Shown: positions 1 to 64,000 of the stretch, piece by piece
Layout: each line of letters starts with the position of its first letter
How positions within the stretch are numbered: position 1 is the first letter of the stretch
Assembly (NCBI GenBank): GCA_016219965.1
Contig: JACRJM010000009.1
Span: forward strand, 76,553 to 140,552
Reading direction: 5' to 3'
Length of the DNA stretch: 64,000 bases
DNA from: Candidatus Schekmanbacteria bacterium
Lineage (GTDB): Bacteria; Schekmanbacteria; GWA2-38-11; J061
Notes under the pieces: model-generated
What the model was told of the DNA's origin: nothing
The model's database searches: none
Seen by the model: only the letters and a program-made list of their open reading frames with translations
Program-made: the position numbers and the translations under genes

Positions 1-604
1 GCTCTCCTCCTTCCGGTGTTACTGAGGCATTGATGGAGAACTTTGTCATCTTTGAAAGAAAGCTGTGTTTCAATGAGACCTGCACATCTCTGACGACGAC
101 TGTCTTTTGAGGTATCTGTAAAGAGTCGGTAAATTGGATATTCCCGTCTTGAATCTGAAAAGAGCTGATTGCATCTATTAGTTCTACGGCAGTTAGTCCA
201 TCTTCATTTTCTTTCTTTTCCTTAAGAAAGCGGGGGATAAGCCATTCACCGTTCTTGTCTCTCATGATATTGCAATTGGATGAATGGATTATGATCGCAT
301 CTGGTCTGACCTCTCCGAATATCAGAGGGAAAAGCTTTATCACTACATAGATTTTTTCTGCACTAAGGATATTCACGCCGGATGTGATATCCTGTATTAA
401 GACATTATCGACTCTGGCTGCCGGCCCGTTCCAGATGCTTAAGTGAATGCTTCCATAACATATGCGGAGTCCGTTCTTTACCGCTGCCTTTGTGATGATG
501 TCCGAAACTAACTGGTTAGGATCGAACTTGCTTATTAAAAGCAGATAGGCAGAGAGAAGCAGGATTAGCGCTATTAAAATTATAGCCAGATATTTCTTTA
601 GCAA
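1..604 (-). CDS. AsmA-like membrane-anchored protein, N-terminal part (cut by window edge)
   Basis: Open minus-strand frame from a TTG at 604 to the window edge, about 201 codons with no stop. The N-terminus is one hydrophobic segment (about residues 5-24, KYLAIILIALILLLSAYLL). It is followed by SKFDPNQLVSDIITKAAVKN and beta-rich sequence with the pattern GSIHLSIWNGPAARVDNV, IFGEVRPDAIII and GNIQFTDS. This is the arrangement of AsmA-family proteins: one inner-membrane anchor, then a long periplasmic beta-helical domain linked to outer-membrane lipid homeostasis. An in-frame stop lies two codons upstream of the TTG, so the start cannot be much earlier; the ribosome site is weak. It lies 48 bases downstream of the NHL gene on the same strand. 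The family call is from pattern recognition; the missing C-terminus would decide it. Confidence 0.6.
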   Translation of the reverse strand, partial: MLKKYLAIILIALILLLSAYLLLISKFDPNQLVSDIITKAAVKNGLRICYGSIHLSIWNGPAARVDNVLIQDITSGVNILSAEKIYVVIKLFPLIFGEVRPDAIIIHSSNCNIMRDKNGEWLIPRFLKEKKENEDGLTAVELIDAISSFQIQDGNIQFTDSLQIPQKTVVVRDVQVSLKHSFLSKMTKFSINASVTPEGGE

Positions 605-652
605 GTTTTATATTCCGCAGTAAAAAATAGGATCCTGCACTTCCTGATAATT

Positions 653-1735
653 TCATTTAGTTGTGAATATGAGTTTCTTAACCTTGTGATTATAGAGGTC
701 TGCGATATAAATCGTCCCTGTTTTATAGTCAATTGCAAGACCGCCCGGTTCATTCATAGATGCAGTATCCTGATTGCCGTCCTTATCTCCCTTTTCTCCG
801 CTTCCCGCTACAGTATAGACCATCCCGTCAGGTGTAAGACAGCGGATTACCTGATTTTGAAGCTCGGCAATGAACAAGTTGCCTTTTTTATCAATGGCGA
901 TGCCGTGAATACCATTGAATTCAGCCTCTTCTGCTTTTCCGTCAACATACCCTTTGTTGCCGTTGCCTGCAATCGTAGATACCGTGCCGTTTGAAATCTT
1001 CCTTATTCTGTTGTTCCCGATATCGCAGACGAAAACATTTCCCTTGCCGTCAACAGCAACATCTATCGGCATACTGAAAAGAGCCTCTTTTGCATTGCCG
1101 TCCCTGTAGCCTTTTTCAAGCCCTCCTGCCAGGGTCGAGACAGTCCCGTCGGGAGTGATTTTTCTTATCAGATTATTTCCTATATCAGCTATTATGAGGT
1201 TGTCTTCACTGTCAATGGCTATTGCGTGAGGCATCTTGAGCATGGCCTCTTTCCCTTTGCCGTCCCTGTATCCGCCTTCGCCTGAGCCGGCAAATGTTGA
1301 AACCGTACCATCCGGAGAAATCTTTCTGATAGTTGATGATACAAGGTCAGTGGCATAGATATTCCTTTTACTGTCCACTGCGACCCCATGAGGTGTTCCG
1401 AATCTCGCTTTCTCCTTAGGACCGTCAACATAACCACCTTCCAGAGTGCCTGCCACGGTTGTTACGTTGCCGTCTTCTGTGATTCTTCTTACTGAGTTGT
1501 TGAAAATGTCGGAGACTATGACTGTCCCATCATGGTCTATAGCAAGCCTGATAGGTATGTTGAATCGAGCCTGAGTGCCTTTCCCGTCTGTGAATCCGAG
1601 CTTTCCGGCTCCTGCAAGCGTGCTTATATCTGCAGTCTTTCCCCAGAGTATCCTTTTTGTTTCTGCATTTCCAAATGATGTTGCAGTTAGAACAAGGAAC
1701 AGTGACAGTGAAGCTATCAGAACTTTTCTCATCAT
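653..1735 (-). CDS. Secreted NHL-repeat beta-propeller protein
   Basis: 360 residues. A signal peptide (MMRKVLIASLSLFLVLTATS, cleavage near FGNA-ET) precedes six NHL repeats. Each repeat contains a (I/V)(A/T)G..GY.DG segment followed by a core such as IPIRLAID, TPHGVAVD, MPHAIAID, MPIDVAVD, GIHGIAID and EPGGLAID, then an I.D..NN.IRKI strand pair. Six repeats would close a six-bladed propeller with no obvious extra domain. NHL propellers usually bind proteins or ligands; no catalytic residues are evident. The start is supported by AAAGGAGGA seven bases before the first of two ATG codons. It probably acts in the periplasm or on the cell surface; the partner is unknown. Confidence 0.85.
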   Translation of the reverse strand: MMRKVLIASLSLFLVLTATSFGNAETKRILWGKTADISTLAGAGKLGFTDGKGTQARFNIPIRLAIDHDGTVIVSDIFNNSVRRITEDGNVTTVAGTLEGGYVDGPKEKARFGTPHGVAVDSKRNIYATDLVSSTIRKISPDGTVSTFAGSGEGGYRDGKGKEAMLKMPHAIAIDSEDNLIIADIGNNLIRKITPDGTVSTLAGGLEKGYRDGNAKEALFSMPIDVAVDGKGNVFVCDIGNNRIRKISNGTVSTIAGNGNKGYVDGKAEEAEFNGIHGIAIDKKGNLFIAELQNQVIRCLTPDGMVYTVAGSGEKGDKDGNQDTASMNEPGGLAIDYKTGTIYIADLYNHKVKKLIFTTK

Positions 1736-1824
1736 TTGTATTCCTCCTTTGTATTCCGACTTTATAATAAATTTATTTTCTTATCTTATTGTTCTGAAAG
1801 CAATGCCAAATTTATATGATATAA

Positions 1825-1926
1825 TTAAAATATGAGAAAAAATGGTTTGATGCTCATGCGCAGAATATATTCAATACAGATCACAAGAAGGAGCTTGAAA
1901 ATATAATTATAGATTTCTTGAAATGA
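1825..1926 (+). pseudogene. Possible C-terminal remnant of a lost gene
   Basis: A 33-residue open stretch ends in TGA at 1924-1926, with a stop immediately before it (1822-1824) and no start codon or ribosome site of its own. The translation contains KKWFDAHAQNIFNTDHKKEL and ends in IIIDFLK, an amphipathic pattern like the C-terminal helix of an enzyme. It lies between two minus-strand genes in a region that otherwise holds nothing. It may be a gene remnant or chance coding; the parent family is not recognised. Confidence 0.22.
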
Positions 1927-1961
1927 AAAAGAAGAAATCTTAATGCACTGATGAAACGTCA

Positions 1962-2735
1962 TTATTCGTCAGGATTATTTTCCGGGGTCGTATTCTTCTG
2001 ATTTTTTTTCTTTCCTGATAGTTTACCTTCTTTTTTTGCTGGCTTAGGCAGCTCCCCGTTGTTGTTGGCAATTTTTTTTGCATCGGCTTCAGTCTTTGTG
2101 CAGATTTCCATGGCTATCTTCCCAGCCATGTTGTAGGTATTCAGCGCCTGTTTAAGTTTAGAGTTTTTCTCTATCAGTGTGGCGTCTCCATTAAGATGTG
2201 AGGCTTTTTCAGTAAGCTCATCAGCATTCTGTATTTTTTTCTCAGCTTTATTCATAAGGTTGTCAAAATATTGAAAAACATAGTCTTTGCCTGCGCCGGA
2301 ATTGCCAAGCGTCCGGGCAACTATATCTTCGACACACTTTCTGTTAATGGATTTCACATTATCCTGTGCGGTCTGCTTTGCTGTTTTGATTTCTTCCAGT
2401 GATGTCTGGATGTTCTTTTCAAGCCTTGCTTTCTTTTCAGGCGCTCTCTTTGCTACTTCCAGAAATTTAGTCTTCGCAATGTCGTAAAGTTCCTTTGCTT
2501 TCTTCGTGTCGTTCTTTTCTGCTTTTTTGCCGGCTACTTTCATTTTCCTTATTCCGGCCTGATATTTCCGCGGGACAAGTTTGTCTGCTCCGGATTTTAT
2601 GACTTCATCCCGTGCGGTTTCTGCGGCTTTTTTAGCTTCATCTACCCCTTTTGAGCATGAAAATAACAGGCAAAGCGCAAATGCAGCAAACAGGAATTTT
2701 AAAAAATAAGACTTTCCGGGTCTTAATGAATTCAT
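1962..2735 (-). CDS. Predicted coiled-coil lipoprotein
   Basis: 257 residues. The N-terminus is a lipoprotein signal: Lys/Arg-containing start, hydrophobic stretch LKFLFAAFALCLLF and lipobox LFSC with Cys at about residue 27. The mature part is almost entirely helical and charged, with many Lys, Ala and Glu residues in heptad-like order (EAKKAAETARDEV, KAKELYDIAKTKFLEVAKRA). It ends in a Lys/Asn-rich low-complexity tail (GKKKNQKNTTPENNPDE). This resembles small envelope lipoproteins with DUF4398-like helical domains, but no specific function follows. CTAGGAG precedes the ATG at suitable distance. It is separate from the hydrolase upstream and the NHL gene downstream. Confidence 0.75.
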   Translation of the reverse strand: MNSLRPGKSYFLKFLFAAFALCLLFSCSKGVDEAKKAAETARDEVIKSGADKLVPRKYQAGIRKMKVAGKKAEKNDTKKAKELYDIAKTKFLEVAKRAPEKKARLEKNIQTSLEEIKTAKQTAQDNVKSINRKCVEDIVARTLGNSGAGKDYVFQYFDNLMNKAEKKIQNADELTEKASHLNGDATLIEKNSKLKQALNTYNMAGKIAMEICTKTEADAKKIANNNGELPKPAKKEGKLSGKKKNQKNTTPENNPDE

Positions 2736-2840
2736 CCAAATTCTCCTAGAGATTATGTATTTTTTAATAACTATTACTTCTACTATATTTCTGATTTTTG
2801 TTAAAATATTATTTTATATCTTTCTCTTAGAACTGCCTAA

Positions 2841-3689
2841 TTAAAACTTCTCGTTTTCTATCCACCCAAGGATTATATCAGCGTAATCACGCCAGTCTTT
2901 CTGAAGCATCATGTCGTGAGACATTTTTTCAAATACGCGACAGTCTTTTGCTCTAAGATCTCTGGCTTTCATTTCATTAAGTCTGTGTCCGGTCGGAGAA
3001 AATGCCTTGCCGAGCACATAAAGAGGTATCTTTATTATTTCACTGTTTACTTCGATTTTTCCTGTAAATACGTCTATAAGGATTTTTCCTGATTCTTCCT
3101 GTACAAGGGTGAGGTAACGGGACATCTCATCTTTTCCCGTTAGTTCTGGATCGAAAAACGACTGTGCCGCATTTTTCCTGGGGAGAATGAAGCGATAGTC
3201 CTCCGTTATGTTAAAATTCTTTTCTATCCCCTCTTTTGTCAACACCTTGTCGAGCCCTGCATCGAGATAAATTTTCCTGTAAGGGGCTCCATCAAGAAGG
3301 ACGGCGAGTTTCGCGTCATTTCTTTCAGCGAATTTAAGTGAGATGAGCACTCCCATGCTGTGTCCTACAAGAATCGGTGTTTTCTTTATAACTTGCTTGA
3401 CTACTTTTTCAGCATCCTCGACTGCGTCAATTATGCTCCTTTTCCCCAAATCAGGGTCAGGCTCTGATAGGTAATGCCCTTTCCAGTTAAGGGCGTAAGT
3501 GTCGAATCCATGTCTTGCAAAATAGTCCTGAAAATGATGGTAAAGCCATGATCCGTGAAATGCACCGTGTATGAATAAAATCGGGCTGAGTCGGGTTATG
3601 TTTTCAGAATAATACCGTTCAACGGCAATCCCGCCGGTATGAACCAGTTCGTGAGTTATGATCTCAGCACTGTTTTCTTTTTTATCCAT
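2841..3689 (-). CDS. Alpha/beta-fold hydrolase
   Basis: 282 residues. Typical alpha/beta hydrolase signatures are present: oxyanion strand LFIHGAFHGSWLY at about residues 37-49, nucleophile elbow VGHSMGVL with Ser near residue 109, and a late His in MSHDMMLQKDW near residue 259. The fold supports hydrolysis of an ester, lactone or similar bond; the substrate cannot be told. No signal peptide, so probably cytoplasmic. Length is normal for the family. It is transcribed away from the DNA polymerase gene, with about 150 bases between them. Confidence 0.85.
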   Translation of the reverse strand: MDKKENSAEIITHELVHTGGIAVERYYSENITRLSPILFIHGAFHGSWLYHHFQDYFARHGFDTYALNWKGHYLSEPDPDLGKRSIIDAVEDAEKVVKQVIKKTPILVGHSMGVLISLKFAERNDAKLAVLLDGAPYRKIYLDAGLDKVLTKEGIEKNFNITEDYRFILPRKNAAQSFFDPELTGKDEMSRYLTLVQEESGKILIDVFTGKIEVNSEIIKIPLYVLGKAFSPTGHRLNEMKARDLRAKDCRVFEKMSHDMMLQKDWRDYADIILGWIENEKF

Positions 3690-3842
3690 TAATATTTCCT
3701 CTATTTATTTCCATGTCTTTGTTATTTCAAATTTAAGATTTGTGTCAACAACTAACAATCAGATTTTTGCAGCTATTATGATTGTGGACAAAATAATGAT
3801 TGGGTTGTAAGTTATTAATTATTACAATGAACAGCAAATAAA

Positions 3843-6062
3843 ATGAAAAAATCACTGGAATTTTCAAAAAATAAAGCTCTCTTCGGATGGGATGAGGAAG
3901 AAGGGATTGTAGCTGTAGAGTTGAAAAATGACAGCACAGTTGAGATATTTTCAAGAAAAGGGGATGTTGTCTCGTCAAGGGCGGAGAGCTTTGAGCCTTT
4001 TATACTTCTGAGTAAAGAAGATTATCTTGTCTGTCTTGATGAGAAATTTGATGTCGAAGAACTCGAAGGAAACAACTTCTTCAAATATCTTGTAGTATTC
4101 AAATCATGGGGATCGCTTCTTCGTGCAAAACAGCATCTGCAGAAGGTAAGCGGAGAACCGCCGTCAAGCCAGAGAGCCCCCTATCTTTTTCTGAATGATC
4201 CCATCCATCAGTATCTGCTTCGTTCCGGCAAAACCCTGTTCAAAGGTATGGATATGACATCGGCAAGCAGGATTCAGCTTGATATCGAGACATACTGCGA
4301 AAAAGGGTTTGAGTTTTCAAATCCTCTTCGTGAAAAAGACAGGATTATTTCAATAGCCCTGTCTGACAATCATGGATTTGAGTATGTAATAGACGGCTCA
4401 AAGATGGATGAAAAGGAAATGCTCATTGAATTGGGCAGTATTATCGCTGAGAGAGATCCGGACATAATCGAAGGTCATAACATATTCAAATTTGATATGG
4501 AGTACATATCTGCAAGAGCTAAGCTGAAGAAGGTGGATTTAAAATGGGGGAGGGGAGGGAAAAAGATTGAATCCCATGCATCGAGGGTGGTTTTTGCTGA
4601 GCGTACAATTGCTTATCCAAAATGGGAAATTTATGGGAGACATATAATAGATACCTACCTTCTTGCACAGGCTTATGATATCGCTGCCCGGGAACTTGAC
4701 GAGTACGGGCTTAAAAGTATTGCAGTCCAGATGGGGATTTCTTCATCTGATCGAGTTTACATAGAGGGGAAAGACATAGCTTCTGTTTTTGACAATGAAC
4801 CGGCAAAACTTTTTAAATATAATCTTGATGATGTCAGGGAAACCAGAGCACTTGCAGAACTTTTCGGAGAAGGGTATTTCATAGAATCGCAGATATTCCC
4901 GTATTCTTACCAGAATATCATAGTCCGCGGTAATGCCACAAAAATTAATTCCCTCTTTATGCGTGAGTACTTATATAGAAGGCACTCTATCCCTCAGATA
5001 GCTGAGCAGCGTATAGAGATAGAAGGCGGCTATACGGATATTTTCAAGACAGGGGTGATAGAGCGTGTTCTTCATTGCGATGTCCGCTCACTTTATCCCT
5101 CCATAATGATAAATGTCGGGATTAAACCCGCATCCGATGATCTTGACATATTTTTGAATCTCCTCAGAGACCTGCGTGATTTCAGGGTTAAAGCTAAGAA
5201 AACAGCACTTGAAGCAATGGATGAGAATACCCGCAAATATTATAATGCCCTGCAGGGAGCATTCAAGATATTGATAAATTCATTTTATGGATACCTCGCC
5301 GCCGGGTTTTCCAACTTTGCAGATTTTAAGAGTGCTGCGGAAGTTACTGCAAAGGGGCGTGAGATTATTAAATCAATGCTTGGATGGCTTAACGAGAAGG
5401 GATGCCAGCCAATAGAGATAGATACAGACGGCATCTATTTTGTTCCCCCGGAAAGTGTCAAAACAAAAAAGGAGGAAGAGGAAATTATCCGAGAGCTTTC
5501 AAAAACGCTCCCAAGCGGAATAGAAGTTGAATTTGATGGAAGATACAAATCTATGTTCAGTTATAAAATTAAGAACTATGCACTTCTCGATTACAACGGA
5601 AAGCTTTTCATTAAAGGTTCAGGTTTAAAATCAAGGGGGCTTGAGAAGTTCCAGAGGGAATTCCTCAAAAAAATGATTTATCTGATTCTAACCGGTAAGG
5701 GAAGTGATGTTCCATCTCTTTATGATGAATATATAAGGAAAATAAGGTCTCACAAATTTGATATTAACATGCTCTCAAAAACAGAGACTCTTTCGGATTC
5801 AGTTGAAATGTACAAACAGAAGACATCGGGGAAAAAGAGGAATCTTTCCGCTTCCTACGAGCTTGCGTTAAAATCAGCGAGAAACTACCAGCCGGGAGAC
5901 CAGATATCTTATTATGTGACCGGCACGAAAAAGAAGGTTACTGTTTACGAATCATGTAAGCTTGCAAGTGAATGGGATAAAATGCAGCCCGATGAGAATG
6001 TTGAATATTACTGTTCTAAGCTGGATGATTTGTACTCGAAGTTTCAGGAGATGTTGTTGTAA
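3843..6062 (+). CDS. polB: Family-B DNA polymerase with 3'-5' exonuclease (PolII-like)
   Basis: 739 residues, close to E. coli DNA polymerase II in size. Exonuclease motifs: Exo I LDIET with Asp147 and Glu149; Exo II HNIFKFD with Asp218; Exo III YNLDD at about 326-330. Polymerase motifs: A, DVRSLYPSIM starting at Asp413; B, KILINSFYGYL at about 475; C, IDTDGIYF with Asp527 and Asp529. A KIKNYALLDYNGKLFIKG segment fits the thumb-proximal conserved region. All catalytic residues are present, so both proofreading and synthesis should work. In bacteria such enzymes usually act in repair or damage restart; that role here is inferred. No good Shine-Dalgarno sequence precedes the ATG, but the N-terminal domain begins normally. 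It stands alone between divergent and convergent neighbours. Confidence 0.93.
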   Translation: MKKSLEFSKNKALFGWDEEEGIVAVELKNDSTVEIFSRKGDVVSSRAESFEPFILLSKEDYLVCLDEKFDVEELEGNNFFKYLVVFKSWGSLLRAKQHLQKVSGEPPSSQRAPYLFLNDPIHQYLLRSGKTLFKGMDMTSASRIQLDIETYCEKGFEFSNPLREKDRIISIALSDNHGFEYVIDGSKMDEKEMLIELGSIIAERDPDIIEGHNIFKFDMEYISARAKLKKVDLKWGRGGKKIESHASRVVFAERTIAYPKWEIYGRHIIDTYLLAQAYDIAARELDEYGLKSIAVQMGISSSDRVYIEGKDIASVFDNEPAKLFKYNLDDVRETRALAELFGEGYFIESQIFPYSYQNIIVRGNATKINSLFMREYLYRRHSIPQIAEQRIEIEGGYTDIFKTGVIERVLHCDVRSLYPSIMINVGIKPASDDLDIFLNLLRDLRDFRVKAKKTALEAMDENTRKYYNALQGAFKILINSFYGYLAAGFSNFADFKSAAEVTAKGREIIKSMLGWLNEKGCQPIEIDTDGIYFVPPESVKTKKEEEEIIRELSKTLPSGIEVEFDGRYKSMFSYKIKNYALLDYNGKLFIKGSGLKSRGLEKFQREFLKKMIYLILTGKGSDVPSLYDEYIRKIRSHKFDINMLSKTETLSDSVEMYKQKTSGKKRNLSASYELALKSARNYQPGDQISYYVTGTKKKVTVYESCKLASEWDKMQPDENVEYYCSKLDDLYSKFQEMLL

Positions 6063-6114
6063 AAGAAAATGGTAACAGGGAAATACCTTTAATTTTTACA
6101 GTTAACAGTCTGTG

Positions 6115-6885
6115 TTACTGCTTTTTCCGTTGCCAGATTGCCAATCCCAGAATACCAGCACCGAGCAGAATGATTGTCGTTGGTTCCGGTGTGGGACGTA
6201 CATTTGTGACAACAATCTGCGGTTCACTTAATCCTGTGCCGTATTGGAAAAGTACAGAAGATATCTGATTTAGGGAAAAGGCTGAAGGGAGTCCTCCCAA
6301 AGTAAAAATCACTGAATTCTTGATTAACGGAGTTCCTCCGGTTACCTTTGCATTACCTGTTGTAATTATATCTCCCGCTGAAAGAATACCATAATTAAGA
6401 CCATCCGGGTCCGCTGGAAAATCAAGGTAATTGCTACCATGTGAAGTATCAAATCTGTCGCTGGGACCAAATAATCCGAGCCCTGAGCTTGATATTCCCT
6501 GCGTTGCCCCATTTGACATTGATAAACCATTTTTGTAAGCCCATTCGCTTCCAACATCTCCCCCAACAGGGACTGGAGGTGTAGTGTCGAAATAGTATGT
6601 GCTCCCCGAATCAATTATAGCAGATATCTTTGTTAATTCCGGATCTCCTGTGATACTGAAAAAAAGAGCAGTCAACACATCACTTGGGGCCAAAACATCA
6701 TTGGTGCTGGTGTTAGTAAGTGTTACTTTGAGGTTTCCTCCAACAATATCGAATGTTGCACTTGCGCTCAACAGACCGTCAGACCCGTTAAAAGTAATCG
6801 GTGTGGCAATTGCTTGAAAAGGAATAGTTACAAAAAAAATTAATATTCCAGTAATTAATGCTAATATGTATTTCGTTTTGCTCAT
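6115..6885 (-). CDS. PEP-CTERM surface protein, first of a related pair
   Basis: 256 residues. A signal peptide is at the N-terminus (hydrophobic ILALITGILIFFVTIPF). The C-terminus has the tripartite PEP-CTERM sorting signal: PEPTTIILL, a transmembrane segment LLGAGILGLAIW and the basic tail QRKKQ. Such proteins are cleaved by an exosortase and placed in the envelope or extracellular polymer. The middle is a beta-rich domain with no enzyme motifs. It shares its layout with the next gene (LSASATFDIVGGNLKVTLTN against RSASASIDVIGGQLVIVLSN; LTALFF against LTALYF), so the two are paralogues. A sigma-54 promoter and two repeated elements lie upstream. The G-rich ribosome site GAGGGGGG is only one base from the ATG. 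Confidence 0.9.
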   Translation of the reverse strand: MSKTKYILALITGILIFFVTIPFQAIATPITFNGSDGLLSASATFDIVGGNLKVTLTNTSTNDVLAPSDVLTALFFSITGDPELTKISAIIDSGSTYYFDTTPPVPVGGDVGSEWAYKNGLSMSNGATQGISSSGLGLFGPSDRFDTSHGSNYLDFPADPDGLNYGILSAGDIITTGNAKVTGGTPLIKNSVIFTLGGLPSAFSLNQISSVLFQYGTGLSEPQIVVTNVRPTPEPTTIILLGAGILGLAIWQRKKQ

Positions 6886-6924
6886 ACCCCCCTCACAAAT
6901 TATATTTATACGTATATATATTAC

Positions 6925-6939
6925 GCAAATTTTGTTCCA
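6925..6939 (-). promoter_or_regulatory. Sigma-54 promoter of first PEP-CTERM gene
   Basis: Minus strand reads TTGGAACAAAATTTGCG: GG at -24 and GC at -12 with exactly ten bases between, close to the TGGCAC-N5-TTGC consensus. Transcription would start near 6913, giving a leader of about 28 bases before the ATG at 6885. The matching promoter of the paralogue strengthens the call. Confidence 0.7.
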
Positions 6940-7047
6940 AATAACAAAATAAGTAATAAAAAATATTATAACATATTGATTTGATTGACTTAATATGTGG
7001 CTATGATTTGTATAAAAAACTATATTTTTGTTATTAATAATAAAAAA

Positions 7048-7070
7048 GTGTTAAATTACCCGACACTAAT
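7048..7070 (-). promoter_or_regulatory. Upstream element A, possible activator site
   Basis: Forward strand reads GTGTTAAATTACCCGACACT, sharing the ACCCGACACT end with the better conserved elements at 7098-7132 and 8227-8261. It contains the inverted repeat AGTGT...ACACT. It sits about 110-130 bases upstream of the -24 box, the usual place for an enhancer bound by a sigma-54 activator. Confidence 0.4.
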
Positions 7071-7097
7071 TTATTCTAAAAGATTGACTATCAATAA

Positions 7098-7132
7098 AAT
7101 CAATGGGTTATAATGTCAAAAAAACCGACACT
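7098..7132 (-). repeat. 35-bp repeated upstream element B, copy 1
   Basis: A 35-base element with 29 of 35 positions identical to 8227-8261 (counted by hand). The core on the forward strand is ATGTCAAAAAAACCGACACT. It lies about 160-195 bases upstream of the sigma-54 -24 box of the first PEP-CTERM gene. The position and recurrence suggest an activator binding site. The 6886-7194 gap holds this, element A and the promoter; I see no gene in it. Confidence 0.6.
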
Positions 7133-7194
7133 TTGCAGCTAATATGGCTATAATAATATTGGGCAGGTTGGTTTTTAAACAGATATTTTAGCTT

Positions 7195-8007
7195 TTAATG
7201 TTTTCTGGATATATACCCTTTTGCTCCTAAACCAATTAAACCTAACAAAACCATTAACATTGTAGAAGGTTCAGGTACTGGTGGAATATATGTAGTTGAA
7301 TAAAAATATATATCAGAGCCAAACTCGAATGTAATTCCGTCCTGGAATATATAGGAAAGGGTGCTGGATGCGCTTTCAGGATTGTTAAGGTCAACTCCCA
7401 TTATATTAAGATTAGCTGTAACGGAATTACAGATTGCTCCCAGTCCTCCTAAATCAACAGCATTATTTGTTAATCCCCCCTGCGGTCCATCAAGATTTAT
7501 AGTACCATCAAGGTTTGTTCCCGGAGGAATCATTAAAAAAGGAGTTGTATGAGTTTGCATTGCAGAAAAAAAGTTTACATGTTCTATTGCGGGGTCTCCT
7601 GCAGGAAGTTGAGCAGTCAGTATTTCATCTCCATTATTGCCAAAGCCATACTCTGAGGACACATCTGCTCCACCCGTCAATGATATTGCTCCACCTGTTT
7701 TTGTTTTAAAATTTTCAGTATAACTTTCCGGACTTATTAAAACTGTGCCGCCCGTTATTGACGCTGAATCAGGAAGGTCAAAGTATAGTGCCGTAAGAAG
7801 GCTATTTGCAGCATTCGTATCCGGAGCGCCCGTTGAAGTGTTGCTCAAGACTATAACCAACTGTCCACCAATTACATCAATACTCGCAGAAGCCGAACGT
7901 CCGCTTGCTTCACTAAAGCTGAATTCAATAGGAGTGGCAAAAGAGTTTGTTGCCGCAAAAATTATTATCAGTAATATTAACAAAATACTTATATTGAATT
8001 TTTTCAT
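7195..8007 (-). CDS. PEP-CTERM surface protein, second of a related pair
   Basis: 270 residues. Signal peptide ISILLILLIIIFAATNSFA; C-terminal sorting signal PEPSTMLMVLLGLIGLGAKG followed by the basic tail YISRKH. The central domain is the same type as in the neighbouring PEP-CTERM gene, starting with FSFSEASGRSASASIDVIGG and ending with a beta-strand pair near ITFEFGSDIYFYS. No catalytic motif is visible. It presumably ends up as an exosortase-processed envelope or matrix protein. It has its own sigma-54 promoter and upstream elements, so the pair is probably co-regulated without being one operon. A weak AGAGAG ribosome site precedes the ATG. Confidence 0.9.
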   Translation of the reverse strand: MKKFNISILLILLIIIFAATNSFATPIEFSFSEASGRSASASIDVIGGQLVIVLSNTSTGAPDTNAANSLLTALYFDLPDSASITGGTVLISPESYTENFKTKTGGAISLTGGADVSSEYGFGNNGDEILTAQLPAGDPAIEHVNFFSAMQTHTTPFLMIPPGTNLDGTINLDGPQGGLTNNAVDLGGLGAICNSVTANLNIMGVDLNNPESASSTLSYIFQDGITFEFGSDIYFYSTTYIPPVPEPSTMLMVLLGLIGLGAKGYISRKH

Positions 8008-8072
8008 CTTAAATTCTCTCTTATTATATAATATTTTATTATTAATAAATTACTATTCTTAAATTAGATATA

Positions 8073-8088
8073 TGCAAGTTTTATGCCA
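8073..8088 (-). promoter_or_regulatory. Sigma-54 promoter of second PEP-CTERM gene
   Basis: Minus strand reads TGGCATAAAACTTGCA, matching TGGCA and TTGCA of the sigma-54 consensus with GG and GC ten bases apart. The start of transcription would be near 8061, about 55 bases before the ATG at 8007. This is the better of the two sigma-54 matches. Confidence 0.75.
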
Positions 8089-8173
8089 TATCTGCTGATC
8101 ATGGATTAACGCATTGTTTTATTAGACTAATATGTGTGAGGGTAATTATAATATATCTATCAATAGGTAATAA

Positions 8174-8196
8174 ATGTCCTAATTTTAGACAATTAG
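8174..8196 (-). promoter_or_regulatory. Upstream element A of second PEP-CTERM gene
   Basis: Forward strand ATGTCCTAATTTTAGACAAT has the same TGT...GAC spacing as the element at 7048-7070. Its GAC lies 68 bases from the GAC of element B here; the spacing at the first gene is 65. The match is weak alone and supported by the parallel layout. Confidence 0.35.
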
Positions 8197-8226
8197 AACA
8201 TGACCTTTTTGCTCACAATTCAATTA

Positions 8227-8261
8227 AATCAATGTGTTAGTATGTCCAAAAACCCGACGCT
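8227..8261 (-). repeat. 35-bp repeated upstream element B, copy 2
   Basis: Second copy of the 35-base element. The forward core is ATGTCCAAAAACCCGACGCT, starting with AATCAATG as copy 1 does. It lies 140-175 bases upstream of the -24 box of the second PEP-CTERM gene. The rest of the 8008-8494 gap holds the sigma-54 promoter, element A and a possible mtnP promoter; I see no gene in it. Confidence 0.6.
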
Positions 8262-8407
8262 GTTTGTACTTTTTTGAGAATTGAATCTTACTCTAACAGG
8301 GGATGCGATATTCTTTATGCAGAGTGTTTGTCGTTTTTATCAGCAAAAGCTTAAGAACTCTCTAAACTATATGAATTTTTTTGTTATTGCGGCAATAATA
8401 ACGTTGC

Positions 8408-8436
8408 TTGACAATGGCTTCTGCCTCTGATTAATT
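8408..8436 (+). promoter_or_regulatory. Possible sigma-70 promoter of the mtnP operon
   Basis: A perfect -35 TTGACA (8408-8413) is followed after 17 bases by TTAATT (8431-8436), a poor -10 match. The start would be near 8443, about 50 bases before the GTG. It is supported mainly by the -35 box and its position. Confidence 0.35.
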
Positions 8437-8494
8437 ACCTCACCTCAGGACTTAAAAATAAAGCTTATCAAATATAAAAATCAGGAGGCAGAAT

Positions 8495-9352
8495 GTGAAA
8501 GCGAAAATCGGGATAATAGGAGGTAGCGGGCTCTATGGGATGGAGGAACTTAGGAACATTAAAGAGATTAAGGTAGATACTCCTTTTGGTGAGCCTTCAG
8601 ATGCCTATATTTCCGGAGAGCTTGATGGGAAAGAACTTATATTTCTTCCCAGACATGGACGTGGCCACAGGATACTTCCTCATGAGCTAAATTTCAGGGC
8701 AAATATTTATGGAATGAAAAAACTTGGCGTTGAATGGATTATTTCCGTAAGCGCTGTGGGAAGTATGAGGGAGGATATTGAACCGGGGCACATAGTTATC
8801 CCTGACCAGTTCTTCGACAGGACGCGTATGAGACCCAGCACTTTCTTTGGTAATGGGGTCGCTGCCCATGTACAATTTGCGGATCCTGTCTGCAAAGCAC
8901 TGAAGAAAACGCTTTATGATTCTGCATTGAAGGCAGGTGCCACTGTCCATAAAGGAGGAACCTATCTCTGCATGGAAGGGCCGCAGTTCTCTACAAGAGG
9001 AGAATCTCTGATATACAGACAATGGGGCGTGGATATTATAGGCATGACAAATCTGCCTGAAGCAAAGCTTGCAAGGGAGGCTGAGATTTGTTATGCAACG
9101 ATTGCCCTTGCAACTGATTATGACTGTTGGCATGAGGCAGAAGAAGATGTAACCATAGATATGGTACTTGAAACAATAAAGAATAACGTGAAGATGGCAC
9201 AGAAGATAATTAAAAATGCTGTAAGTCAGATAGGCGGTGAAAGAAACTGTGAGTGTTCGCAAGCTCTAAAGAATGCAATAATAACGGACAGGGGAGCGAT
9301 CACTGATAAAGTAAGAGAAAGGCTCGGGCTCATAATAGGAAAGTATATTTAG
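8495..9352 (+). CDS. mtnP: S-methyl-5'-thioadenosine phosphorylase
   Basis: 285 residues. Phosphorolysis of methylthioadenosine to adenine and methylthioribose-1-phosphate recycles the by-product of polyamine synthesis and some radical SAM reactions. Family signatures: [11 protein letters not shown] at residues 5-15, phosphate-site [10 protein letters not shown] near 52-61, the conserved SAVGSM near 87-92, the substrate-site segment [12 protein letters not shown] near 155-166, and [19 protein letters not shown] near 180-198. The Asp in ATDYDCW suits adenine recognition. It starts with GTG at 8495, with AGGAGG seven bases upstream; the ATG two bases earlier is out of frame and closes at once. 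First gene of a compact operon with trpB. Some family members act on inosine or guanosine analogues, so substrate is not certain. Confidence 0.9.
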
Positions 9353-9362
9353 GGTGCATTTA

Positions 9363-10559
9363 ATGAAAACACAACCGGACAAGACAGGACATTTCGGACA
9401 ATTCGGCGGGAAATTTGTTCCAGAGACATTGATGGTTGCTCTTGAGGAACTTGAAAGAGAATATCTTAAGATTAAGAAAAATAAAGGGTTCAGAGAGGAA
9501 CTATCCATTTATCTTAAAGAATATGCAGGAAGACCAACTCCCCTTTATTATGCGAAGAATCTCTCGAATTTTATTGGTGCAGGAAAAATTTATTTAAAAA
9601 GGGAAGACCTTCTGCATACCGGCGCACACAAGATAAACAACACCCTGGGTCAGATAATACTTGCAAAAAAAATGAAGAAAAAAAGGATTATCGCTGAGAC
9701 CGGTGCCGGCCAGCATGGTGTTGCAACTGCCACGGCTGCTGCGCTTTTCGGGCTTGAATGTGAGATTTACATGGGAGAGGAAGATACCAGGAGACAGTCT
9801 CTCAATGTTTTCAGAATGGAACTTATGGGTGCTAAAGTTACGCCTGTATTGTCAGGAAGCAAAACATTAAAAGATGCGATTAACGAGGCATTAAGGGACT
9901 GGGTTACAAATGTTGAGACAACCCACTATATTATTGGCTCAGTGGTAGGCCCCCACCCCTATCCGATGATAGTAAGGGATTTTCAGTCTGTAATAGGGGA
10001 AGAGGTGAGGCGCGATATTAAAAAGAAGGAAGGAAGACTGCCGGATTATTGTATCGCCTGTGTCGGGGGCGGCAGCAATTCAATGGGGCTTTTTTACCCT
10101 TTTATTAAAGATAAAAAAGTTGCACTTATTGGTGTTGAGGCTGGCGGTCATGGGATTGAAAGCGGAGAACATGGTGCATCGCTTTGCGCAGGGGAGGTTG
10201 GGGTTTTCCATGGTGCAAAAACTTATATACTTCAGGACGACGACGGACAGATAATACCGGCACATTCAGTTTCAGCCGGACTTGATTATCCTGGAGTAGG
10301 ACCGGAACACAGTTATCTTAAGGAGACGGGGCGGGCAGTTTATAAGAATGTTACGGATGATGAAGCTCTTGAGGCGTTTAAACTGCTTTCACGAAAAGAA
10401 GGGATTATTCCTGCCCTTGAAAGTGCCCATGCCATTGCATACCTTGTGCGGGACCGCAAAATATTCCGCAAGAATGATATAGTTGTTGTCTGTCTTTCCG
10501 GGAGGGGAGATAAAGACGTTGATAATGTCCGCAGTATAATCGGGAATAAGGCGCCTTGA
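9363..10559 (+). CDS. trpB: Tryptophan synthase beta chain
   Basis: 398 residues from the ATG at 9363, preferred over a GTG at 9354 because AGGGTG lies six bases before the ATG. The pyridoxal-phosphate enzyme joins indole and serine to make tryptophan. Signatures are the TrpB1-type start [15 protein letters not shown], the Lys of [13 protein letters not shown] near residue 89, the [10 protein letters not shown] loop, the phosphate-binding [10 protein letters not shown] near 230, and [11 protein letters not shown]. Typical length. Only ten bases separate it from mtnP and it overlaps yraN by four bases. The alpha subunit gene trpA and other trp genes are absent here, so this trpB is detached from its usual operon. 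Confidence 0.95.
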
Positions 10560-10969
10560 TTCGGGATTTTCTGAAAAAGATCAGAACAACAAAAAAAGCA
10601 GATTATGCGCTTCACGTAAAAGGCAGGAGCGGAGAAGAAAAAGCAGGGAAGCATCTCAAAAAACTTGGTTACAGGATAATAGAAAAGAATTTCAGGACAA
10701 GGTTTGGTGAAATAGATATAATCGCAGAAGACGGAGAATACCTTGTATTTGTCGAGGTCAAGACAAGAACGTCTTCCCGGTTTGCCAATCCGGAAGATTA
10801 TGTTGATGAACGGAAGCAGAGGAAAATTTTAAAGAGTGCCCAGATTTATCTTTTGCAGTATAGTTTGAATGAGAGAAAATGCAGATTTGATGTTGTCTCA
10901 GTTTCAGATACAGATAAAGGTGCAAAGGTAGAGGTTTTCAAGGATGCTTTCTGTGCAGAGGAGTGCTGA
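10556..10969 (+). CDS. yraN: YraN/UPF0102 family nuclease-like protein
   Basis: 137 residues, starting with TTG at 10556 inside the trpB stop. The family pattern is clear: [20 protein letters not shown], then [27 protein letters not shown] with the conserved Glu-Ile-Asp and Glu-Val-Lys of a restriction-endonuclease-like fold (E..D..EVK). The family has a predicted nuclease core, but its cell role is poorly known. It overlaps both neighbours by a few bases, which suggests translational coupling from trpB to bamD. Confidence 0.88.
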
Positions 10970-11754
10970 TGTTTATGAACCGTAAAAGATTTGGTTTCTA
11001 CTCTTTGATAGCTATCACCATGATTTTCTTCTATGCAGGATGCGCGACTCCGCCTGTGACTAATAACATGACAGTGATGGAGCTATTTGCTTACGGAAAA
11101 AAACTTCTCGATAAAGAAGATTATAAAAATGCAGTTGAGGTTTATAAAAAAGTTAAATTCAATTTTCCTGATAGCAAAAGGGTTGCTACTGCAAGACTTA
11201 AGGCAGCAGATACATATTACAGAGATGAAAAATATGAGGAATCTGCCGCAGAGTATAAGGAGTTTACCAAGTACCATTCAGCAAATGCTCAGGTGCCGTT
11301 TGCTTATTACAGGGCAGGTATGTGCAATTTCAACCAGATACTTTCTGCCGACCTTGATCAGACAGCCACTGAAGAGGCAATCAAGAATTTCTCTGTCGTA
11401 ATTGATGAGTATCAGCATAGTCCCTATGCTGATATAGCAAAAGATCGGAAATATTTTTGCGAACGGAGGATTGCCGACCATGAATATTTTATAGGAAGAT
11501 TTTATTATATCACTCAGCAGTACAGGCCAACCATAAAAAGGCTTACCTCATTTATTGATACATTTGGAGACAGTAGGATGAAGATGCGCGCTATGGGACT
11601 TTTGGCGGAAGCTCTCTGGAAGGACGAGGAAAATGAAAAAGCTCTTAAGACCTACAAGGAGATCGCCATACTGTATCCGAATACAGCTTACAGCAAACGA
11701 GCCAGGCAGATGTTACGTCTTTATGGAAGGGAATATGAAGTGGAATTGCCCTGA
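10969..11754 (+). CDS. bamD: BamD-like outer-membrane assembly lipoprotein
   Basis: 261 residues from the ATG at 10969, which overlaps the yraN stop and has GAGGAG upstream; an earlier GTG at 10963 is less likely. The lipobox FYAGC is at the end of the signal peptide. The mature part is a row of TPR units beginning AYGKKLLDKEDYKNAVEVYKK, then PDSKRVATARLKAADTYYRDEKYEESAAEY, and ending ALKTYKEIAILYPNTAYSKRA. This is the BamD/YfiO pattern: a periplasmic lipoprotein of the BAM complex that folds outer-membrane proteins. Other TPR lipoproteins look similar, but the length and the DKEDY...FP start fit BamD well. It shows the host has an outer membrane. Confidence 0.82.
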   Translation: MFMNRKRFGFYSLIAITMIFFYAGCATPPVTNNMTVMELFAYGKKLLDKEDYKNAVEVYKKVKFNFPDSKRVATARLKAADTYYRDEKYEESAAEYKEFTKYHSANAQVPFAYYRAGMCNFNQILSADLDQTATEEAIKNFSVVIDEYQHSPYADIAKDRKYFCERRIADHEYFIGRFYYITQQYRPTIKRLTSFIDTFGDSRMKMRAMGLLAEALWKDEENEKALKTYKEIAILYPNTAYSKRARQMLRLYGREYEVELP

Positions 11755-11772
11755 AATGGATGAAATGCTGCT

Positions 11773-12387
11773 TTAGTCGCCATCCTCATTAAGAGGATTT
11801 TTTGCCATTCCGTCAATGATGAGGTTGCCTGAAAACTTGATAAGCTTTCCTATATCTATTTTTTCCCTCTCCGCGACAGATGAAAACAAAAAGCTATTCA
11901 GCACGCTTATAATGGAAAAAGCAGCCATCTTTGTATCAACCTTTTTTAGATATCCCTGCTTTATGCCGTCATTAATGAGGAGCTCAAGTCCGCTTATCAT
12001 TCTACTCAGATACTGCAGATGAAACTTATCATGAATGAATGGGATGACCAGGCTGGGGTCTTTGAGAAATATCTTCTTCAGCAGTTCATTTTGCTCAAGA
12101 GTTTCAATCGAATTGAACAGCCTTTTTTTTAGAAGTTTATATGGGTTTTTCTCTTTCTTGGCTATTTCATCAAGTTTTTCGAGGACTTTTTTTCTTTCTT
12201 TTTCAACTTCGCGGAAAATAACTGAGTAAAAAAGATCATCCTTATCTTTGAAATAATAAAAAGTGGTTCCAAGACCCACGCCCGCCTTTTTTGCTATTTC
12301 CCTGATGGTTGTGTCCTTGTAGCCATTTCTGCTGAATATCTCAAGTGCAGAGTCTACAATTCGTTCTCTTCGGTCAATTTTTTTCAT
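11773..12387 (-). CDS. TetR-family transcriptional regulator
   Basis: 204 residues. The N-terminal helix-turn-helix is standard: RERIVDSALEIFSRNGYKDT, then IREIAKKAGVGLGTTFYYFKDKDDLF (about residues 8-53). The C-terminal ligand/dimer domain is helical and not diagnostic. Convergent with bamD, with about 20 bases between stops. TetR proteins usually repress a neighbouring gene, but no efflux pump or obvious target sits beside it, so the target is unknown. The 215 bases between this gene and the tRNA hold nothing I recognise. Confidence 0.9.
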   Translation of the reverse strand: MKKIDRRERIVDSALEIFSRNGYKDTTIREIAKKAGVGLGTTFYYFKDKDDLFYSVIFREVEKERKKVLEKLDEIAKKEKNPYKLLKKRLFNSIETLEQNELLKKIFLKDPSLVIPFIHDKFHLQYLSRMISGLELLINDGIKQGYLKKVDTKMAAFSIISVLNSFLFSSVAEREKIDIGKLIKFSGNLIIDGMAKNPLNEDGD

Positions 12388-12602
12388 CGAGGCATATTAT
12401 AAATTTAACGTACAACCTGCTTAACCCGGATCATTATTTTCTTTTGTTCCTTAAATCAACCCTATCAATAATTTTAAACTCTAACAGCCATTCAAGCAGA
12501 AATCAAGATTAGATTTTATACAGAGCTATTACATGGGTAATGAGCGTGAAAAAAGTACATATATAACAACATATTTGCCCAAAATATTCATTTAACTCCA
12601 AG

Positions 12603-12675
12603 TGGAGCTGACGGGGATCGAACCCGTGACCTCATGACTGCCAGTCATGCGCGCTCCCAACTGCGCTACAGCCCC
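12603..12675 (-). tRNA. tRNA-Ala (anticodon GGC)
   Basis: A complete 73-base cloverleaf on the minus strand: acceptor GGGGCTG with CAGCTCC, D arm GCGC/GCGC, anticodon stem CATGA/TCATG with loop CTGGCAG (anticodon GGC), T arm ACGGG/CCCGT with loop TTCGATC, discriminator A. The G3:U70 pair, the main alanine identity element, is present. CCA is not encoded. No integrase or repeated tRNA end is nearby. Confidence 0.97.
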
Positions 12676-12689
12676 GAAAAACATTTGCA

Positions 12690-12719
12690 ATTGTAGATAA
12701 TGCTAAAAAGTGTTGTCAA
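12690..12719 (-). promoter_or_regulatory. Promoter of tRNA-Ala
   Basis: Minus strand: perfect -35 TTGACA (12719-12714), 18-base spacer, -10 TACAAT (12695-12690). The start would be near 12683, eight bases before the tRNA 5' end. The -35 overlaps the -35 of the divergent promoter for the sigma-54 regulator. Confidence 0.65.
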
Positions 12720-12741
12720 CTTCTTTCTTAGCGTCTATAAA
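12713..12741 (+). promoter_or_regulatory. Promoter of the sigma-54 activator operon
   Basis: Plus strand: TTGTCA (12713-12718), 17-base spacer, TATAAA (12736-12741). The start is predicted near 12749, then a short leader with GAGGGGG before the ATG at 12777. Five of six bases match in each box. Confidence 0.6.
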
Positions 12742-12776
12742 GTAATTTGTAAGAATAAAGAGGGGGAAAGAAAAGA

Positions 12777-14102
12777 ATGGAAAAAAATTATGGTCTTATT
12801 CTTGATAATATTCCTGATGGAATACTTGTAATGGATATCCAAAAACATATTACATTTATTAATTCAGCTGCAAACAGGCTTCTCGGGGTAAATCCTGGCA
12901 CAGTGATTGGCAGGATATGCGGGAGCGTTTGCAAGTTTGCAAGCTGCAGAAACAACTGTCTTCTTGAGAGAACGCTCCAGACCGGAGAGAACATTAATAA
13001 TTATGAGACTGAGATATTGACTCCTGAAGGGAATCTTATAGCTGTTAGCATAAACAACTCTCTTCTTTTTGACAGCTCAGGCAAACCCTCCGGTTCTGTC
13101 CATGTTATGAGGGATATCTCGCAGGTTAAATTCCTCACCGAGAAAATAGAAGAGAAATATTCTTTCAACAATATTGTTGCTAAAAACTACAAGATGAAAG
13201 AGATATTCGAGATTCTTCCGGCAGTCGCACAGACAAAAACCACTGTTCTCATAGAGGGTGAGAGCGGCACAGGAAAGGAACTTATTGCTGAAGCAATACA
13301 CTATAACAGTCCGCGCAAGGGTGGGGCGTTTGTAAAAGTTAACTGCGGGGCCCTTGCCGAAGGGATCCTTGAAAGCGAGCTGTTCGGACATGTGAAAGGA
13401 GCATTCACAGGGGCGATAAACAATAAGATAGGAAGGTTTGAGCTAGCCAATAACGGGACTATCTTTCTTGATGAAGTCGGGGATATGAGCCAGGGCCTTC
13501 AGGTTAAACTTCTCAGGATTTTACAGAATGAGGAGTTCGAGAAGGTCGGGAGCACTAAAAACCAGCGCATTGATGTGAGAGTGATTGCAGCAACAAACCG
13601 CAATCTTGAAGAACTTATAAAGAAGGGGGAATTCAGGGAAGACCTTTATTTCAGACTTAGCGTTGTTCCTATCATGCTTCCTCCATTAAGGGAACGCAGA
13701 GATGACGTCCCGCTTCTTATAAAGCATTTCATGTTAAAGCTTAACAAAAAACTCTCAAGAAACGTCAATAATATATCCCCGAAGGCAATGGAGTTTCTCA
13801 TGAATTATGAATATCCCGGAAATGTAAGAGAACTTGAGAATATCCTTGAGCATTGTATAGTGGTGTGCAGAGACAACACAATCCTCATAGAGCATTTTCC
13901 TAAAAAGCTGTTCAATATTTCCTCTGATCCTCTTGAAAAAGCCCTTGCAAGCGATGATCCCATGAGAATAGTTGAGAAAGATGTTATCACACGCATATTG
14001 AAGCAGAGTAACTGGCGTTACCAGGAAGTCGCAAAAAAGCTTAACATAAGCAGAACATCGCTTTGGAGAAAAATGAAAACTCTTGAAATAAGGAAGCCTT
14101 GA
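12777..14102 (+). CDS. PAS-domain sigma-54-dependent transcriptional activator
   Basis: 441 residues. A PAS sensor (about 5-120) is followed by a complete AAA+ domain (about 135-365) and a Fis-type helix-turn-helix (about 395-440). Walker A is GESGTGKE near 161; the sigma-54 contact loop GAFTGA starts at Gly208; Walker B is FLDEVGD; the arginine-finger segment REDLYFRLSVVPI is present. The PAS domain contains four cysteines, C48, C52, C57 and C61 (CX3CX4CX3C), which could bind a metal, cluster or sense redox. There is no receiver domain, so it probably senses a signal directly. It begins an operon that runs through the zinc-ribbon gene. It may or may not be the activator of the two sigma-54 promoters near 6.9 and 8.1 kb. 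Confidence 0.93.
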   Translation: MEKNYGLILDNIPDGILVMDIQKHITFINSAANRLLGVNPGTVIGRICGSVCKFASCRNNCLLERTLQTGENINNYETEILTPEGNLIAVSINNSLLFDSSGKPSGSVHVMRDISQVKFLTEKIEEKYSFNNIVAKNYKMKEIFEILPAVAQTKTTVLIEGESGTGKELIAEAIHYNSPRKGGAFVKVNCGALAEGILESELFGHVKGAFTGAINNKIGRFELANNGTIFLDEVGDMSQGLQVKLLRILQNEEFEKVGSTKNQRIDVRVIAATNRNLEELIKKGEFREDLYFRLSVVPIMLPPLRERRDDVPLLIKHFMLKLNKKLSRNVNNISPKAMEFLMNYEYPGNVRELENILEHCIVVCRDNTILIEHFPKKLFNISSDPLEKALASDDPMRIVEKDVITRILKQSNWRYQEVAKKLNISRTSLWRKMKTLEIRKP

Positions 14103-14287
14103 TGGGAGTCGAAAAGCGCAGCATCAAAAGGAGCTTCAAGGTGTGCCCTAAATGCGGGTATCGCGACGGATTCCATATAATGCTTGAAAAAAGCGGGAAG
14201 AGTTCATATAGGATAAACCTGATATGTCCAAATTGCAGCCAGGTTTTTGACATTGGATTCAGCACGACATTGAAGGAAAATTTATAA
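14102..14287 (+). CDS. Small zinc-ribbon protein
   Basis: 61 residues from an ATG that overlaps the stop of the sigma-54 activator. Two CxxC pairs, CPKC near residue 16 and CPNC near 44, are spaced as in a zinc ribbon. The rest is short basic and beta-rich sequence. No function can be given; overlap with the activator gene suggests co-translation and perhaps a related regulatory role. Confidence 0.6.
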   Translation: MGVEKRSIKRSFKVCPKCGYRDGFHIMLEKSGKSSYRINLICPNCSQVFDIGFSTTLKENL

Positions 14288-14325
14288 TTGGAGTCAAATA
14301 TATTTTTTTGGAGGCATGAATAATC

Positions 14326-14559
14326 ATGAAAGAGTTTACACTGGAAGAGCTTTCAAAGTTCAATGGAAAAGACGGGGGGAAAGCGTACGTAGCTTATAAT
14401 GGAAACATATATGATTTAACCGGCAGCAGTTATTGGAATGATGGTCTTCACATGGGAATGCATGAAGCAGGAATTGACCTCACTGATGAGATGGGCTCTG
14501 CTCCGCACGCTGACGACATATTTGGAGAATTTCAGGTAGTAGGAACGCTGGTTAAATAG
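14326..14559 (+). CDS. Cytochrome-b5-like heme-binding domain protein
   Basis: 77 residues, one domain. It begins FTLEELSKFNGKDGGKAYVAYNGNIYDLTGSSYW, the usual start of a b5/MAPR-type domain, and continues GLHMGMHEAGIDLTDEMGSAPH, where one or both His could bind heme. The classical HPGG loop is changed to GLHMGMH, as in short bacterial b5-like proteins. No signal peptide. GGAGG at 14311 precedes the ATG. Next to a nitroreductase, it may take part in a small redox module; that is inference. Confidence 0.75.
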   Translation: MKEFTLEELSKFNGKDGGKAYVAYNGNIYDLTGSSYWNDGLHMGMHEAGIDLTDEMGSAPHADDIFGEFQVVGTLVK

Positions 14560-14580
14560 ATTCATTGGAAAGTATTCGGA

Positions 14581-15150
14581 ATGGACATTGATGCTGCGAT
14601 AAAGACAAGAAGAAGTGTCCGCCAGTTTAAACAGGATCCTGTTAGCAAAGAGCTGCTCGAAAAGGTAGTAGAGTCAGCATTGTGGGCGCCATCTTATATG
14701 GACTGGCAGAATTGGTATTATGTCATCCTTGGAGGCGATGAAAAAGATAAAATATACCGTGTCCTTGAAGACTCTTTTAAAAAAGTAATCACATCTCTTG
14801 ATGATGAAGCTTCAGAGGATATTAAAAAAAGGACCCGCCATTTTCTCGAAGCAACAAATCATGCTCCTAATCTAATTGTGGTGTTTTCAGATATTAACTT
14901 CACTGAAACACCGGAAGCACTTTTCTCTGTGGCGGCAAGCGTTCAGAACCTTCTTCTTTCAGCCCATTCTTATGGGCTTGGTGCATGCTGGATCTCGAGT
15001 GCAGTTTATGTGGCAGAGGAGCTTTGTGAAGTGCTCGGTGTATTAGATAAGGAACTTATGGGTGTGATCACTATCGGATACCCCCTTGAAGTGCCTGAAC
15101 CAACTCCACGCAAGCCAGGCAGGGTTGTCTGGGCAGATGTCGATGGTTGA
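14581..15150 (+). CDS. Nitroreductase-family flavoprotein
   Basis: 189 residues. The FMN-binding start AAIKTRRSVRQFKQDPV and LLEKVVESALWAPSYMDWQNWYYVIL are typical, as are ATNHAPNLIVVF, SVAASVQNLLLSAHSYGLGACWI and the final GYPLEVPEPTPRK. These NAD(P)H-dependent flavoenzymes reduce nitro compounds, quinones or other electron acceptors and include specialised members. The substrate is unknown. Its 3' end overlaps the receiver-kinase gene by about a dozen bases. Confidence 0.88.
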   Translation: MDIDAAIKTRRSVRQFKQDPVSKELLEKVVESALWAPSYMDWQNWYYVILGGDEKDKIYRVLEDSFKKVITSLDDEASEDIKKRTRHFLEATNHAPNLIVVFSDINFTETPEALFSVAASVQNLLLSAHSYGLGACWISSAVYVAEELCEVLGVLDKELMGVITIGYPLEVPEPTPRKPGRVVWADVDG

Positions 15151-16333
15151 TATAATAAAATCCAACGAGAATATAAGTGTCGTTGTAATTGACGACTCTC
15201 AAAGCTCCCGTAAAAGAATATCTGATATTCTGAAGGAGAGCGGCTACAGGATACTTCTCTTCTCTTCAGCTGATGAAGGTATCGATTATTGCGAGAAAGA
15301 TGGGGCTGACCTCGTAATACTTGATGATATCATGCCTGATTGCAACGGATTCAGAGCTCTTTCAATTCTAAAAGATAATGTCAGGACCCGTGCAATCCCG
15401 GTTATATTCATATCTTCCCTGCGCGAGATAAGTGAGAGGGCAAAAGCAATTGAGCTTGGAGCTGATGACTGTATTATAAGACCTGTAAGCGGACTTGAAC
15501 TTAAAGTTCGGGCAAAAAATCTTATTGGTTTGAAGGCATTGCGGACAGAGATGATGCACCGTGAACGTCTTGTATCGATAGGAAGACTTGCCGGGGGTAT
15601 AGCACATGAGATAAATAATCCTCTCACAGGTGTGATCGCAAACCTTCAGATGCTTGAGCGGCAGATTCCTAAGTTTTATGATTCGCTCTTTAGCGAACTT
15701 GAAGGCGCAGGCGTAAGTGGTAAAATTTCTGAGGGGCTTAAGAAAAAGTTAAGTGAAAAGGGAAGTCCCGGTGAAAAAATTGAGAAATATGTGAAGCTTG
15801 CCCTTAAAGGCGGGAAAAGATGCAGCAAGGTGGTTGGAGACCTGCTTGAGTACTCTGCACCTGCGAAGGAGGAAAAGATTGTCGCAGTTCGTGTGAATGA
15901 GCTAGTAACAAAATCCCTGAATCTTCTGAAGGGATCTTTACATGATGGACATGTTGAGCTCCATGTTGAAATTCCCGAAGATATCCCTGATGTCAAAGGG
16001 ACATGGTGGGAACTCCAGCAGGTGCTTGTCAGTTTACTGAACAATGCTGTGCAGGCAGTTAAAGAATCAGAGCAAAAAAAAGTTGAAGTGAAAGGATATG
16101 TTGATAAGGGAATGGTAATGATCGAAATCACTGATACCGGCAGGGGAATTCCTGAAAAAAATTTATCTTCCATATTTGATTTTTTTTATACCACAAAGGA
16201 TGAAGGCGAGGGAATGGGGCTTGGACTTTCCGCAGTAAACCAGATCCTTATGAAGTACGGAGGGAAGATAAGCGTGAGCAGTACAGAAGGGAAGGGCTCC
16301 ACATTCAGAGTGCATCTTGAAGCTTTGTATTAA
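15137..16333 (+). CDS. Receiver domain-histidine kinase fusion
   Basis: 398 residues from ATG 15137 (or 15143); the frame is open further upstream inside the nitroreductase gene but lacks a better start. The N-terminal receiver (about 13-130) has the acidic pair D19-D20 and phospho-acceptor D63 in VILDDIMPD; the usual Lys before Pro is Arg (CIIRPVSG). Next comes a kinase with H-box GRLAGGIAHEINNPL (His157), a long dimerisation insert, and an ATPase domain with NNAVQAV, DTGRGIP and GEGMGLGLSAV. There is no transmembrane or PAS domain, so it is a cytoplasmic kinase controlled by its own receiver. Its partner regulator is not beside it. Confidence 0.9.
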   Translation: MSMVDIIKSNENISVVVIDDSQSSRKRISDILKESGYRILLFSSADEGIDYCEKDGADLVILDDIMPDCNGFRALSILKDNVRTRAIPVIFISSLREISERAKAIELGADDCIIRPVSGLELKVRAKNLIGLKALRTEMMHRERLVSIGRLAGGIAHEINNPLTGVIANLQMLERQIPKFYDSLFSELEGAGVSGKISEGLKKKLSEKGSPGEKIEKYVKLALKGGKRCSKVVGDLLEYSAPAKEEKIVAVRVNELVTKSLNLLKGSLHDGHVELHVEIPEDIPDVKGTWWELQQVLVSLLNNAVQAVKESEQKKVEVKGYVDKGMVMIEITDTGRGIPEKNLSSIFDFFYTTKDEGEGMGLGLSAVNQILMKYGGKISVSSTEGKGSTFRVHLEALY

Positions 16334-17274
16334 CTTTTTTCCTTTATATACCTGAAGACAGATTCTGCAGCTATGGAACCTTCGCCGCTTGCTGTGATAA
16401 GAAGCTTCAATTTCTCCGGATAGGAAACTATATCGCCGCAGGCGAATATTCCTTCAACTGATGTCTTCATTTCCCTGTCAACGCATATGCCGTTTTTGTC
16501 AACCTGGATCCCCCACTTTTTGATTTTTGTGAAATTAGGGACCATTCCTATGTTTATTACGACCATGTCGGACTCAATCTTTTCATAAGATTTATTGGTC
16601 CGGTCGCATAGGATTACCTGCTCAACATGTTCGCAGCCAAGTATCTCTTTGACTTCAGTGTTAAACTTTATATTGATCGGAGAGTTCTTGACTGCATCAA
16701 TGTAGAATTCGTATGCCTCGAATTGACTGCCTCTGTGGACTAAGGTCACTTTTTCGGCAAAGTCGGCTATGGTGATGGCGGCTTCAAGAGAGCTGTTTCC
16801 ACCGCCGCCGCAAACGACCTTTCTTTCCCGCGCTTCTTTAATTGATGGGATGCCATAAAGAATACCTTTTCCCTGAAAATCATTTTCTCCTATTACGCCA
16901 AGGAGACGCGGGGTAAAAACACCTGCACCCATAGCGAGGATTACTGATTTTGTCTGATATTTGCCAAGAGATGTTGCTACTGTAAAAAGTTCTCCGTTCC
17001 GTTTTATATCATCAAGTTTTTCATTGGAATGTACTTCTACCCCCATGGATTTAACCTGCCGTAACATGTTCATGGCAAGCTCGCGGGCAGGTATTTCACT
17101 GAAGGCAGGATAGTCTTTTACAGGCTTTGACGGGTAAACCGATATCATCTGCCCGCCCCCCTGCTTCTGCTCGATAAGGAGGATGTTTAGGTCCCTCATC
17201 CTGCAAAAGATGGCAGCAGCAATTCCTCCTGCACCTGCACCGGCTATGATGACATCGAAGGGTTTGGTATCCAT
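16330..17274 (-). CDS. Ferredoxin/thioredoxin reductase-like FAD oxidoreductase
   Basis: 314 residues. FAD-binding GAGAGGIAAAIF at the N-terminus, ATG-like motif ILAMGAGVF near residue 115, second nucleotide motif CGGGGNSSLEAAI near 154, and the FAD-closing IFACGDIV near 280. The redox CxxC of thioredoxin reductases is missing, which points to the ferredoxin-NADP reductase subgroup (YumC-like). It would pass electrons between NAD(P)H and ferredoxin or a similar carrier; the partner is unknown. Its stop meets the stop region of the convergent kinase gene. It could supply reduced ferredoxin to the bilin-reductase-like protein at 20.3 kb, but that is only a thought. Confidence 0.82.
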   Translation of the reverse strand: MDTKPFDVIIAGAGAGGIAAAIFCRMRDLNILLIEQKQGGGQMISVYPSKPVKDYPAFSEIPARELAMNMLRQVKSMGVEVHSNEKLDDIKRNGELFTVATSLGKYQTKSVILAMGAGVFTPRLLGVIGENDFQGKGILYGIPSIKEARERKVVCGGGGNSSLEAAITIADFAEKVTLVHRGSQFEAYEFYIDAVKNSPINIKFNTEVKEILGCEHVEQVILCDRTNKSYEKIESDMVVINIGMVPNFTKIKKWGIQVDKNGICVDREMKTSVEGIFACGDIVSYPEKLKLLITASGEGSIAAESVFRYIKEKS

Positions 17275-17318
17275 TTTTTTATTGTAACATGGAAATGCTG
17301 TATGACGTATTCAAAAAA

Positions 17319-17345
17319 AAGAGGGTGTAAAAATTACACCCTCTT
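17319..17345 (-). terminator. Rho-independent terminator after the IPT-like gene
   Basis: Perfect 12-bp stem AAGAGGGTGTAA / TTACACCCTCTT with a three-base loop. On the minus strand it is followed by a run of T (forward AAAAAAAA at 17313-17320). It lies 25 bases past the stop of the IPT-like gene and isolates it from the reductase gene. Confidence 0.9.
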
Positions 17346-17369
17346 TCAGATTTATTTTCTTATTAATTA

Positions 17370-18101
17370 TTATTTTACAACTCTAAATCCGTTCTTCATC
17401 TTGGCACATCCATCTTTATCCTGTCCACTAATATAAACATATACATCGTACTTCGTAGCAATAGCATCAGTGTATACTGAAACCAACGCGGTAAATGAAT
17501 TGTTTGTTATAGTCTGCGTCATTACAGTAGGCGGCGGACATGCATCGATAGATGTTTCCTCCCCATTCTTAGTTATATATTTATATATATAAACAAAAAT
17601 CTCACTGCCTTTTAAATTCTTGCCTTTTACTTTAATCTTTTTTGTTGCTCCCCTTTTTAGTTTGTTTGGCTTTATGCTTATTATTTTAGACTCATTCCTA
17701 TTTGGGACCAGATTTAACACGTTTGCTTTTTTTGCTACATTTACAGTATTAGTGTACGGCCCTGTTTGAAGGAATAGATCATAACTTCCTGTCTCTGAGC
17801 ATGCTGACGTATTTAGTGTTCCTGATATTTCAGTTGGTGTCGGATTAAAAAAATAACTATAAAAATAATCGCCGTTTTTACCTTCTCCATGTTTGCGGAA
17901 TACAACGGATTCATTTACTTGGTCAAGATTTGTACCTGATATTGTAATTTGTGCCTGATCTCCCCGTTTAACATTTTTGCTTGGCTTTATAACGACTTTA
18001 TCAATTGTTGGTTTGTCAGCAGCATAAGCTGATGAAACTGCAGTAAACAATACAATCATGAATATACCTAAAATTCGTCTTGTTAAAATTTTCATCTTCA
18101 T
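17370..18101 (-). CDS. Secreted IPT/TIG-like beta-sandwich protein
   Basis: 243 residues from the ATG at 18101, chosen because AGAGGGGGG lies just upstream; an earlier start would put this site inside the gene. Signal peptide MKMKILTRRILGIFMIVLFT ending AVSSAYA-AD. The mature part has two similar halves: KPTIDKVVIKPSKNVKRGDQ with ISGTNL, and ESKIISIKPNKLKRGATKKI with VKGKNL. Such G(T/K)NL strands mark IPT/TIG immunoglobulin-like domains. There are no enzyme motifs; it is likely a surface or periplasmic structural or binding protein. It has its own terminator and about 250 bases of upstream sequence without a gene, so it is probably monocistronic. Confidence 0.75.
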   Translation of the reverse strand: MKMKILTRRILGIFMIVLFTAVSSAYAADKPTIDKVVIKPSKNVKRGDQAQITISGTNLDQVNESVVFRKHGEGKNGDYFYSYFFNPTPTEISGTLNTSACSETGSYDLFLQTGPYTNTVNVAKKANVLNLVPNRNESKIISIKPNKLKRGATKKIKVKGKNLKGSEIFVYIYKYITKNGEETSIDACPPPTVMTQTITNNSFTALVSVYTDAIATKYDVYVYISGQDKDGCAKMKNGFRVVK

Positions 18102-18349
18102 TTCATTACCCCCCTCTTGGTTTTTATTTACAGGCAATTTAACGATTTTCTTTTAATATACATATGACTTTTGTAAAATCAAATTATATTTGGTAAATTT
18201 TTGGTAAAAACTTTATTGAGTTATCCAAAACTGGAAACAGTTCCAAATCTCATTGACAGATTAAAACTTTCCCCATATAAAAAAATTATCAGTAACAATG
18301 AATCATATCCTTAAGTTAGTTGTTAACATATGGAAGGAGAATGGTAATC

Positions 18350-18913
18350 ATGGATAAAATTGATCTTGGCCAGACCTTTGAAGAGCGCCAGGTAGGGATA
18401 AGAGGGAATATTCAAAAAATGGGTATCCCTCTCAGGGATTTAAATAAAAAAGAGCTTGAAAATGAAATAAAAAAGTTTTTAAAAAGAAAGCAGTGTCTTT
18501 CTCTTGCCACGGTCAGCCCTGACGGTGTTCCGCGCATAAGCCTCCTTGATTATCAGAGTGAAGGGCTTGATATAATAATGGCAAGCGAGGGGGGTGAGAA
18601 ATTCAGGAACCTTCATTATTCAAGAAAAGTTGCCATATCAATAGGATTCTCCGATGGTACTGCCCCTTCTGAATACGGGCTTACAGTTCAGGGCGAAGCG
18701 GAAATCTATAAAGCTCCTGACCCGCGTTATCTTCAGTGCATGATGAAGATGAAACCTTTCCTTGAGGAATGGGCCAAGGCAGTGACGAAGATTTCTATAG
18801 ATCAGGCCATAAAAAAAGCATTCACCGTAAGGGCCATAAAAGTTTCTCCTTTAAAAATGATATACATGAATATCCCTGAGGGAGTCCCACTTCTGAGCTG
18901 GGAAAGAGATTAA
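18350..18913 (+). CDS. Pyridoxamine-phosphate-oxidase-like FMN split-barrel protein
   Basis: 187 residues from ATG 18350, which has AAGGAGA ten bases upstream; two earlier in-frame starts at 18320 and 18341 are less well placed. The split-barrel core is QCLSLATVSPDGVPRISLLD (about residues 46-65), then LDIIMASEGGEKFRNLHYSRKVAISIGF and VQGEAEIYKAPD. These proteins bind FMN, F420 or heme; some, such as HugZ, degrade heme. Which ligand applies is not shown. It is 12 bases from a B12 radical SAM gene and in the same run as a bilin-reductase-like gene, so a tetrapyrrole role is worth considering. A second split-barrel gene is at 26.5 kb. Confidence 0.8.
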   Translation: MDKIDLGQTFEERQVGIRGNIQKMGIPLRDLNKKELENEIKKFLKRKQCLSLATVSPDGVPRISLLDYQSEGLDIIMASEGGEKFRNLHYSRKVAISIGFSDGTAPSEYGLTVQGEAEIYKAPDPRYLQCMMKMKPFLEEWAKAVTKISIDQAIKKAFTVRAIKVSPLKMIYMNIPEGVPLLSWERD

Positions 18914-18925
18914 ACTATCAGAGAT

Positions 18926-20278
18926 TTGAAAACCGGTAAAAAAATACTCCTCGTAAATCCCTGGATATACGATTTCGCTGCATTTGACATGTGGATGAAG
19001 CCAATTGGGCTTCTTTACATATCATCATTTCTTAAATCAACCGGATATGATGTGTCTCTCATTGATTGTCTTGACCGCGGAGACCTTGACCTTCTTTCGT
19101 TCCGTGGGCTTCAAAAGCGGCAAGATAAATATTTTGGATGCGGGAACTTTTACAGGGAGATAGCAGAAAAACCGCAATGTCTCGCCGATGTGCCAAGGAA
19201 TTACTGCCGCTACGGAATGCCTCCTGAGGTTTTTAAAAAAAAGCTAAGCTCGGTGCCAAAACCTGATTTTGTTCTTGTGACTTCAGTCATGACTTACTGG
19301 TATCCGGGGGTTCAGCATGCAATCAAAATGATAAGGGAGTGTTTCCCGGATACTAAAATTCTGTTAGGAGGTATTTATGCAACCCTATGTCCTGAACATG
19401 CAGCAGCAAATTCAGGGGCTGACGTAATATACAAAGGACGAGGGTTGAATAGGCTTATCTCAATATTGAATGGCGATTTAACGCCTGATAAAATAGAGAG
19501 CGATGAGTGGCTTTTTGCAGGGGAACTTCCATATCCGGATTTTTCAGATTATCATAATTGCGATTATTTCTGCATAATGACATCGCAGGGGTGCCCGTTC
19601 AATTGCGCTTATTGTGCTTCAGGACTTCTTGATGGTAAATATATCCAGAGGGATTACAATGATGTTTTAAAGGAGATTGAACTCCAGATTGAAAGTACAG
19701 GTGCGTCCAACCTTGCTTTTTATGATGATGCACTTCTGGTCAATGCAGAGGGACATTTTGAAAAGATATTGGATGGGATTATTGAAAGAGGGATACGCAT
19801 CAGCCTCCATGCGCCGAATGGACTTCATCCAAGATTTATTACAGAAAATATCGCTGAAAAAATGAAAAAGGCAAAGTTTGAGACTTTAAGGTTGAGTCTT
19901 GAGACTTCTAATCCTGAAAGACAGGAAAGCACGGGAGGAAAGGTAAAAAGTGAGGAGTATGCTGCGGCAGTTAATATCCTGAAGTGTGCGGGCTTTACTA
20001 AAGATAATATGGGGACTTATGTTTTTTTTGGTATTCCAGGGCAGCCGCTAAGTGAAGTAGAAGAGAGTATAAGTTTTGTGAAAGCTGCCGGAAGCAGCGT
20101 TAATCTTGTGGAGTATTCGCCTATTCCCGGAACTGTTATGTGGAATGAACTTGTAAAAAACGGGGTAATTGTGCAGGATATGGATCCTGTGCTTCAAAAT
20201 AATTCAGTGTTTTTCAGGAAATTCTCCGGAATAACTGAAAACGCGCTTCAGCGGCTTAAGGGAATGTCTAAAGAGTAA
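18926..20278 (+). CDS. B12-binding radical SAM enzyme (BchE-like)
   Basis: 450 residues from a TTG at 18926. The N-terminal cobalamin domain starts KKILLVNPWIYDFAAFDMWM and includes LLGGIYATLCPEHAAANS near 150-168, without the DxHxxG base ligand, as is normal for this class. The radical SAM cluster motif is SQGCPFNCAYC near 225; the barrel continues LAFYDDALLVN, LRLSLETSNPERQ and FFGIPGQP. It would use SAM and cobalamin for methyl transfer or for oxidation/cyclisation, as BchE does on porphyrin. Only six bases separate it from the bilin-reductase-like gene downstream, so they probably work together. Substrate not established. Confidence 0.88.
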   Translation: MKTGKKILLVNPWIYDFAAFDMWMKPIGLLYISSFLKSTGYDVSLIDCLDRGDLDLLSFRGLQKRQDKYFGCGNFYREIAEKPQCLADVPRNYCRYGMPPEVFKKKLSSVPKPDFVLVTSVMTYWYPGVQHAIKMIRECFPDTKILLGGIYATLCPEHAAANSGADVIYKGRGLNRLISILNGDLTPDKIESDEWLFAGELPYPDFSDYHNCDYFCIMTSQGCPFNCAYCASGLLDGKYIQRDYNDVLKEIELQIESTGASNLAFYDDALLVNAEGHFEKILDGIIERGIRISLHAPNGLHPRFITENIAEKMKKAKFETLRLSLETSNPERQESTGGKVKSEEYAAAVNILKCAGFTKDNMGTYVFFGIPGQPLSEVEESISFVKAAGSSVNLVEYSPIPGTVMWNELVKNGVIVQDMDPVLQNNSVFFRKFSGITENALQRLKGMSKE

Positions 20279-20284
20279 GCTATA

Positions 20285-20968
20285 ATGAAACAACGGAACA
20301 TCAATTTCAATGAAACATTGCTTTCTTTTTTAAAAGGAAGAGAGTCCCTTTCAGAGATTAATATTGAGAGGAAAATAAAGACTTATGATAATGCCTTCGT
20401 CCATATTGAAAACAGGGCATTCTCCGGAGGGAATATAGGAAAACTTTCTATCTCTGATATTAAGATCGCAGGGATTGCTGATGCATCAATAGGGATTATT
20501 CGTCCGGCGCAAAGTATCAAAGCGCCATTATTCGTTGCAGAAAAGCTTGATTTACTTTCTTTGTCACGTCTTATCATTGATATTCCCCATACTTCAAATG
20601 ACAGTGGATTTGATTCTAAGCGTTTAGATGGGATTGCTGACATTTCAAAGGAACTTTCAATTATTCCGAGAAAGAACATTATTGTAGAAAGCACTTCACA
20701 TAATCCATTTTCTCCATACTGCTTTAAAGGGATATTTTTCCGTCATCACAGGTTTGCCACAGGGACAGCAATAAGAAGATATATCTCATGGTGGGATTTG
20801 TGTCTTTCTGCTGCGGACAGATCTGATGAAGGCGCTGTTTGTGATGCAAACTCTTTTAGCGGAGAGTTTAAAAATAATTATGTGTCGTCCAGTCTGGTAT
20901 TAAGACTAATTGGCGCAGTAATTGATGATGAATGGAAAAATGATTACATCAATGGATTCCTTTTCTAA
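20285..20968 (+). CDS. Ferredoxin-dependent bilin reductase-like protein with altered active site
   Basis: 227 residues. From Ile41 (IENRAF) to Glu86 it aligns without gaps to the cyanobacterial PcyA sequence as I remember it: IENR+aromatic, a shared Lys, Pro at 74 and 81, then PLF. It continues with IIDIPHTS in place of IADLSPT. FSPYCF matches FSEYCLF, and the C-terminal DEWKNDYINGFLF matches EAWAERYMSQVLF. This is good evidence for the FDBR fold, which reduces biliverdin-type linear tetrapyrroles with ferredoxin electrons. The PcyA residues Glu76, His88 and Asp105 fall on Ser57, Ile69 and Glu86, so chemistry or substrate may differ. No heme oxygenase of the usual type is visible. It ends a short operon with a B12 radical SAM gene. 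The alignment is by hand and from memory. Confidence 0.6.
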   Translation: MKQRNINFNETLLSFLKGRESLSEINIERKIKTYDNAFVHIENRAFSGGNIGKLSISDIKIAGIADASIGIIRPAQSIKAPLFVAEKLDLLSLSRLIIDIPHTSNDSGFDSKRLDGIADISKELSIIPRKNIIVESTSHNPFSPYCFKGIFFRHHRFATGTAIRRYISWWDLCLSAADRSDEGAVCDANSFSGEFKNNYVSSSLVLRLIGAVIDDEWKNDYINGFLF

Positions 20969-20980
20969 ATAAGATAAGAA

Positions 20981-21016
20981 GAGGGGACAATGCAGGATGA
21001 AAATGCATGACCCCTC
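20981..21016 (+). terminator. Possible terminator of the bilin-reductase-like operon
   Basis: Hairpin GAGGGG...CCCCTC with an inner ATGCA/TGCAT pair, 12 bases after the stop. The T run comes only some 15-20 bases later (TATTTTTT, inside the next gene's 3' end), so it is imperfect as an intrinsic terminator. Confidence 0.4.
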
Positions 21017-21031
21017 AGAGAAGTAAATTTA

Positions 21032-21361
21032 CTATTTTTTTTCTTCCTTTTTCTTTTCAACGACAGGAGACATCTCTTTGCATATTGCTCCCTGATCTGA
21101 TTCTATATATTTGCAGAGGACTTTGTCTCCGACCTTAAGGGCAGATATATCTTTTTTCTCGCCGTTTATCTTGATGTCTGTTTCTGATGTTACTGTGCAG
21201 GTATGTTCCCCTCTTGACCCTTTAATTTCAACTTTGCCGCTCTTTGTATCAATGGACTGAATGTTGCCTGTAAGCTGGTGTTCCTTTTGGGCTGCCATAA
21301 CCGGTGATAATAAGGATAAGACGAGAATGGCAGCTAATGATAACAAGGCAAACCGTTTCAT
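21032..21361 (-). CDS. Small secreted OB-like protein
   Basis: 109 residues with a signal peptide ending SLLSPVMA-AQ. The mature part reads HQLTGNIQSIDTKSGKVEIKG, then TVTSETDIKINGEKKDISALKVGDKVLCKY: a small beta-barrel of the kind seen in DUF5666 or CusF-like periplasmic proteins. It lacks the Met/His/Trp copper ligands of CusF. The C-terminal tail is Lys/Glu-rich. AGGAGGTGA stands before the ATG. Function unknown; perhaps metal or ligand binding. Confidence 0.7.
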   Translation of the reverse strand: MKRFALLSLAAILVLSLLSPVMAAQKEHQLTGNIQSIDTKSGKVEIKGSRGEHTCTVTSETDIKINGEKKDISALKVGDKVLCKYIESDQGAICKEMSPVVEKKKEEKK

Positions 21362-21460
21362 GAGTAATCACCTCCTTTCCTGGTTTTGCCTTTATTATCA
21401 TATTGCTAATTTATGTCAATATTAAATAATTATATATTTATTTAGCATTTATTGACAAAT

Positions 21461-21496
21461 AAAAAACCCTCTCCCGCTGGGACGAGAGAGGGTTTT
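21461..21496 (-). terminator. Rho-independent terminator after the SDR gene
   Basis: Stem AAAACCCTCTC / GAGAGGGTTTT of 11 bp with a loop of about a dozen bases. The A run at 21461-21466 becomes a T run on the minus strand. It lies 18 bases past the SDR stop. Confidence 0.85.
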
Positions 21497-21513
21497 CGTT
21501 AAGAATGAGTTAA

Positions 21514-22308
21514 TTAATGCGTTTCAAGCCCGCCGCATACATTGATAACCTGTCCTGTTACATATTCTGCGGAATCGCTTGCAAGGAAGGTTGCGACTTT
21601 TGCGATATCATCAGGTTCACCTATTCTTCTTTTCATAAGCCTTCCTGTTGCAATCATGATACCTGCAAGGTCAGTCATTGTGATCTTGCCCTGTGATGCC
21701 ATACGGTTATCGAGAGTTTCAAGCATGGGAGTTGAGATAAGACCCGGGCAGATGCAGTTTACATTAATCCCGTATTCTCCAAGATCAAGAGCAGAGCAGA
21801 CTGTTAAAGTATTTACTGCCGCCTTTGCAGAGGCATAGGCCGAGCAGTGTATTGGAGGTGTCTTTGATGTTATGGATGAGATATTGATTATCTTTCCTGC
21901 TATTTCTTTTTCTATCATGGCCTTTGCAACTTCACGTGTCATAATGAATACGCTTCTTGTATTGATGGAATATATCTCATCCCATGCCTCATTAGTAATA
22001 TCGAGCAGTGCTCCTCCTTCTCCTTCAATGGCGGCGTTGTTTACCAGTATGTCTATTCTTCCCCACTTTGAAAGCACTTCGCTGATTATTCTTTTTATGT
22101 CTTCCGGACTGCTCACATCCCCCTGTATCGCGATTCCCTCTCTCCCCTCGGCTTTTATAGAGCTTATGGTGTGCTCGAGCTTTTCAAGACGCCTCCCTGT
22201 TACTGCGACTTTAGCTCCCTCCTTTGCATAGCGAATGGCAATTCCTTTTCCTATTCCTGTCCCGCCTCCTGTCACAATAGCTACTTTGTTTTCCAATATC
22301 CCTGACAT
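21514..22308 (-). CDS. Short-chain dehydrogenase/reductase
   Basis: 264 residues of a classical SDR. Cofactor motif TGGGTGIG at about 14-21, GDVSS near 64, NNAA near 91, catalytic Ser in NISSITSKT, Tyr and Lys in SAYASAKAA near 158, and the late PGLISTPM. The Arg residues after the second strand (TGRRLEKL) suggest NADP preference. Substrate unknown: similar enzymes act on 3-oxoacyl groups, sugars or alcohols. It is a single gene with its own terminator, divergent from the DUF362 gene. Confidence 0.9.
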   Translation of the reverse strand: MSGILENKVAIVTGGGTGIGKGIAIRYAKEGAKVAVTGRRLEKLEHTISSIKAEGREGIAIQGDVSSPEDIKRIISEVLSKWGRIDILVNNAAIEGEGGALLDITNEAWDEIYSINTRSVFIMTREVAKAMIEKEIAGKIINISSITSKTPPIHCSAYASAKAAVNTLTVCSALDLGEYGINVNCICPGLISTPMLETLDNRMASQGKITMTDLAGIMIATGRLMKRRIGEPDDIAKVATFLASDSAEYVTGQVINVCGGLETH

Positions 22309-22427
22309 CTCATTATCTCCTTGTAATAAAATCCTTTGAATGGTTTCTTTTTTTGTATTAGGTTGATTTATATAATTAGGTTATGAACTTTAATCAAGCA
22401 GTTTAGTTTCTATATGGAGGATTCCGG

Positions 22428-23492
22428 ATGGCAGGAAAAGAAAGGAATTTGTTATATAGTTTACTTGCTGATAAGAACTTTTCGCGAAGGACATTTCTCA
22501 AAGGTGCTTCTTTAACTTATTTAGGGCTCATGGCAGGGGATAATATCTTTGCCGGCGAGCTTTCTTTACCGCAGTCCATTGTAGGTGTTGCAAGGGGGGC
22601 AAGTGTAAAAGAATCTCTAAGGAAAGCGATTGAACTTTCCGGAGGTCTTGATTTTATAAAGCCCGGAGACAGGGTGCTTTTAAAACCAAATAATAATGCC
22701 AGCACCCCGTGGCCCGGAAGCACTAATCCTGAAGTGGTGTTCGAGATGGTGCAGTTGGTGAGGGAGAAGGACCCTTCACGCATCATTGTGTCAGACCGTT
22801 CCACAATGGCCCTTGATACTCTTAAATGTATGAAGGGCTCTAAGATATATGATGCGGCAATGGATGCTAAGGCAGAAGTAATAACCGGAGAACAAAGACC
22901 TTATAAAAAAGTTAAACCTGCTTTAGCCGTGACATGGCCGGAAGGCTTCAGCGTTTCAGGGGTTCTTGACGAGGTTGACCATGTCATTAACATTCCGCAG
23001 CCAAAAGTCCACTGGATTACAGGTTACACCATGGGGTTTAAGAACTATGTGGGACTCATAGATGTGCCTGACAGGATGAAATTCCTCCATAAAGGGCTTG
23101 AATGGAAGACTGTGGGAAATGATGTGAAACCCTATCAGCCTATCGAGCCAATATCGAAGATGATTCCGGAAATAAGCCTTGCCGTGAAAACATCGCTTAC
23201 AGTTATGGATGCCACGAAGTCTATAGTTGAGGGGAATTCCTCGGAAGGGGAAACAAAAAATCCCGGAATCATTATCGCATCAAGAGACCAGCTAGCCGTT
23301 GATGTGACAGGACTTGCGCTGATGAAATATATAGGTGCGACAAAGTTCATTCAGGACACTCCTGTATGGGAACAGCTTCAGATAAAGCGTGCTGTCGAGC
23401 TTGGGCTTGGAGCAAAGGATGCTTCAATGATTGATATTAGAGCTAGCGGTGTAGATGAGATTGATTCCATAAGAAAAATAATTTTAAGTTAA
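22428..23492 (+). CDS. Tat-exported DUF362 protein
   Basis: 354 residues. The N-terminus has a twin-arginine signal (FSRRTFLKGASLTYLGLMAG), so it is folded, and probably loaded with cofactor, before export. The body has DUF362 features: RVLLKPNNNASTPWPGSTNP near 82-101, the conserved IIVSDRSTM, and later MDATKSIVEG and SRDQLAVDVTGLALM. There is no C-terminal ferredoxin domain. Function of the family is not settled. TGGAGG precedes the ATG. It leads a short run with a methyltransferase (12-base gap) and an isochorismatase-like gene. Confidence 0.85.
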   Translation: MAGKERNLLYSLLADKNFSRRTFLKGASLTYLGLMAGDNIFAGELSLPQSIVGVARGASVKESLRKAIELSGGLDFIKPGDRVLLKPNNNASTPWPGSTNPEVVFEMVQLVREKDPSRIIVSDRSTMALDTLKCMKGSKIYDAAMDAKAEVITGEQRPYKKVKPALAVTWPEGFSVSGVLDEVDHVINIPQPKVHWITGYTMGFKNYVGLIDVPDRMKFLHKGLEWKTVGNDVKPYQPIEPISKMIPEISLAVKTSLTVMDATKSIVEGNSSEGETKNPGIIIASRDQLAVDVTGLALMKYIGATKFIQDTPVWEQLQIKRAVELGLGAKDASMIDIRASGVDEIDSIRKIILS

Positions 23493-23504
23493 AAGGATGA
23501 TTTT

Positions 23505-24365
23505 ATGGATCTGAACAAAGTTAAATCTGAGCTGGCAGGAGTAGAAAAAGGTTACACTGATTTTATAAAGAGCTATTTTGAAAACTGGGAAGTATGGGGC
23601 AATGCCTCAGAAAGGGTTTATCAGGGTGAAGATGTAAGCGAATCTGAGATACCAAAAGCCTTTCACACTGAGATGAAGATGATGAAGATGATCCTTAAGA
23701 TGGAAGCTGCCGGCGAATTCGACTGGAACAATCCTGGCGTAAGGAAGATGTTTTCAGAATTTTCACAAAGTCCCTTCTATACGTATTTTGGTGATACTGT
23801 AGTTGAAATAGCATTCAGGCTTGCAAAACTTATCGGTGCCGGGAGCATGATTGAAATCGGGGCAGGGAGCGGCAACCTCACGAGAAAAATGGTGAACCTC
23901 ATGAAGAAGAACGATAATTTTTATCCCCTTCTTCTTACTGACAACAAACCTATAGTTCTTGAACAGCCGGAAAATATAATGAAGGAAAGCGGATTCGAAA
24001 ATATAAAATCAGTTATATGGGATATATCAAATAAACCATCTCAAGATATCAAATCATTTCTTAAATCACCGGTTGTCTGTTACGAGCGCTACACGGTTAC
24101 TTATACTAGTCCGGCTGTAATCAGGAATATTGCCGAAGTAGCGGATATACTGGTAATGGGAGACTGGCTTTGCAATACAGATCAGGTTTTCGGCTATGAC
24201 AAGGTTTTCAGCAAGATAGGAGCGAAACGAATTCTCTTTTCTGATGTTAAAAAAGAACTTGATAAGTTTTATTCCCATTATTACTTTTTTGACAAAGCTG
24301 CTCAGGATGCCATTAAAAGCCCATATACTGGACTTATGATTGCCATTAAAGACGACAGGAGATAA
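23505..24365 (+). CDS. SAM-dependent methyltransferase
   Basis: 286 residues. A helical N-terminal part of about 110 residues precedes a class I methyltransferase core with motif I MIEIGAGSGNLTRKM near 118-132. LLLTDNKPIVLEQPEN covers the acidic residue of motif II, and VIWDISNKP motif III. The N-terminal segment resembles the dimerisation region of methyltransferases that act on small metabolites. Acceptor unknown. It is one base from the next gene (stop TAA, then ATG), so the two are probably co-translated. Confidence 0.8.
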   Translation: MDLNKVKSELAGVEKGYTDFIKSYFENWEVWGNASERVYQGEDVSESEIPKAFHTEMKMMKMILKMEAAGEFDWNNPGVRKMFSEFSQSPFYTYFGDTVVEIAFRLAKLIGAGSMIEIGAGSGNLTRKMVNLMKKNDNFYPLLLTDNKPIVLEQPENIMKESGFENIKSVIWDISNKPSQDIKSFLKSPVVCYERYTVTYTSPAVIRNIAEVADILVMGDWLCNTDQVFGYDKVFSKIGAKRILFSDVKKELDKFYSHYYFFDKAAQDAIKSPYTGLMIAIKDDRR

Positions 24366-24366
24366 T

Positions 24367-24924
24367 ATGCCTGAGAATAATTTTCTTGGCAGAGATGATT
24401 CTGCTCTAATTATAATAGACGTGCAGGAAAAGCTTTTCCCCTATGTCCTTGACCAGTTGAACCTCCAGAGAAAAATAGAGATGCTCGCAAAGACTGCCGG
24501 GCTTTTAAAACTTCCTATGATTTTGACCGAGCATTATCCAAAGGGGTTGGGAAAAACAATCCCTGCAATAGCTAACCTTATAAACAGTGCGGTTAAAATT
24601 GAAAAAACATCCTTTGGCTGCTGCGGGGACAGCGGATTTAATGATGCACTTAAAAAAAGCGGCAAACAAAAATTAATAATATCAGGTATTGAAGCCCACA
24701 TCTGCGTAGCCCAGACTGCAATAGGGCTTAAAAATAAAGGCTTTGATGTTTATCTTGCCGCCGATGCCATAAGCTCAAGGGATAGATTCGATATGCAGAT
24801 TGCAATTGAGAGAATGCGGCGTGAAGGGATAGTTATTACGACTACCGAGGCTGTAATGTATGAGTTGATGCAGGATGCCTCGGACCCGCTGTTTAAGGAA
24901 TTCCTGAAGATAGTAAAGGAATGA
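24367..24924 (+). CDS. Isochorismatase-family hydrolase
   Basis: 185 residues from ATG 24367, preferred to an earlier in-frame start inside the previous gene; GGAGA lies five bases upstream. The catalytic triad is recognisable: Asp in ALIIIDVQEKLF near residue 17, Lys in the LTEHYPKGLGKT segment, and Cys in ISGIEAHICVAQTAIGL near 113. The form with IEAHICV is that of the YcaC/isochorismatase-like amidohydrolases rather than true siderophore isochorismatase. Substrate unknown. Confidence 0.87.
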   Translation: MPENNFLGRDDSALIIIDVQEKLFPYVLDQLNLQRKIEMLAKTAGLLKLPMILTEHYPKGLGKTIPAIANLINSAVKIEKTSFGCCGDSGFNDALKKSGKQKLIISGIEAHICVAQTAIGLKNKGFDVYLAADAISSRDRFDMQIAIERMRREGIVITTTEAVMYELMQDASDPLFKEFLKIVKE

Positions 24925-24927
24925 TGA

Positions 24928-26355
24928 TTATTTATTAATCTTTGACTGCTGTTTCAATATTTTCCGTGCTTTTTTGACATCATTTTTCTTTTTATTCTGG
25001 CGTCCTAAAACAAAGGGATTTATGGAAGTCCTTGCGACGTTGAAGAGCAGTTTTGGGGTCAACAGACCATTGGAAACAAAGAATGCGAAAATCTTCCATA
25101 ACGTTGAAGCAGTGTAGAACTTTCCATAAATTGTTTTTCTGATTTCTTTAATATCACTTACAGAATATTTATCTGAATAAACTCTCTCCTTTTTGTCAAT
25201 ATGATAGCCGCGGAGACCTTTTATCTCGGCATACATGGGAGAGGTCGGGGCGCACCTCAGGTTGCTGACACCTATGGAGCCAATGCCGACCTCGCGGGCA
25301 AAGCCGGCAATATTGAGCATTTCTTCCTTTGTCTCATTGGGGCTGCCTATTATGAAATAGGCGTGAGAAAATATATTGAATTTCCGGAGAACCGCAAATC
25401 CCTTTCTCAAATCATCAGTTGTAAATCCCTTTCTCATCTGCTTTAGAACATGATCCTGTGATGATTCGATACCAAGCGTAAGAAATCTGAATCCTGCTTT
25501 TTCCATTTTGGCGAGTACCTCAGGATGTCGGTAGATTTCTATCCTTGCATTGGAAACAAATACTTTTTTAATTTTCTGCTCAATGATGAGGTCGCATATC
25601 CGCTCAACTCTTTTTACATCATGGGTGAAGTTCTCATCGAGGAAAATTATGAAATCCGCGTCGATCTCTTTTATTTCCTCAACAACATCTTCAGGCTCAC
25701 GGCCTCTCCATTTTATCTTTTCTCCATCGGGTGTAAAATTGAAAGTACAAAACTTGCAGTTATACGGGCATCCTCTTGATGAAAAGACGCCATCAACTGT
25801 ATATCCGAAATTAATGCCGCTGATTTTAAACTGATATTTATAATCTCTTAAATTTCTGCCTATCTTATAAAAATGGCTTAGATCATCCATACCCCTCATG
25901 GGGTTATGAATGACTTTTCCATCGCAGTTGTATGAAATTCCCTTTATTTCGTGTAAAGGGGTGTTCTGGAGGATTTCCCTTATTGTTTTCTCTCCTTCTC
26001 CTCTGACAATGATATCAATATTGGGGCATTCCTGTAAGAGGGTTTCTGTGGTTTCCGTGGCTTCACGTCCGCCAACTATGGTAAGTATGCCTGGAGGGAT
26101 TGAGCGTATAAGCTCTTTCACCTTTTTTTTCTCGTAGTACCAGTTGACGCTGATTAAAACAGCATCAGGGAGGGGGTTCATAAAACGGCTGAGGTTCCCA
26201 TTCTCAAATCGCATATCCACAATTTTTATCTTCTCTGAAAATTCGCTTGCAGTCCTGGCTATGCTTTCAAGACCTATGGGAGGCATGAACCCGGCAGAAG
26301 AAAGCTCTTTCTTGTATGGATAAATACATAATATATTTTTTAACTTTTCTGTCAC
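24928..26355 (-). CDS. B12-binding radical SAM protein
   Basis: 475 residues. Cobalamin-binding domain from KNILCIYPYKKELSSAGFMP to IVGGREATETTE near 90-105; radical SAM motif SSRGCPYNCKFC near 190; FIIFLDENFTHD, LTLGIESSQDHVLKQM and FIIGSPNETKEEM in the barrel. The C-terminal 120 residues are basic and partly hydrophobic, as in family members acting on lipids or membranes. It meets the isochorismatase gene tail to tail and has a gap of about 130 bases upstream. Reaction unknown; methylation or C-C rearrangement are the usual options. Confidence 0.87.
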   Translation of the reverse strand: MTEKLKNILCIYPYKKELSSAGFMPPIGLESIARTASEFSEKIKIVDMRFENGNLSRFMNPLPDAVLISVNWYYEKKKVKELIRSIPPGILTIVGGREATETTETLLQECPNIDIIVRGEGEKTIREILQNTPLHEIKGISYNCDGKVIHNPMRGMDDLSHFYKIGRNLRDYKYQFKISGINFGYTVDGVFSSRGCPYNCKFCTFNFTPDGEKIKWRGREPEDVVEEIKEIDADFIIFLDENFTHDVKRVERICDLIIEQKIKKVFVSNARIEIYRHPEVLAKMEKAGFRFLTLGIESSQDHVLKQMRKGFTTDDLRKGFAVLRKFNIFSHAYFIIGSPNETKEEMLNIAGFAREVGIGSIGVSNLRCAPTSPMYAEIKGLRGYHIDKKERVYSDKYSVSDIKEIRKTIYGKFYTASTLWKIFAFFVSNGLLTPKLLFNVARTSINPFVLGRQNKKKNDVKKARKILKQQSKINK

Positions 26356-26489
26356 AATTTAATCCGTTGTAGAAGGCTAGTTATCAGATTTCTTCAATGC
26401 GCGAAGGAATTCGAGAAGTATGAATAGACAATACCAATTCAAATCAGGAAAAGCAAACAATAATAAGCGATTGAAATTACAATTTACAG

Positions 26490-27065
26490 TTACTCTTTCT
26501 TAGTCCATGTATATTTTACCGCGCTTTTTTCCGGTTCAAGATAGAGATAAATTATCTTTTCAGGTTCTATTCTTATGAGACTGAAGGCATTAAGGACCTT
26601 TTCAAAAAAAGTTTCTCTCTCAGATTCAGGAAGCTCTCCTCTCTTTATCCTGTCATCTACCATCTTTCCCATTGAATCGTACATGCCAAACTCGCGGAAT
26701 TTTTCAAGGTAAAGCTTTTCATTGTTCTTTTTTGTGATAAGGGCCGCATTCCCGAAATACTGCATGCTCTTGTTTGTCGCGCTGTGGTCTCCCACTGATT
26801 TATAAACCGTGACTGACACAGAGGGGTTCTCTTTGATGTTAACTACTTTTTCCCCTGGTTCAGCACCTATCCACAGAACAAGCCCTTCGCTGAAGAAATC
26901 AACCGGAGTGTTTCTCGGTTTATTATTCCTGCATGTGGCAAGTGCGCATGCGCTTCCATGTGCAAGTCCGCATCCCACATCAAGAGTTCCTTTCCTCGAA
27001 CTATTCTCATTCAGGAATTCTATTATCTCCTTTTCAAGCTTCTCTTTATCCATCTTTCCCTTCAT
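26490..27065 (-). CDS. Second FMN split-barrel (pyridoxamine-phosphate-oxidase-like) protein
   Basis: 191 residues; the start may be Met1 or Met5. Split-barrel core HGSACALATCRNNKPRNTPVDFFS near 36-59, then LVLWIGAEPGEKVVNIKENPSVSVTVY, typical for FMN-binding family members, and a C-terminal strand IRIEPEKIIYLYL. Only distantly similar to the split-barrel protein at 18.3 kb. Cofactor and substrate unknown. It lies 19 bases after the GT-C gene on the same strand, so it may be its operon partner by read-through rather than by function. Confidence 0.78.
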   Translation of the reverse strand: MKGKMDKEKLEKEIIEFLNENSSRKGTLDVGCGLAHGSACALATCRNNKPRNTPVDFFSEGLVLWIGAEPGEKVVNIKENPSVSVTVYKSVGDHSATNKSMQYFGNAALITKKNNEKLYLEKFREFGMYDSMGKMVDDRIKRGELPESERETFFEKVLNAFSLIRIEPEKIIYLYLEPEKSAVKYTWTKKE

Positions 27066-27084
27066 GTCATGTCCCTTCTTGTGT

Positions 27085-28437
27085 TTAGAGAAAAACCGAA
27101 CCGATTCTTTTCATCCACATGATAATAAAAATAATTACAGAAATGGAAGCAAATAGCAGTGCAGTACGTTTTATTTTAGTTAGAGCGGGTATTCCGGTAC
27201 AGAGAGCATCAGCTGCATAGAGCATAACAAAAGGCATTAGCCCCAGCCTGAACCTTGACATTCCGAATGTAATTGTGTGGATTGTTATTGTATAGAAAAA
27301 CAGGCACAGGAAAAGGATCCTGATATGAGAAGAATTTGCTCTCTCGGTTCCGATTACCAATCCTGCAATGCCGAGAAGGACTATCGCCATGTAGGACAAA
27401 ACATCGGTCCAGATGGTTATTTTGGCGATTGAGCTTTCGGGATTGCCGTAAAGTTTTAACTTGATGTGGCGCACAAGAAATGAGGTCGGAGAGAAAAGAT
27501 CACATATTTTGGTCGGTATTTTTTTTAGAAAATCCAAAGGTGCATCAGCGATACATTTTAATGCAATCGCAGTTCTTTCTTTGTCCCTGTCTATGACATT
27601 CATTGACATATCGGGGTTTTCATAGGTCTTGTAACTTCTCCACATGTTGTAATCGTAATTAGCCGGACCTCCGGGCGTGTTACCGCTTATTAGGTTCACT
27701 CCCAGATTGGCGTCAACCAAACAGAACCTGTCGTATACGATATAGTTTCTGATAGTCCATGGAGAAATTAGAAGAAGAGCCGTTATAAGGGGCAGGCAAA
27801 TGTTCCTCATCTGTTTCTTTTTTCTGAGCCCGGCAGAAAAATACATCCAGAGCATTATGACCGGATAGAAATAAAGGGAGAGGGGTTTGATATAAGCTGT
27901 TGCAGCAAGCATGATTCCGGAGATTATTGGCCACCGGATTGATTCCTCCTCTGTCGTTCTTAAAATGCAGTAAATGAACAGGTAGAAAAGGAATATATAG
28001 AGCGTCTCATTCCAGAAATAATGAGTGAAGGCAATAAGAGTAGGATTAAAGGAAACAATTGCGCAGGCTATTGCCCCGGTTTTCTCCGAAAAATATTTTT
28101 TCCCAATAAGGTATATAACATATGCTGACAGAGTGCTTAAAACTATCTGGGAAAGTTTAGCTGCAACCACCCAGTTGTTGAATAAAGATATATGCGCTGC
28201 AAGAAAGGATATGTAGCCTGGAGGCCAGAGAAGCCCGTTCCAGAGGACATCTTTTTGAATCCCAACTCCGTTTCCTGATGAAAGCCCCTCTGCAAGAGTC
28301 TTATAGAAGAGTTCATCGTTCACGAACGGTATATTTGAAAACCTGAGCAGAAGTATGAGTTTTAATATGAATGATACAATTAGAATTACGATTACATGGA
28401 AAGTCAGGTTCCTATCTTTATCAATGTTTGATTGCAT
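27085..28437 (-). CDS. GT-C membrane glycosyltransferase (ArnT/PMT_2-like)
   Basis: 450 residues, about a dozen hydrophobic helices. The first extracytoplasmic loop has the acidic pair FVNDELFYKTLAEGL near 37-51, followed by WPPGYISFLAAH. PWTIRNYIVYDRF and the SGNTPGG region near 235-265 are typical of ArnT-like polyprenyl-phosphate-sugar transferases. It would move a sugar from a lipid-linked donor to an acceptor at the outer face of the inner membrane. Donor and acceptor unknown. It is 42 bases from the next minus-strand GT-C gene, in a three-gene unit that starts at the lipoprotein near 31.1 kb. Confidence 0.82.
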   Translation of the reverse strand: MQSNIDKDRNLTFHVIVILIVSFILKLILLLRFSNIPFVNDELFYKTLAEGLSSGNGVGIQKDVLWNGLLWPPGYISFLAAHISLFNNWVVAAKLSQIVLSTLSAYVIYLIGKKYFSEKTGAIACAIVSFNPTLIAFTHYFWNETLYIFLFYLFIYCILRTTEEESIRWPIISGIMLAATAYIKPLSLYFYPVIMLWMYFSAGLRKKKQMRNICLPLITALLLISPWTIRNYIVYDRFCLVDANLGVNLISGNTPGGPANYDYNMWRSYKTYENPDMSMNVIDRDKERTAIALKCIADAPLDFLKKIPTKICDLFSPTSFLVRHIKLKLYGNPESSIAKITIWTDVLSYMAIVLLGIAGLVIGTERANSSHIRILFLCLFFYTITIHTITFGMSRFRLGLMPFVMLYAADALCTGIPALTKIKRTALLFASISVIIFIIMWMKRIGSVFL

Positions 28438-28479
28438 ATTCCCTGGTCTGATTAGATATTGCCTGGGATGATTGCTGGT

Positions 28480-29757
28480 CTATACTTTTGTGTTCTCTTC
28501 ATCCATCAGCGCCCCTATGCAGAGAAGTGTTAATGTGAAACCTATATAATTGTTGTGGAAAAATCTTGAAAAATAAAGAAAGAAAAAAAGCAGTACGGTA
28601 TAGAAAATGACCATAGCTTTTACTGTGTTCTGCCTGCGCTGTAATGCTATGAATATTAGAAAAAGCGGAGTACAGAAAATAAGCTGGAATATCCAGAAAG
28701 GAATATAATCCTGTTCACCGTATCCCGCAAAAACAAATAATTGTGCAAAACCGAATCCCGGGCTTCCTCCAAGCGGATAGCTTGAACCCTGTATCTTTCC
28801 TAAATTGAAATCAAAAACATCTTCTTTTAATGAATGTAAATCCCATAGAAGGTATGGACCAATTATTACAAGCACTAAAATTACAAAGGGGAGTATCTTT
28901 TTAAAAGTTCCTAACACTTTCTGGCTGAAGCTGGTTCCTCCGTTCCTGAGGTAAATGTAATGAATGAAAAAAGGTAAAAGAAGCCACGAGGTTGGCTTGA
29001 CGGTAAATGCAAGTCCAAAAAAAAGTGACGCAGTCTGGATTTTGTTTCTGCGAAGAAAATAAATGATGCATAGAAGGAAGAAGAATACCAATATGTCATT
29101 CCGTCCAGGGATAATGTATTGAGAGAAGACGGGGTTTAATCCTATTGCTATGATTATCAGAAGACGGTTTGTGTATCTCTTTGAAAATGATAATGCCAGC
29201 CAAAGTGATAAAAGAAATGCAACGAGATAAATAAACCTCATATCAAACCAGCCAAGGGTATTAATAGAAATATAGTAAAATGGAATCGGCAGCAGGAATG
29301 AGAGCGGAAGATAGGGATAATGGTAAATTATAGTACGGAGCCCGAAAGGATGGTTTTCATATAAATATTGTTCTTCAAGCTCCGTGCCGCGGTAATCTGA
29401 TGTATATGGGTTCTTTCCCTCAATAAACATTTTCATGGCTTCTTTGGTATGTATTACCCCTCCGTCGTGGGCATAGGACTTTACACCTAAGATATGCCGT
29501 TCATAGGTGCTGTAAAGTGTTGGTATTATAAGGACTGATAAAATCAAAGCGGCAATGATTACAAGTTTTGCACGATAAACAGACCTTTCAGAAATAGCTT
29601 TTTGAGATGTGACGATTGCAGGAATTATATCTGTCAGAATATAGCAGCCGGCTAAAAAAAGCATGAAAGGCTGTGTTACAAACTTTAATTTCTGAGGAAT
29701 GAAATTGAGACAGGATACTGTGCCGATTGCAAGGAGCAGAGAGTCGATTGATATCAA
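28480..29757 (-). CDS. GT87-like membrane glycosyltransferase
   Basis: 425 residues, multiple membrane helices. The loop after the third helix has SYAHDGGVIHTKEAMKMFIE, and GRNDILVFFFLLC and AFTVKPTSWLLLP are hallmarks of GT87/DUF2029 alpha-mannosyltransferase-like enzymes. These use polyprenyl-phosphate sugars. The N-terminus carries two helices more than usual, so the true start may be later. It lies 12 bases past the stop of the sulfatase-fold lipoprotein. Confidence 0.78.
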   Translation of the reverse strand: MISIDSLLLAIGTVSCLNFIPQKLKFVTQPFMLFLAGCYILTDIIPAIVTSQKAISERSVYRAKLVIIAALILSVLIIPTLYSTYERHILGVKSYAHDGGVIHTKEAMKMFIEGKNPYTSDYRGTELEEQYLYENHPFGLRTIIYHYPYLPLSFLLPIPFYYISINTLGWFDMRFIYLVAFLLSLWLALSFSKRYTNRLLIIIAIGLNPVFSQYIIPGRNDILVFFFLLCIIYFLRRNKIQTASLFFGLAFTVKPTSWLLLPFFIHYIYLRNGGTSFSQKVLGTFKKILPFVILVLVIIGPYLLWDLHSLKEDVFDFNLGKIQGSSYPLGGSPGFGFAQLFVFAGYGEQDYIPFWIFQLIFCTPLFLIFIALQRRQNTVKAMVIFYTVLLFFFLYFSRFFHNNYIGFTLTLLCIGALMDEENTKV

Positions 29758-29769
29758 GAAGGCTTACCC

Positions 29770-31122
29770 TTATTTAATGTATCCAAGTAATCTGAGCTTC
29801 TCTATCCTTTCCTTTTCCATTTCTTCAACAAGGAGTGGTTTTTTTGCCAGTTTTTCTTTTGTACTTACTTCATGTTCAAGTATTTTGCGCATTTCTGCTG
29901 ATAATATTTTCTTTTCATTAATGAGGTTTTTTGTTTCTAATGGGTCATCTGCCATGTTGTAAAGTTCTTCCATGCCGTCTTTATAGTTAAGAATATATTG
30001 GTAATTATCAAGGATAATAGTCCTGAGATCAAGACCATCATATTTTCTGGTTTCGCAATAAACACTTTTGTCTTCCCATTTATTGCCTTTTCCTTCAAGT
30101 AAGGGGACAAGGCTTTTGCCTTCAATCCGAGACGCTGGATTTATTCCTGCAATTTCAAGAAGTGTGGGGAGAAGGTCTATGTGACTTACAACGGTATCAA
30201 TCTTCTTTCCCTTTTCAAAGAGCGGGGGATATGAAATTATAAATGGGACATGTATCAGTTCTCTGTAAACATTGTCAGCATGATACCATTTCCCGTGTTC
30301 CATGAATGATTCGCCATGATCACTTGTTATAACAATAACTGAATTTTCGAGTATCCCGTATTTTTCGAATTCCTTTAATAATTCACCGAATACATCGTCG
30401 CAGTGCCTTATTTCTCCGTCATAGAGAGCTTCTGATACTTCCTTCCCCATGGGATCGCCCTCTACTTTGAACATTTCTTTGTATTTTTCCGGCGGATTGT
30501 ACCTTCCTTTTATCCCGGGCTGGTGATCGGCATGGGCATCTATGTAATGAACCCACATAAAGAATTTCTTGTCATGATTGTTTTCTAACCAGCTTATTGC
30601 TTTTTCATTTACACATTCCGCATTTTCCCAAAGGCATTCTTCATCATAATAATCAAAACCCTGCGCAAACCCCTCTTTACGAATTAAATGCCCGTTTGTT
30701 GAAAACCCTGCAGTTGTGTATCCAGCGGATTTCATGAATTCCGGGAGTGTTTCAAAGTCATCGCTTAAAACTTCCTGGTAGATTATTTTCTTGCTTTCAA
30801 TCTGGGCACGCACATTTCCATGTATAACGGGAAGAATAGAAGTGAACATTGATATCATTGACGGCAATGTCCATGACGCATGGGAGTAACAGTTTTCAAA
30901 AAGCACGCCATTCTTTGCGATCCTGTCCACGTTAGGTGAAGTTTCCCTCCTGTATCCATAAGCCCCTATATGATCAGCCCTTGCTGCATCTATGGTTATG
31001 AGAATGATATTGAGATTAGTGTTTTTTTCGACCGGTTTTCTCATGCATCCCAGACATGGAAGCAAAAGTAAAACAAAGGCCATATATACCGGTAAACATT
31101 TTCTTGATTTATATAATGTCAT
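29770..31122 (-). CDS. Sulfatase-fold lipoprotein with Thr at nucleophile position
   Basis: 450 residues. Lipoprotein signal with lipobox PCLGC (Cys about 26). The alkaline-phosphatase/sulfatase core is intact: LITIDAARADHIGAYGY near 41-57 supplies the metal Asp pair, and ITSDHGESFMEHGKWYH near 268 the second metal set. At the place of the formylglycine Cys/Ser (CxPSR) it has SWTLPSM, with Thr and no Arg. Thr is the nucleophile in phosphoethanolamine and phosphoglycerol transferases, so this may be a phospho-group transferase or phosphodiesterase. It sits outside the cytoplasm. Gene order with two GT-C genes suggests glycan decoration. Divergent from a GT-C gene that is followed by a similar lipoprotein. 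Confidence 0.85.
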   Translation of the reverse strand: MTLYKSRKCLPVYMAFVLLLLPCLGCMRKPVEKNTNLNIILITIDAARADHIGAYGYRRETSPNVDRIAKNGVLFENCYSHASWTLPSMISMFTSILPVIHGNVRAQIESKKIIYQEVLSDDFETLPEFMKSAGYTTAGFSTNGHLIRKEGFAQGFDYYDEECLWENAECVNEKAISWLENNHDKKFFMWVHYIDAHADHQPGIKGRYNPPEKYKEMFKVEGDPMGKEVSEALYDGEIRHCDDVFGELLKEFEKYGILENSVIVITSDHGESFMEHGKWYHADNVYRELIHVPFIISYPPLFEKGKKIDTVVSHIDLLPTLLEIAGINPASRIEGKSLVPLLEGKGNKWEDKSVYCETRKYDGLDLRTIILDNYQYILNYKDGMEELYNMADDPLETKNLINEKKILSAEMRKILEHEVSTKEKLAKKPLLVEEMEKERIEKLRLLGYIK

Positions 31123-31164
31123 AATCGCACCCTCAATAATCGTATTTGCTTATGCAAAGCTAAC

Positions 31165-31192
31165 TATATATTATCATACGTCATACTTTCAA
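31165..31192 (-). promoter_or_regulatory. Possible promoter for the sulfatase-fold/GT-C unit
   Basis: Minus strand TTGAAA (31192-31187), 16 bases, TATATA (31170-31165), with TATGATAAT partly overlapping as an alternative -10. The start would lie about 35 bases before the ATG at 31122. Confidence 0.35.
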
Positions 31193-31320
31193 CCCATTTC
31201 AATTGCTTTACATCTTTGAAAATTTTCTCTTTTCTTTGCCTGTAGTAATTTTTTTTGTTATTCTGTTTAATTATATGCCGCTGATTAGATTCATTTTTCT
31301 AACTTGGAGAGAGAAGACTG

Positions 31321-31341
31321 ATGATTGCTGTTTGTTCATAA
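31321..31341 (+). other. Six-codon leader reading frame before the GT-C gene
   Basis: ATGATTGCTGTTTGTTCATAA encodes MIAVCS and has GGAGAG a few bases upstream. Its stop overlaps the AAAGGAA that serves as ribosome site for the GT-C gene at 31352. It could couple translation or be chance. The rest of the 31123-31351 gap holds only the possible promoter on the other strand. Confidence 0.25.
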
Positions 31342-31351
31342 AGGAATACAA

Positions 31352-33709
31352 ATGATCAAAAAGAATACAACTTTTTTCTTTTTTTTAATTCTTCTCCTTG
31401 TTCACAGGGTTTTCCTGCTTCTTGCTAACTTCGATATCTTTATCCAGGATGAGGAGCGATATAACGGCACCATAGCAATTGAAATGATTCGCGGACTCAA
31501 GATGCCTCTCTTCTTTTATCAGCATCAGCCCTATGCCCCAGGTGCGATGATAATGGGAGTTCTTGCTGCTCCTTTTTACCTGCTCTTCGGCGAATCATAT
31601 ATGTCGTTAAAATATCTTGCTCTTGCTGTGACCGTACTTTTGTTCTCGTTCTGGTATTTCTTTGTAAGAAGGATTGCTGGTGAACAATGTGCATTATTAT
31701 TCTCTCTTTTTTTTATTTTTGCGCCTCCAAATGCTATCAAGTATTCTGTTCTTGCCCTTGGGAACCATTATGAAAGCTGCCTGTTCACTATTGTAGTGAT
31801 TTATCTGATGACAGTGGGTTTATATGAAAAAAACGGAGACAGGAATCCTGACCTTTTATTTATTATTTTGGCCGGAGTCATCAGTGGTTTTGCCACTTAC
31901 TTTGTTTTAACCTTTATTGCGACGGTTGTTCTATGTCTTTTTTTCTGGTTTCTCAAAGACCGTCTTTTTTTTGCAAGAAAAGCCTTTGCAGCCTACGCAT
32001 TGTCGTTCTGTGCCGGGTTTTTGCCATGGCTTTATAACACCATCAAATACGGGGCAATGAGCCTTAACTTCCATGGGACTCCAATATACCTTGCAGAGGC
32101 GGATGAGTCCATCTGGGCAAAAACAATAAGATATCTTACTACGGGGATGTCCCTTTCCTTCGGATTTGAAGGGATCGGCTGGAGCAACATTGACAGCTTT
32201 CTCTATTACGCTGTTGTTATGGGTGCTGTTGTTTATTTCTTTTTCCGGTACCGCAGGGATGTCAAAAATCTTTTTATATGTTTATTCTCATTTAGACGTT
32301 CTGATAAAGAGGATAATGGGTTTCTTGATGGTAAAATGGTTCTTGCTTTTTTCCCTTTAGTATTTTCAGCCATATTCATTGCATCGGGCTTTAAAGTGCC
32401 TAAAAAGAAGTTTTTTGATGCTATGTTTTATAATCCTTTTGATACATATTATTATCTTTCTTACCGGTATTTTGTCCCATTGTTTCCTTTTGCCTTTTTC
32501 TTTATGGCTCTCTTTATATGTTTTTTGTTAAGTGAAAAAAAGAAAACTATACGAGTATGGTCTGGTTATTTTATTATATTGCTTATACTTGGCTTAACAG
32601 GAAACTCTTATTACAAGCTTGCTATAGAGAGAGAATGGTTCAAAGGAAGTCTTTATACCGGTTCTGACTATATGGTTCTTGGCAAAAAAATCACTGAGGT
32701 GTACGGTAACAATTTGCCGGATGTTTACAGGAAGCTGTCGGATATAGATGAGGGCTACAAAGTTGCTGCATTCAGGGGAGCCGGTATAGCAATGGGGAAT
32801 AAAGATGATGGACTTAAGGGAATAATTCCTCTGATGCAAGAATCTTCTGATACTGAGAAAAAATGGCTTATTCAGGGTTATTCAAATGGTCTTTTCGAAC
32901 GAGCTAAAATAGATGTGGATACTCTTGATATAAAAGCAGGGAATAAAAAAATTGAGATTGATGATATTTTTAAAACTGTTCCGTCTTATTTATTGCCGGT
33001 TATCAAAAGGGAAATAGGGAAGATTTCATCCTATTCCTGCAATTTTAAAACAGAAAGTAAAATTAAGGCTTCAATAAAATTTCTTGATAGGGTGCATCAA
33101 AGATATGATGCTTCTTTTGAGGATCTTCACATCCATAACCCCCACTTTTCAAATGCTGATTTCTGGAGTAGTGTAACGGAAGATGTTAATCCAGTTACTG
33201 CGGGTTTTATTTATTGTGCTATTGGAAGAGACATGTCTTTTATCGGCTTTGAGTCGACTGCGACGTTTAATTCGTGGTTGGAAAAGACGGACCCGCTTTA
33301 CAGGCGATATCTTATTGATGGTATAGCTGAAACAAGCGGTCCTTATTTTAAGCATGATTTTAGCAAAGTTCTTAAAACAGCATTATCTCTACCTGATGAA
33401 TACAGTGAGAAATTTATTAGTTCGGCAGGAGAGGCTTTTTTTTGGGAAAACTGGGATAAGGTTGGAGATATTAAATCACTTCCTGGAACTGCTGTGGTTG
33501 CAGACAACCCGTATTTCTACCGGGGCATAGGCCGGGGAGCAGGCTATCTTCTCTGGTGGAACAGGCAGAAATCAGATGACATTATTTCCAGGATGGACGA
33601 AAAACAAAGGGAGGAGTTTCTTTCCGGCATGAGAGAAAGAATAGATGAAACTTTTGATATAACTATTCCAAGCTATTACAGGTATTTTAATCTGAGGATA
33701 GAGTACTGA
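31352..33709 (+). CDS. Large GT-C-like membrane protein
   Basis: 785 residues from ATG 31352 (AAAGGAA upstream); an earlier in-frame start at 31325 is less likely. The N-terminal half has about ten membrane helices with the GT-C acidic motif FIQDEERYNGTIAIEMI in the first loop near 26-42. The C-terminal half (about 440-785) is soluble, mixed alpha/beta, with repeated GLFERA, GFIYCAIGRDMSFIG and GIGRGAGYLLWWN segments that I do not recognise. It would act outside the cytoplasm on lipid-linked sugars. Two bases separate it from a sulfatase-fold lipoprotein, copying the gene pair on the other strand. Confidence 0.72.
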   Translation: MIKKNTTFFFFLILLLVHRVFLLLANFDIFIQDEERYNGTIAIEMIRGLKMPLFFYQHQPYAPGAMIMGVLAAPFYLLFGESYMSLKYLALAVTVLLFSFWYFFVRRIAGEQCALLFSLFFIFAPPNAIKYSVLALGNHYESCLFTIVVIYLMTVGLYEKNGDRNPDLLFIILAGVISGFATYFVLTFIATVVLCLFFWFLKDRLFFARKAFAAYALSFCAGFLPWLYNTIKYGAMSLNFHGTPIYLAEADESIWAKTIRYLTTGMSLSFGFEGIGWSNIDSFLYYAVVMGAVVYFFFRYRRDVKNLFICLFSFRRSDKEDNGFLDGKMVLAFFPLVFSAIFIASGFKVPKKKFFDAMFYNPFDTYYYLSYRYFVPLFPFAFFFMALFICFLLSEKKKTIRVWSGYFIILLILGLTGNSYYKLAIEREWFKGSLYTGSDYMVLGKKITEVYGNNLPDVYRKLSDIDEGYKVAAFRGAGIAMGNKDDGLKGIIPLMQESSDTEKKWLIQGYSNGLFERAKIDVDTLDIKAGNKKIEIDDIFKTVPSYLLPVIKREIGKISSYSCNFKTESKIKASIKFLDRVHQRYDASFEDLHIHNPHFSNADFWSSVTEDVNPVTAGFIYCAIGRDMSFIGFESTATFNSWLEKTDPLYRRYLIDGIAETSGPYFKHDFSKVLKTALSLPDEYSEKFISSAGEAFFWENWDKVGDIKSLPGTAVVADNPYFYRGIGRGAGYLLWWNRQKSDDIISRMDEKQREEFLSGMRERIDETFDITIPSYYRYFNLRIEY

Positions 33710-33711
33710 AA

Positions 33712-35763
33712 ATGAAGCGTTGTTTATTTATTTTATTTATTGCTGTTATTCTCGTATCTGCAGGCGGATGCGGAAAAAAAAACATCAATGCAGAAAAAGA
33801 TTACAATATAGTCCTTATTGTAGCTGATACCCTGAGGTCAGATTACATCTCATGTTACGGGAATAGATGGATTAAAACGCCTTCAATTGATTCGATTGCA
33901 AAAGACGGGATTCTGTTTGAAAATGCAATTTCCCAGGCATCATGGACGCTCCCTTCACATGCATCTCTTATGACATCCAGATATCCTATTCAGCATGGCT
34001 GTTTGAGCTACAACAATCCTCTTTCTGAAAAAGAAACCACACTTGCTGAAGTTTTAAAGCAGGACAACTTTACCACAGGTGCTTTTATAAGCACTTTTCT
34101 TGTAAGCTCTAAATTTGGCTTCCAGCAGGGTTTTGACACATTTGACGAAAAACTTGATTCTGATTTTCAAAGACCAGTAACAGAATTCCATGCTGACAGT
34201 CTTAGGTGGATTGAAAAAAAGAAAAATGGAAAATTTTTCCTGTGGCTCCATTATTTTGAGCCTCACTATCCATATCTTCCGCATATTCCTTTTACTGATG
34301 ATTATGAGAAGATTTTAAATAAAAAAGTGAAAGGTACTTTTGACCGCTCTCATGAATGGATAAAGGATACGTATAATAAGAAAAAAGAGGACATTTCAGA
34401 AGCTGATACAAACAGAATGAGGAGCCTCTATGCCGGAGAAATAAGCTATCTGGATCGTTTTATTGGAGAAGTAATCTCCAAGCTAAAAGAGGAAGGGGTT
34501 TATGACAAGACTCTCATAATATTTACATCAGACCATGGAGAGATGCTGGGAGAACATCATCTTATAGAACACGGCGAAAGCCTTTACCAGGAAGAGATCC
34601 ATGTGCCTCTCATTATAAAACTACCGGCAGATATGAAATACACACACGGAGCTCGTATAAACGGAATAGTAGAGCATGTTGATGTGATGCCTACTCTTCT
34701 TGACCTGCTGGGAGTGAAATCCAATATCAAGCTTGAGGGGAAAAGCCTCCGTTCATTAATTTTAGGGATTTCAGGGATTTCAGAAAATAATGCCATAGTA
34801 AAACCAATTGCCCATAGCGAGGTGCACAACTATAAAAGTCTGATATCTGGAAATTTGAAGCTGATAATGTCGTTACCAGTGCTTGATACTCCAATGCTCT
34901 TCGATATCAATAAGGACCCGGAAGAAAAAAATAATATTTATTATGAAGAGAAAGAAAAAGCCAAAGAAATGAAGAATGGGCTTCTGGACTGGGTAATGGC
35001 AATGAACAATCCTGCACCAGCAAAGACACGTCTTACAAGAGAAGAGGAAGATAAACTTAAAAGCCTCGGATATATTAATGCAGGTGTAAGCAGGACGCTT
35101 AATATAAGTGTCTATCCTCCTTCAGGACTAACTGCTGAAGTTCGCGATGGGAATATTCTGCGTTATTTGTCAGGTGGTAAAATCCAGATGAAAGAGGAGA
35201 AATGGAATGGAACAGAAATCCAATTAACGCCTGATGGACATGGCAAAGAGGGAACAGTGGAGTTCTGGTTCAAACCAGCCTGGGAATGGAATAAGAGCGA
35301 TAAAGTGAAGGTGTTTTCCTTAAATGCCGGCAAATCCTCTGTTATAAATGTTGACAAGGTTGGGGAGGCACTTGATACAAATGAAGGGAAAGTTTACAGA
35401 GGTTCATTCCTCAGAGTTGGTGTAAGCAGTGAATCGGATAGGTTTGTATACTATGATGTTAGCCGGTTATCTGACAATATTCCACACCATATACTTCTTA
35501 CATGGAAAAATATATCAGCACAAGAAGGGGGAAGAATTTTACTTTTTATTGACGGCACAAAAGATGAGTTTTCTCCGGAATTGAAATTTACTGCTCCACT
35601 GAATGAGGGAATAAACTCGATAACTTTTGGAGATGGAAATAAAAGAGAGAGTATGGGTAATTTAAAAATTTACAGAAACTTTTATGAATCGGGCTCCATA
35701 ATTATGCAGGTGTACAGAAAAGCTTTAGAGTATGAAGAAACAACCCATGAAACAGGAAAATAA
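33712..35763 (+). CDS. Sulfatase-fold lipoprotein with C-terminal lectin-like domain
   Basis: 683 residues. Lipobox SAGGC at about residue 20. The sulfatase-type core runs to about 460: LIVADTLRSDYISCYGN near 35-51, ASWTLPSHASLMTSRYP near 82 with Thr at the usual Cys/Ser position, and FTSDHGEMLGEHHLIEHGE near 269. The last 200 residues form a concanavalin-like/LamG-type beta sandwich (GTVEFWFKPAWEW, HHILLTWKNIS, GRILLFIDGT, NSITFGDG), likely to bind a glycan. It shares the ASWTLPS motif with the lipoprotein at 29.8 kb and is probably paralogous. Likely role: adding or removing a phospho or sulfo group on a surface polymer held by the lectin-like domain. Inference. Confidence 0.85.
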   Translation: MKRCLFILFIAVILVSAGGCGKKNINAEKDYNIVLIVADTLRSDYISCYGNRWIKTPSIDSIAKDGILFENAISQASWTLPSHASLMTSRYPIQHGCLSYNNPLSEKETTLAEVLKQDNFTTGAFISTFLVSSKFGFQQGFDTFDEKLDSDFQRPVTEFHADSLRWIEKKKNGKFFLWLHYFEPHYPYLPHIPFTDDYEKILNKKVKGTFDRSHEWIKDTYNKKKEDISEADTNRMRSLYAGEISYLDRFIGEVISKLKEEGVYDKTLIIFTSDHGEMLGEHHLIEHGESLYQEEIHVPLIIKLPADMKYTHGARINGIVEHVDVMPTLLDLLGVKSNIKLEGKSLRSLILGISGISENNAIVKPIAHSEVHNYKSLISGNLKLIMSLPVLDTPMLFDINKDPEEKNNIYYEEKEKAKEMKNGLLDWVMAMNNPAPAKTRLTREEEDKLKSLGYINAGVSRTLNISVYPPSGLTAEVRDGNILRYLSGGKIQMKEEKWNGTEIQLTPDGHGKEGTVEFWFKPAWEWNKSDKVKVFSLNAGKSSVINVDKVGEALDTNEGKVYRGSFLRVGVSSESDRFVYYDVSRLSDNIPHHILLTWKNISAQEGGRILLFIDGTKDEFSPELKFTAPLNEGINSITFGDGNKRESMGNLKIYRNFYESGSIIMQVYRKALEYEETTHETGK

Positions 35764-35766
35764 ATC

Positions 35767-36753
35767 ATGACGGAAATTTCCATTGTAATACCTACATATA
35801 ACGCGTCTTTTTCCATAGAAGACTGCCTTAAGGCGATTTACGAAACTACGGGAGTTGATTTTGAAGTCATAATAGTTGATGACCTTTCCACTGACAACAC
35901 CATTGAGATAGTGAAGCAATTCCCGTGCAGACTCATAAAGCTTGAAGAAAAAAGCGGACCTTCTCTAGCGAGAAACATCGGAGCAGAGAATGCGAAGAGC
36001 GATATAATAATGTTTGTCGATTCAGACGCTGTCGTTGAAAATGGGGGGATTGAGAGGCTGGTATCAGTTTTCAGAAAAAATCCTGATATAGCGTGCGTAA
36101 GCGGTGTATTTGACGTAAATCCGAATAAACTGAGTTTTTTCTCACGATACAGAGACAGGCAGGTTGCATACTGGCATTATTCAGCATGCGATGATGTTAG
36201 CATTTTTATCCTTACTGCAGGTGCTATAAGAAAGGATGTTTTTTTTGAAGTCGGTGGATTTGAAAGAAAATTCGGCGTAAAGGCGGATATAGAGGATTTT
36301 GAAATCGGTCACAGGATAGTCAGCAGAGGGCACAAGATGGTGGTTGATAAGCAGATAAGGTTTTATCATTTTGAACACTCTTCACGGTTTACAAATCTCG
36401 TAAAAAAACTTTTCAAGAGGACGAGGCTCTGGATGCATCTTTTCTGGAAAAGAAAAAAGTTTGAAAAAAATTATGTCACTGCTGAAAGATCATATGCTGC
36501 TATATTTGCAGGATTGAGTTTTCTTTTCCTTGTTCTTGCCGCCATATCATCAATATTCCTTATTCCTGCCGTGGTTTCATTTATCTTATTTGTTCTTCTG
36601 GATGCCGGATTTTACAGATTCCTGTTCAAAGACGGCGGTTTATTCTTTCTCATCTACGCGCTGGCAGTTCATTATTTTCTGACTATAGTCATATGTACAG
36701 GTGCATTTGTAGGTCTGAGCCAGGCACTTCTAGGATTAGAGGCCCAAAAGTGA
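35767..36753 (+). CDS. GT2 glycosyltransferase with membrane tail
   Basis: 328 residues. GT-A fold start ISIVIPTYNASFSIEDCLKAI, DDLSTDNT, SGPSLARNIGAENAKSDIIMFVDSDAVV with the DxD near 83-85, then EVGGFERKFG..ADIEDFEIGHRI for acceptor/catalysis. The last 80 residues form two or three membrane helices, placing it at the inner membrane. It likely adds a sugar to a lipid-linked acceptor from a nucleotide-sugar donor. Three bases from the upstream lipoprotein gene and overlapping the next gene. Confidence 0.88.
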   Translation: MTEISIVIPTYNASFSIEDCLKAIYETTGVDFEVIIVDDLSTDNTIEIVKQFPCRLIKLEEKSGPSLARNIGAENAKSDIIMFVDSDAVVENGGIERLVSVFRKNPDIACVSGVFDVNPNKLSFFSRYRDRQVAYWHYSACDDVSIFILTAGAIRKDVFFEVGGFERKFGVKADIEDFEIGHRIVSRGHKMVVDKQIRFYHFEHSSRFTNLVKKLFKRTRLWMHLFWKRKKFEKNYVTAERSYAAIFAGLSFLFLVLAAISSIFLIPAVVSFILFVLLDAGFYRFLFKDGGLFFLIYALAVHYFLTIVICTGAFVGLSQALLGLEAQK

Positions 36754-38636
36754 CGTCAATCAGAAACAGAATTGCTCTTGGCATTATCATCCTTCAGCAG
36801 TTCTTTTTTGTGACAGCTTATCTTCCATTCAAAGAGTGGTTCTCAAAGACCCTCATATATTCCGACGATTTTATAATACATTACGGCGGCACCCTTATTC
36901 AGAATAGGATTATAGACACTCAGGGTTTTAGCACGATATGGGGATATCTTCCCTTTTTCCGCGCCGGGACTGTAACGCTTACACTTCTCTCAATCGACAG
37001 CAAGGCATGGGGGATATTTGCAAGACTATTGTCAGGACTGATTTCATATGAAGCGGGGTTTAAGCTGTTCTTCGTAATATCAGTTCTGCTAATCCCTGTT
37101 GCGCTCTATTACAGCGCAAAGAATTTCGGCTGTGATGAAAGGGAATCTCTTGCAGCTACTGTGCTTGGAACGCTTTATCTTCAGACGTCAATATGTGTTG
37201 ATTTCATTAAATGGGGTACTGTTTCATTCGTATTTGCTTCTTATCTGTCATTGTTTGCTGCTTCGATTCTCCATTCATATTTTGAAAAAAGGGAGATCAG
37301 GAGACTTTTTTATTTCACGGTAATCTGTATCGTGACTTTCTGGATACATATTCTTGCTGCCGTTGCAGTTGCTATTCCTGTTTTTTTTCTGTTGCTTTCA
37401 AGGATTAATCTTTCTTCATCAAAGGAGCTCACCTTATCATTATTTGTATCTTTTGGTGTAATACTCTTAATGACTTATCCTATCTATCATCCTCTTCTTC
37501 TTTTCTTTGATCTTAGAACCAATTTCTTCCCATGGGACCCATATTTTACAACCAGTCCATGGGAACCGGTTAAAACTTATATTTTCCAATATTCAATTTT
37601 TAATGACTATGCCGGCATCCCTTTTAAAAAGAACACATTGTTTGATCTGCTACTTGTTCTATTAACTTTTTACGGTTTCCGCGAATGGTTTAAAACCGGG
37701 AAAAAAAGTATTCTCTTCTGCCTTGCAGGAGCATTCGCCTGTTTTTTTCTTCTTGGGTTCTATGGCTCGTTCAAGGAATTTACAAAACGCCTCACTCCTC
37801 TGCGCTTTATCATAACAATGAACGTATTCCTTTCCCTTCCTGCTGCGGTAGGTTTAATTTCATTTTACGAGCTCATTAATAAAGGGAAAGGTAAAGTTGT
37901 TAAAAACATGACATGGATTGTTTCATTAATACTTCTGACAGTTTTTCTTTTTACTCCCTATTATCATTTTTATGTTCGTAAGGATTTCCGTCTTGCCACT
38001 GAAGAGCCATCTGGCATTAAACCGCTGGTTGAGATGATCAAAAATAACACAACGGCGAAAGGGCGCATCCTCTGTGAAAACTCGGATTGGGAAAGCGGAC
38101 ATATGTATTTTGGCGGACATTTTGCAGTGCTTTTCCCGGATTATACTGGCCGTGAGTTTGTAGGCAGTGAATATTCAACGGATCCAATGAAGGACAGTTT
38201 TGTAAGTTTTTACGATGGATTTCTTTTTCATGAGAAATTTGAATGGTATGACAGAGGAAAAATCGGGGAGTATTGCGACCTCTATAATATAAAATGGATT
38301 ATATGTTGGTCTCCTGCTGCTGTTCGGCTCGTTGAATCTTTTCCCGATTATATTGGAAAAAAGACACAGAACGGCATTTTCAGGCTTTATGAAGTTAAAA
38401 GGCAGGGGGATTATTTCCTGAAAGGTTCTGGAGAAATTGACGCTTCAATAAATAATCTTAAACTTTCAAATCTAAAGCCGGATGCAGGCGAGGTTGTAAT
38501 ATCATATCATTGGATTAAGACATTAAAAACAGATCCGCCTGTAGAAATGAAAGAAACACGTTATTTGGACGACCCTGTCGGGTTTGTAAGGCTTATTAAT
38601 CCCCCTGCGGATGTTACAATTTATAACGGGTATTAG
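36750..38636 (+). CDS. GT-C-like multi-pass membrane protein
   Basis: 628 residues from a GTG at 36750 that overlaps the stop of the GT2 gene (GTGA). About a dozen helices in the first 420 residues; the first loop has LIYSDDFIIHYGGTL, an acidic pair where GT-C enzymes carry theirs. The C-terminal 200 residues are soluble, including ENSDWESGHMYFGGHFAVLF and WIICWSPAAVRLVESFPDYI, as in large membrane proteins of exopolysaccharide loci. Function in sugar transfer is inferred from topology and neighbours. Convergent with the FkbM gene, 13 bases between stops. Confidence 0.68.
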   Translation: MTSIRNRIALGIIILQQFFFVTAYLPFKEWFSKTLIYSDDFIIHYGGTLIQNRIIDTQGFSTIWGYLPFFRAGTVTLTLLSIDSKAWGIFARLLSGLISYEAGFKLFFVISVLLIPVALYYSAKNFGCDERESLAATVLGTLYLQTSICVDFIKWGTVSFVFASYLSLFAASILHSYFEKREIRRLFYFTVICIVTFWIHILAAVAVAIPVFFLLLSRINLSSSKELTLSLFVSFGVILLMTYPIYHPLLLFFDLRTNFFPWDPYFTTSPWEPVKTYIFQYSIFNDYAGIPFKKNTLFDLLLVLLTFYGFREWFKTGKKSILFCLAGAFACFFLLGFYGSFKEFTKRLTPLRFIITMNVFLSLPAAVGLISFYELINKGKGKVVKNMTWIVSLILLTVFLFTPYYHFYVRKDFRLATEEPSGIKPLVEMIKNNTTAKGRILCENSDWESGHMYFGGHFAVLFPDYTGREFVGSEYSTDPMKDSFVSFYDGFLFHEKFEWYDRGKIGEYCDLYNIKWIICWSPAAVRLVESFPDYIGKKTQNGIFRLYEVKRQGDYFLKGSGEIDASINNLKLSNLKPDAGEVVISYHWIKTLKTDPPVEMKETRYLDDPVGFVRLINPPADVTIYNGY

Positions 38637-38649
38637 AAATTTCTTGATT

Positions 38650-39588
38650 CTACTGTGCTTTCTCATTAGGGATTGCGAGAATATCTGTTCCGCCTTTCAG
38701 CGGGATGTATTTAAAATGATTATGAATAGTTATCTCTTTTGTTTTCGTGTTGTTAAACAGTCTGTAATCCAGCGAGCGGAAAAAATCATAATATGAAAAG
38801 AAATTAAGCTCTCTTTCTTCCATCATGAACACTCCAAGCTCAAAGAGTATTGTCGGTCTGCATTTGGAGATTATCTTTCGCGAGCCTTTTAGAACTTCCA
38901 TTTCATGCCCGTCAGTATCAATCTTTATAAAATCAATTGATCGGATATTTTGCTCTTTGCAGAAATCATCGATAGTGACAGCTTTTACTCCATCTGAAGG
39001 CTTTTCTATTCCCCAGTGTACGGGATGTCTGTCGCCGTTTCCGCTGTTGTCAACTTTCCAGCTCGCATAAGCTTTGATTACAGGGGCATCAGATCTCATT
39101 GATGAAACAAAAGATTGAACAGGGATTATACGTTTTGAAAGCTTAGGGTTGAGTGTCAGATTTTTTTTCAGTTTTGAGAATGCATAATGTGTCGGCTCAA
39201 ATGAATATACCCTTCCTAAGCCGGCCAATTTTGCATAGTGCAATGACATTATTCCGCAATTGGCACCGATATCCAGCACTGTTGAGTTGTCCGGAAGCTG
39301 AAGAACTCTGTTGTTATAAGTGTGTTCCTGGAATTTACCAAAAACGAACAGAGACAGATCTATTCCTTCAGTTAAGTCTATATGGTATTTAATATCGTTG
39401 CGGGTTATGGTCCTTTGTCTGTCTCTTAAAAAAATAGTGACCAGCCTGTAAAGTATCTTCCCGATGGTGATATTTATTTTTGTCAGGGGGAGACGCTTGA
39501 CAAACGGAACCTTGTATGAGGCTTTTACTGAAACAGTAGTAAGCTTGGCAATGTAGTTGCTGTGTAGTTTAGTAAATAAATTTTGCAT
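38650..39588 (-). CDS. FkbM-family methyltransferase
   Basis: 312 residues from ATG 39588. A TTG at 39633 would extend it, but that codon lies in the -10 box of a good promoter, so the ATG is preferred. Core motifs: VLDIGANCGIMSLHYAKLAG, VYSFEPTHYAFSKLKKNLTLN, AVTIDDFCKEQNIRSIDFIKIDTDGHEMEVLKGSRKII and ILFELGVF. This family O-methylates sugars and natural products. Here it probably methylates a glycan residue. Only minus-strand gene between 31 and 63.7 kb, so it has its own control. Confidence 0.9.
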   Translation of the reverse strand: MQNLFTKLHSNYIAKLTTVSVKASYKVPFVKRLPLTKINITIGKILYRLVTIFLRDRQRTITRNDIKYHIDLTEGIDLSLFVFGKFQEHTYNNRVLQLPDNSTVLDIGANCGIMSLHYAKLAGLGRVYSFEPTHYAFSKLKKNLTLNPKLSKRIIPVQSFVSSMRSDAPVIKAYASWKVDNSGNGDRHPVHWGIEKPSDGVKAVTIDDFCKEQNIRSIDFIKIDTDGHEMEVLKGSRKIISKCRPTILFELGVFMMEERELNFFSYYDFFRSLDYRLFNNTKTKEITIHNHFKYIPLKGGTDILAIPNEKAQ

Positions 39589-39632
39589 AAACGCAATAAA
39601 GGTATATTGTTTGCAAAATGGATTGATATTCA

Positions 39633-39660
39633 ATTACAATAAACAGCATTATAGTGTCAA
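39633..39660 (-). promoter_or_regulatory. Promoter of the FkbM methyltransferase gene
   Basis: Minus strand TTGACA (39660-39655), 16-base spacer, TGTAAT (39638-39633). The start is predicted near 39626, about 38 bases before ATG 39588. This supports the shorter start of the gene. Confidence 0.5.
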
Positions 39661-39710
39661 CAATTGTTTTTCTGTAACTTTTTTTCTGAAAAGTTAACCC
39701 GTTGTATTCC

Positions 39711-39739
39711 TTGACTCTCTTATATTGATATTCTATTTT
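39711..39739 (+). promoter_or_regulatory. Possible promoter of the 19-gene glycan run
   Basis: TTGACT (39711-39716), 17-base spacer, TATTTT (39734-39739). The start would be near 39747, with a leader of about 75 bases to the TTG at 39821. It is the only clear candidate before the long plus-strand run. Confidence 0.45.
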
Positions 39740-39820
39740 AGGAATATATGTTCTCCTTATTAACCTGAACCTTGTGTGTGACGAATAGTCCACATGCTTT
39801 TTTATTTAAGGAGTCTTTGA

Positions 39821-40546
39821 TTGTACAAGGGTAAGCGTGTTTCAGTTATTCTTCCCACATATAATGAGAAGGATTCCATAAGGATGGTGATCAACGATTT
39901 TTTTGACACCGGCTATGTGGATGAAGTCCTAGTTATTAACAACAATGCAGCTCCCGGCACAGACAAGGAAGTGGCGCAGACTGCTGCGCTGCAGATATTT
40001 GAAACAAAACAGGGGTACGGTTTTGCAACGCAGCGCGGACTTGCTGAAGCTAAAGGCGACCTCTTGGTGATATGCGAGCCTGACGGAACATTTTTCGGAC
40101 ATGATATTATAAAGCTCCTTGCATATTCCGAGGATTTTGATGTTGTTTTCGGCACAAGGACCACTTCAAAGCTCATACTTGAAGGCGCCAATATGGGTTT
40201 TTTTCTGAGGATAGGCAACTGGGCGGTTGCAAAGCTGATGGAGGCTCTTTTCCTTACCAGCGCACTTACGGATGTGGGATGTACAATGCGTCTTCTTTCG
40301 CGCAACGCATATGATAAAATTAAATCCCAGTTTACTATAGGCGCATCCCACTTTGGACCTGAGCTTATGTGCCTTGTGATAACAAACAGAATAAGTTTTA
40401 TGGAAATCCCTGTAAAATATGCACCGAGAGTAGGTGTATCTTCAGTGACAGGTAACAAATTTGTCGCTTTCTCCCTCGGGATGAGAATGATACTGCTCAT
40501 TTTGAAGTACAGGATTAGAAGCCTTTTTTCCATTAGTCCGAAATAA
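39821..40546 (+). CDS. GT2 glycosyltransferase (dolichol-phosphate-sugar synthase type)
   Basis: 241 residues from TTG 39821, with AAGGAG eight bases upstream. GT-A motifs: VSVILPTYNEKDSIRMVINDF, VLVINNNAAPGTDKEV, GFATQRGLAEAKGDLLVICEPDGTF (DG at the DxD position), FGTRTTSKLI and LTDVGCTMRLLSR. This is the DPM1/polyprenyl-phosphate-sugar synthase pattern, without membrane helices except a hydrophobic end. It could make the polyprenyl-phosphate sugars used by the many GT-C enzymes here. The DxD is replaced by EPDG, which still offers an Asp. Confidence 0.82.
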   Translation: MYKGKRVSVILPTYNEKDSIRMVINDFFDTGYVDEVLVINNNAAPGTDKEVAQTAALQIFETKQGYGFATQRGLAEAKGDLLVICEPDGTFFGHDIIKLLAYSEDFDVVFGTRTTSKLILEGANMGFFLRIGNWAVAKLMEALFLTSALTDVGCTMRLLSRNAYDKIKSQFTIGASHFGPELMCLVITNRISFMEIPVKYAPRVGVSSVTGNKFVAFSLGMRMILLILKYRIRSLFSISPK

Positions 40547-40554
40547 AAATCATA

Positions 40555-41634
40555 ATGGCAATTTCTAACTGGGTTAACGTCGCAAGAAGTTACTGGTGGA
40601 GCAAAAGCCCTCCATATCTGATATTCCAGATTACATCAGGATGCAATTCGAGGTGTCTTACCTGTTTTAACTGGGAAAAAATCGGAGAACATCCTTCAAA
40701 AGAGGATTTGACATTAGATGAGATAGAGAAGATTTCACGAAATTACGGGAGGCTTTTACAGCTTACTCTTGGAGGAGGAGAACCATTTCTTCGTAATGAT
40801 ATAGACCAGATATGCAGTATATTTAACCGTTACAGTTCAGTACAGCATATTACCATACCGACTAACGCCCTGCTTCCTGAGCGGGTTGCCGCAAAGGTAG
40901 AAGCCATACTTAAAACCTGTTCACTCAATTATCTGAGAATAGGGCTTTCCCTTGATGCGATAGGAGAAGAACATGACAGGATCAGAGGTGTGCCAGGAAA
41001 CTATGAAAAACTGGTCGAGACATATAATGCTCTTGTCCCGCTTAAAAAGAAATTCAGGAATCTTGGGGTCGAAGTGAGCTCTGTGCTTTCAGCTCTTAAC
41101 TGTGATTCGATTATGAATACAATAGACGTTGTAAAAAAGGAGTTTCCCCACATTGATAAACATGCCTTAGTCATGATTCGGGGAGATGCGCGGGTAGCTG
41201 AGACAAAAAGTGTTTCTCCTGAAAAGTATCGTGAAGTTATAAAATATCTTTCCATGGAAAATGTCAGTGAAGATGAAGGGAAGTTTATTCCACGTTTTTT
41301 TAAGGCAGTGTTTAACCTGAATACCCAGATGGTATATGATGATTTAAAGGGTAATGGCTGGGAAATAACATGCCTTGCAGGCGAAAAGCTTCTTATAATA
41401 ACCTCTAATGGTGATGTTTATCCGTGCGAGATTCTCGGTACAAAACTTGGCAATCTCAGGGAATATGGATATGATGTTTCTTCGATTATGGGTTTATCTG
41501 ACTCAAAGGAAGTAATAAACAAAATAAAGAGGGATAAGTGCTCTTGCTCCTTCGAATGTGCCATACATGCGAGCCTGATTTTTGACCTAAAGAATTTTCC
41601 GCGCATACTTTTAAAAATGATAAAATCAAATTAA
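40555..41634 (+). CDS. Radical SAM protein with SPASM-type C-terminus
   Basis: 359 residues. Cluster motif SGCNSRCLTCFNW near residue 29-41, followed by TLGGGEPFLRNDI (SAM contact) and LRIGLSLDAIGEEHDRIRG. The C-terminus has CLAGEKLLIITSNGDVYPCEILG, then DKCSCSFECA, the Cys spacing of a SPASM-like auxiliary cluster. No cobalamin domain, unlike the other radical SAM proteins in this locus. Such proteins modify peptides or small molecules, and some act on sugars or lipids. Eight bases from the GT2 gene, so in the same operon. Confidence 0.85.
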   Translation: MAISNWVNVARSYWWSKSPPYLIFQITSGCNSRCLTCFNWEKIGEHPSKEDLTLDEIEKISRNYGRLLQLTLGGGEPFLRNDIDQICSIFNRYSSVQHITIPTNALLPERVAAKVEAILKTCSLNYLRIGLSLDAIGEEHDRIRGVPGNYEKLVETYNALVPLKKKFRNLGVEVSSVLSALNCDSIMNTIDVVKKEFPHIDKHALVMIRGDARVAETKSVSPEKYREVIKYLSMENVSEDEGKFIPRFFKAVFNLNTQMVYDDLKGNGWEITCLAGEKLLIITSNGDVYPCEILGTKLGNLREYGYDVSSIMGLSDSKEVINKIKRDKCSCSFECAIHASLIFDLKNFPRILLKMIKSN

Positions 41635-41657
41635 GATAACAAAAATTTCTCCATAAA

Positions 41658-42647
41658 ATGAATAAAATTTATCTTACAGGTGCAGGAGGTTTTATAGGAA
41701 GCAGGTTTCTCGAATTCATGGTGAAAACTGGTTTTGCGGGGGAGATAATTTGTCCTGTAAGGGGAGATTATGCATTCAAGGTAAATGAAATAAATAAATC
41801 AGCGAATTTTTATAGTGCTGATTTGAACGATAAGGATTCTGTTGCACGCGGGATGAAAGGATGTGATACGGTATTTCATTTTGCTGCAAAAGCAAGCATG
41901 CGGAAAGGAAAGGGGACATATAGCACAAATGTGATAGGAACAAAAAACATTGTTGACGCTGCTAATGATTCAGGGAGTGTAAAAAAAATAATTTTCCTGA
42001 GTACTATTTGGGCTGTTGACAGAAGTCCTTATGATACTTGCAGCGTACCCCTTGATGATGATTCAGAATGCATCCCTTCAACGGCATATGGCAGATCAAA
42101 GTATGAGGGGGAGCTAATTATAAAGAAATCAGGCATTCCCTATGTAATCTTTAGGCTTCCCCCAGTGTATGGCCCAGGAAGCAAACCGAATTATTTCGTG
42201 TCAAGGTTGATACTGGGTATAAAAAACTCTAATCCTCTTTACAGGATCGCTTTTCCTGCGAAGATTAGCCTTTTATATATAGATGACATTGTCGAAGCAT
42301 GTTATCTTTCCGGAATGAAAGATGATATACGTAATGGAGCTTTTTTTTTAAGTAGCAGTAATGCTGTTTCAATCTCTGATATCATAAAAGAGATTATAAA
42401 AGAGCTTGGATTAAGTACGGCACCTCTGGATATTAATGAAGGGCTTGTAAAGCTTCTTAAGTCGGCCTTTTGCTCGAAGGCATTGAGGCACATTGTACCG
42501 CCAGAATGGAAGTCGATTATATTGGACTACCTTGTGTGTGATTCATCGGGGTTTAAGAAAGTCTCGGGTTTTCAGCCTTCTGTTGATATGAAAGAAGGAA
42601 TTTGTGAAACTGTAAAGTGGTACCGTGAATCAGGATGGCCGCAATAA
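41658..42647 (+). CDS. NAD-dependent epimerase/dehydratase-like protein
   Basis: 329 residues. Extended SDR: Rossmann motif YLTGAGGFIGSRF at residues 4-16, FHFAAKAS near 75, catalytic STAYGRSKYEGE near 150 with Tyr and Lys, RLPPVYGPGSKPNYF. These enzymes interconvert or dehydrate nucleotide sugars, or reduce related compounds. Which sugar cannot be told. It fits a donor-making step for the glycan locus. Fifteen bases before the next methyltransferase. Confidence 0.87.
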   Translation: MNKIYLTGAGGFIGSRFLEFMVKTGFAGEIICPVRGDYAFKVNEINKSANFYSADLNDKDSVARGMKGCDTVFHFAAKASMRKGKGTYSTNVIGTKNIVDAANDSGSVKKIIFLSTIWAVDRSPYDTCSVPLDDDSECIPSTAYGRSKYEGELIIKKSGIPYVIFRLPPVYGPGSKPNYFVSRLILGIKNSNPLYRIAFPAKISLLYIDDIVEACYLSGMKDDIRNGAFFLSSSNAVSISDIIKEIIKELGLSTAPLDINEGLVKLLKSAFCSKALRHIVPPEWKSIILDYLVCDSSGFKKVSGFQPSVDMKEGICETVKWYRESGWPQ

Positions 42648-42661
42648 GAGGAGAATCGGTT

Positions 42662-43333
42662 ATGGATGATGAAACACATATAATGTTTGAGAATATATTT
42701 GCGGACCTTTTCACTCCTGAGGAGATTGAAAAAAGGAAGAATCTCTGGAAAATATTGTGCCGTGATTTTTTCGAGAAATTCATTAAAAAAGACGACGTGG
42801 TTCTTGACCTTGGAGCAGGTTACTGTGAGTTTATAAATAATGTGAGATGCGGCAAAAAATATGCTGTTGATCAGCACACTCACCCTCAGAAATATGCGAA
42901 CAGTGACGTTAAAGTGATTATCTCAAATAGTTCTTCCATCACTGAGATTGAAGATGAATCAATCGATGTGGTTTTTGTAAGCAACTTCTGGGAGCATATG
43001 AGGGACAGGGATGAGCTTAAGGCTACGCTAAGGGAAGTAAGACGGATGATGAAAAAGGATGGCAGGCTTATAGTTCTTCAGCCCAATATCAGGTATTGTT
43101 ATAAGCTCTACTGGGATTTTTTTGATCATGTTATTCCCTTGAGCCACAAGAGTATGGAGGAAATATTGAAGTTTATGGGATTCAGGATAGAGTACCTTAA
43201 ACCTAAGTTTCTTCCTTACAGCACAAAGTCTCGTTATCCGAAACATCCGTTTTTTGTAAAAACTTATCTGAAACTTCCTTTCCTCCATTATATTTTCGGA
43301 AAGCAGATGGTTGTCGTAGCGGGAAAGAGGTAA
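42662..43333 (+). CDS. Class I SAM methyltransferase (paired with B12 radical SAM)
   Basis: 223 residues from ATG 42662, with AAGAGGAG eight bases upstream; earlier in-frame starts lie within the epimerase gene. Motif I VVLDLGAGYCEFINNV near residue 47, YAVDQHTH, then IDVVFVSNFWEHMRDRDEL and LIVLQPNIRYCYK. The pattern is that of type 11 methyltransferases. Acceptor unknown. Three bases separate it from the following B12 radical SAM gene; three similar neighbourhoods follow in this locus. Confidence 0.83.
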   Translation: MDDETHIMFENIFADLFTPEEIEKRKNLWKILCRDFFEKFIKKDDVVLDLGAGYCEFINNVRCGKKYAVDQHTHPQKYANSDVKVIISNSSSITEIEDESIDVVFVSNFWEHMRDRDELKATLREVRRMMKKDGRLIVLQPNIRYCYKLYWDFFDHVIPLSHKSMEEILKFMGFRIEYLKPKFLPYSTKSRYPKHPFFVKTYLKLPFLHYIFGKQMVVVAGKR

Positions 43334-43336
43334 AAA

Positions 43337-44842
43337 ATGAAAACTCTTTTTATATCAAAGGGACAGGAAACATTAGCAGTAGAATACCTCGCTTCAGTGC
43401 TGAAATCGAAAGGGCATACTGTTAAGCTCCTGTTTGATCCCGGCATCGACGATAACATGGGATTCTGGGATATTTCGCTTCTGAGAAAGATTAATCCCAA
43501 TAACCTCTTCATTGAAGAAATGATATCCTTTGCTCCTGATCTTGTCGCATTATCTTGTCCTCTCAATATGTATCCCTTTGTAAGAAACTCTGCGCGCATG
43601 GTTAAAGAGCATCTGGGTGATGTCCCGGTTCTTGTAGGGGGCGGCCATCCTACGACGGCTCCGGAGTATGTCCTTTCAGATCCGAATATAGATATGGTCT
43701 GTATCGGCGAGGGTGAAGAGCCAATAGCAGATTTGGCGCAGAGGATTGAAGATAAAAAGAGTTATAATGACGTAGAAAACCTATGGGTGAAAACTGCGAG
43801 CGGTATTGTAAAAAATCCTATCAGACCCCTTTTGCAGGATCTGGATTCTCTGCCTTTCCCTGACAGGGAGATTTTTTATTCTTATGGCTGCTTTGCCGGA
43901 AATCTCTATTTTATAGCAGGCAGAGGATGTCCTTTCCAGTGCACCTATTGCTGTCAGCACACATTCAAGGAGATATACAAGGGAAAAGGAAAGTATATCA
44001 GGCTACGCAGTGTTGATAATATCATGAAAGAACTTGAATATGGTGTAAGAAGGTACAATGTGAAACACATCCATTCAGAGGATGATACATTTGCTTTTGA
44101 CCATGACTGGACTAAAGAATTCTGCAGGGAATATAAGAAAAGGATACATGTTCCGTTTTACTGCCATGTAAGACCTGGAACATTAAATGAAGGAGTTCTG
44201 GCTGACCTTGCTGACGCAGGTTGTGTAGGGGTTTTCTTCGGGGTTGATTGCGGCAATTATGAAATGAGAAGGGATATATTGAAACGCCCTGTAACAGATG
44301 ATGTCATTATTGAACAGGCAAAGCTTGTTAAAAAAGCAGGAATAAAGATTTCATGCTCATCCATGTTCGGACTTCCCGGAGAGACTCCCGGGCAGATGTA
44401 TGAGACATTCAATATGATAAAAGGGATTGAAAGCGATTTTGCCTATGCCACAATCTATTATCCGTTTTATGGGACGGAACTCTTCCAGTACGCAGTTGAC
44501 AACGGCTATCTTGATGAAAAAACTGTTGCATTGATAAAGGATGGGAAAGGATCTCTCTATGGTGAGCCTCTTATAAAGACTGAATACAAGGACACGGCAA
44601 TGCTTCTTAAGAATATGCTGCCGTCTTATATGAGGTTTAAAGGATTGAGGTTCATTTTTGATTTAATCTTAAAAAGCAAATCATGTTCTCTGGCAAAATT
44701 AATTAATCTGTTTTTCACACCTTTTTCTTATGCCTCGATCGGAAAATTGAAAAGAAAAGAAATGGCTTCTGTATTCTTGAAGTTTATTGCCTATAAATTG
44801 AGAATTATTTCTCTCCATAAGCTGGCGGCAGGAAAAGAATAA
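43337..44842 (+). CDS. B12-binding radical SAM protein (tandem copy 1)
   Basis: 501 residues. N-terminal cobalamin domain with FISKGQETLAVEYLASVLKS, SCPLNMYPFVRNSAR and VGGGHPTTAPEYVL; radical SAM motif GRGCPFQCTYCCQHTFK near 194; KGKYIRLRSVDNIMKELE, EDDTFAFDHDW, CHVRPGTLNEG and FGLPGETPGQM follow. The last 80 residues are hydrophobic and basic, suggesting membrane or lipid contact. It shares order and many motifs with the next gene, and with 55381-56805, and clearly arose by duplication. Role: perhaps methylation of a lipid-linked sugar or lipid; inferred from context. Confidence 0.88.
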   Translation: MKTLFISKGQETLAVEYLASVLKSKGHTVKLLFDPGIDDNMGFWDISLLRKINPNNLFIEEMISFAPDLVALSCPLNMYPFVRNSARMVKEHLGDVPVLVGGGHPTTAPEYVLSDPNIDMVCIGEGEEPIADLAQRIEDKKSYNDVENLWVKTASGIVKNPIRPLLQDLDSLPFPDREIFYSYGCFAGNLYFIAGRGCPFQCTYCCQHTFKEIYKGKGKYIRLRSVDNIMKELEYGVRRYNVKHIHSEDDTFAFDHDWTKEFCREYKKRIHVPFYCHVRPGTLNEGVLADLADAGCVGVFFGVDCGNYEMRRDILKRPVTDDVIIEQAKLVKKAGIKISCSSMFGLPGETPGQMYETFNMIKGIESDFAYATIYYPFYGTELFQYAVDNGYLDEKTVALIKDGKGSLYGEPLIKTEYKDTAMLLKNMLPSYMRFKGLRFIFDLILKSKSCSLAKLINLFFTPFSYASIGKLKRKEMASVFLKFIAYKLRIISLHKLAAGKE

Positions 44843-44846
44843 CCGT

Positions 44847-46322
44847 ATGAGGATACTTTTCTTTGCAACCGGACAGGAACTGCTTGGCATCGAATACCTT
44901 TCGGCAGCACTTAAAAGGGACGGACATGAAGTTGAGCTTGCCTTTGATCCGGGTCTCGGTGATTTTCTTGGATTCATAGATATTCCACTGTTGAAGAATC
45001 TGACAAATGAGAACTGGTACCTTGAAAAAGTCAGGTCCTTCAAACCTGATCTTGTAGCATTCAGCTGTCTTACAAATCTCTATTCCTTTGCCCGTGATAA
45101 AGCTAGGCTCATAAAAAAACATTTTAATATTCCAGCTGTAATCGGCGGTATCCACCCTACTATTCTCCCCGAGTATGTTCTTGAGAATCCTGATTTTGAC
45201 ATGCTCTGCATTGGAGAAGGGGATGAGGCCATGCCGGAACTTGTCCGGAAGATGGAGAAAGGAGAAGATTATTTCGACACCCGCAATTTTTGGTTCAGGC
45301 GCAACGGGGAGGTTGTAAAAAATCCGGTGCGGCCTCTTATACAAGACCTTGATTCACTTCCTTTCGCAGACAGAAGTCTTTTTTATAAGTATGGATGTTT
45401 CACCGGGACGCTCTATTTTATTTCCGGCAGGGGATGCCCATTTACATGTAGTTACTGCTGTCATCATTTTCTTCAGAAGAAGTACAGCGGGCTTGGAAAG
45501 TACGTGCGTAAAAGGAGTGTTGATAACGTCATCAAAGAAATAAAGGAATGCCTTGGCAGGTACAAAGTAAAATCTCTTTATTCCATGGATGATCTTTTTA
45601 CCATCAATACGGCCTGGATAGAGGAATTCACCGATAAGTACAGAAAAATTTCGAACTTGCCAATTTACTGCCATGTAAGACCGGGAACACTTAACAGGGA
45701 GATTGCTTCAGCACTTGCAAAAGCAAACTGCACGTCTGTTTTCTTAGGTATAGATTCAGGAAGCCCCTTTATCAGGACAAACATAATGAACAGAAATATA
45801 AAGGATGAAGACATATATTCGAATGCCGCACTTCTGCAGGAATTCGGAATAAAGATAACGACATCTCTTATATTCTGCATGCCTGACGAAACTGACAGCC
45901 AGATGATAGAGTCCATTGAAATGGTAAGAAAGCTCAAGACTGATTATCTTTATACTTATATATATTATCCTTTCCCAAATACGGAATCATACAATTACTG
46001 TGTTGAAAAAGGCCTTGTAGATGCTGATACAATGGAAAAAGTAAAAAGAGGAGAAGGCTCGTTCCACAAGAAGCCGCTCATAAAATCTGAATATGCTGAA
46101 CTTGCACAGGTATTGAAAAACATGGCACCCCTTTATGTGAAGTTCCCTTTTCTTAAACCTCTCATATGGTTTATTATGAAGAGACGCTGGATCAGGGCGA
46201 GTGAAATAGTTTTCTTTCTCACTGCTCCTATTACGTATGCGCACTTTGGGCGGGCAAAAATAAAGGAATTTTTTTCTCTTATGAGAATGGCTTTTCTGGC
46301 AAGATTAAGGACGAGGGGATGA
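44847..46322 (+). CDS. B12-binding radical SAM protein (tandem copy 2)
   Basis: 491 residues, four bases after copy 1. Parallel motifs: FFATGQELLGIEYLSAALKR, SCLTNLYSFARDKARL, IGGIHPTILPEYVL, GRGCPFTCSYCCHHFLQ, GKYVRKRSVDNVIKEIKE, MDDLFTINTAWIEEF, CHVRPGTLNREIA. The second acidic segment reads CMPDETDSQM where copy 1 has GLPGETPGQM, so the strand near SAM differs. The C-terminus is again hydrophobic. The pair may act on different positions or chain lengths. Its stop overlaps the next methyltransferase start. Confidence 0.88.
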   Translation: MRILFFATGQELLGIEYLSAALKRDGHEVELAFDPGLGDFLGFIDIPLLKNLTNENWYLEKVRSFKPDLVAFSCLTNLYSFARDKARLIKKHFNIPAVIGGIHPTILPEYVLENPDFDMLCIGEGDEAMPELVRKMEKGEDYFDTRNFWFRRNGEVVKNPVRPLIQDLDSLPFADRSLFYKYGCFTGTLYFISGRGCPFTCSYCCHHFLQKKYSGLGKYVRKRSVDNVIKEIKECLGRYKVKSLYSMDDLFTINTAWIEEFTDKYRKISNLPIYCHVRPGTLNREIASALAKANCTSVFLGIDSGSPFIRTNIMNRNIKDEDIYSNAALLQEFGIKITTSLIFCMPDETDSQMIESIEMVRKLKTDYLYTYIYYPFPNTESYNYCVEKGLVDADTMEKVKRGEGSFHKKPLIKSEYAELAQVLKNMAPLYVKFPFLKPLIWFIMKRRWIRASEIVFFLTAPITYAHFGRAKIKEFFSLMRMAFLARLRTRG

Positions 46323-46831
46323 TGGTTGTGGAAAAGAAGCTTTCATTTGCAAACAACCAGAAATTCAAATTCTTTTTCCCTTATCTCAGGAAAGAGGACA
46401 GAATAATTGACCTCGGGTGCGGGAATATGTGGCTTACAAACTATCTCCGCAGTATGGGTTACAATTGTGTGGGTTTTGATTCAGCACCTCCGGCAGATAT
46501 TGTAGGGGACATAAAAACATACAGATTTAGCTCGTCAAGCTTTGACACTGTCATAGCTCTCGAGATTGTTGAACATGTGGACTGCATAGCAGAGATAAAA
46601 AGGATGTTAAAGCCAGGCGGCCTGCTTATTGTTTCAACGCCTGTGCCGCACTTTGATTTTCTTTTGAGGATAGGAGAGATTTTTTCAATTTTTCAGAAGA
46701 GAACATCACCGCATTCTAACCTTTTTTACATCGAGAAAATCCCCATGAAGCTTGTAGATAAAAAAAATCTGTGCGGGCTTGTGCAGTGCGGTGTTTTTAT
46801 CAATGAAACATCCCGCGGTGGAAATAGATGA
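46319..46831 (+). CDS. Small SAM methyltransferase
   Basis: 170 residues, beginning with ATGATG overlapping the previous stop; AGGGG upstream. Motif I IIDLGCGNMWLTNYL near residue 30, VGFDSAPPADIVGD, then FDTVIALEIVEHVDCIAEIKRMLKPGG and LLIVSTPVPH. It is shorter than most family members and lacks much of a substrate-binding cap; the end after residue 130 is unusual (DKKNLCGLVQCGVF). Paired with a B12 radical SAM gene. Overlaps the flavoprotein gene by four bases. Confidence 0.8.
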   Translation: MMVVEKKLSFANNQKFKFFFPYLRKEDRIIDLGCGNMWLTNYLRSMGYNCVGFDSAPPADIVGDIKTYRFSSSSFDTVIALEIVEHVDCIAEIKRMLKPGGLLIVSTPVPHFDFLLRIGEIFSIFQKRTSPHSNLFYIEKIPMKLVDKKNLCGLVQCGVFINETSRGGNR

Positions 46832-48126
46832 CAGTTGCCATAATAGGAGGCGGCCTTACCGGCCTTACGGCAGCCTATAGACTTTCTTTGAGCGGCGAGA
46901 AAATCATTCTTTTTGAGAAGGACACTGAACTTGGCGGACTAGCCGGAGTAGTAAAAATAAATGACTTTTACCTTGAGAAATATTATCATCACATATTCAC
47001 CTCAGACACAGATGCCGTTGCTCTTATAAATGATATCGGGCTTTCAGAAAATCTTCAGTGGCTTGAAAGCAGGATGGGACTTTATTTCAGAAAAAAGATT
47101 TATTCCTTTGGCACTCCTGTTGACCTTCTTAAGTTCAAACCGCTTTCTCTTATTGATAAACTGCGGTTCGGGCTAACTACGCTTTTCCTAAAATCCTATT
47201 CAAACTGGCAAAAGCTTGAAAACATCACAGCAGTCGAGTGGATGAATAAATATGCCGGCAGGAATGTCTGTAAGGTTATATGGGAACCGCTTCTTGTCGC
47301 GAAGTTCGGTAAAAACTATGACAAGATATCAATGACATGGTTATGGGGGAAAATAAAGCTTCGCGGAAATTCACGGTCTGACAAGGATAACAGGGAGAGA
47401 CTGGGCTATCTCATGGGAAGTTTCGGCCTACTCATTAATAAGCTTGGTGAGGAAATAGAAAATAATGGAGGAAAAATATTTAAAGGTGCTCCGGTTCAAA
47501 AATTGGATCAGGGAGAGAACGGCAAATGGATTATTTCATCGAAAGGTGGGACATACGAGGCTGATAAGGTTCTTTTAACAGTGGCGCCTGCAGAGATTCT
47601 GAATTTATATTCCGGGTTTCCGGAGGACTACAGAAGAAAGATCGGGAATATCGATTATGCAAGTACGGTCTGCATGATACTTATCCTTAACCGTTCTTTT
47701 ACTTATAATTATTGGGAAAACATAAGTGATAACAAGATTCCCTTTGGAGGGGTGATTGAACATACTAACTTTATACATCCAAGCCATTATAATAATCTTA
47801 ACATCCTTTACATATCAAATTATCTGTACAAGGACGAGTCTCTTTATAATATTCCTGACAAAGAGCTCCTAGAAGAGTATATTAATCATCTGAAGGAAAT
47901 GAACCCTGAGTTTTCTCAGGACTGGATTATAGATTACCATGTATTCAGGGATGAATTCGCACAGCCAATAATGAAGCTTAATTACTCGAAAATGATCCCG
48001 GACATTAAGACTCCTGCAAAAAATCTTTTTATTGCGAATATGGCACAAATATATCCTGAAGACCGCGGGATGAATTATGCTGTCAGGCTCGCCGGCGAGG
48101 CAGTAAAAATAATTTTAAAAGGATAG
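46828..48126 (+). CDS. FAD oxidoreductase, UDP-galactopyranose-mutase/amine-oxidase type
   Basis: 432 residues. FAD-binding start VAIIGGGLTGLTAAYRLS, LFEKDTELGGLAGVVKIN, then LEKYYHHIFTSD and the C-terminal FAD contact EDRGMNYAVRLAGEAV. Such proteins in exopolysaccharide clusters resemble both UDP-galactopyranose mutases and protoporphyrinogen-oxidase-like enzymes. The mutase would make a furanose donor; oxidation or reduction of a polyprenyl or sugar is another option. It starts with ATGA overlap, so translationally coupled. No membrane helix. Confidence 0.8.
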   Translation: MTVAIIGGGLTGLTAAYRLSLSGEKIILFEKDTELGGLAGVVKINDFYLEKYYHHIFTSDTDAVALINDIGLSENLQWLESRMGLYFRKKIYSFGTPVDLLKFKPLSLIDKLRFGLTTLFLKSYSNWQKLENITAVEWMNKYAGRNVCKVIWEPLLVAKFGKNYDKISMTWLWGKIKLRGNSRSDKDNRERLGYLMGSFGLLINKLGEEIENNGGKIFKGAPVQKLDQGENGKWIISSKGGTYEADKVLLTVAPAEILNLYSGFPEDYRRKIGNIDYASTVCMILILNRSFTYNYWENISDNKIPFGGVIEHTNFIHPSHYNNLNILYISNYLYKDESLYNIPDKELLEEYINHLKEMNPEFSQDWIIDYHVFRDEFAQPIMKLNYSKMIPDIKTPAKNLFIANMAQIYPEDRGMNYAVRLAGEAVKIILKG

Positions 48127-48130
48127 CTAA

Positions 48131-49993
48131 GTGGCTGCTGAAAAGCCTCGTTTTAAAGAGTATTTAATCATAGCAGGACTTGCCCTTAACTCTCTCCTCT
48201 TAAACGGTTACAGATATGACTATAACCTGCTCGTTTCCTGGCTGAACAGCAATAACAATCGCGAGCTTTTTACCAGAGATCTCTTTGTCAATACGATAGA
48301 CAAGTTTGAGATAAGTTTTTTTTATAATATCGTTGAAAAACTTTCAGCGTTTGTTGATCTGCCAATCCTCTTTTTTCTGATTCACATTTTCACTCTTTAC
48401 CTTGCCTGTATTTTTCTCTTCAGGTTGTCATCTTTTATTGCAGACAGCAACATTGCCGGCTATTTGTCTGTTCTGCTGTTTTCCATGGGGATACGTGAAT
48501 GGGTGGTCGGTGCTCCGCAGATCTATTATTTCTTTGTCCATCATAGTGCTTTTTCTCTTCCATTTTTCTTCCTGGCTCTAGAGCTTTTCCTGAGGGGCAA
48601 TGTAGTCGCCTCTTTATTTCTCCTCGGAATATTGAGCAACTTTCAGATGATGTATGCTTCCTTTGTCGGAACGGCAATTGTCTTTGCTCTTCCATTGAAG
48701 ATGAAGCATGAAGATTTAACTTTTAAAAGGCTTTTTTACGGAGCAGCAGCATTCATTATTCCTGCAATGCCTGTAATATTGAAAGTTCTTACTGGCGCAA
48801 ATGGATTTACTGTAGGAGATGAATGGTACAAAGTTGTGAAATGGGTTCTTTGGATACATATCTATCCTTCGATGTGGGGATTTGAGATGTACAGGAACTT
48901 TATTGTTTATATTATATGTTTTACCGTTGCATTCCGCTCATACCCTGCAGGCTTGATAAAGAGTACGATAAAATCAATGCTGGCAGGGGTGGCTTTTCTA
49001 TGTTTTTTAGGGACTTTCTTCGTTGAGATAGTACCTGTTCCGCTCTTTATCCAGCTTCATCTCTGGCGCAGTACATGGATCTTTTTCATTCTTTCTATAC
49101 CGGTTTTTTCTAATTTTATCTTAAGGACATTTGCTGAGAGTCTGCTTTCAAAATTTGCGGCAGTCTCAACTGCACTTGTCTTTGCAGGATATGTTACAAC
49201 CAGATATAATGACCCGCGCTGCTTTTTCTATACCCCCTATTGGATGCTTCCATTCTTTCTTCTCCTCTCACTTGTAAGCGGAAGTTTCAATGTTCCTGAA
49301 GGTTTCAGAAAAACAGGGAGGATATTGATTGGTATTTTAGCAGTTGTTATTATGGCTGAAAGTACAATTCCTTATATCAGAGGTTCTTTTTTTGATATAG
49401 GAATGTCCCGTCTTTTGATGTTTGTTGCCGCCCTATTGTTTTCATCTCTATTATCTCTTCCGGCAGTAAAAAGCTTTAACGGGAATAAAAGATTTGCTTT
49501 TACGTCGCTCCTTTGTGTCTGCATAAGCTTGCTTGTTATATCAGTTAGAGGGGGAGCATATTTACCTATTAAAGGTTATTATGATGGACGCATGGGAGAA
49601 TGGATTGAGCTTCAGCTTTATGCACGTGACCACACTCCTGTTGATTCACTTTTTATTGTTCCTCCATACAGGGCGAGTCCTGACTTCAGATTTTATTCAC
49701 ACAGGGCAAGCCTTGGGGACTGGGTTGACGGAGGTTTTGCGATATTTTTCGGCAATGACTATGCCAAGGAATGGCTTTCAAGGATGAATTCCATCGGCCT
49801 TGACGGGAGTACTTTATATGATGAAGGATTGGATCTTGAAAGAAAACAATATGCCGAGCTGAATGAGAAAAAAGTACTTGATGCCGCTAGGCGTTTCGGT
49901 GCAGATTATGTAGTGACAGAGAAAGGTTCTGTGCTTCCATTTAAAAAGATTTATGGGAACAGCAGATTCGTGCTTTATAAGATTTTCAATTAG
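48131..49993 (+). CDS. Large multi-pass membrane protein, GT-C-like
   Basis: 620 residues from a GTG at 48131 after AAAAGGAT. The first 510 residues hold about a dozen helices; the first loops have NRELFTRDLFVNTIDKFEIS and GAPQIYYFFVHHSAFSLPFFF. The C-terminal 110 residues are soluble (RDHTPVDSLFIVPPYRASPD, GADYVVTEKGSVLPFK), like the final domain of membrane proteins in this locus. No clear DE/DD motif, so the GT-C call is weaker. Likely sugar transfer or polymer assembly at the inner membrane. Confidence 0.6.
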   Translation: MAAEKPRFKEYLIIAGLALNSLLLNGYRYDYNLLVSWLNSNNNRELFTRDLFVNTIDKFEISFFYNIVEKLSAFVDLPILFFLIHIFTLYLACIFLFRLSSFIADSNIAGYLSVLLFSMGIREWVVGAPQIYYFFVHHSAFSLPFFFLALELFLRGNVVASLFLLGILSNFQMMYASFVGTAIVFALPLKMKHEDLTFKRLFYGAAAFIIPAMPVILKVLTGANGFTVGDEWYKVVKWVLWIHIYPSMWGFEMYRNFIVYIICFTVAFRSYPAGLIKSTIKSMLAGVAFLCFLGTFFVEIVPVPLFIQLHLWRSTWIFFILSIPVFSNFILRTFAESLLSKFAAVSTALVFAGYVTTRYNDPRCFFYTPYWMLPFFLLLSLVSGSFNVPEGFRKTGRILIGILAVVIMAESTIPYIRGSFFDIGMSRLLMFVAALLFSSLLSLPAVKSFNGNKRFAFTSLLCVCISLLVISVRGGAYLPIKGYYDGRMGEWIELQLYARDHTPVDSLFIVPPYRASPDFRFYSHRASLGDWVDGGFAIFFGNDYAKEWLSRMNSIGLDGSTLYDEGLDLERKQYAELNEKKVLDAARRFGADYVVTEKGSVLPFKKIYGNSRFVLYKIFN

Positions 49994-50011
49994 GAGTAGT
50001 ACAATACGGAT

Positions 50012-50821
50012 ATGGTAAAAACATCAAGAGATACAGCTTGCGAGCTTTATACGAAGGAATATTTTCTAAGCCAGAACTGCGACGGCTATGAAGATTTCAT
50101 TAAAGACAAGGGACTTTCCTATATCAAGTGGAAGCAGGTTTCAATGCTTGAGGTAAAGCCTGGGAATATTGTTCTTGATGTTGGATGCGGGCGGGGAGAA
50201 CTTCTTTATAACTGTCTGAGTAAAGGTGCAGTTGCAATTGGCATTGATTATTCTTCTTCATCTGTGGAGATATCACGGGAGACTTTGAAAGGAGAGGGGA
50301 GGTCTATTGTCTTAAGGGCATCAGCGGACAGCCTTCCCTTCACCGACAGCAGCATTGACAGGATCATCATGGGTGATGTGCTTGAGCATATTTCTCCGGA
50401 GGAAGCGCGCCGCTTCATAAGCGAGACATCAAGAGTACTAAAAGAAGGGGGGATTGTCCTGATTCACACAAGTCCCAATATCTATTTCATGAAGTTTGCC
50501 TTTCCTCTGATAAAGTTCTTTTTTCGCGTCACTGGAAAAACAGAAATGATAAAGAATTTTTTAAAGCATGTTACAAAGGATAATTACATCTACCACATGA
50601 AGGAGTACAACCTCTTCAGCTTAAAAAGATTGGTTGCAGGTTCAACTCTTAACTTTAAAGTCTGGCTCGACAGAGACCTGATGCGTGGAGGAGAAAGCCG
50701 TTTTACTTCGAATCTTGCCGAGTCTAAATTTTTCAGATTTATCGAAAAAATCCTGTCCATGTATCCCTTTGTACTGTTCTTCTCCAACGACCTTTGGGCA
50801 AAAGGTACAAAGCGTTCTTAA
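50012..50821 (+). CDS. Class I SAM methyltransferase
   Basis: 269 residues. Motif I IVLDVGCGRGELLYNCL near residue 50, VAIGIDYSSSSVEISRE, then LPFTDSSIDRIIMGDVLEHISPEEARRFISE and GGIVLIHTSPN. Type 11 methyltransferase pattern; the C-terminal 100 residues are basic and partly hydrophobic, as for substrates at the membrane. It belongs to the set of small methyltransferases placed beside glycosyltransferases and B12 radical SAM genes. Acceptor unknown. Confidence 0.85.
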   Translation: MVKTSRDTACELYTKEYFLSQNCDGYEDFIKDKGLSYIKWKQVSMLEVKPGNIVLDVGCGRGELLYNCLSKGAVAIGIDYSSSSVEISRETLKGEGRSIVLRASADSLPFTDSSIDRIIMGDVLEHISPEEARRFISETSRVLKEGGIVLIHTSPNIYFMKFAFPLIKFFFRVTGKTEMIKNFLKHVTKDNYIYHMKEYNLFSLKRLVAGSTLNFKVWLDRDLMRGGESRFTSNLAESKFFRFIEKILSMYPFVLFFSNDLWAKGTKRS

Positions 50822-50825
50822 ATAA

Positions 50826-51857
50826 ATGAATACAAATATCCCTCTTGCCTCAGTAATAGTTGTAAACTGGAACGGCAGGGAGTTTATATTTGAATGTATT
50901 GATTCGCTCCTAGCCCAGTCCTGGCAGTCTCTCGAAATAATTGTTGTTGATAATGGCTCAACTGACGGCTCTGATATTGAGCTTGTAAACAGATACGCCA
51001 GCCGGATACGTTTGATAAAAAAAGATTTTAACACTGGCTTTGCTGCCGGAAACAATACAGGCATAAGAGAGGCAAAAGGCGAGTTCATATTTCTCTTAAA
51101 CAGTGATGCTGTTGCAGAGAAAAACTGGATAAAAAATATTGTTGAGGCGGGAGAAAGAAATCCTCACTCAGGGATGTTCGCAAGTAAAATACTTCAATAT
51201 GACAACAGGGAGATAATCGATAATACCGGACATCTCATTTACAGGGACGGGCTTAACCGCGGACGCGGACGGCTTGAAAAAGATTTCGGACAATTTGACA
51301 TAGAAAGCGAGATTTTTTTTCCAAGCGGTTGTGCCGCCTGCTACAGGAAAAAAATGCTGGATGATACCGGCCTGTTCGATGAGGATTTCTTTGCATACGG
51401 AGATGACACTGATATAGGTTTAAAATGCAGGGTGGCCGGATGGGGATGCACCTATGTTCCAACTGCCATTGCTTATCACCGCTATTCCGGTTCCAGCTCT
51501 GCTTATTCCAAACTCAAGGCTTTCCATGTTGAAAGAAACAGAGCATGGATTTCAGTAAAATATTTTCCTCCCCTTGCCCTTGCGATAAGTCCGTTTTATA
51601 CTCTTTTAAGATTTTCACTACAGGCGTACGGCGCTCTTTCAGGAAAGGGAGCAGCAGGGAAGTTCAGGGCAGAATATTCTGCATTTGATCTTATCATTAT
51701 TCTGCTAAAAGCTTATGCTTCGGCAATAAATGGGCTTCCAAAGATGCTGGAAAAAAGAAAGAAAATTAAGAATATCTCAAAAGTGAGTTCTAAGGAATTT
51801 AACAGATGGCTTAAAGAATTTACAATAAGTGCAAGAGAGATTGCATTAAAAGATTAA
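50826..51857 (+). CDS. GT2 glycosyltransferase (rhamnosyltransferase-like)
   Basis: 343 residues. ASVIVVNWNGREFIFECIDSL, VDNGSTDGSDIEL, TGFAAGNNTGIREAKGEFIFLLNSDAVAE, and FFPSGCAACYRKKMLDDTGLFDEDFFAYGDDTDIGLKCRVAGW form a full GT-A set of the WbbL/rhamnosyltransferase kind. LLNSDA gives the metal-binding acidic residue. The C-terminus is amphipathic. It likely extends a lipid-linked oligosaccharide. Four bases from the methyltransferase and six from the next radical SAM gene. Confidence 0.9.
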   Translation: MNTNIPLASVIVVNWNGREFIFECIDSLLAQSWQSLEIIVVDNGSTDGSDIELVNRYASRIRLIKKDFNTGFAAGNNTGIREAKGEFIFLLNSDAVAEKNWIKNIVEAGERNPHSGMFASKILQYDNREIIDNTGHLIYRDGLNRGRGRLEKDFGQFDIESEIFFPSGCAACYRKKMLDDTGLFDEDFFAYGDDTDIGLKCRVAGWGCTYVPTAIAYHRYSGSSSAYSKLKAFHVERNRAWISVKYFPPLALAISPFYTLLRFSLQAYGALSGKGAAGKFRAEYSAFDLIIILLKAYASAINGLPKMLEKRKKIKNISKVSSKEFNRWLKEFTISAREIALKD

Positions 51858-51863
51858 ATTAAA

Positions 51864-53249
51864 ATGAAAATACTTCTCCTTAATCCTCCGGCAAGACAGA
51901 AAAGTCATGAGAGCATTGTTGTCCCTCCTCTCGGGCTTGCATATCTTGCATCTTCCGCAAAAAAGGAAGGCTTTCATGTTTCCATTCTCGATGCCTTTGC
52001 GCTTGGCATGGACTGGAATGAGCTTGAATCAGCAGTTGAGAAGCTCTCTCCTGATATACTGGGGATAGGCGGCATGAGCCCTGTCATAGATACGACTTTC
52101 AGGGCTGTAAAATTACTCCGGGGCAAAGTAAAGACTATTATAATGGGCGGCCCCCATATTACCGCCTTTGGTGCCGGAATATTTGAACAATGTCCCGAGA
52201 TAGACATAGGTGTTTACGGGGAAGGAGAGAGGACATTTGTCGAGCTTCTAAAATCAATATCAGAGAGGAAAACTTTTAACCATGTTGATGGGGTCATAAC
52301 CAGAGAGTTTACCGGAAAACCAAGAGAGATGATAAAAGATATTGATTCAATCCCTTATCCAAGCCGCGATGGACTTCCAAATGATAGATACCGTTACCTT
52401 TTCGGATGGAAAGGAAAGATGACGACTATGTTCACTTCGCGGGGATGTCCTTATCACTGCGTCTTCTGCGATAAATCGGTGTTCGGTACAGGCTGGAGGT
52501 CGAGGTCGCCTGAAAATATTATTTCCGAGATAGAAGAGGTTGTAAATCTCTACGGGACGAGGAATATCATATTTTATGATGATCTTTTCACACTTCAAAA
52601 GGAAAGGGTCCTTAAACTTTGTGCACTGATAGAGGAGCGTAAGCTTAAAATCCAGTGGAAATGCGAGGGACGCGCTGACAGGATAGACAGGGAAATGCTG
52701 AGAACTATGAAAAAAGCAGGGTGCCAGGTTATTGCCTTTGGTGTTGAAAGCGGCAACCAGAAGGGCCTTGACTATCTTAAGAAATCCATGGACCTCGGAA
52801 AAGTGAAAGATGCTTTTTCCATGGCAAAAAAGGAAGGAATAGAGACGATTGCGTATTTCATTCTTGGAATACCCAACGAGACGTTTGATGAGGAAAAGAA
52901 GACCGTTGAATTTGCCCTGGAAATAGATCCTACCTATGCTCAGTTCAGTGCCCTATCCCCCTATTACGGGACATGGCTGTATGATGAAGCATTGAAGAAT
53001 GGCTGGTACCGAGAGATAGATGCACAGAATCCGGCTGACAAAGATCTTAAAAGACCTGTAGTTGTCTCGGAACTCTGGGATGAGGACAAACTAAAAGAAA
53101 TAGTCCGTTTTGCCTACAGGAGGTTTTACTTCAGGACCGGATATGTGTTAAGAAGGCTTAGATATTTTGCATCTCCTTCGAAATTTATTGAGCTTTTCAT
53201 GTCGGGACTCTCTTTTTTGAGGTGGTATTTTATTGGAAGGCGGAATTGA
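51864..53249 (+). CDS. B12-binding radical SAM protein
   Basis: 461 residues. Cobalamin domain MKILLLNPPARQKSHESIVV, PLGLAYLASSAKKEGFHVSI, IIMGGPHITAFGAGIF; radical SAM motif SRGCPYHCVFCDKSVFG near 190; FYDDLFTLQKERVL, FGVESGNQKGLDYLKKS and FILGIPNETFDEE. It differs in detail from the three-member subfamily at 43.3, 44.8 and 55.4 kb. The C-terminal end FIELFMSGLSFLRWYF recurs, decayed, at 60.9 kb. Reaction unknown; methylation of a glycan or lipid intermediate is the best guess from context. Confidence 0.88.
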   Translation: MKILLLNPPARQKSHESIVVPPLGLAYLASSAKKEGFHVSILDAFALGMDWNELESAVEKLSPDILGIGGMSPVIDTTFRAVKLLRGKVKTIIMGGPHITAFGAGIFEQCPEIDIGVYGEGERTFVELLKSISERKTFNHVDGVITREFTGKPREMIKDIDSIPYPSRDGLPNDRYRYLFGWKGKMTTMFTSRGCPYHCVFCDKSVFGTGWRSRSPENIISEIEEVVNLYGTRNIIFYDDLFTLQKERVLKLCALIEERKLKIQWKCEGRADRIDREMLRTMKKAGCQVIAFGVESGNQKGLDYLKKSMDLGKVKDAFSMAKKEGIETIAYFILGIPNETFDEEKKTVEFALEIDPTYAQFSALSPYYGTWLYDEALKNGWYREIDAQNPADKDLKRPVVVSELWDEDKLKEIVRFAYRRFYFRTGYVLRRLRYFASPSKFIELFMSGLSFLRWYFIGRRN

Positions 53250-53332
53250 AAAACTTTTGTTCTGGCTGTCAGATAAGTAAGAAGATAATTGATGCGAAAA
53301 AAAAGTAAACTTACAGAGTGCGATCATACAAT

Positions 53333-54526
53333 ATGAATATTAATAAAATGAAAGCCATTGATAAGTGGCTTGGAATTCCTCTCTGCGTATTTCTCACCAT
53401 ATTCAATAAAGTCTGGATATTCCGTAAATCTGCAAAAAGAAATAATGCGGTTAAGAAAATTTTAGTTATGAAATACTTTGGAATAGGAAGCATTTTGCTT
53501 GCTACGCCGGCTTTAAGGGCATTGAGGAAAGGGTATCCGGAGGCAAAAATAACATTTCTTACATTTTCAGGCAATCAGGAGATCTGTAATCTTTTAAAGG
53601 TTGCAGATGATTATATATATCTTTCCACAACTGACTTTTCAGCATTCTTTTTTCAGACTCTTAAAACCTTATATAGGATAAGGAAGGAACATTTTGATAT
53701 ATCTATAGACATGGAGTTTTTTTCCAAGTTCTCCACAATAATGAATTATCTTACCGGAGCTCAAAGAAGAATAGGTTTTTTTTCCCGGCAGATGTGGAGG
53801 GGAAATTTATTGACTGATCATATCTATTATAACCAGCACAGACATATAGTTGACATCTTCCTGGCCCTTGTTGCTGTTTTGGGTATCAATACAAAAGATA
53901 AAGAGGTGGAAAGAATTAAAACTTCAGATGAAGAAAAAAAATATATCAGAGAATTCCTTAAATCAGAGGGTGTTGGTGAAAAAGATTTGCTGATAGGCGT
54001 AAATGTTAATGCCAGCGATATGTGTTATGAAAGGAAATGGCCGGGAGAAAGTTTTGCAAAGTTGATATCCAGATTAATAACTTCTCATGATGCCAAAGTA
54101 GTTTTAATAGGGGGTAAAGAGGATAAAGGATATGTTGAAAAATTAGTTGAAGGAATTGACTTCAAAGAAAAGATTTTAAATTTAGCAGGAAGATTAAATC
54201 TTACCCAGCTCTTGGCTTTTTTAAGCGAAGTAAAGTTCTTCATAACTAATGATAGCGGACCGCTCCACCTTGCTGTTTCGTTGGGAATCCCTACTGTGTC
54301 TTTTTTTGGTCCAGAAACTCCATCTCTTTATGGACCTCCCATAGATGATGGCAACAACCTTGTATTTTATAAAAACCTTTATTGTAGCCCATGCCTGAGT
54401 GTCTATAATGTTAAGACTGCAGTTTGTAATGGGGATAACCAGTGCTTGAAGCAGATCTCTTTTGAAGAAGTTTACAAGGCAATCGAGGAAAAATATTTTT
54501 CTCATGAATATGATAGGCTGCCATAG
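53333..54526 (+). CDS. GT9 glycosyltransferase (heptosyltransferase-like)
   Basis: 397 residues from ATG 53333; a GTG at 53318 is also in frame. GT-B fold pattern of ADP-heptose:LPS heptosyltransferases: KKILVMKYFGIGSILLATPALRALRKGYP near 43-71, ERKWPGESFAKLISRL, VVLIGGKEDKGYVEKL, and ITNDSGPLHLAVSLGIPTVSFFGPETPSLYGP. The last part has several Cys (YCSPCLSVYN, AVCNGDNQCLKQI). It probably adds a heptose or similar sugar to an LPS-like core or glycolipid. The 83 bases before it hold nothing visible. Confidence 0.88.
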   Translation: MNINKMKAIDKWLGIPLCVFLTIFNKVWIFRKSAKRNNAVKKILVMKYFGIGSILLATPALRALRKGYPEAKITFLTFSGNQEICNLLKVADDYIYLSTTDFSAFFFQTLKTLYRIRKEHFDISIDMEFFSKFSTIMNYLTGAQRRIGFFSRQMWRGNLLTDHIYYNQHRHIVDIFLALVAVLGINTKDKEVERIKTSDEEKKYIREFLKSEGVGEKDLLIGVNVNASDMCYERKWPGESFAKLISRLITSHDAKVVLIGGKEDKGYVEKLVEGIDFKEKILNLAGRLNLTQLLAFLSEVKFFITNDSGPLHLAVSLGIPTVSFFGPETPSLYGPPIDDGNNLVFYKNLYCSPCLSVYNVKTAVCNGDNQCLKQISFEEVYKAIEEKYFSHEYDRLP

Positions 54527-54528
54527 AA

Positions 54529-55380
54529 ATGAACAACTCACCATGCATTATCTGCGGTACAGAGAAAAAGAAAAGTGTGTATTTAATGGATGGTTACCAT
54601 CTGGTTAAATGCGCTTCCTGCGGATTAGTGTCTGCAGATCCTCAACCTGATGATGAAGCGCTAAGGGGCTTTTACAATGAAAATTATTATGATAGCTGGG
54701 GCGGATTAAACAGGTTGGAAGCAGTAAGAAAGATGAAGATGTCGACTTTCAACAAGTGGTTTGATGAGCTTGAAAAGATAAAAAAAAACGGAAGGATGCT
54801 GGATATAGGATGCGCATTTGGGTTCTCCCTTGAGGCCGCAGAGAAGAGAGGATGGGATGTTTACGGTATGGAGCTTTCGGGATTTTCCGCATCCGTAGCA
54901 AAAGAAAGATTTGGAGAAAGAATCAAAGAAAGTTTAAGTGAATTTGATGACGGCTTCTTCAATGTAATAACAATGTTTGATCTCATCGAACATCTGCCTT
55001 CACCTGTTGGTATTTTAAAGGAAATAAAAAGAATATTGGCTAATCAGGGAGTCGTGCTACTCAGTACCCCCAATATAAAAAGCCTTTCATCAAGACTGAT
55101 GGGAAAAAAATGGTTTCATGTCAAATGTGAACACCTCTACTATTTTGATCCTGACACCATAAGGCTTTTTTTTCATAAAGAGGAATTCAATGTGGTTAAA
55201 GTAATTCCTGCAGTAAAGGCTTTTAACCTTGACTATATCCGGTTCCAGCTCAGCACCTATCAATTGCCATTGATGACACCACTTACAAATGGCTTATGCA
55301 AAATTCTGCCTGAATGGTACCTCAATAAGAACGCCTTTTTCCGGATCGGTGAAATGCTTGTTTTTGTAAGGGCGCTGTAA
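54529..55380 (+). CDS. Zinc-finger SAM methyltransferase
   Basis: 283 residues. N-terminal C-x2-C pairs (CIICG at residue 6, CASCG near 29) form a putative zinc site, followed by FYNENYYDSW. The class I core has MLDIGCAFGFSLEAAEKRGW near 90, YGMELSGFSASVAKERFG and MFDLIEHLPSPVGILKEIKR. Zinc-finger methyltransferases of this layout include sugar C-methyltransferases such as those making branched deoxysugars, so a nucleotide-sugar substrate is plausible. It directly abuts a B12 radical SAM gene, with no gap. Confidence 0.85.
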   Translation: MNNSPCIICGTEKKKSVYLMDGYHLVKCASCGLVSADPQPDDEALRGFYNENYYDSWGGLNRLEAVRKMKMSTFNKWFDELEKIKKNGRMLDIGCAFGFSLEAAEKRGWDVYGMELSGFSASVAKERFGERIKESLSEFDDGFFNVITMFDLIEHLPSPVGILKEIKRILANQGVVLLSTPNIKSLSSRLMGKKWFHVKCEHLYYFDPDTIRLFFHKEEFNVVKVIPAVKAFNLDYIRFQLSTYQLPLMTPLTNGLCKILPEWYLNKNAFFRIGEMLVFVRAL

Positions 55381-56805
55381 ATGGCAAAGATAGCCTTTGT
55401 CCAGAACCTCGCATATGAATATCTGGGTGTTATGTACCTTTCATCTGTCTTGAAAAAAGCAGGGCATGATGTTGAAATATTCATCGGTGATGGCGGGAAA
55501 CGTTTGATTGAAGAAGTAATTGAATATGATCCCGGCATTGTAGCTTTTTCCTGCACTACTGGACTGCATCGGTGGTGCCTCAAAATGGCAGAAGATTTAA
55601 AAAAAAGAAGCAGGGCATTCATGGTGCTTGGCGGTCCGCACCCGACATTCTTTCCCGAGATGATAATGTCGCCCGGTGTTGACGGAGTATGTATTGGCGA
55701 GGGGGAAGCCCCGTTACTTGAACTTGCCGGCGGGATTTCAAATAGTGAGGATATAAGTGGAATAAGAAACTGGTGGTTGAAATTACCCGGTGAGAATATC
55801 ATAAAAAATGAGATAAGGAATCTCATTGAAGACCTGGATTCACTTCCATTCCCGGATAGAGAGCTATATTCCAGGAGATATCCTTCTATAAATAAATCCC
55901 AGAAGGCATTTATTACTGCCAGAGGATGTCCGTTTAACTGCTCCTTTTGCTTCAACCATGCCATGAAAAAGATTTATGCAGGAAAAGGAAAATATGTAAG
56001 AAGAAGAAGTATTAAGAATGTAATTGAGGAAATAAAGGAAGTAAAAAATAATTATAATCTTAAAGTAGTATATATTCAGGATGATACTTTCACACTTGAT
56101 AAAGAATGGATCAGGGAATTTTCGGATGTATACAAAAGTGAAATTGCCCTCCCTTTTATCTGCCTGATCAGGGCTGACACAACTGATGAAGAAACGATAA
56201 GATTATTAAAAAATGCAAATTGCACTAGGGTTTTTTTTGGCATTGAGTCAGGGGACGAAGGTTTAAGGAATAATCTCCTTTCAAAAGGAGTGACTGATAA
56301 GGAGATATTTGAAACCGCGGCATTACTAAAGAAATATAAAATACCTTTCAGGACATATAATATGCTGGGTCTTCCCGGAGAAACGATTGAACAGGCTTTT
56401 AAGACTATAGATATAAATGTGAAAATTGGGACAGATTACCCCTGGTGTTCTTTGTTTCAGCCTTATCCACGGACAGTTCTTGGAGAATCCGCAGTAACAA
56501 TGGGATATTTAGATAGAGAGAGTAATATAGCCGAATCCTCTTTTTTTAGGACAACTGTTTTAAAATCTCCTCAAAGCAGGGAGCTCGCAAATTTACAAAA
56601 ATTATTTTTCTGGAACGTAAAAATCCCCATCTTTAAACCGCTTATTGGTAAACTAATCAAGTTACCGTCAAATTTTGTTTTTGATATATTTTTTCTGATT
56701 GGATATGGATATTGTTTTTTAAGAAGTGAAAGCTTTACTTTAAAGGAACTCATGACAATTGGTGTGAACAATCTTAAAAGATTCTTTTTTTCTTCCTCTT
56801 CTTAA
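55381..56805 (+). CDS. B12-binding radical SAM protein (third member of the subfamily)
   Basis: 474 residues. Same subfamily as the tandem pair at 43.3 and 44.8 kb: AFVQNLAYEYLGVMYLSSVL, LGGPHPTFFPEMI, DLDSLPFPDREL, ARGCPFNCSFCFNHAMKK, GKGKYVRRRSIKNVIEEIKE, IQDDTFTLDKEW, NMLGLPGETIEQ. CHVRPGT of the pair is replaced by CLIRADT. The C-terminus is hydrophobic. It starts on the base after the methyltransferase stop, the closest of the pairings in the locus, so a joint reaction sequence is likely. Confidence 0.88.
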   Translation: MAKIAFVQNLAYEYLGVMYLSSVLKKAGHDVEIFIGDGGKRLIEEVIEYDPGIVAFSCTTGLHRWCLKMAEDLKKRSRAFMVLGGPHPTFFPEMIMSPGVDGVCIGEGEAPLLELAGGISNSEDISGIRNWWLKLPGENIIKNEIRNLIEDLDSLPFPDRELYSRRYPSINKSQKAFITARGCPFNCSFCFNHAMKKIYAGKGKYVRRRSIKNVIEEIKEVKNNYNLKVVYIQDDTFTLDKEWIREFSDVYKSEIALPFICLIRADTTDEETIRLLKNANCTRVFFGIESGDEGLRNNLLSKGVTDKEIFETAALLKKYKIPFRTYNMLGLPGETIEQAFKTIDINVKIGTDYPWCSLFQPYPRTVLGESAVTMGYLDRESNIAESSFFRTTVLKSPQSRELANLQKLFFWNVKIPIFKPLIGKLIKLPSNFVFDIFFLIGYGYCFLRSESFTLKELMTIGVNNLKRFFFSSSS

Positions 56806-56810
56806 GAAAA

Positions 56811-58442
56811 ATGCTTAAAAAAACTACATATATCTTCTGTTGCATTCTTATTGCAGAGTTTGCCTTCTTTCTATGGTCTAACTATAGACTTACATCTACT
56901 CTCAATCTCCCAACTGATGACGGCTATATTTATTTAAATTATATAAAAAATGCGGCTGAAGGGCATTTTTTTGAATATAACATTGGAGAAAAAAGTGGAG
57001 GGGTAACGGGTTTTTTATGGTATGTGGTACTGACTCCTGTTTTTTTTATTTCACGGTTTTTTTTCAGCGATATTTATAAGGCTCTTCTTTTTGCCAATTA
57101 TTTTTCAGGTCTTGTTCTCCTTGTTTTGTCGCTTATTGTTCTTCTGCGGTTATCTTATTATCTGTCAGAGTCTGAGTATGTACCTGTTGTATGCGGTATA
57201 TTGTTCATAGTGAATTCAAAGCTGATCTGGGGAGCTTTGAGCGGAATGGAAGTACCTCTTACAGCTTTTATGATTCTCATATCATTAAATTATTTTTTTA
57301 AAGATTATGACAAAGGGAAATTCAAGTGGAGTCTGTTATTATTGGGATTATGCGGATGGACAAGAGAAGAGCTTTATATCCTTCCGTCTCTGGCTGTAAT
57401 TTTCCTTTTCCTTGAGCATTTCGGTATTGTATCAAGAATTTTTGGCATTGATATCGATAACAAAAGAATCAGTTTACGTGACTTGATTAAATCCATAATC
57501 ATTCCTGCTCCGATAGCAGTTATCCCGCTTTTCCTATACTGGTATTTTACAGGACTTCTATTCCCAACCCCATTTTATATCTATGTTCCGGAGGGGTATA
57601 ATATAAACAATCTTTGGGCCGGCTATCTTGCTATGGCTGATCAGCTTGACCTATATCATATATTTTTATATCTCTTTGCTCTCATTGGGTTGGTCTTTAT
57701 CATTGCAAAGAAAATCAGACTTTTGGACAATTTATTCTCAGCAACATTTGTTTTTACATTTTTTACCTGGAAGGCTTTAAAATCTATTTATCTCGGGACG
57801 GTTTTTAGATATGTAACACCTTATGATCCGTTAATTTCTATTGCAGCCTCGATCGGTTTGTTTGCATTAGGTGAATCTATTTATAGAAATGTAACAATGG
57901 ATATAAGATACAGAAATAAATCCAACTACATTAAAGCGGCTTTAATAATTCCATTTAGTTTTGTTATTTGTTACTTTTCTTTTATAACATTTGACTTTGC
58001 TCAAAAAGAATACCCAACCCATGTACAAAATATAAATGATGCTGTTGTCAGTGTAGCAGAATGGATTTCAGTCAACTGTCCAGGCAATGCAGTGGTAGCC
58101 GCAGTTCCTATCGGAGGCATAAAACTTTATTCCAACAGAACGACAATAGATATAGACGGGCTTACAACTCACTACATGATGGGCCGCTCTCCAGGGAATA
58201 AAAGCGATTTTAGGTACTGGATAAATCTTCTTGAATACATGAAAAGAAGAAGGTCAGACTATATAGTCTATTTTAGAAGCAGCTTCATAAATGAGGCTCC
58301 ATTCCCATTTTTTAAGCTCCTCCATTCGTTTCCCATTCCCAATAATATAATAGTTCCATCTTCTCCGGTTGATGTTTACATGGTTGACTGGGCCTACTAT
58401 AATAAAATAATGTCAAACATTATGGAACGGACAGCTAATTGA
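56811..58442 (+). CDS. GT-C membrane glycosyltransferase
   Basis: 543 residues with about a dozen membrane helices. First loop NLPTDDGYIYLNYIKNAAEG near 32-51 with the DD motif, then FFEYNIGEKSGGVTGFLWY, GALSGMEVPLTAFM and CGWTREELYILPSL. These match the GT-C group that includes arabinosyl- and mannosyltransferases using polyprenyl-phosphate sugars. C-terminal 150 residues form a soluble domain. Five bases after the radical SAM gene. Confidence 0.82.
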   Translation: MLKKTTYIFCCILIAEFAFFLWSNYRLTSTLNLPTDDGYIYLNYIKNAAEGHFFEYNIGEKSGGVTGFLWYVVLTPVFFISRFFFSDIYKALLFANYFSGLVLLVLSLIVLLRLSYYLSESEYVPVVCGILFIVNSKLIWGALSGMEVPLTAFMILISLNYFFKDYDKGKFKWSLLLLGLCGWTREELYILPSLAVIFLFLEHFGIVSRIFGIDIDNKRISLRDLIKSIIIPAPIAVIPLFLYWYFTGLLFPTPFYIYVPEGYNINNLWAGYLAMADQLDLYHIFLYLFALIGLVFIIAKKIRLLDNLFSATFVFTFFTWKALKSIYLGTVFRYVTPYDPLISIAASIGLFALGESIYRNVTMDIRYRNKSNYIKAALIIPFSFVICYFSFITFDFAQKEYPTHVQNINDAVVSVAEWISVNCPGNAVVAAVPIGGIKLYSNRTTIDIDGLTTHYMMGRSPGNKSDFRYWINLLEYMKRRRSDYIVYFRSSFINEAPFPFFKLLHSFPIPNNIIVPSSPVDVYMVDWAYYNKIMSNIMERTAN

Positions 58443-58477
58443 ATTTATTTGAGGAGGGATGAAGTCTGGAGATTGCG

Positions 58478-58960
58478 TTGAAAGATTACGTGAAAAAAGT
58501 ATTATCTCTTTCTTCTGATAAGGATTATTTTTTTTTCAATTTTGTCGCTCTTTTCTCAGGGTTTGCTTTCGGCGTTTATACTTTTCTTTTTTTAGTGTAT
58601 TTCTTCCCAATTAAATTTAATCAACCTGTAAATGATTTAGGAATAATCGGGCTTACAAATCTTTATGGATATTCAAAACAGATGGAAATCTTTTATTATT
58701 TTTCCTCTTTGGTTGTTATAACCGCTGCAGGTGTTATGGCATGGTTTGCGTGGATTATCTATTCTGCCATCTTGGCAAAATATTTTGCCGTATCAGTTGA
58801 AAAAGCCTGCCGTTTTTCCTCTTTTGATTTTACGCCCTCAATCGTATCTTTATTGCTGATGCTTGTTTATAAACCGGCTTTTAACATTTCTTTGATTTTC
58901 CTTTTGGTTATTATTGCGGCTATAAAGGCTTCCAACCTTTTTATACTCAAGAGAAAATGA
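58478..58960 (+). CDS. Small integral membrane protein
   Basis: 160 residues from TTG 58478, with GGAG seven bases upstream. Four or five hydrophobic segments, no catalytic motif. It resembles no family I know. It may be an accessory subunit for the neighbouring GT-C enzymes. The ATG of the next gene overlaps its stop, implying coupled translation. Confidence 0.6.
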   Translation: MKDYVKKVLSLSSDKDYFFFNFVALFSGFAFGVYTFLFLVYFFPIKFNQPVNDLGIIGLTNLYGYSKQMEIFYYFSSLVVITAAGVMAWFAWIIYSAILAKYFAVSVEKACRFSSFDFTPSIVSLLLMLVYKPAFNISLIFLLVIIAAIKASNLFILKRK

Positions 58961-60900
58961 TAACCAAGCCCCGCAGATTATTTAATAGTATTGGCATGGA
59001 AAAGATCTGGCTGATTGTGGATTATCTCATATTGCCGGCTGCTGTTTTTCTGCTCAATCCTACATCTTTCTGGAATTTTATAGTTCCCTGGGATGAGGGG
59101 CAGTATTCAGCTGCAGTCAATGAACTAATGAGGGGAAAGACACTCTATAAGGATGTATGGATTCTCTATCCTCCTTTACAGATATATCCTCTCTATTTTG
59201 TTTTTAAGATATTTGGTCCCACGCTCTTAAACCAGAGGATTTATTTTGACGTGCTTGGCGGCATTGGAAGGGTTCTTGGTTATTTTACTGCGAGGTCCCT
59301 TTTAAGAAACAGATTTTTTGTGATATTTGCCTCGGTGCTTCTTCTTTCCAATTATGAACTTAGCAAAATTAGGGTCGCTCCCGGCCTGATCGCAATTATT
59401 ATGCTTTTCAAATTTCTGGAAAATAAAAATTATTACTGGCTATTCTCTTCGGGATTGCTGTTGGGTTCCCTTTTCGTATTTTCACAGGAAACCAGCCTGA
59501 GCGGAATGATTTCGGCAGTTGCGGCACTTACAATATTCTCGGTTAATAAAAAAATATGGCGGAAGGAACTGTTGAGATACCTGATAGTCATATCTGCAGG
59601 GTTTATTATAGTTCCTGCGCTTTTTACTTTGTATTTCTATTTCGCAGGGGCATTGAAAGAGTTTTTTGATGTGATGATAAAATATCCTGTGTATGTCACA
59701 TCCGGTTACACAGGTCTTGCTTTCCCGGTACCTCCAATATTTACATATTCATACTCATTTAAAGATTTGTTTTTTTTATTGACTGACAACATATCGCTTT
59801 TTTATATTCCTGTTGGAATATATTTAATGACATTTATTTACCTCTGTGTGAGCTGGATACAGAGAAAGACATCTGTTGAAAAGATAAAGATATTTTCTTT
59901 TTTAATATTTGGAGTTTTTCTTTTCAGGTCTGCGCTTGGAAGATCGGATTTGCATCATCTCCTGTATTCGATATCGCCCGCCATTTTTATAGCAGTTTTT
60001 TTTATTGAGAAGGTTTTTCTGAGAATAAAAGAGTGTTTTAATGAAAAGCATTTTAAATTTGTTACAAAAGTTGAAACCATATTTATGATTTGTTTGCTGA
60101 CTACGTCAGTGTTTTATCTAAGTTATGTTTTCAATCTTGCAAACTTTTTCAAAGAGACCAGATTAGTAACAGTTTTAAAAGATAAATCCTTTGGGAGCGA
60201 AGAAGATGTGTCAGTACTTAACCTTGTAAGGGGAGGTGGTTTGAAAACCGGAAATGCGCAGGCAAGGCATTTTGAGAAAGTGATTTCTTATATGACGTAT
60301 AGCATAGATTATAATGAGCCGGTTTTTATAATTCCTCAGCAGGCAATATATTATTTTCTGGCTGACAGGATAAACCCAACCAAGTACTGCATGAGCATAT
60401 TCGCAATTACGCATCAAATGAGAGAAGAGGTTATAAACGATCTCAAAAAATATTCTGTTAAAAAGATTGTATATGAACTTGACCAGGAGATTGATGGTAT
60501 ATCAGGCGAAGAGTACAGTCCTGAATTAAGCAGGTATATCTTTGAGAACTATGGGTTGGAAAAACAGGTTGATAACACGCTTTTCCTGCGTTCTTTGAGT
60601 ATTGATGAAAAAAACAATCCGCTTAAACCACTTGTTTCGTTGTTTCTGATAAGGGGAAATGCCCTGGAAAGAGAGGGCCCGCTTTATGTTGAGCTCTATA
60701 ACGATGAGGTGAAAAAGCTGCAAGGACTTTTACAGGAATTTCCGGAAAACACCAATTATCATAACTATATGGGAGTCCTTTATGCTATTGGAAAAGATTT
60801 TAACAGGGCAAGAAATGAATGGCTTGAGTGCATCAAAATTGATCCAAACTGTAATGTTGCTATAACTAATCTTAAAAACCTGGAGCAGACTGCCCGCTGA
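58957..60900 (+). CDS. GT-C-like membrane protein with C-terminal TPR-like motif
   Basis: 647 residues. The GT-C acidic loop IVPWDEGQYSAAVNELMRGK near 43-62 is followed by LYKDVWILYPPLQIYPLYF. Membrane helices extend to about residue 400. A soluble tail ends with a TPR-like unit (NYHNYMGVLYAIGKDFNRAR, then CIKIDPNCNVAITNL) in the last 45 residues, unusual for GT-C proteins. Probable polyprenyl-sugar-dependent transferase; the tail may bind a partner. ATGA overlap with the upstream small membrane protein. Confidence 0.72.
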   Translation: MITKPRRLFNSIGMEKIWLIVDYLILPAAVFLLNPTSFWNFIVPWDEGQYSAAVNELMRGKTLYKDVWILYPPLQIYPLYFVFKIFGPTLLNQRIYFDVLGGIGRVLGYFTARSLLRNRFFVIFASVLLLSNYELSKIRVAPGLIAIIMLFKFLENKNYYWLFSSGLLLGSLFVFSQETSLSGMISAVAALTIFSVNKKIWRKELLRYLIVISAGFIIVPALFTLYFYFAGALKEFFDVMIKYPVYVTSGYTGLAFPVPPIFTYSYSFKDLFFLLTDNISLFYIPVGIYLMTFIYLCVSWIQRKTSVEKIKIFSFLIFGVFLFRSALGRSDLHHLLYSISPAIFIAVFFIEKVFLRIKECFNEKHFKFVTKVETIFMICLLTTSVFYLSYVFNLANFFKETRLVTVLKDKSFGSEEDVSVLNLVRGGGLKTGNAQARHFEKVISYMTYSIDYNEPVFIIPQQAIYYFLADRINPTKYCMSIFAITHQMREEVINDLKKYSVKKIVYELDQEIDGISGEEYSPELSRYIFENYGLEKQVDNTLFLRSLSIDEKNNPLKPLVSLFLIRGNALEREGPLYVELYNDEVKKLQGLLQEFPENTNYHNYMGVLYAIGKDFNRARNEWLECIKIDPNCNVAITNLKNLEQTAR

Positions 60901-60957
60901 AATTTGTCAAAGATTTTCTGAGCTTTTTATGCCAGGTTTCTTTTAAGGTGGTATTTT
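60898..60957 (+). pseudogene. Decayed 3' end of a B12 radical SAM gene
   Basis: The gap between two GT genes resembles the 3' coding end at 53181-53231: both have AAATTT, GAGCTTTT and AGGTGGTATTTT in the same order, with short insertions and deletions. Translated piecewise it gives FLSF/ELFMPGF and RWYF-like pieces of FIELFMSGLSFLRWYF, but shifted and with a stop. The remnant's AAGGTGG now serves as ribosome site for the next gene. Confidence 0.5.
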
Positions 60958-63709
60958 GTCAGATAAAAATAAAAATAAATTTCGAATATTAATCTGTGTG
61001 GTGTTTATCTTTCTTGCTTCATTTCTGCTTTTTTCTGATGCTTTTATTAATTCAAAAATAATTGCTCCTTCTGACTATATTTTCACAATGCCTCCGTGGG
61101 ATTCTTCCATGCCTGCGAATTTCCAGAGACCATCAAATTATCTCCTATTTGACGCTGTCTCCCAGTTTATACCGTGGCATTACTATTCTGCCAAAAGAAT
61201 TTTTGAGGGGCAGGTTCCCCTATGGAACCCCTATTCATTCTGCGGCTCTCCATTTCTTGCAAACTATCAGTCTGCAGTATTGTACCCTCTGAACCTTGTT
61301 TTTTACATACTTTCTCCGTTTTTTAAGTTCCCTTCATTTTTAAATTATATTTATCTTTTTAAACTAAGTCTTTCAGGAATATTTACATTCTTTTTTTTCT
61401 TGCGGTTAAAAGGCGGGAAAGCAGGGGCTCTTGTAGCTGCACTTTCATTCATGTTCAGCGGCTTCCAGATGTTCTGCCTCGAGCATCCGCATACAAATGC
61501 AACTTTGCTGCTTCCTTTACTTTTGACTTTTGTTGCAGTTTGTTTTGAAAGTGGGGAAAAATATTCTTTTCCTGTTTTATCTCTCTCATTCGGGATGCTC
61601 TTTCTGGCAGGACATATCGAAACTGAAACTATAGTGATGTTTTTTGTAACTCTTTATTTTCTGTATAGCCTCTTTACAAAATGCGAACCTGCAAAAAGGG
61701 TAATCAAATCTGTTCAGTATGGGATTTCTCTTTTAGCAGGGGTTTTGATTGCAGCGCCTGCGCTCTTCCCCTTTATGGAATATGTTCAGAATAGCTCTGC
61801 ACTCAAGCTTCGTGAGGCAGGTCATACAGCAGGAAACTTTTTTGAGCTCAGCTCGCTCACAGCACTTTTTGTACCTGACTTTTACGGCAATCCGGTTTAC
61901 GGTAATGAATGGTCTAACTTGGCGGGCGTTAAAGGATTATATAATGCCAATTGCGGGGCATACATTGGGGCAGCCGGGATTATGCTTGCCTTACTGTGCG
62001 TATTGAGCAGATGGAAAGAAAGGGATATAAAGTTTTTCTCTTTAAGCTGCTTGGGAGCTTTATGCATTGCATATAATTTTCCATTCCTTTCTTATGTTTA
62101 TAGATTTACACCTGTCTTGTCATTTATGAGTCAAGGGAATCAGGTTATAGTATACTGCTTTTCAGCTTCAGTTCTTGCCGGTATGGGGACTGAGTTCTTT
62201 ATTAATAAAAAGGTGGGCAGGAAACTAATGCTTTTATTGGCTTCGTTTACGCTCATAATTGTTTCATGTCTTTATCTCTGGTACAGAATTTCAGTACCAG
62301 ATGGTGTTGATACTGGTACGGGCTGGCAGATACTGGTGTTTTGTTTTTTTGCCTTTTCTGCAATTGCCATTTCCTTCTTTTTCACAAAGGTTAACACGAA
62401 GCGGTATGTCCCTGCGCTTTGTATCGTTGTGGTCATACTTTTTAATCAGATTTATATATGGAAAGGTTTTCACCCTTCGATAGATAAAAAATTATTTTAT
62501 CCTACTTCCGGAGGGATATCATTCATAAATCAGAAGACAGGTTTTGAAAGGGTGGCTCCTGTTGGTGACATCCTACTCCCTAATTCTTCCTTGATTTACG
62601 GCATCAGAGATATCAGGGGATATGATGCGCTAAGCCCGAAAGTTTATGAGGAGCTATATAACGGAGTAAATCTTCAAAATAGTTTTTTGTTGTTTCTTGG
62701 AAACATTCCTAACTTTTTGCAGGAAATGGGAGTTAAGTTTCTTCTTATACCTCCATCTTTTTTCATTAGGGATGATGCAGGTGTATTTACCTCCAAGTAC
62801 GACAAGGAGATGAAAATATATGAATTCAACAGTGCAAGAGGGAGGGTTCGTTTTGTTTCTCAGATTGACAGGAAATCAATGGACGAACAAAATGGATCGG
62901 CTGAATTTATTTCCGAATTGCCGGAAAAGATAGAGATTTCTTCAACATCTACGAAAGAAGGTTATGTCATATTGAGTGACCTCTATTACCCGGGATGGAA
63001 AGCTTTAGTAGATAATATTCCGGCTGAGATATTAAAAACCAATGGTGCATTCAGGGGAATAAAAGTTGGTCCCGGGAAGCACACTATTTTCTTAATATAT
63101 GATCCTCCTCTGTTCAGGCTGGCAGCTTTTCTCTCGCTTTCAGTCATTATAGTAATGATGGGTTTTATATTTTGTTCCAGCCAAAATGTTCCCGGTGAAA
63201 GATCAATAGATTTGAGGAGTAAAATTTCCAGTGTTTCAGGCACGGGGTTTGCTGTTTACCATATAGCAATATCTATTTGCTGTTTCTGTTCAGCCTTTAC
63301 TGTCATTCTTATTTTAGGATTGTCTGACATATTAAATTTTAAACCATTATCTGCTGAAAGCGAGATCATAAACTTGGTGACTCTTAATAGTTATCTAAAG
63401 GGGAAGGACATTTCTTTCTATATTATGAGTATAATTCTTACTGTTATATTTTTGATTTGTGGCTGGCTGGTATGGATTAAACAATGCAGTGTAATGGAAA
63501 GGAAATACAGCATCGCATTTCAGTCTGCCCTCATTTACGATGCCATTTCTTATCTTGCTTTCCCAGCCGGACTTATATTTTTTCTGCTTAATCCCGGTTT
63601 TTCCCTTCATAGCCTTTTGATAATTGTCTTCGGGTTTTATGGACTTAAGCTCATAACTCATTGCCTGCTTTCTGCTTACTCCGCCCGGCGTAAAAATGAG
63701 CGAGACTAA
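60956..63709 (+). CDS. YfhO-family membrane protein
   Basis: 917 residues from TTG 60956, with AAGGTGG five bases upstream. Pattern of YfhO-like glycosyltransferase-related proteins: ASFLLFSDAFINSKIIAPSD, MPPWDSSMP, FDAVSQFIPWHYYSAKRIFE, GQVPLWNPYSFCGSPFLANY near 86-105, then about a dozen helices. A soluble domain follows near 540-700, including YVILSDLYYPGWKALVDNIP and GAFRGIKVGPGKHTIFLIYD, and further helices end the protein. YfhO proteins help transfer sugars to lipoteichoic acid or lipids in Gram-positives; the role in Gram-negatives is open. Last gene of the plus-strand run. Confidence 0.85.
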   Translation: MSDKNKNKFRILICVVFIFLASFLLFSDAFINSKIIAPSDYIFTMPPWDSSMPANFQRPSNYLLFDAVSQFIPWHYYSAKRIFEGQVPLWNPYSFCGSPFLANYQSAVLYPLNLVFYILSPFFKFPSFLNYIYLFKLSLSGIFTFFFFLRLKGGKAGALVAALSFMFSGFQMFCLEHPHTNATLLLPLLLTFVAVCFESGEKYSFPVLSLSFGMLFLAGHIETETIVMFFVTLYFLYSLFTKCEPAKRVIKSVQYGISLLAGVLIAAPALFPFMEYVQNSSALKLREAGHTAGNFFELSSLTALFVPDFYGNPVYGNEWSNLAGVKGLYNANCGAYIGAAGIMLALLCVLSRWKERDIKFFSLSCLGALCIAYNFPFLSYVYRFTPVLSFMSQGNQVIVYCFSASVLAGMGTEFFINKKVGRKLMLLLASFTLIIVSCLYLWYRISVPDGVDTGTGWQILVFCFFAFSAIAISFFFTKVNTKRYVPALCIVVVILFNQIYIWKGFHPSIDKKLFYPTSGGISFINQKTGFERVAPVGDILLPNSSLIYGIRDIRGYDALSPKVYEELYNGVNLQNSFLLFLGNIPNFLQEMGVKFLLIPPSFFIRDDAGVFTSKYDKEMKIYEFNSARGRVRFVSQIDRKSMDEQNGSAEFISELPEKIEISSTSTKEGYVILSDLYYPGWKALVDNIPAEILKTNGAFRGIKVGPGKHTIFLIYDPPLFRLAAFLSLSVIIVMMGFIFCSSQNVPGERSIDLRSKISSVSGTGFAVYHIAISICCFCSAFTVILILGLSDILNFKPLSAESEIINLVTLNSYLKGKDISFYIMSIILTVIFLICGWLVWIKQCSVMERKYSIAFQSALIYDAISYLAFPAGLIFFLLNPGFSLHSLLIIVFGFYGLKLITHCLLSAYSARRKNERD

Positions 63710-63774
63710 AAATAGATATAAAACCAACATGCGGATAATATTAAAATCCTCAGTATGGATAAAGCGCCTTAGAC

Positions 63775-64000
63775 TCAAAATCTTTTTACTCTAAAGAAAC
63801 CTTCGATGGTGTGTTGTTCATTCGGGTTTTCGCTTGATACAACCATTCCTTCAAACTTGCCCTTAATATAACCGCCAACTTTGCCATAAGTTGTTATATT
63901 TATTTTACCGCCTGAATAGGTTGTGGAATACAATATTTTATCAGTGTTCTTAGATGAAATGCTTATACGGTTGTTGGGATAACTTACACTTATAGGGTAG
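63775..64000 (-). CDS. C-terminal part of a small beta-rich protein (cut by window edge)
   Basis: Minus-strand frame open from the edge to TGA at 63775-63777, 74 codons. Sequence is beta-rich: YPISVSYPNNRISISS, YSTTYSGGKINITTYGKVGG, YIKGKFEGMVVSS and the end HTIEGFFRVKRF. This is the look of small secreted or lipoprotein beta-sandwich proteins whose last strand ends in F.V.R. Family and function not recognised; the start lies outside the window. The 65 bases between it and the YfhO-like gene hold nothing certain. Confidence 0.55.
   Translation of the reverse strand, partial: YPISVSYPNNRISISSKNTDKILYSTTYSGGKINITTYGKVGGYIKGKFEGMVVSSENPNEQHTIEGFFRVKRF

Follow-up and report, generated by a model that had tools for sequence, protein, structure and literature searches.

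At positions 18350-20968 of the window, by which we mean the whole stretch of 64,000 nucleotides analysed here, three genes lie in a row on the + strand. As read from the sequence and its ORFs, they are separated by gaps of 12 and 6 bases, and the coordinates bear out the single-strand, three-gene unit described in the initial annotation. The first gene (18350..18913, +) encodes P0003, an FMN split-barrel (PNPOx-like) protein of 187 aa that matches PF01243. The second (18926..20278, +; TTG start) encodes P0002, a B12-binding radical-SAM protein of 450 aa with matches to PF04055 and PF02310; reading of the sequence places its CX3CX2C motif (C223, C227 and C230), the ligand of the radical-SAM 4Fe-4S cluster, at 19592..19615 (+). 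The third (20285..20968, +; ATG start) encodes P0001, a protein of 227 aa that PF05996, a family profile and an AlphaFold model identify as a divergent member of the FDBR/RCCR superfamily. Genes on the opposite strand flank the trio (17370-18137 before it and 21032-21361 after it); the three genes are thus an isolated unit, and their spacing suggests that they are transcribed together. Promoter and terminator scans of the locus gave results no better than those from shuffles. The source organism is an uncultured, non-photosynthetic relative of Candidatus Schekmanbacteria.

Taken alone, P0001 matches PF05996 (Fe_bilin_red) over residues 30-227 at 15.7 bits (E 0.012), below the Pfam gathering cut-off of 31 bits. 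Its full-length orthologues in related genomes are about 30% identical to it (E 5e-22 for L038 and 4e-20 for L039), and score 55.4 bits (L038, above the cut-off) and 24.4 bits (L039, below it) against the same model. By this cut-off P0001 on its own does not count as a member of the Fe_bilin_red family, and its orthologue L038 does. The family profile gives significant matches. That profile, built from an alignment (A1) of 27 FDBR-like sequences from the phylum, finds PebB (8e-34), HY2 (6e-26), PebA (6e-24), PcyA (5e-22) and RCCR (2e-12) in the PDB; the family is thus not nearer to RCCR than to the FDBRs. An AlphaFold model of P0001 computed with A1 (pLDDT 86.7, pTM 0.86) has Z scores of 24.7 to PebB (6qx6), 24.5 to PcyA (2g18), 23.8 to HY2, 21.2 to RCCR and 17.9 to coproporphyrinogen oxidase. 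It superposes on PebB and PcyA with an rmsd of 2.4-2.7 over 219-224 residues, as expected of the FDBR alpha/beta/alpha fold, and Foldseek returns E 3e-10. With the three-member P0001 subfamily alone, no confident model is obtained (pLDDT 37.6), so that the claim to this fold depends on the paralogue alignment.

The hand alignment to PcyA in the initial annotation proved accurate. The stretch from IENR to P(L/M)F spans 43 residues in both P0001 and Nostoc PcyA, and three more residues, with P0001 Glu86 opposite PcyA Asp105, complete the 46 aligned without gaps, a register that the profile alignment confirms. Further, the FSPYC segment of P0001 pairs with FSEYC/FSDFC of PcyA, and the C-terminal segment EWKNDYINGFLF matches PcyA DWAENYMTTVLF. 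The PcyA-like fold suspected there is likewise what the paralogue-based model predicts. P0001 thus shows homology to this superfamily, directly or via intermediates, and shares its common fold; on the strength of sequence profiles and a predicted structure, it is almost certainly a member, and we regard it as confirmed at that level as a real, if very divergent, relative of the FDBRs.

The divergence extends to the active site. In the profile alignment, PcyA numbering was anchored on the positions of H74A, E76, I86 and H88, and PebB was aligned too. Glu86 of P0001 (20540..20542, +) replaces the central catalytic Asp (PcyA Asp105, PebB Asp99), and Ser203 (20891..20893, +) stands at the second (PcyA Asp220, PebB Asp219). 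Ile69 occupies the position of PcyA His88 and Ser57 that of Glu76, and the Tyr-Asp of the YDxP motif is missing. A Glu at the Asp105 column is also present in both full-length orthologues; across the 27 family members the column holds D in 11, E in 8, N in 6 and Y in 2. The second Asp, with its DPG motif, is kept in 22 of the 27, and 11 members retain both canonical Asp residues, among them the paralogue at G000 C10:113126-113833. P0001 Asp99 (20579..20581, +), which lies farther along this sheet, is shared by all 27 family members and also by the aligned PebB, HY2, PebA and PcyA. An Arg153-His154-His155 motif (RHH; 20741..20749, +) is invariant in P0001, L038 and L039 and absent from the other 24 rows of A1. 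PebB requires the two Asp residues, PebA can do without the second, and HY2 of vascular plants also departs from Asp at the central position, with Asn (PMC6755814). Judged from sequence, the replacement of Asp by Glu at position 86 is a conservative change. Nevertheless, P0001 fails at two residues that define FDBRs, and the label "bilin reductase" is therefore unwarranted despite its superfamily membership.

P0001 does not stand alone in its genome, which encodes nine FDBR-like proteins: P0001 and eight others, seven of them above the Pfam cut-off. In the four Schekmanbacteria genomes that make up our phylum sample (G000, the genome of the window, and G001, G002 and G003), the family profile finds 9 copies (own genome), 14, 3 and 4. 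PF05996 occurs in 8 of 386 genomes drawn mostly from across bacteria, and four of these eight are the whole phylum sample; of the others, three have single-copy PcyA-like proteins (262-272 bits) and one gives a weak match. Around this last genome a second sample was drawn, in which 15 of 385 genomes matched the family profile weakly. When genome contigs were scanned for the P0001 subfamily, the sole match was GWA2_38_11 (G003); the contig carrying that orthologue (C39) is MGDB01000039.1 of Candidatus Schekmanbacteria bacterium GWA2_38_11, and the genome of the window belongs to the same order and phylum. In a tree, P0001 groups with its orthologues from G002 and G003 (support 100/100), on a branch of 1.78 as opposed to 0.36-0.40 for the orthologues. 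The tree has no RCCR row, and it excludes most of the weak matches from the second sample, whose frames were wrong or uncertain. Three of its rows (L015, L048 and L049) drift toward the known FDBRs with weak support (79/87), and monophyly of the phylum's FDBR-like family is accordingly not claimed. Paralogues neighbour genes for an aldehyde:ferredoxin oxidoreductase, a siroheme-type NIR_SIR/Fer4 protein, a fumarate-reductase-like flavoprotein with fumarase, DUF169, isochorismatase, ChaB and transporters, and one paralogue in G001 adjoins a 2[4Fe-4S] ferredoxin gene. Because the eight other paralogues of the window's genome lie in unrelated contexts, the P0001 locus is better seen as a case of family radiation than as a dedicated bilin operon.

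The gene order in relatives is kept in part. In G002 and G003, which represent the other family, an alcohol dehydrogenase gene stands where the split barrel would be, and the radical-SAM gene and the P0001 orthologue come after it. G001 carries a split-barrel gene (68% identical), followed by a radical-SAM gene (56%) and by a frame truncated at the contig end; the fragment, which covers the first 42 residues only, matches the N-terminus of P0001 with a score of 60, whereas 2000 shuffles never exceeded 46. The pair of radical-SAM and FDBR-like genes is thus present in all four phylum genomes, in G001 by this contig-end fragment only. Of the conserved three-gene order expected earlier, this pair survives in 4/4 genomes, whereas the split barrel is confined to the window's family. 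The comparison shows that the linkage of an FDBR-like gene to the B12/radical-SAM gene is ancestral in the phylum, and a conserved functional link between P0001 and the radical-SAM gene is somewhat favoured.

P0002 has both of its expected domains (PF04055, 71 bits; PF02310, 43 bits; each above cut-off). Its description as BchE-like is right as to this broad B12/radical-SAM class and wrong as to BchE itself: P0002 scores 50 bits against the BchE equivalog TIGR02026 (cut-off 481), P-methyltransferase models score higher, and it belongs to a separate, widespread family, which rules BchE out. A single-copy orthologue is present in all four phylum genomes (51-56% identity), and, of 386 bacterial genomes sampled, 77 carry one member each of the family (E<=1e-60). 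Its 41 compared members share the motifs NPWIYDFAAxDxW, MTYWYPG, FYDDALL and PNGLH and conserve the CX3CX2C. An attempt to read the function of P0002 from its neighbours elsewhere failed, since no neighbouring family appears in more than 6 of 41 loci and none recurs in the 37 loci outside the phylum; a PDB search with P0002 alone gave no match at 1e-5. Nearly all of the 77 genomes are without an FDBR (PF05996 in 8/386). Thus, the chemistry of P0002 cannot generally depend on an FDBR, and P0001 is its partner only in the sense of an association seen within this phylum.

The split-barrel protein P0003 matches PF01243 at 41 bits, above cut-off. The HugZ-type kinship once suggested for it is weak: P0003 reaches 22 bits of the 225 required by HutZ (TIGR04110), and is not HutZ, and 33 of 79 bits with the Rv1155-type model. 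Its orthologue in G001 (L089 1533-2084; 68% identical) occupies the same place, and in the four-genome locus comparison a split barrel is absent from the G002 and G003 loci. The window holds a second split-barrel protein at 26490-27065, and others lie near some of the paralogues. As such proteins are common in the genome, we rejected the split barrel as a special partner of the FDBR-like protein.

The surrounding tetrapyrrole metabolism can be sketched from domain searches. ALAD is present in three of the four phylum genomes, the fourth being 70% complete, which implies that tetrapyrroles are made. Heme oxygenase (PF01126) was detected in none of the four, which agrees with the initial proposal of a route without the classical enzyme, and the domain search found no phytochrome PHY domain. 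As far as these searches see, the usual source and the usual use of biliverdin are therefore both missing; the apparent absence of heme oxygenase could stem from remote or missing sequences. No protein in the four genomes passes the HutW/ChuW model TIGR04107 (cut-off 400), the best in the window's genome reaching 179 bits. The scores of 147-190 bits against the HutW model are what one would expect HemN-like proteins of other kinds to give.

P0001 is, then, a fast-evolving protein, one of nine paralogues in a non-photosynthetic, Schekmanbacteria-type genome. We have shown homology, a profile-level fold and a phylum-wide multiplication of its family (9, 14, 3 and 4 copies). Our preferred reading, to which we give a probability of about 0.5, is that P0001 is a reductase of the FDBR/RCCR superfamily, part of a phylum-specific radiation, with a substrate other than biliverdin. 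By analogy with the superfamily, it would take single electrons from a low-potential iron-sulfur carrier (ferredoxin) and reduce a double bond of a conjugated substrate lodged in the pocket that the sheet forms with the distal helices. Glu86 might serve as proton donor in place of Asp105, and the second Asp might be dispensed with, as in PebA. Within the phylum the radical-SAM enzyme would probably act in the pathway of P0001, its own reaction being older and independent, and the split barrel would be an optional local partner. Given that neither heme oxygenase nor phytochrome was found, biliverdin is probably not the substrate; a different tetrapyrrole synthesised by the cell, or some other conjugated metabolite, may take that role. 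That the substrate is a tetrapyrrole we hold to have slightly less than an even chance, and the number and contexts of the paralogues favour some spread in substrates. Against this preferred reading stand the long branch of P0001 and the loss of both canonical Asp residues; as judged from its sequence, the protein may have degenerated, or may be a binding protein with no enzymatic activity.

The last point, in its strongest form, makes P0001 a copy that is decaying or does not catalyse any reaction, and that persists only because of its position in the operon. It has the longest branch of its clade and has lost Asp105, Asp220 and the Tyr-Asp of YDxP, but the frame of 227 codons is intact, RHH and other subfamily residues are conserved at about 30% identity, and a homologous frame also follows the radical-SAM gene in G001; we consider decay very improbable. 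Another reading is that the FDBR-like paralogues no longer act on tetrapyrroles at all and instead assist various catabolic enzymes, either as reductases linked to ferredoxin or by binding ligands. A set of nine to fourteen copies in one genome does seem excessive for bilin synthesis, the family adjoins aldehyde:ferredoxin oxidoreductase, NIR_SIR/Fer4, flavoprotein/fumarase, DUF169, isochorismatase and transporter genes, and its Asp105 column varies (D, E, N or Y). However, eleven members retain both canonical Asp residues, as expected if tetrapyrroles are still handled, and all solved relatives of the fold with high Z act on tetrapyrroles. This reading is unlikely, but it deserves serious weight.

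A further alternative is the heme-opening scheme of the initial annotation. Here the radical-SAM enzyme, perhaps with the split barrel, would open heme or a porphyrin without oxygen, and the FDBR-like protein would reduce the linear product. The pair kept in four genomes, the tetrapyrrole synthesis indicated by ALAD in 3/4 genomes and the failure to find heme oxygenase are all consistent with it, and it has a precedent in HmuW, a radical-SAM enzyme that opens heme anaerobically and leaves the product to a separate reductase, as the available part of that report describes (PMC10404700). Yet the known heme-opening radical-SAM enzymes covered there are of the HutW/ChuW/HmuW type (class C), unlike P0002 with its B12-binding domain, and no member of the HutW family exceeds its cut-off in the four genomes. 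The P0002 family is found in 77/386 genomes, most without an FDBR, and the split barrel is only weakly related to HutZ. With Glu86/Ser203 in place of the catalytic Asp pair, a P0002 that is not BchE and a split barrel that is not conserved beyond the window's family, we find this scheme unsupported for the three genes and rate it as quite improbable. A broader speculation, improbable in our view, is that in an anaerobic, non-photosynthetic phylum that lacks heme oxygenase the B12/radical-SAM enzyme and the FDBR-fold reductase might form an ancient, oxygen-independent pathway of tetrapyrrole modification. The many paralogues of the phylum would then be a reservoir of tetrapyrrole reductases that need no oxygen and that either predate bilin synthesis or run in parallel with it.

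These alternatives bear on the history of the fold, for an origin of FDBRs after oxygen has been argued. Rockwell 2023 (PMC10151467) describes the pathways in which the known relatives with the FDBR/RCCR fold take part as depending, in the end, on oxygen. The oxygen claim becomes testable in a phylum whose genomes each encode 3 to 14 FDBR-like proteins and in which neither heme oxygenase nor phytochrome was detected. If the paralogues reduce tetrapyrroles, an oxygen-independent branch of the FDBR family exists; any other substrate would mean that the fold supports a hitherto undescribed chemistry. The radical-SAM/FDBR-like pair, together across the phylum, offers a concrete entry point.

Among known systems, P0001 most resembles PcyA, PebA, PebB and HY2, with which it shares full-length family homology, the alpha/beta/alpha sandwich (Z 23-25), the invariant Asp99 in the beta strand and the PLF and FSxYC segments. 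It differs from them by Glu at Asp105, Ser at Asp220, Ile at His88 and Ser at Glu76, by its score under the Pfam cut-off, and by a genome without detected heme oxygenase. RCCR has the same fold (Z 21; profile E 2e-12), but the match is weaker than that to the FDBRs, and the genome of P0001 has no known chlorophyll metabolism. BchE and P0002 have in common a B12-binding domain and a CX3CX2C radical-SAM domain; P0002 differs in belonging to its own family with its own motifs (50 of 481 bits). The pre-PcyA proteins of other heterotrophic bacteria are, like P0001, FDBR relatives from non-photosynthetic bacteria that lack His88. In tests they act on biliverdin, and their gene clusters contain heme oxygenase and globins as well as V4R and Fe-S or B12-binding proteins (Rockwell, Martin and Lagarias 2023, PMC10151467). 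In contrast, no globin, V4R or heme-oxygenase gene is among the scanned neighbours of the P0001 locus, and PF01126 is found in 0/4 genomes, neither in the cluster nor elsewhere. FDBR-like sequences of Schekmanbacteria, the same phylum as that of the P0001 genome, were already known from that study, where they fell at first between FDBRs and RCCRs and later within the outgroup of the tree (PMC10151467). The available part of its main text makes no mention of paralogue number, radical-SAM linkage or a P0001-like subfamily; relative to that text, the copy number, the linkage and the subfamily are new.

The B12/radical-SAM protein P0002, encoded at 18926-20278 of the window, belongs to and represents a widespread B12/radical-SAM family that apparently does not yet bear a name. 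The NCBIfam equivalogs listed for P0002 all score below their own cut-offs. Members of its family occur as one copy per genome in 77 of the 386 genomes sampled, at 34-56% identity, and their motifs are strongly conserved. At the family loci (L120-L156), no conserved neighbours were found. Besides P0002, the window has five more B12/radical-SAM genes (24928-26355, 43337-46322, 51864-53249 and 55381-56805), four of which sit within a long stretch of glycosyltransferase-, methyltransferase- and membrane-protein-like genes.

Genes for paralogues resembling ferredoxin-dependent bilin reductases (FDBRs) are found in several settings. At L012 (9502-11142) and L029 (1361-3001), the FDBR-like gene adjoins one for a siroheme-enzyme-type protein with NIR_SIR and Fer4 domains, an adjacency kept in two genera. 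Elsewhere in the window's own genome (L016 6781-10767, that is, contig C7:455781-459767), genes for fumarase alpha and a fumarate-reductase/SdhA-like flavoprotein directly precede the FDBR-like paralogue, and the gene that follows it has a family member at a paralogue locus (L040) of G001, another genome of the phylum. At L047 (6404-8968) and L049 (3169-4141), the neighbours of FDBR-like genes are an aldehyde:ferredoxin oxidoreductase gene and the gene of an 84-residue 2[4Fe-4S] ferredoxin, which might supply electrons.

The FDBR-like family profile matches weakly in 15 of the 385 genomes sampled around G249, a group with large genomes (loci L165-L179). In the tree, one of these weak matches, L177, clusters with PcyA.

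Follow-up and report, generated by a model that had tools for sequence, protein, structure and literature searches.

AprD4 (NF033070, PDB 6fd2) is a radical SAM diol dehydratase, a non-methylase whose substrate is the pseudosugar paromamine, and MgmA (TIGR04014, PDB 9ccb) is the methyl-coenzyme M reductase glutamine C-methylase. HpnR, tetraether synthase and ladderane-type proteins modify lipid chains, or are thought to do so. B12 radical SAM enzymes are not known from lipid-linked sugar systems of the ArnC/ArnT and Agl types. MgmA is a B12-dependent radical SAM enzyme (PMC11796369), and hpnJ is required for the cyclitol ether head group of hopanoids (PMC5462960). Within the open-access literature on glycan loci that carry B12 radical SAM genes, we found no paper with the layout described below, which is a weak negative.

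Gene content and density of the cluster

Within the window (the whole 64,000-nucleotide stretch of Candidatus Schekmanbacteria DNA analysed), four class I methyltransferases (MT1-4) and four B12-binding radical SAM proteins (R1-4) are encoded in 14.2 kb, all on the plus strand, co-directional and interspersed with glycosyltransferases (Table 1). All eight genes stand where a preliminary description had placed them, and the cluster is confirmed. In Pfam, MT1-4 all exceeded the Methyltransf_11 threshold, and each of R1-4 carried B12-binding (PF02310) and Radical_SAM (PF04055) domains above cut-off in a single chain with an intact CX3CX2C cluster motif; by domains and motif, R1-R4 are predicted to be class 1 cobalamin-dependent radical SAM enzymes. 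Intergenic gaps, earlier given as 0-6 bases or overlaps, are mostly of that order (-4 to +6 bases), except for 18 bases before MT3 and 68 before GT9. The MT1 reading frame opens at 42635, and its ATG at 42662 matches the start of a 67%-identical homologue. The proteins at 56811 and 58957 matched no family in a Pfam search. Promoter and terminator scans gave the counts expected from shuffled sequence, so operon boundaries cannot be drawn.

Table 1 Genes in and around the methyltransferase/B12 radical SAM cluster, in window positions
Feature	Position	Strand	Basis or remark
Polytopic membrane protein, possible GT-C-type transferase	36693..38636	+	~8 predicted TM stretches
FkbM methyltransferase	38650-39633	-	Absent from the preliminary description
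DPMS/AglJ-like family 2 glycosyltransferase (GT2), probable polyprenyl-phosphate sugar synthase	39821..40546	+	Glycos_transf_2; conserved module
SPASM-type radical SAM protein	40555..41634	+	Radical_SAM + SPASM; conserved module; absent from the preliminary description
NAD-dependent epimerase/dehydratase	41658..42647	+	PF01370
MT1, class I SAM methyltransferase	42662..43333 (ORF from 42635)	+	Methyltransf_11, 41 bits; conserved module
R1, B12-binding radical SAM enzyme, first of tandem pair	43337..44842	+	PF02310 + PF04055
R2, B12-binding radical SAM enzyme, second of tandem pair	44847..46322	+	PF02310 + PF04055; 45% identical to R1
MT2, short class I methyltransferase (170 aa)	46319..46831	+	Methyltransf_23/11
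FAD-dependent amine-oxidase-like oxidoreductase, PRK07233 family	46828..48126	+	NF005560, 514 bits vs cut-off 252
Polytopic membrane protein, possibly a GT-C-type transferase	48131..49993	+	~9 predicted TM stretches; weak DUF6798 match only
MT3, class I methyltransferase	50012..50821	+	Methyltransf_11, 70 bits
Family 2 glycosyltransferase (GT2) between MT3 and R3	50826..51857	+	Glycos_transf_2
R3, B12-binding radical SAM enzyme	51864..53249	+	PF02310 + PF04055
Family 9 (heptosyltransferase-like) glycosyltransferase (GT9)	53318..54526	+	PF01075; sub-threshold matches (100-102 bits) to heptosyltransferase II/III models
MT4, class I methyltransferase with N-terminal Cys motifs	54529..55380	+	Methyltransf_23, 82 bits
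R4, B12-binding radical SAM enzyme	55381..56805	+	PF02310 + PF04055
Three membrane protein genes after R4 (56811, 58478, 58957)	56811..60900	+	Predicted TM stretches

The density of both gene types is far above the genome average. With 32 PF02310 and 38 PF13489/PF08241 matches in 3.58 Mb, 0.13 B12 genes and 0.15 methyltransferase genes are expected per 14 kb, and the Poisson probability of at least four is about 1e-5 and 2e-5, respectively, uncorrected for the choice of window.

The preliminary description went further: to its author the repeated pairing suggested a pathway in which each sugar or lipid unit receives several methyl or rearranged groups. On that view each methyltransferase and its neighbouring B12 radical SAM enzyme would form a working pair, four times over, serving one such unit. 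All four methyltransferases do lie within one gene of the four B12 genes: MT1-R1, R2-MT2 and MT4-R4 are adjacent, and a single GT2 separates MT3 from R3. However, when the twelve genes were shuffled, 43% of the orders had at least three methyltransferases next to an R gene, and 21% contained four distinct pairs within one gene; P values for pairing were 0.21-0.52 for the 12-gene stretch and 0.04-0.17 for a wider block. Nor are B12 genes outside the locus enriched near methyltransferases, 3 of 28 having one within 3 kb compared with ~1.7 expected. The clustering is thus real, but pairing as a rule is not supported beyond chance within the locus. In radical-SAM-rich genomes such as this one, methyltransferase adjacency should be tested by shuffling and synteny before a system is inferred.

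A module conserved across distant genomes

We compared the source genome with one of the same family (G001), one of the same order (G002), a Thermodesulfobacteriota MAG (G145) and G151. One association stands out as strong: a DPMS-like GT2, MT1 and tandem R1-R2, together with a SPASM radical SAM protein, were found in four genomes, two of the same family and two distant, and among about 680 sampled genomes (386 + 297) only these four had the tandem pair. Identities to the source proteins were 85% (GT2), 60% (SPASM), 67-70% (MT1), 74% (R1) and 77% (R2) in G001; 64-65, 52, 51, 56 and 55% in G145; and 64-65% (GT2), 55% (MT1), 51% (R1) and 60% (R2) in G151, where a diverged SPASM protein lies near the module. 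MT1 adjoins R1/R2 in G001, and one or two B12 radical SAM genes intervene in G145 and G151. The epimerase/dehydratase has a 39% counterpart in the same place in G001 but none at the module in either G145 or G151. Homologues of the 36.7-kb membrane protein (37-40%) occur near the module in the latter two genomes, and in G002 a homologue adjoins the DPMS-like GT2 (69% identity). A structure model of the membrane protein (pLDDT 41.6) was useless as proof of a GT-C fold.

Linkage of the B12 genes to methyltransferases or glycosyltransferases in other genomes, on which the preliminary description depended, was found: R1/R2 orthologues accompany MT1 and the DPMS-like GT2 in three other genomes, and in G002 the R3 and R4 orthologues have GT2, GT9 and membrane proteins as neighbours. 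Remoter relatives of R1/R2 adjoin a GT2 at two loci and a Wzx-like flippase at a third; C7 (L041), a relative in the same genome as R1 and R2, has no glycosyltransferase or methyltransferase beside it. A pattern scan of the genome contigs with R1 returned three loci only. MT1 relatives elsewhere stand beside the FAD oxidoreductase (three genomes), the DPMS-like GT2 (one) or, in two genomes, a sulfatase together with a B12 gene that is not orthologous, and MT1 was rejected as a module marker because it is not specific.

In G002, the genes from MT2 through 58957 (module B, 46.3-60.9 kb) are retained, and MT1, R1, R2 and the SPASM orthologue are all missing at that place. Since these module A genes (39.8-46.3 kb) are jointly missing while module B is kept, the modules separate as units. 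Identities in G002 are 70% for MT2 (71% in G001), 63% for the FAD oxidoreductase, 44% for the 48131..49993 membrane protein (52% in G001), 50% for MT3 in the same place, 61% for the following GT2 in unchanged gene order, 57% for the R3 orthologue (tree support 100/100), 72% for GT9, 69% for R4, and 62, 50 and 57% for the three genes after R4, again in the same order. The MT3-GT2-R3 arrangement is thus kept within the taxonomic order.

Other genes come and go singly. The FAD gene lies between MT2 and the membrane gene in the source genome and G002 but not in G001, and MT4 has its place only in the source genome: no MT4-R4 pair was found in G001, G002, G145 or G151, R4 having no methyltransferase beside it in G002 and R4-related genes standing without one in G145 and G151. 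Such changes (the FAD gene, MT4, extra pairs in G002), along with the shuffle result, would fit a composite envelope locus in which methyltransferases and B12 radical SAM genes accumulate independently, their adjacency meaning nothing beyond glycan metabolism. Yet R1-R2-MT1-GT2 survives across distant genomes with 50-65% identity in surroundings that are largely different. Unless selection or joint transfer is invoked, such persistence is difficult to account for, and we regard an indifferent assemblage as improbable.

The same comparison bears on working pairs. MT1-R1/R2 recurs in three other genomes and MT3-GT2-R3 in one, G002 has two further strictly alternating methyltransferase/B12 pairs (L038 1049-5672), and in two genomes of other families an MT1-like gene has a B12 radical SAM gene as its neighbour. 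Against this, MT2 stands without R1/R2 and R4 without a methyltransferase in G002, the MT2-R2 pair recurs only in G001, and G145 and G151 have one methyltransferase for four to five B12 radical SAM genes. Four repeated pairs are not supported as a unit, and fourfold working pairs seem to us quite unlikely. What distant bacteria conserve is one module, in which a lipid-sugar synthase-like GT2 is joined by a single methyltransferase and by a B12 radical enzyme in duplicate.

Duplication, fold and enzyme class of R1-R4

R1 proteins from the four genomes formed one clade (support 100/99) and R2 proteins from the same four another (100/100), both with an extra cysteine (CX3CX2CC); by this tree, R1 and R2 are an old, retained tandem duplication sharing one methyltransferase, and they offer a natural case in which to study the division of labour between duplicated B12 radical SAM enzymes.

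A structure model made for R1 alone among R1-R4 (AF2, pLDDT 87.6) predicts a class 1 cobalamin radical SAM fold, matching MgmA, AprD4, CysS, OxsB and TsrM. The best match was MgmA (Z 27.5, 381 residues, 20% identity), with AprD4 at Z 26.2 and OxsB, CysS, TsrM and TokK at Z 21-25 and 14-19% identity. Because AprD4 gives scores similar to those of the cobalamin enzymes, cobalamin binding or need cannot be read from the fold; with MgmA and AprD4 nearly tied, the fold also fails to assign R1 as methylase or non-methylase. By sequence, too, R1 is no closer to methylases than to AprD4. None of R1-R4 reached the curated NCBIfam methylase cut-offs for HpnR, MgmA, tryptophan 2-C-methyltransferase or KedN5, the top scores being 135 bits versus 650 (HpnR, R3) and 94 versus 360 (MgmA, R2). 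Methylation of unactivated carbons by these enzymes is thus a guess. R1/R2 relatives keep an asparagine in the loop after strand 3 in a sequence alignment, a position occupied by Asn in OxsB and by Trp in TokK (PMC13331322); this lower-face residue was dropped as a predictor, the OxsB and TokK residues falling two places apart in alignments. Among the locus proteins, none reached the cut-off of a curated family of known reaction; the FAD protein reached that of its own family, to which no function is assigned.

These enzymes could instead modify the lipid part, methylating, cross-linking or cyclising an isoprenoid or acyl chain to which the sugars would form the head group. R3 reaches 135-144 bits with the models for HpnR and ladderane lipids, all of R1-R4 score to HpnJ/BchE, the FAD protein is a relative of isoprenoid enzymes of the HpnE/CrtI type (HpnE, 88 bits), and the R1 model has a predicted long helical C-terminal region. 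All these scores are, however, far below cut-off (113-195 bits against 577.6 for R1-R4 and TIGR03471, HpnJ), the scanned locus proteins included no recognisable builder of fatty-acid or isoprenoid chains, and the genome (98% complete) has no squalene-hopene cyclase match (PF13243, E 0.001). On the missing cyclase and the low HpnJ/HpnR scores we rejected hopanoid modification; a lipid target in general we consider doubtful.

Proposed pathway and comparison with described systems

We see an even chance that this is a Gram-negative-type envelope glycan or glycolipid locus of at least two joined sub-modules, in which module A modifies a polyprenyl-linked sugar or lipid. LpxC is present in the genome. 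By ranking only, the DPMS-like GT2 falls nearest AglJ (best NCBIfam match, 69.7 bits versus a cut-off of 325) and other polyprenyl-phosphate transferases (ArnC, 21 versus 529). Supposing that the genes of a module are co-expressed and share a substrate, the GT2, SPASM protein, MT1, R1 and R2 would act as a set. The GT2 probably loads a sugar onto polyprenyl phosphate; R1 and R2 may each alter the lipid-linked sugar, or the lipid itself, by radical chemistry, either one after the other or as alternatives (C-methylation, dehydration, or a ring or skeleton rearrangement). MT1 would contribute a methyl group of the conventional kind, and the product could be passed on by a membrane glycosyltransferase of the 36.7-kb type. 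Module B (MT2, the FAD oxidoreductase, MT3, GT2, R3, GT9, R4 and membrane proteins, with MT4 optional) would extend and decorate the glycan. Of this picture, the gene content, domain assignments, conserved neighbourhoods, old R1/R2 duplication and fold class are observed, and the polyprenyl phosphate carrier, the order of steps, the target atoms and the product are inferred.

Several observations run against this reading: the lack of any locus protein that reaches a curated family of known reaction, the GT2 score relative to AglJ, the membrane proteins without an informative family, and the neighbourhood of C7.

The earlier pathway interpretation is thus partly supported: its methyltransferase and glycosyltransferase linkage holds, the repeated-pair unit is not supported, and unactivated-carbon methylation is a guess. 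More specifically, and tentatively, module A might be an undescribed pathway in which R1/R2, the SPASM protein and a methyltransferase remodel the carbon skeleton of a polyprenyl-linked sugar before it enters an outer-membrane glycan; the outcome may be several C-methyl groups or a ring change. An unusual sugar or lipid is the probable product of the module. Should the conserved genes indeed function jointly, bacteria would have in them a way to modify the carbon framework of envelope sugars or lipids through cobalamin radical chemistry. For bacterial envelope lipids, the characterised cobalamin radical SAM enzymes in our comparison are the hopanoid ones, and no squalene-hopene cyclase is recognisable in this genome.

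Each described relative resembles the locus in part. MgmA acts on protein, whereas R1/R2 lie in a glycan locus and score 90-94 bits against its cut-off of 360. AprD4 is the best relative of the R1/R2 profile among solved sequences (E 8e-25), but its cysteine motif differs in alignment from the CX3CX2C of R1, and R1-R4 reach 55-138 bits of the required 500. OxsB, CysS, TokK and TsrM share domain order and fold with R1, and OxsB the asparagine of R1/R2 relatives (by alignment only), but their known substrates are nucleotide, acyl and amino-acid derivatives. ArnC/ArnT- and Agl-type systems likewise combine a synthase-like GT2 with polytopic membrane proteins, although the DPMS-like GT2 here is below the AglJ and ArnC cut-offs. 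HpnJ, BchE and ApyD (TIGR03471, TIGR02026, NF050148) are the best NCBIfam matches of R1-R4, at 77-202 bits against cut-offs of 481-750 but over most of their length, and the role of hpnJ, modification of a sugar on a lipid, is a similar kind of job to the one proposed here.

A cluster of methyltransferase and B12 radical SAM genes

The preliminary description had proposed a glycan locus with four repeated pairs of a class I methyltransferase (MT1–MT4) and a B12-binding radical SAM enzyme (R1–R4). We recovered all eight genes at the positions given there, all on the + strand, with MT1–MT4 above the Pfam cut-off for class I methyltransferases and R1–R4 each above those for both the B12-binding and radical SAM domains. 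They are part of a single co-directional run. Its other genes encode an NAD epimerase, a PRK07233-family FAD oxidoreductase (514 bits versus a cut-off of 252), glycosyltransferases (two GT2 and one GT9) and a number of polytopic membrane proteins. Intergenic gaps range from -4 to +6 bases, except for 18 bases 5' of MT3 and 68 bases 5' of GT9.

Positions of genes and loci (window coordinates unless a locus is named)
Feature	Position	Strand	Remark
ORF, 739 aa	3843-6062		translation resembles a family B DNA polymerase; the genome is bacterial
Two ORFs	6115-6885, 7195-8007		PEP-CTERM-like sorting signals at ends (read from translation)
B12 radical SAM	18926-20278		further gene of this type
Methyltransferase-like ORF	23505-24365		one gene away from next entry
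B12 radical SAM	24928-26355		further gene of this type
Sulfatase	33712-35763		
FkbM methyltransferase	38650-39633	opposite	omitted from preliminary description
DPMS-like GT2	39821		
SPASM radical SAM	40555-41634		omitted from preliminary description
MT1, MT2, MT3, MT4	42662, 46319, 50012, 54529	+	
R1, R2, R3, R4	43337, 44847, 51864, 55381	+	R1-R2 in tandem
Alternating pairs	L038 1049-5672		G002, contig C37
Tandem B12 pair	L046 16847-19872		G000, contig C10
Triplets	L132 6298-10331; L133 8492-12677		

Family searches of G000, the 3.58-Mb genome holding the window, identified 32 B12-binding and 38 methyltransferase matches, or 0.13 and 0.15 expected per 14 kb, compared to four of each in this stretch; the stretch was picked for its cluster, a choice for which the Poisson values carry no correction. 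The concentration is therefore real and, as first described, unusual. When 12 genes including the four MTs and four R genes were placed in random order, adjacent MTs were as numerous as observed in 43% of orders and distinct MT/R pairs in 21%; for a 19-gene block, these values were 14% and 4%. Outside the locus, only 3 of 28 B12 genes had a methyltransferase at a distance of 3 kb or less, not far from the expected 1.7, whereas B12 genes had a GT2 gene within that distance more often than expected (7 of 32 versus 2.0; whole genome, locus counted in).

Conservation of the module

We compared neighbourhoods across genomes. The same-family genome G001 (L034) has the order GT2-SPASM-epimerase-MT1-R1-R2-MT2-membrane protein, followed by the contig end. 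The same-order genome G002 (L038, L054) has MT2-FAD-membrane protein-MT3-GT2-R3-GT9-R4-three membrane proteins at 44–72% identity. Its interval from MT2 to the DPMS-like GT2 lacks the SPASM orthologue, MT1, R1 and R2 (the only SPASM-like genes are further out, at 22–24% identity), and its orthologous locus lacks MT4 and is followed by two additional MT/B12 pairs. These additional pairs strictly alternate, with gaps of <30 bases and Pfam-confirmed MTs. In two distant genomes, the orders are GT2a-B12(R4-like)-GT2-SPASM-MT1-B12(R3-like)-R1-R2 plus a membrane protein (G145, L001, a Thermodesulfobacteriota MAG) and SPASM-membrane protein-B12(R4-like)-GT2-MT1-two B12 genes-R1-R2 (G151), giving one MT to four or five B12 genes. 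These orders establish the membership and persistence of the module.

The four proposed pairs differ in conservation: MT1 with R1/R2 is kept widely and MT3-GT2-R3 in one relative, but MT2-R2 is kept in G001 only, MT4-R4 occurs in none of the neighbourhoods compared, and pairing in the 12-gene shuffle is not beyond chance. Repeated pairs are not the best description of the locus. What is conserved as a unit is a lipid-sugar synthase-like GT2 together with one MT and a B12 radical SAM enzyme that has been duplicated. Homologues in other genomes are linked to methyltransferases or glycosyltransferases, so the refutation named in the preliminary description did not occur; R1/R2 orthologues lie close to MT1 and GT2. 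The R1-R2 pair was found in only four genomes (G000, G001, G145 and G151) among 386 sampled around G000 and 297 around G145, with single relatives in a few others (G105, G089, G002 and G238). No described system with the same layout was found in the open-access literature.

In a tree of B12 radical SAM proteins (68 rows), R1 and R2 of G000, G001, G145 and G151 formed separate clades (support 100/99 and 100/100) that joined at 100/95, which establishes the duplication. Either the tandem duplication predates the split of these genomes or the pair moved together. R3 grouped with its G002 orthologue at 100/100 and R4 at 100/99. In the four module genomes (window 43337-46322, L034, L001 and L097), both R1 and R2 carry an extra Cys immediately behind their cluster motif (CX3CX2CC[QH]H). 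This residue is not present in most relatives and is a possible additional ligand. Another tandem pair in G000 (L046) is mutually close (branches 0.12 and 0.17) on a long stem. Triplets of sulfatase, B12 radical SAM and MT1-like methyltransferase genes (L132, L133) are conserved in two genomes belonging to different families; their B12 genes are not orthologous to R1/R2 in the tree.

Predicted substrate and radical chemistry

AglJ and other polyprenyl-phosphate glycosyltransferases rank closest to the DPMS-like GT2, though below cut-off. From this ranking, its conservation (85% identity in G001; 64–69% in G002, G145 and G151) and the accompanying polytopic membrane proteins, we infer a lipid-linked sugar or lipid part as the module's target. 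Two radical reactions would fall to R1/R2 and a single conventional methylation to MT1, and a membrane transferase would then use the modified product. LpxC is present in G000, consistent with an outer membrane containing lipid A. Hopanoid modification was ruled out because a family search found no squalene-hopene cyclase in G000.

R1–R4 match HpnJ, BchE, ApyD and similar families along most of their length, at scores far under the curated cut-offs. AprD4 and MgmA are the solved sequences nearest the R1/R2 profile, and the AF2 model of R1 (pLDDT 87.6) establishes the fold class, matching MgmA (Z = 27.5), AprD4 (26.2), CysS (25.1), OxsB (24.9) and TsrM (24.2). Reactions in the cobalamin radical SAM class include methylation, ring contraction, ring formation and thioether formation (PMC13331322). 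Methylation of unactivated carbons, as originally suggested, may apply to the R proteins but is not singled out: the near-equal match AprD4 is a non-methylating enzyme and OxsB catalyzes ring contraction, so that methylation is one among several possibilities.
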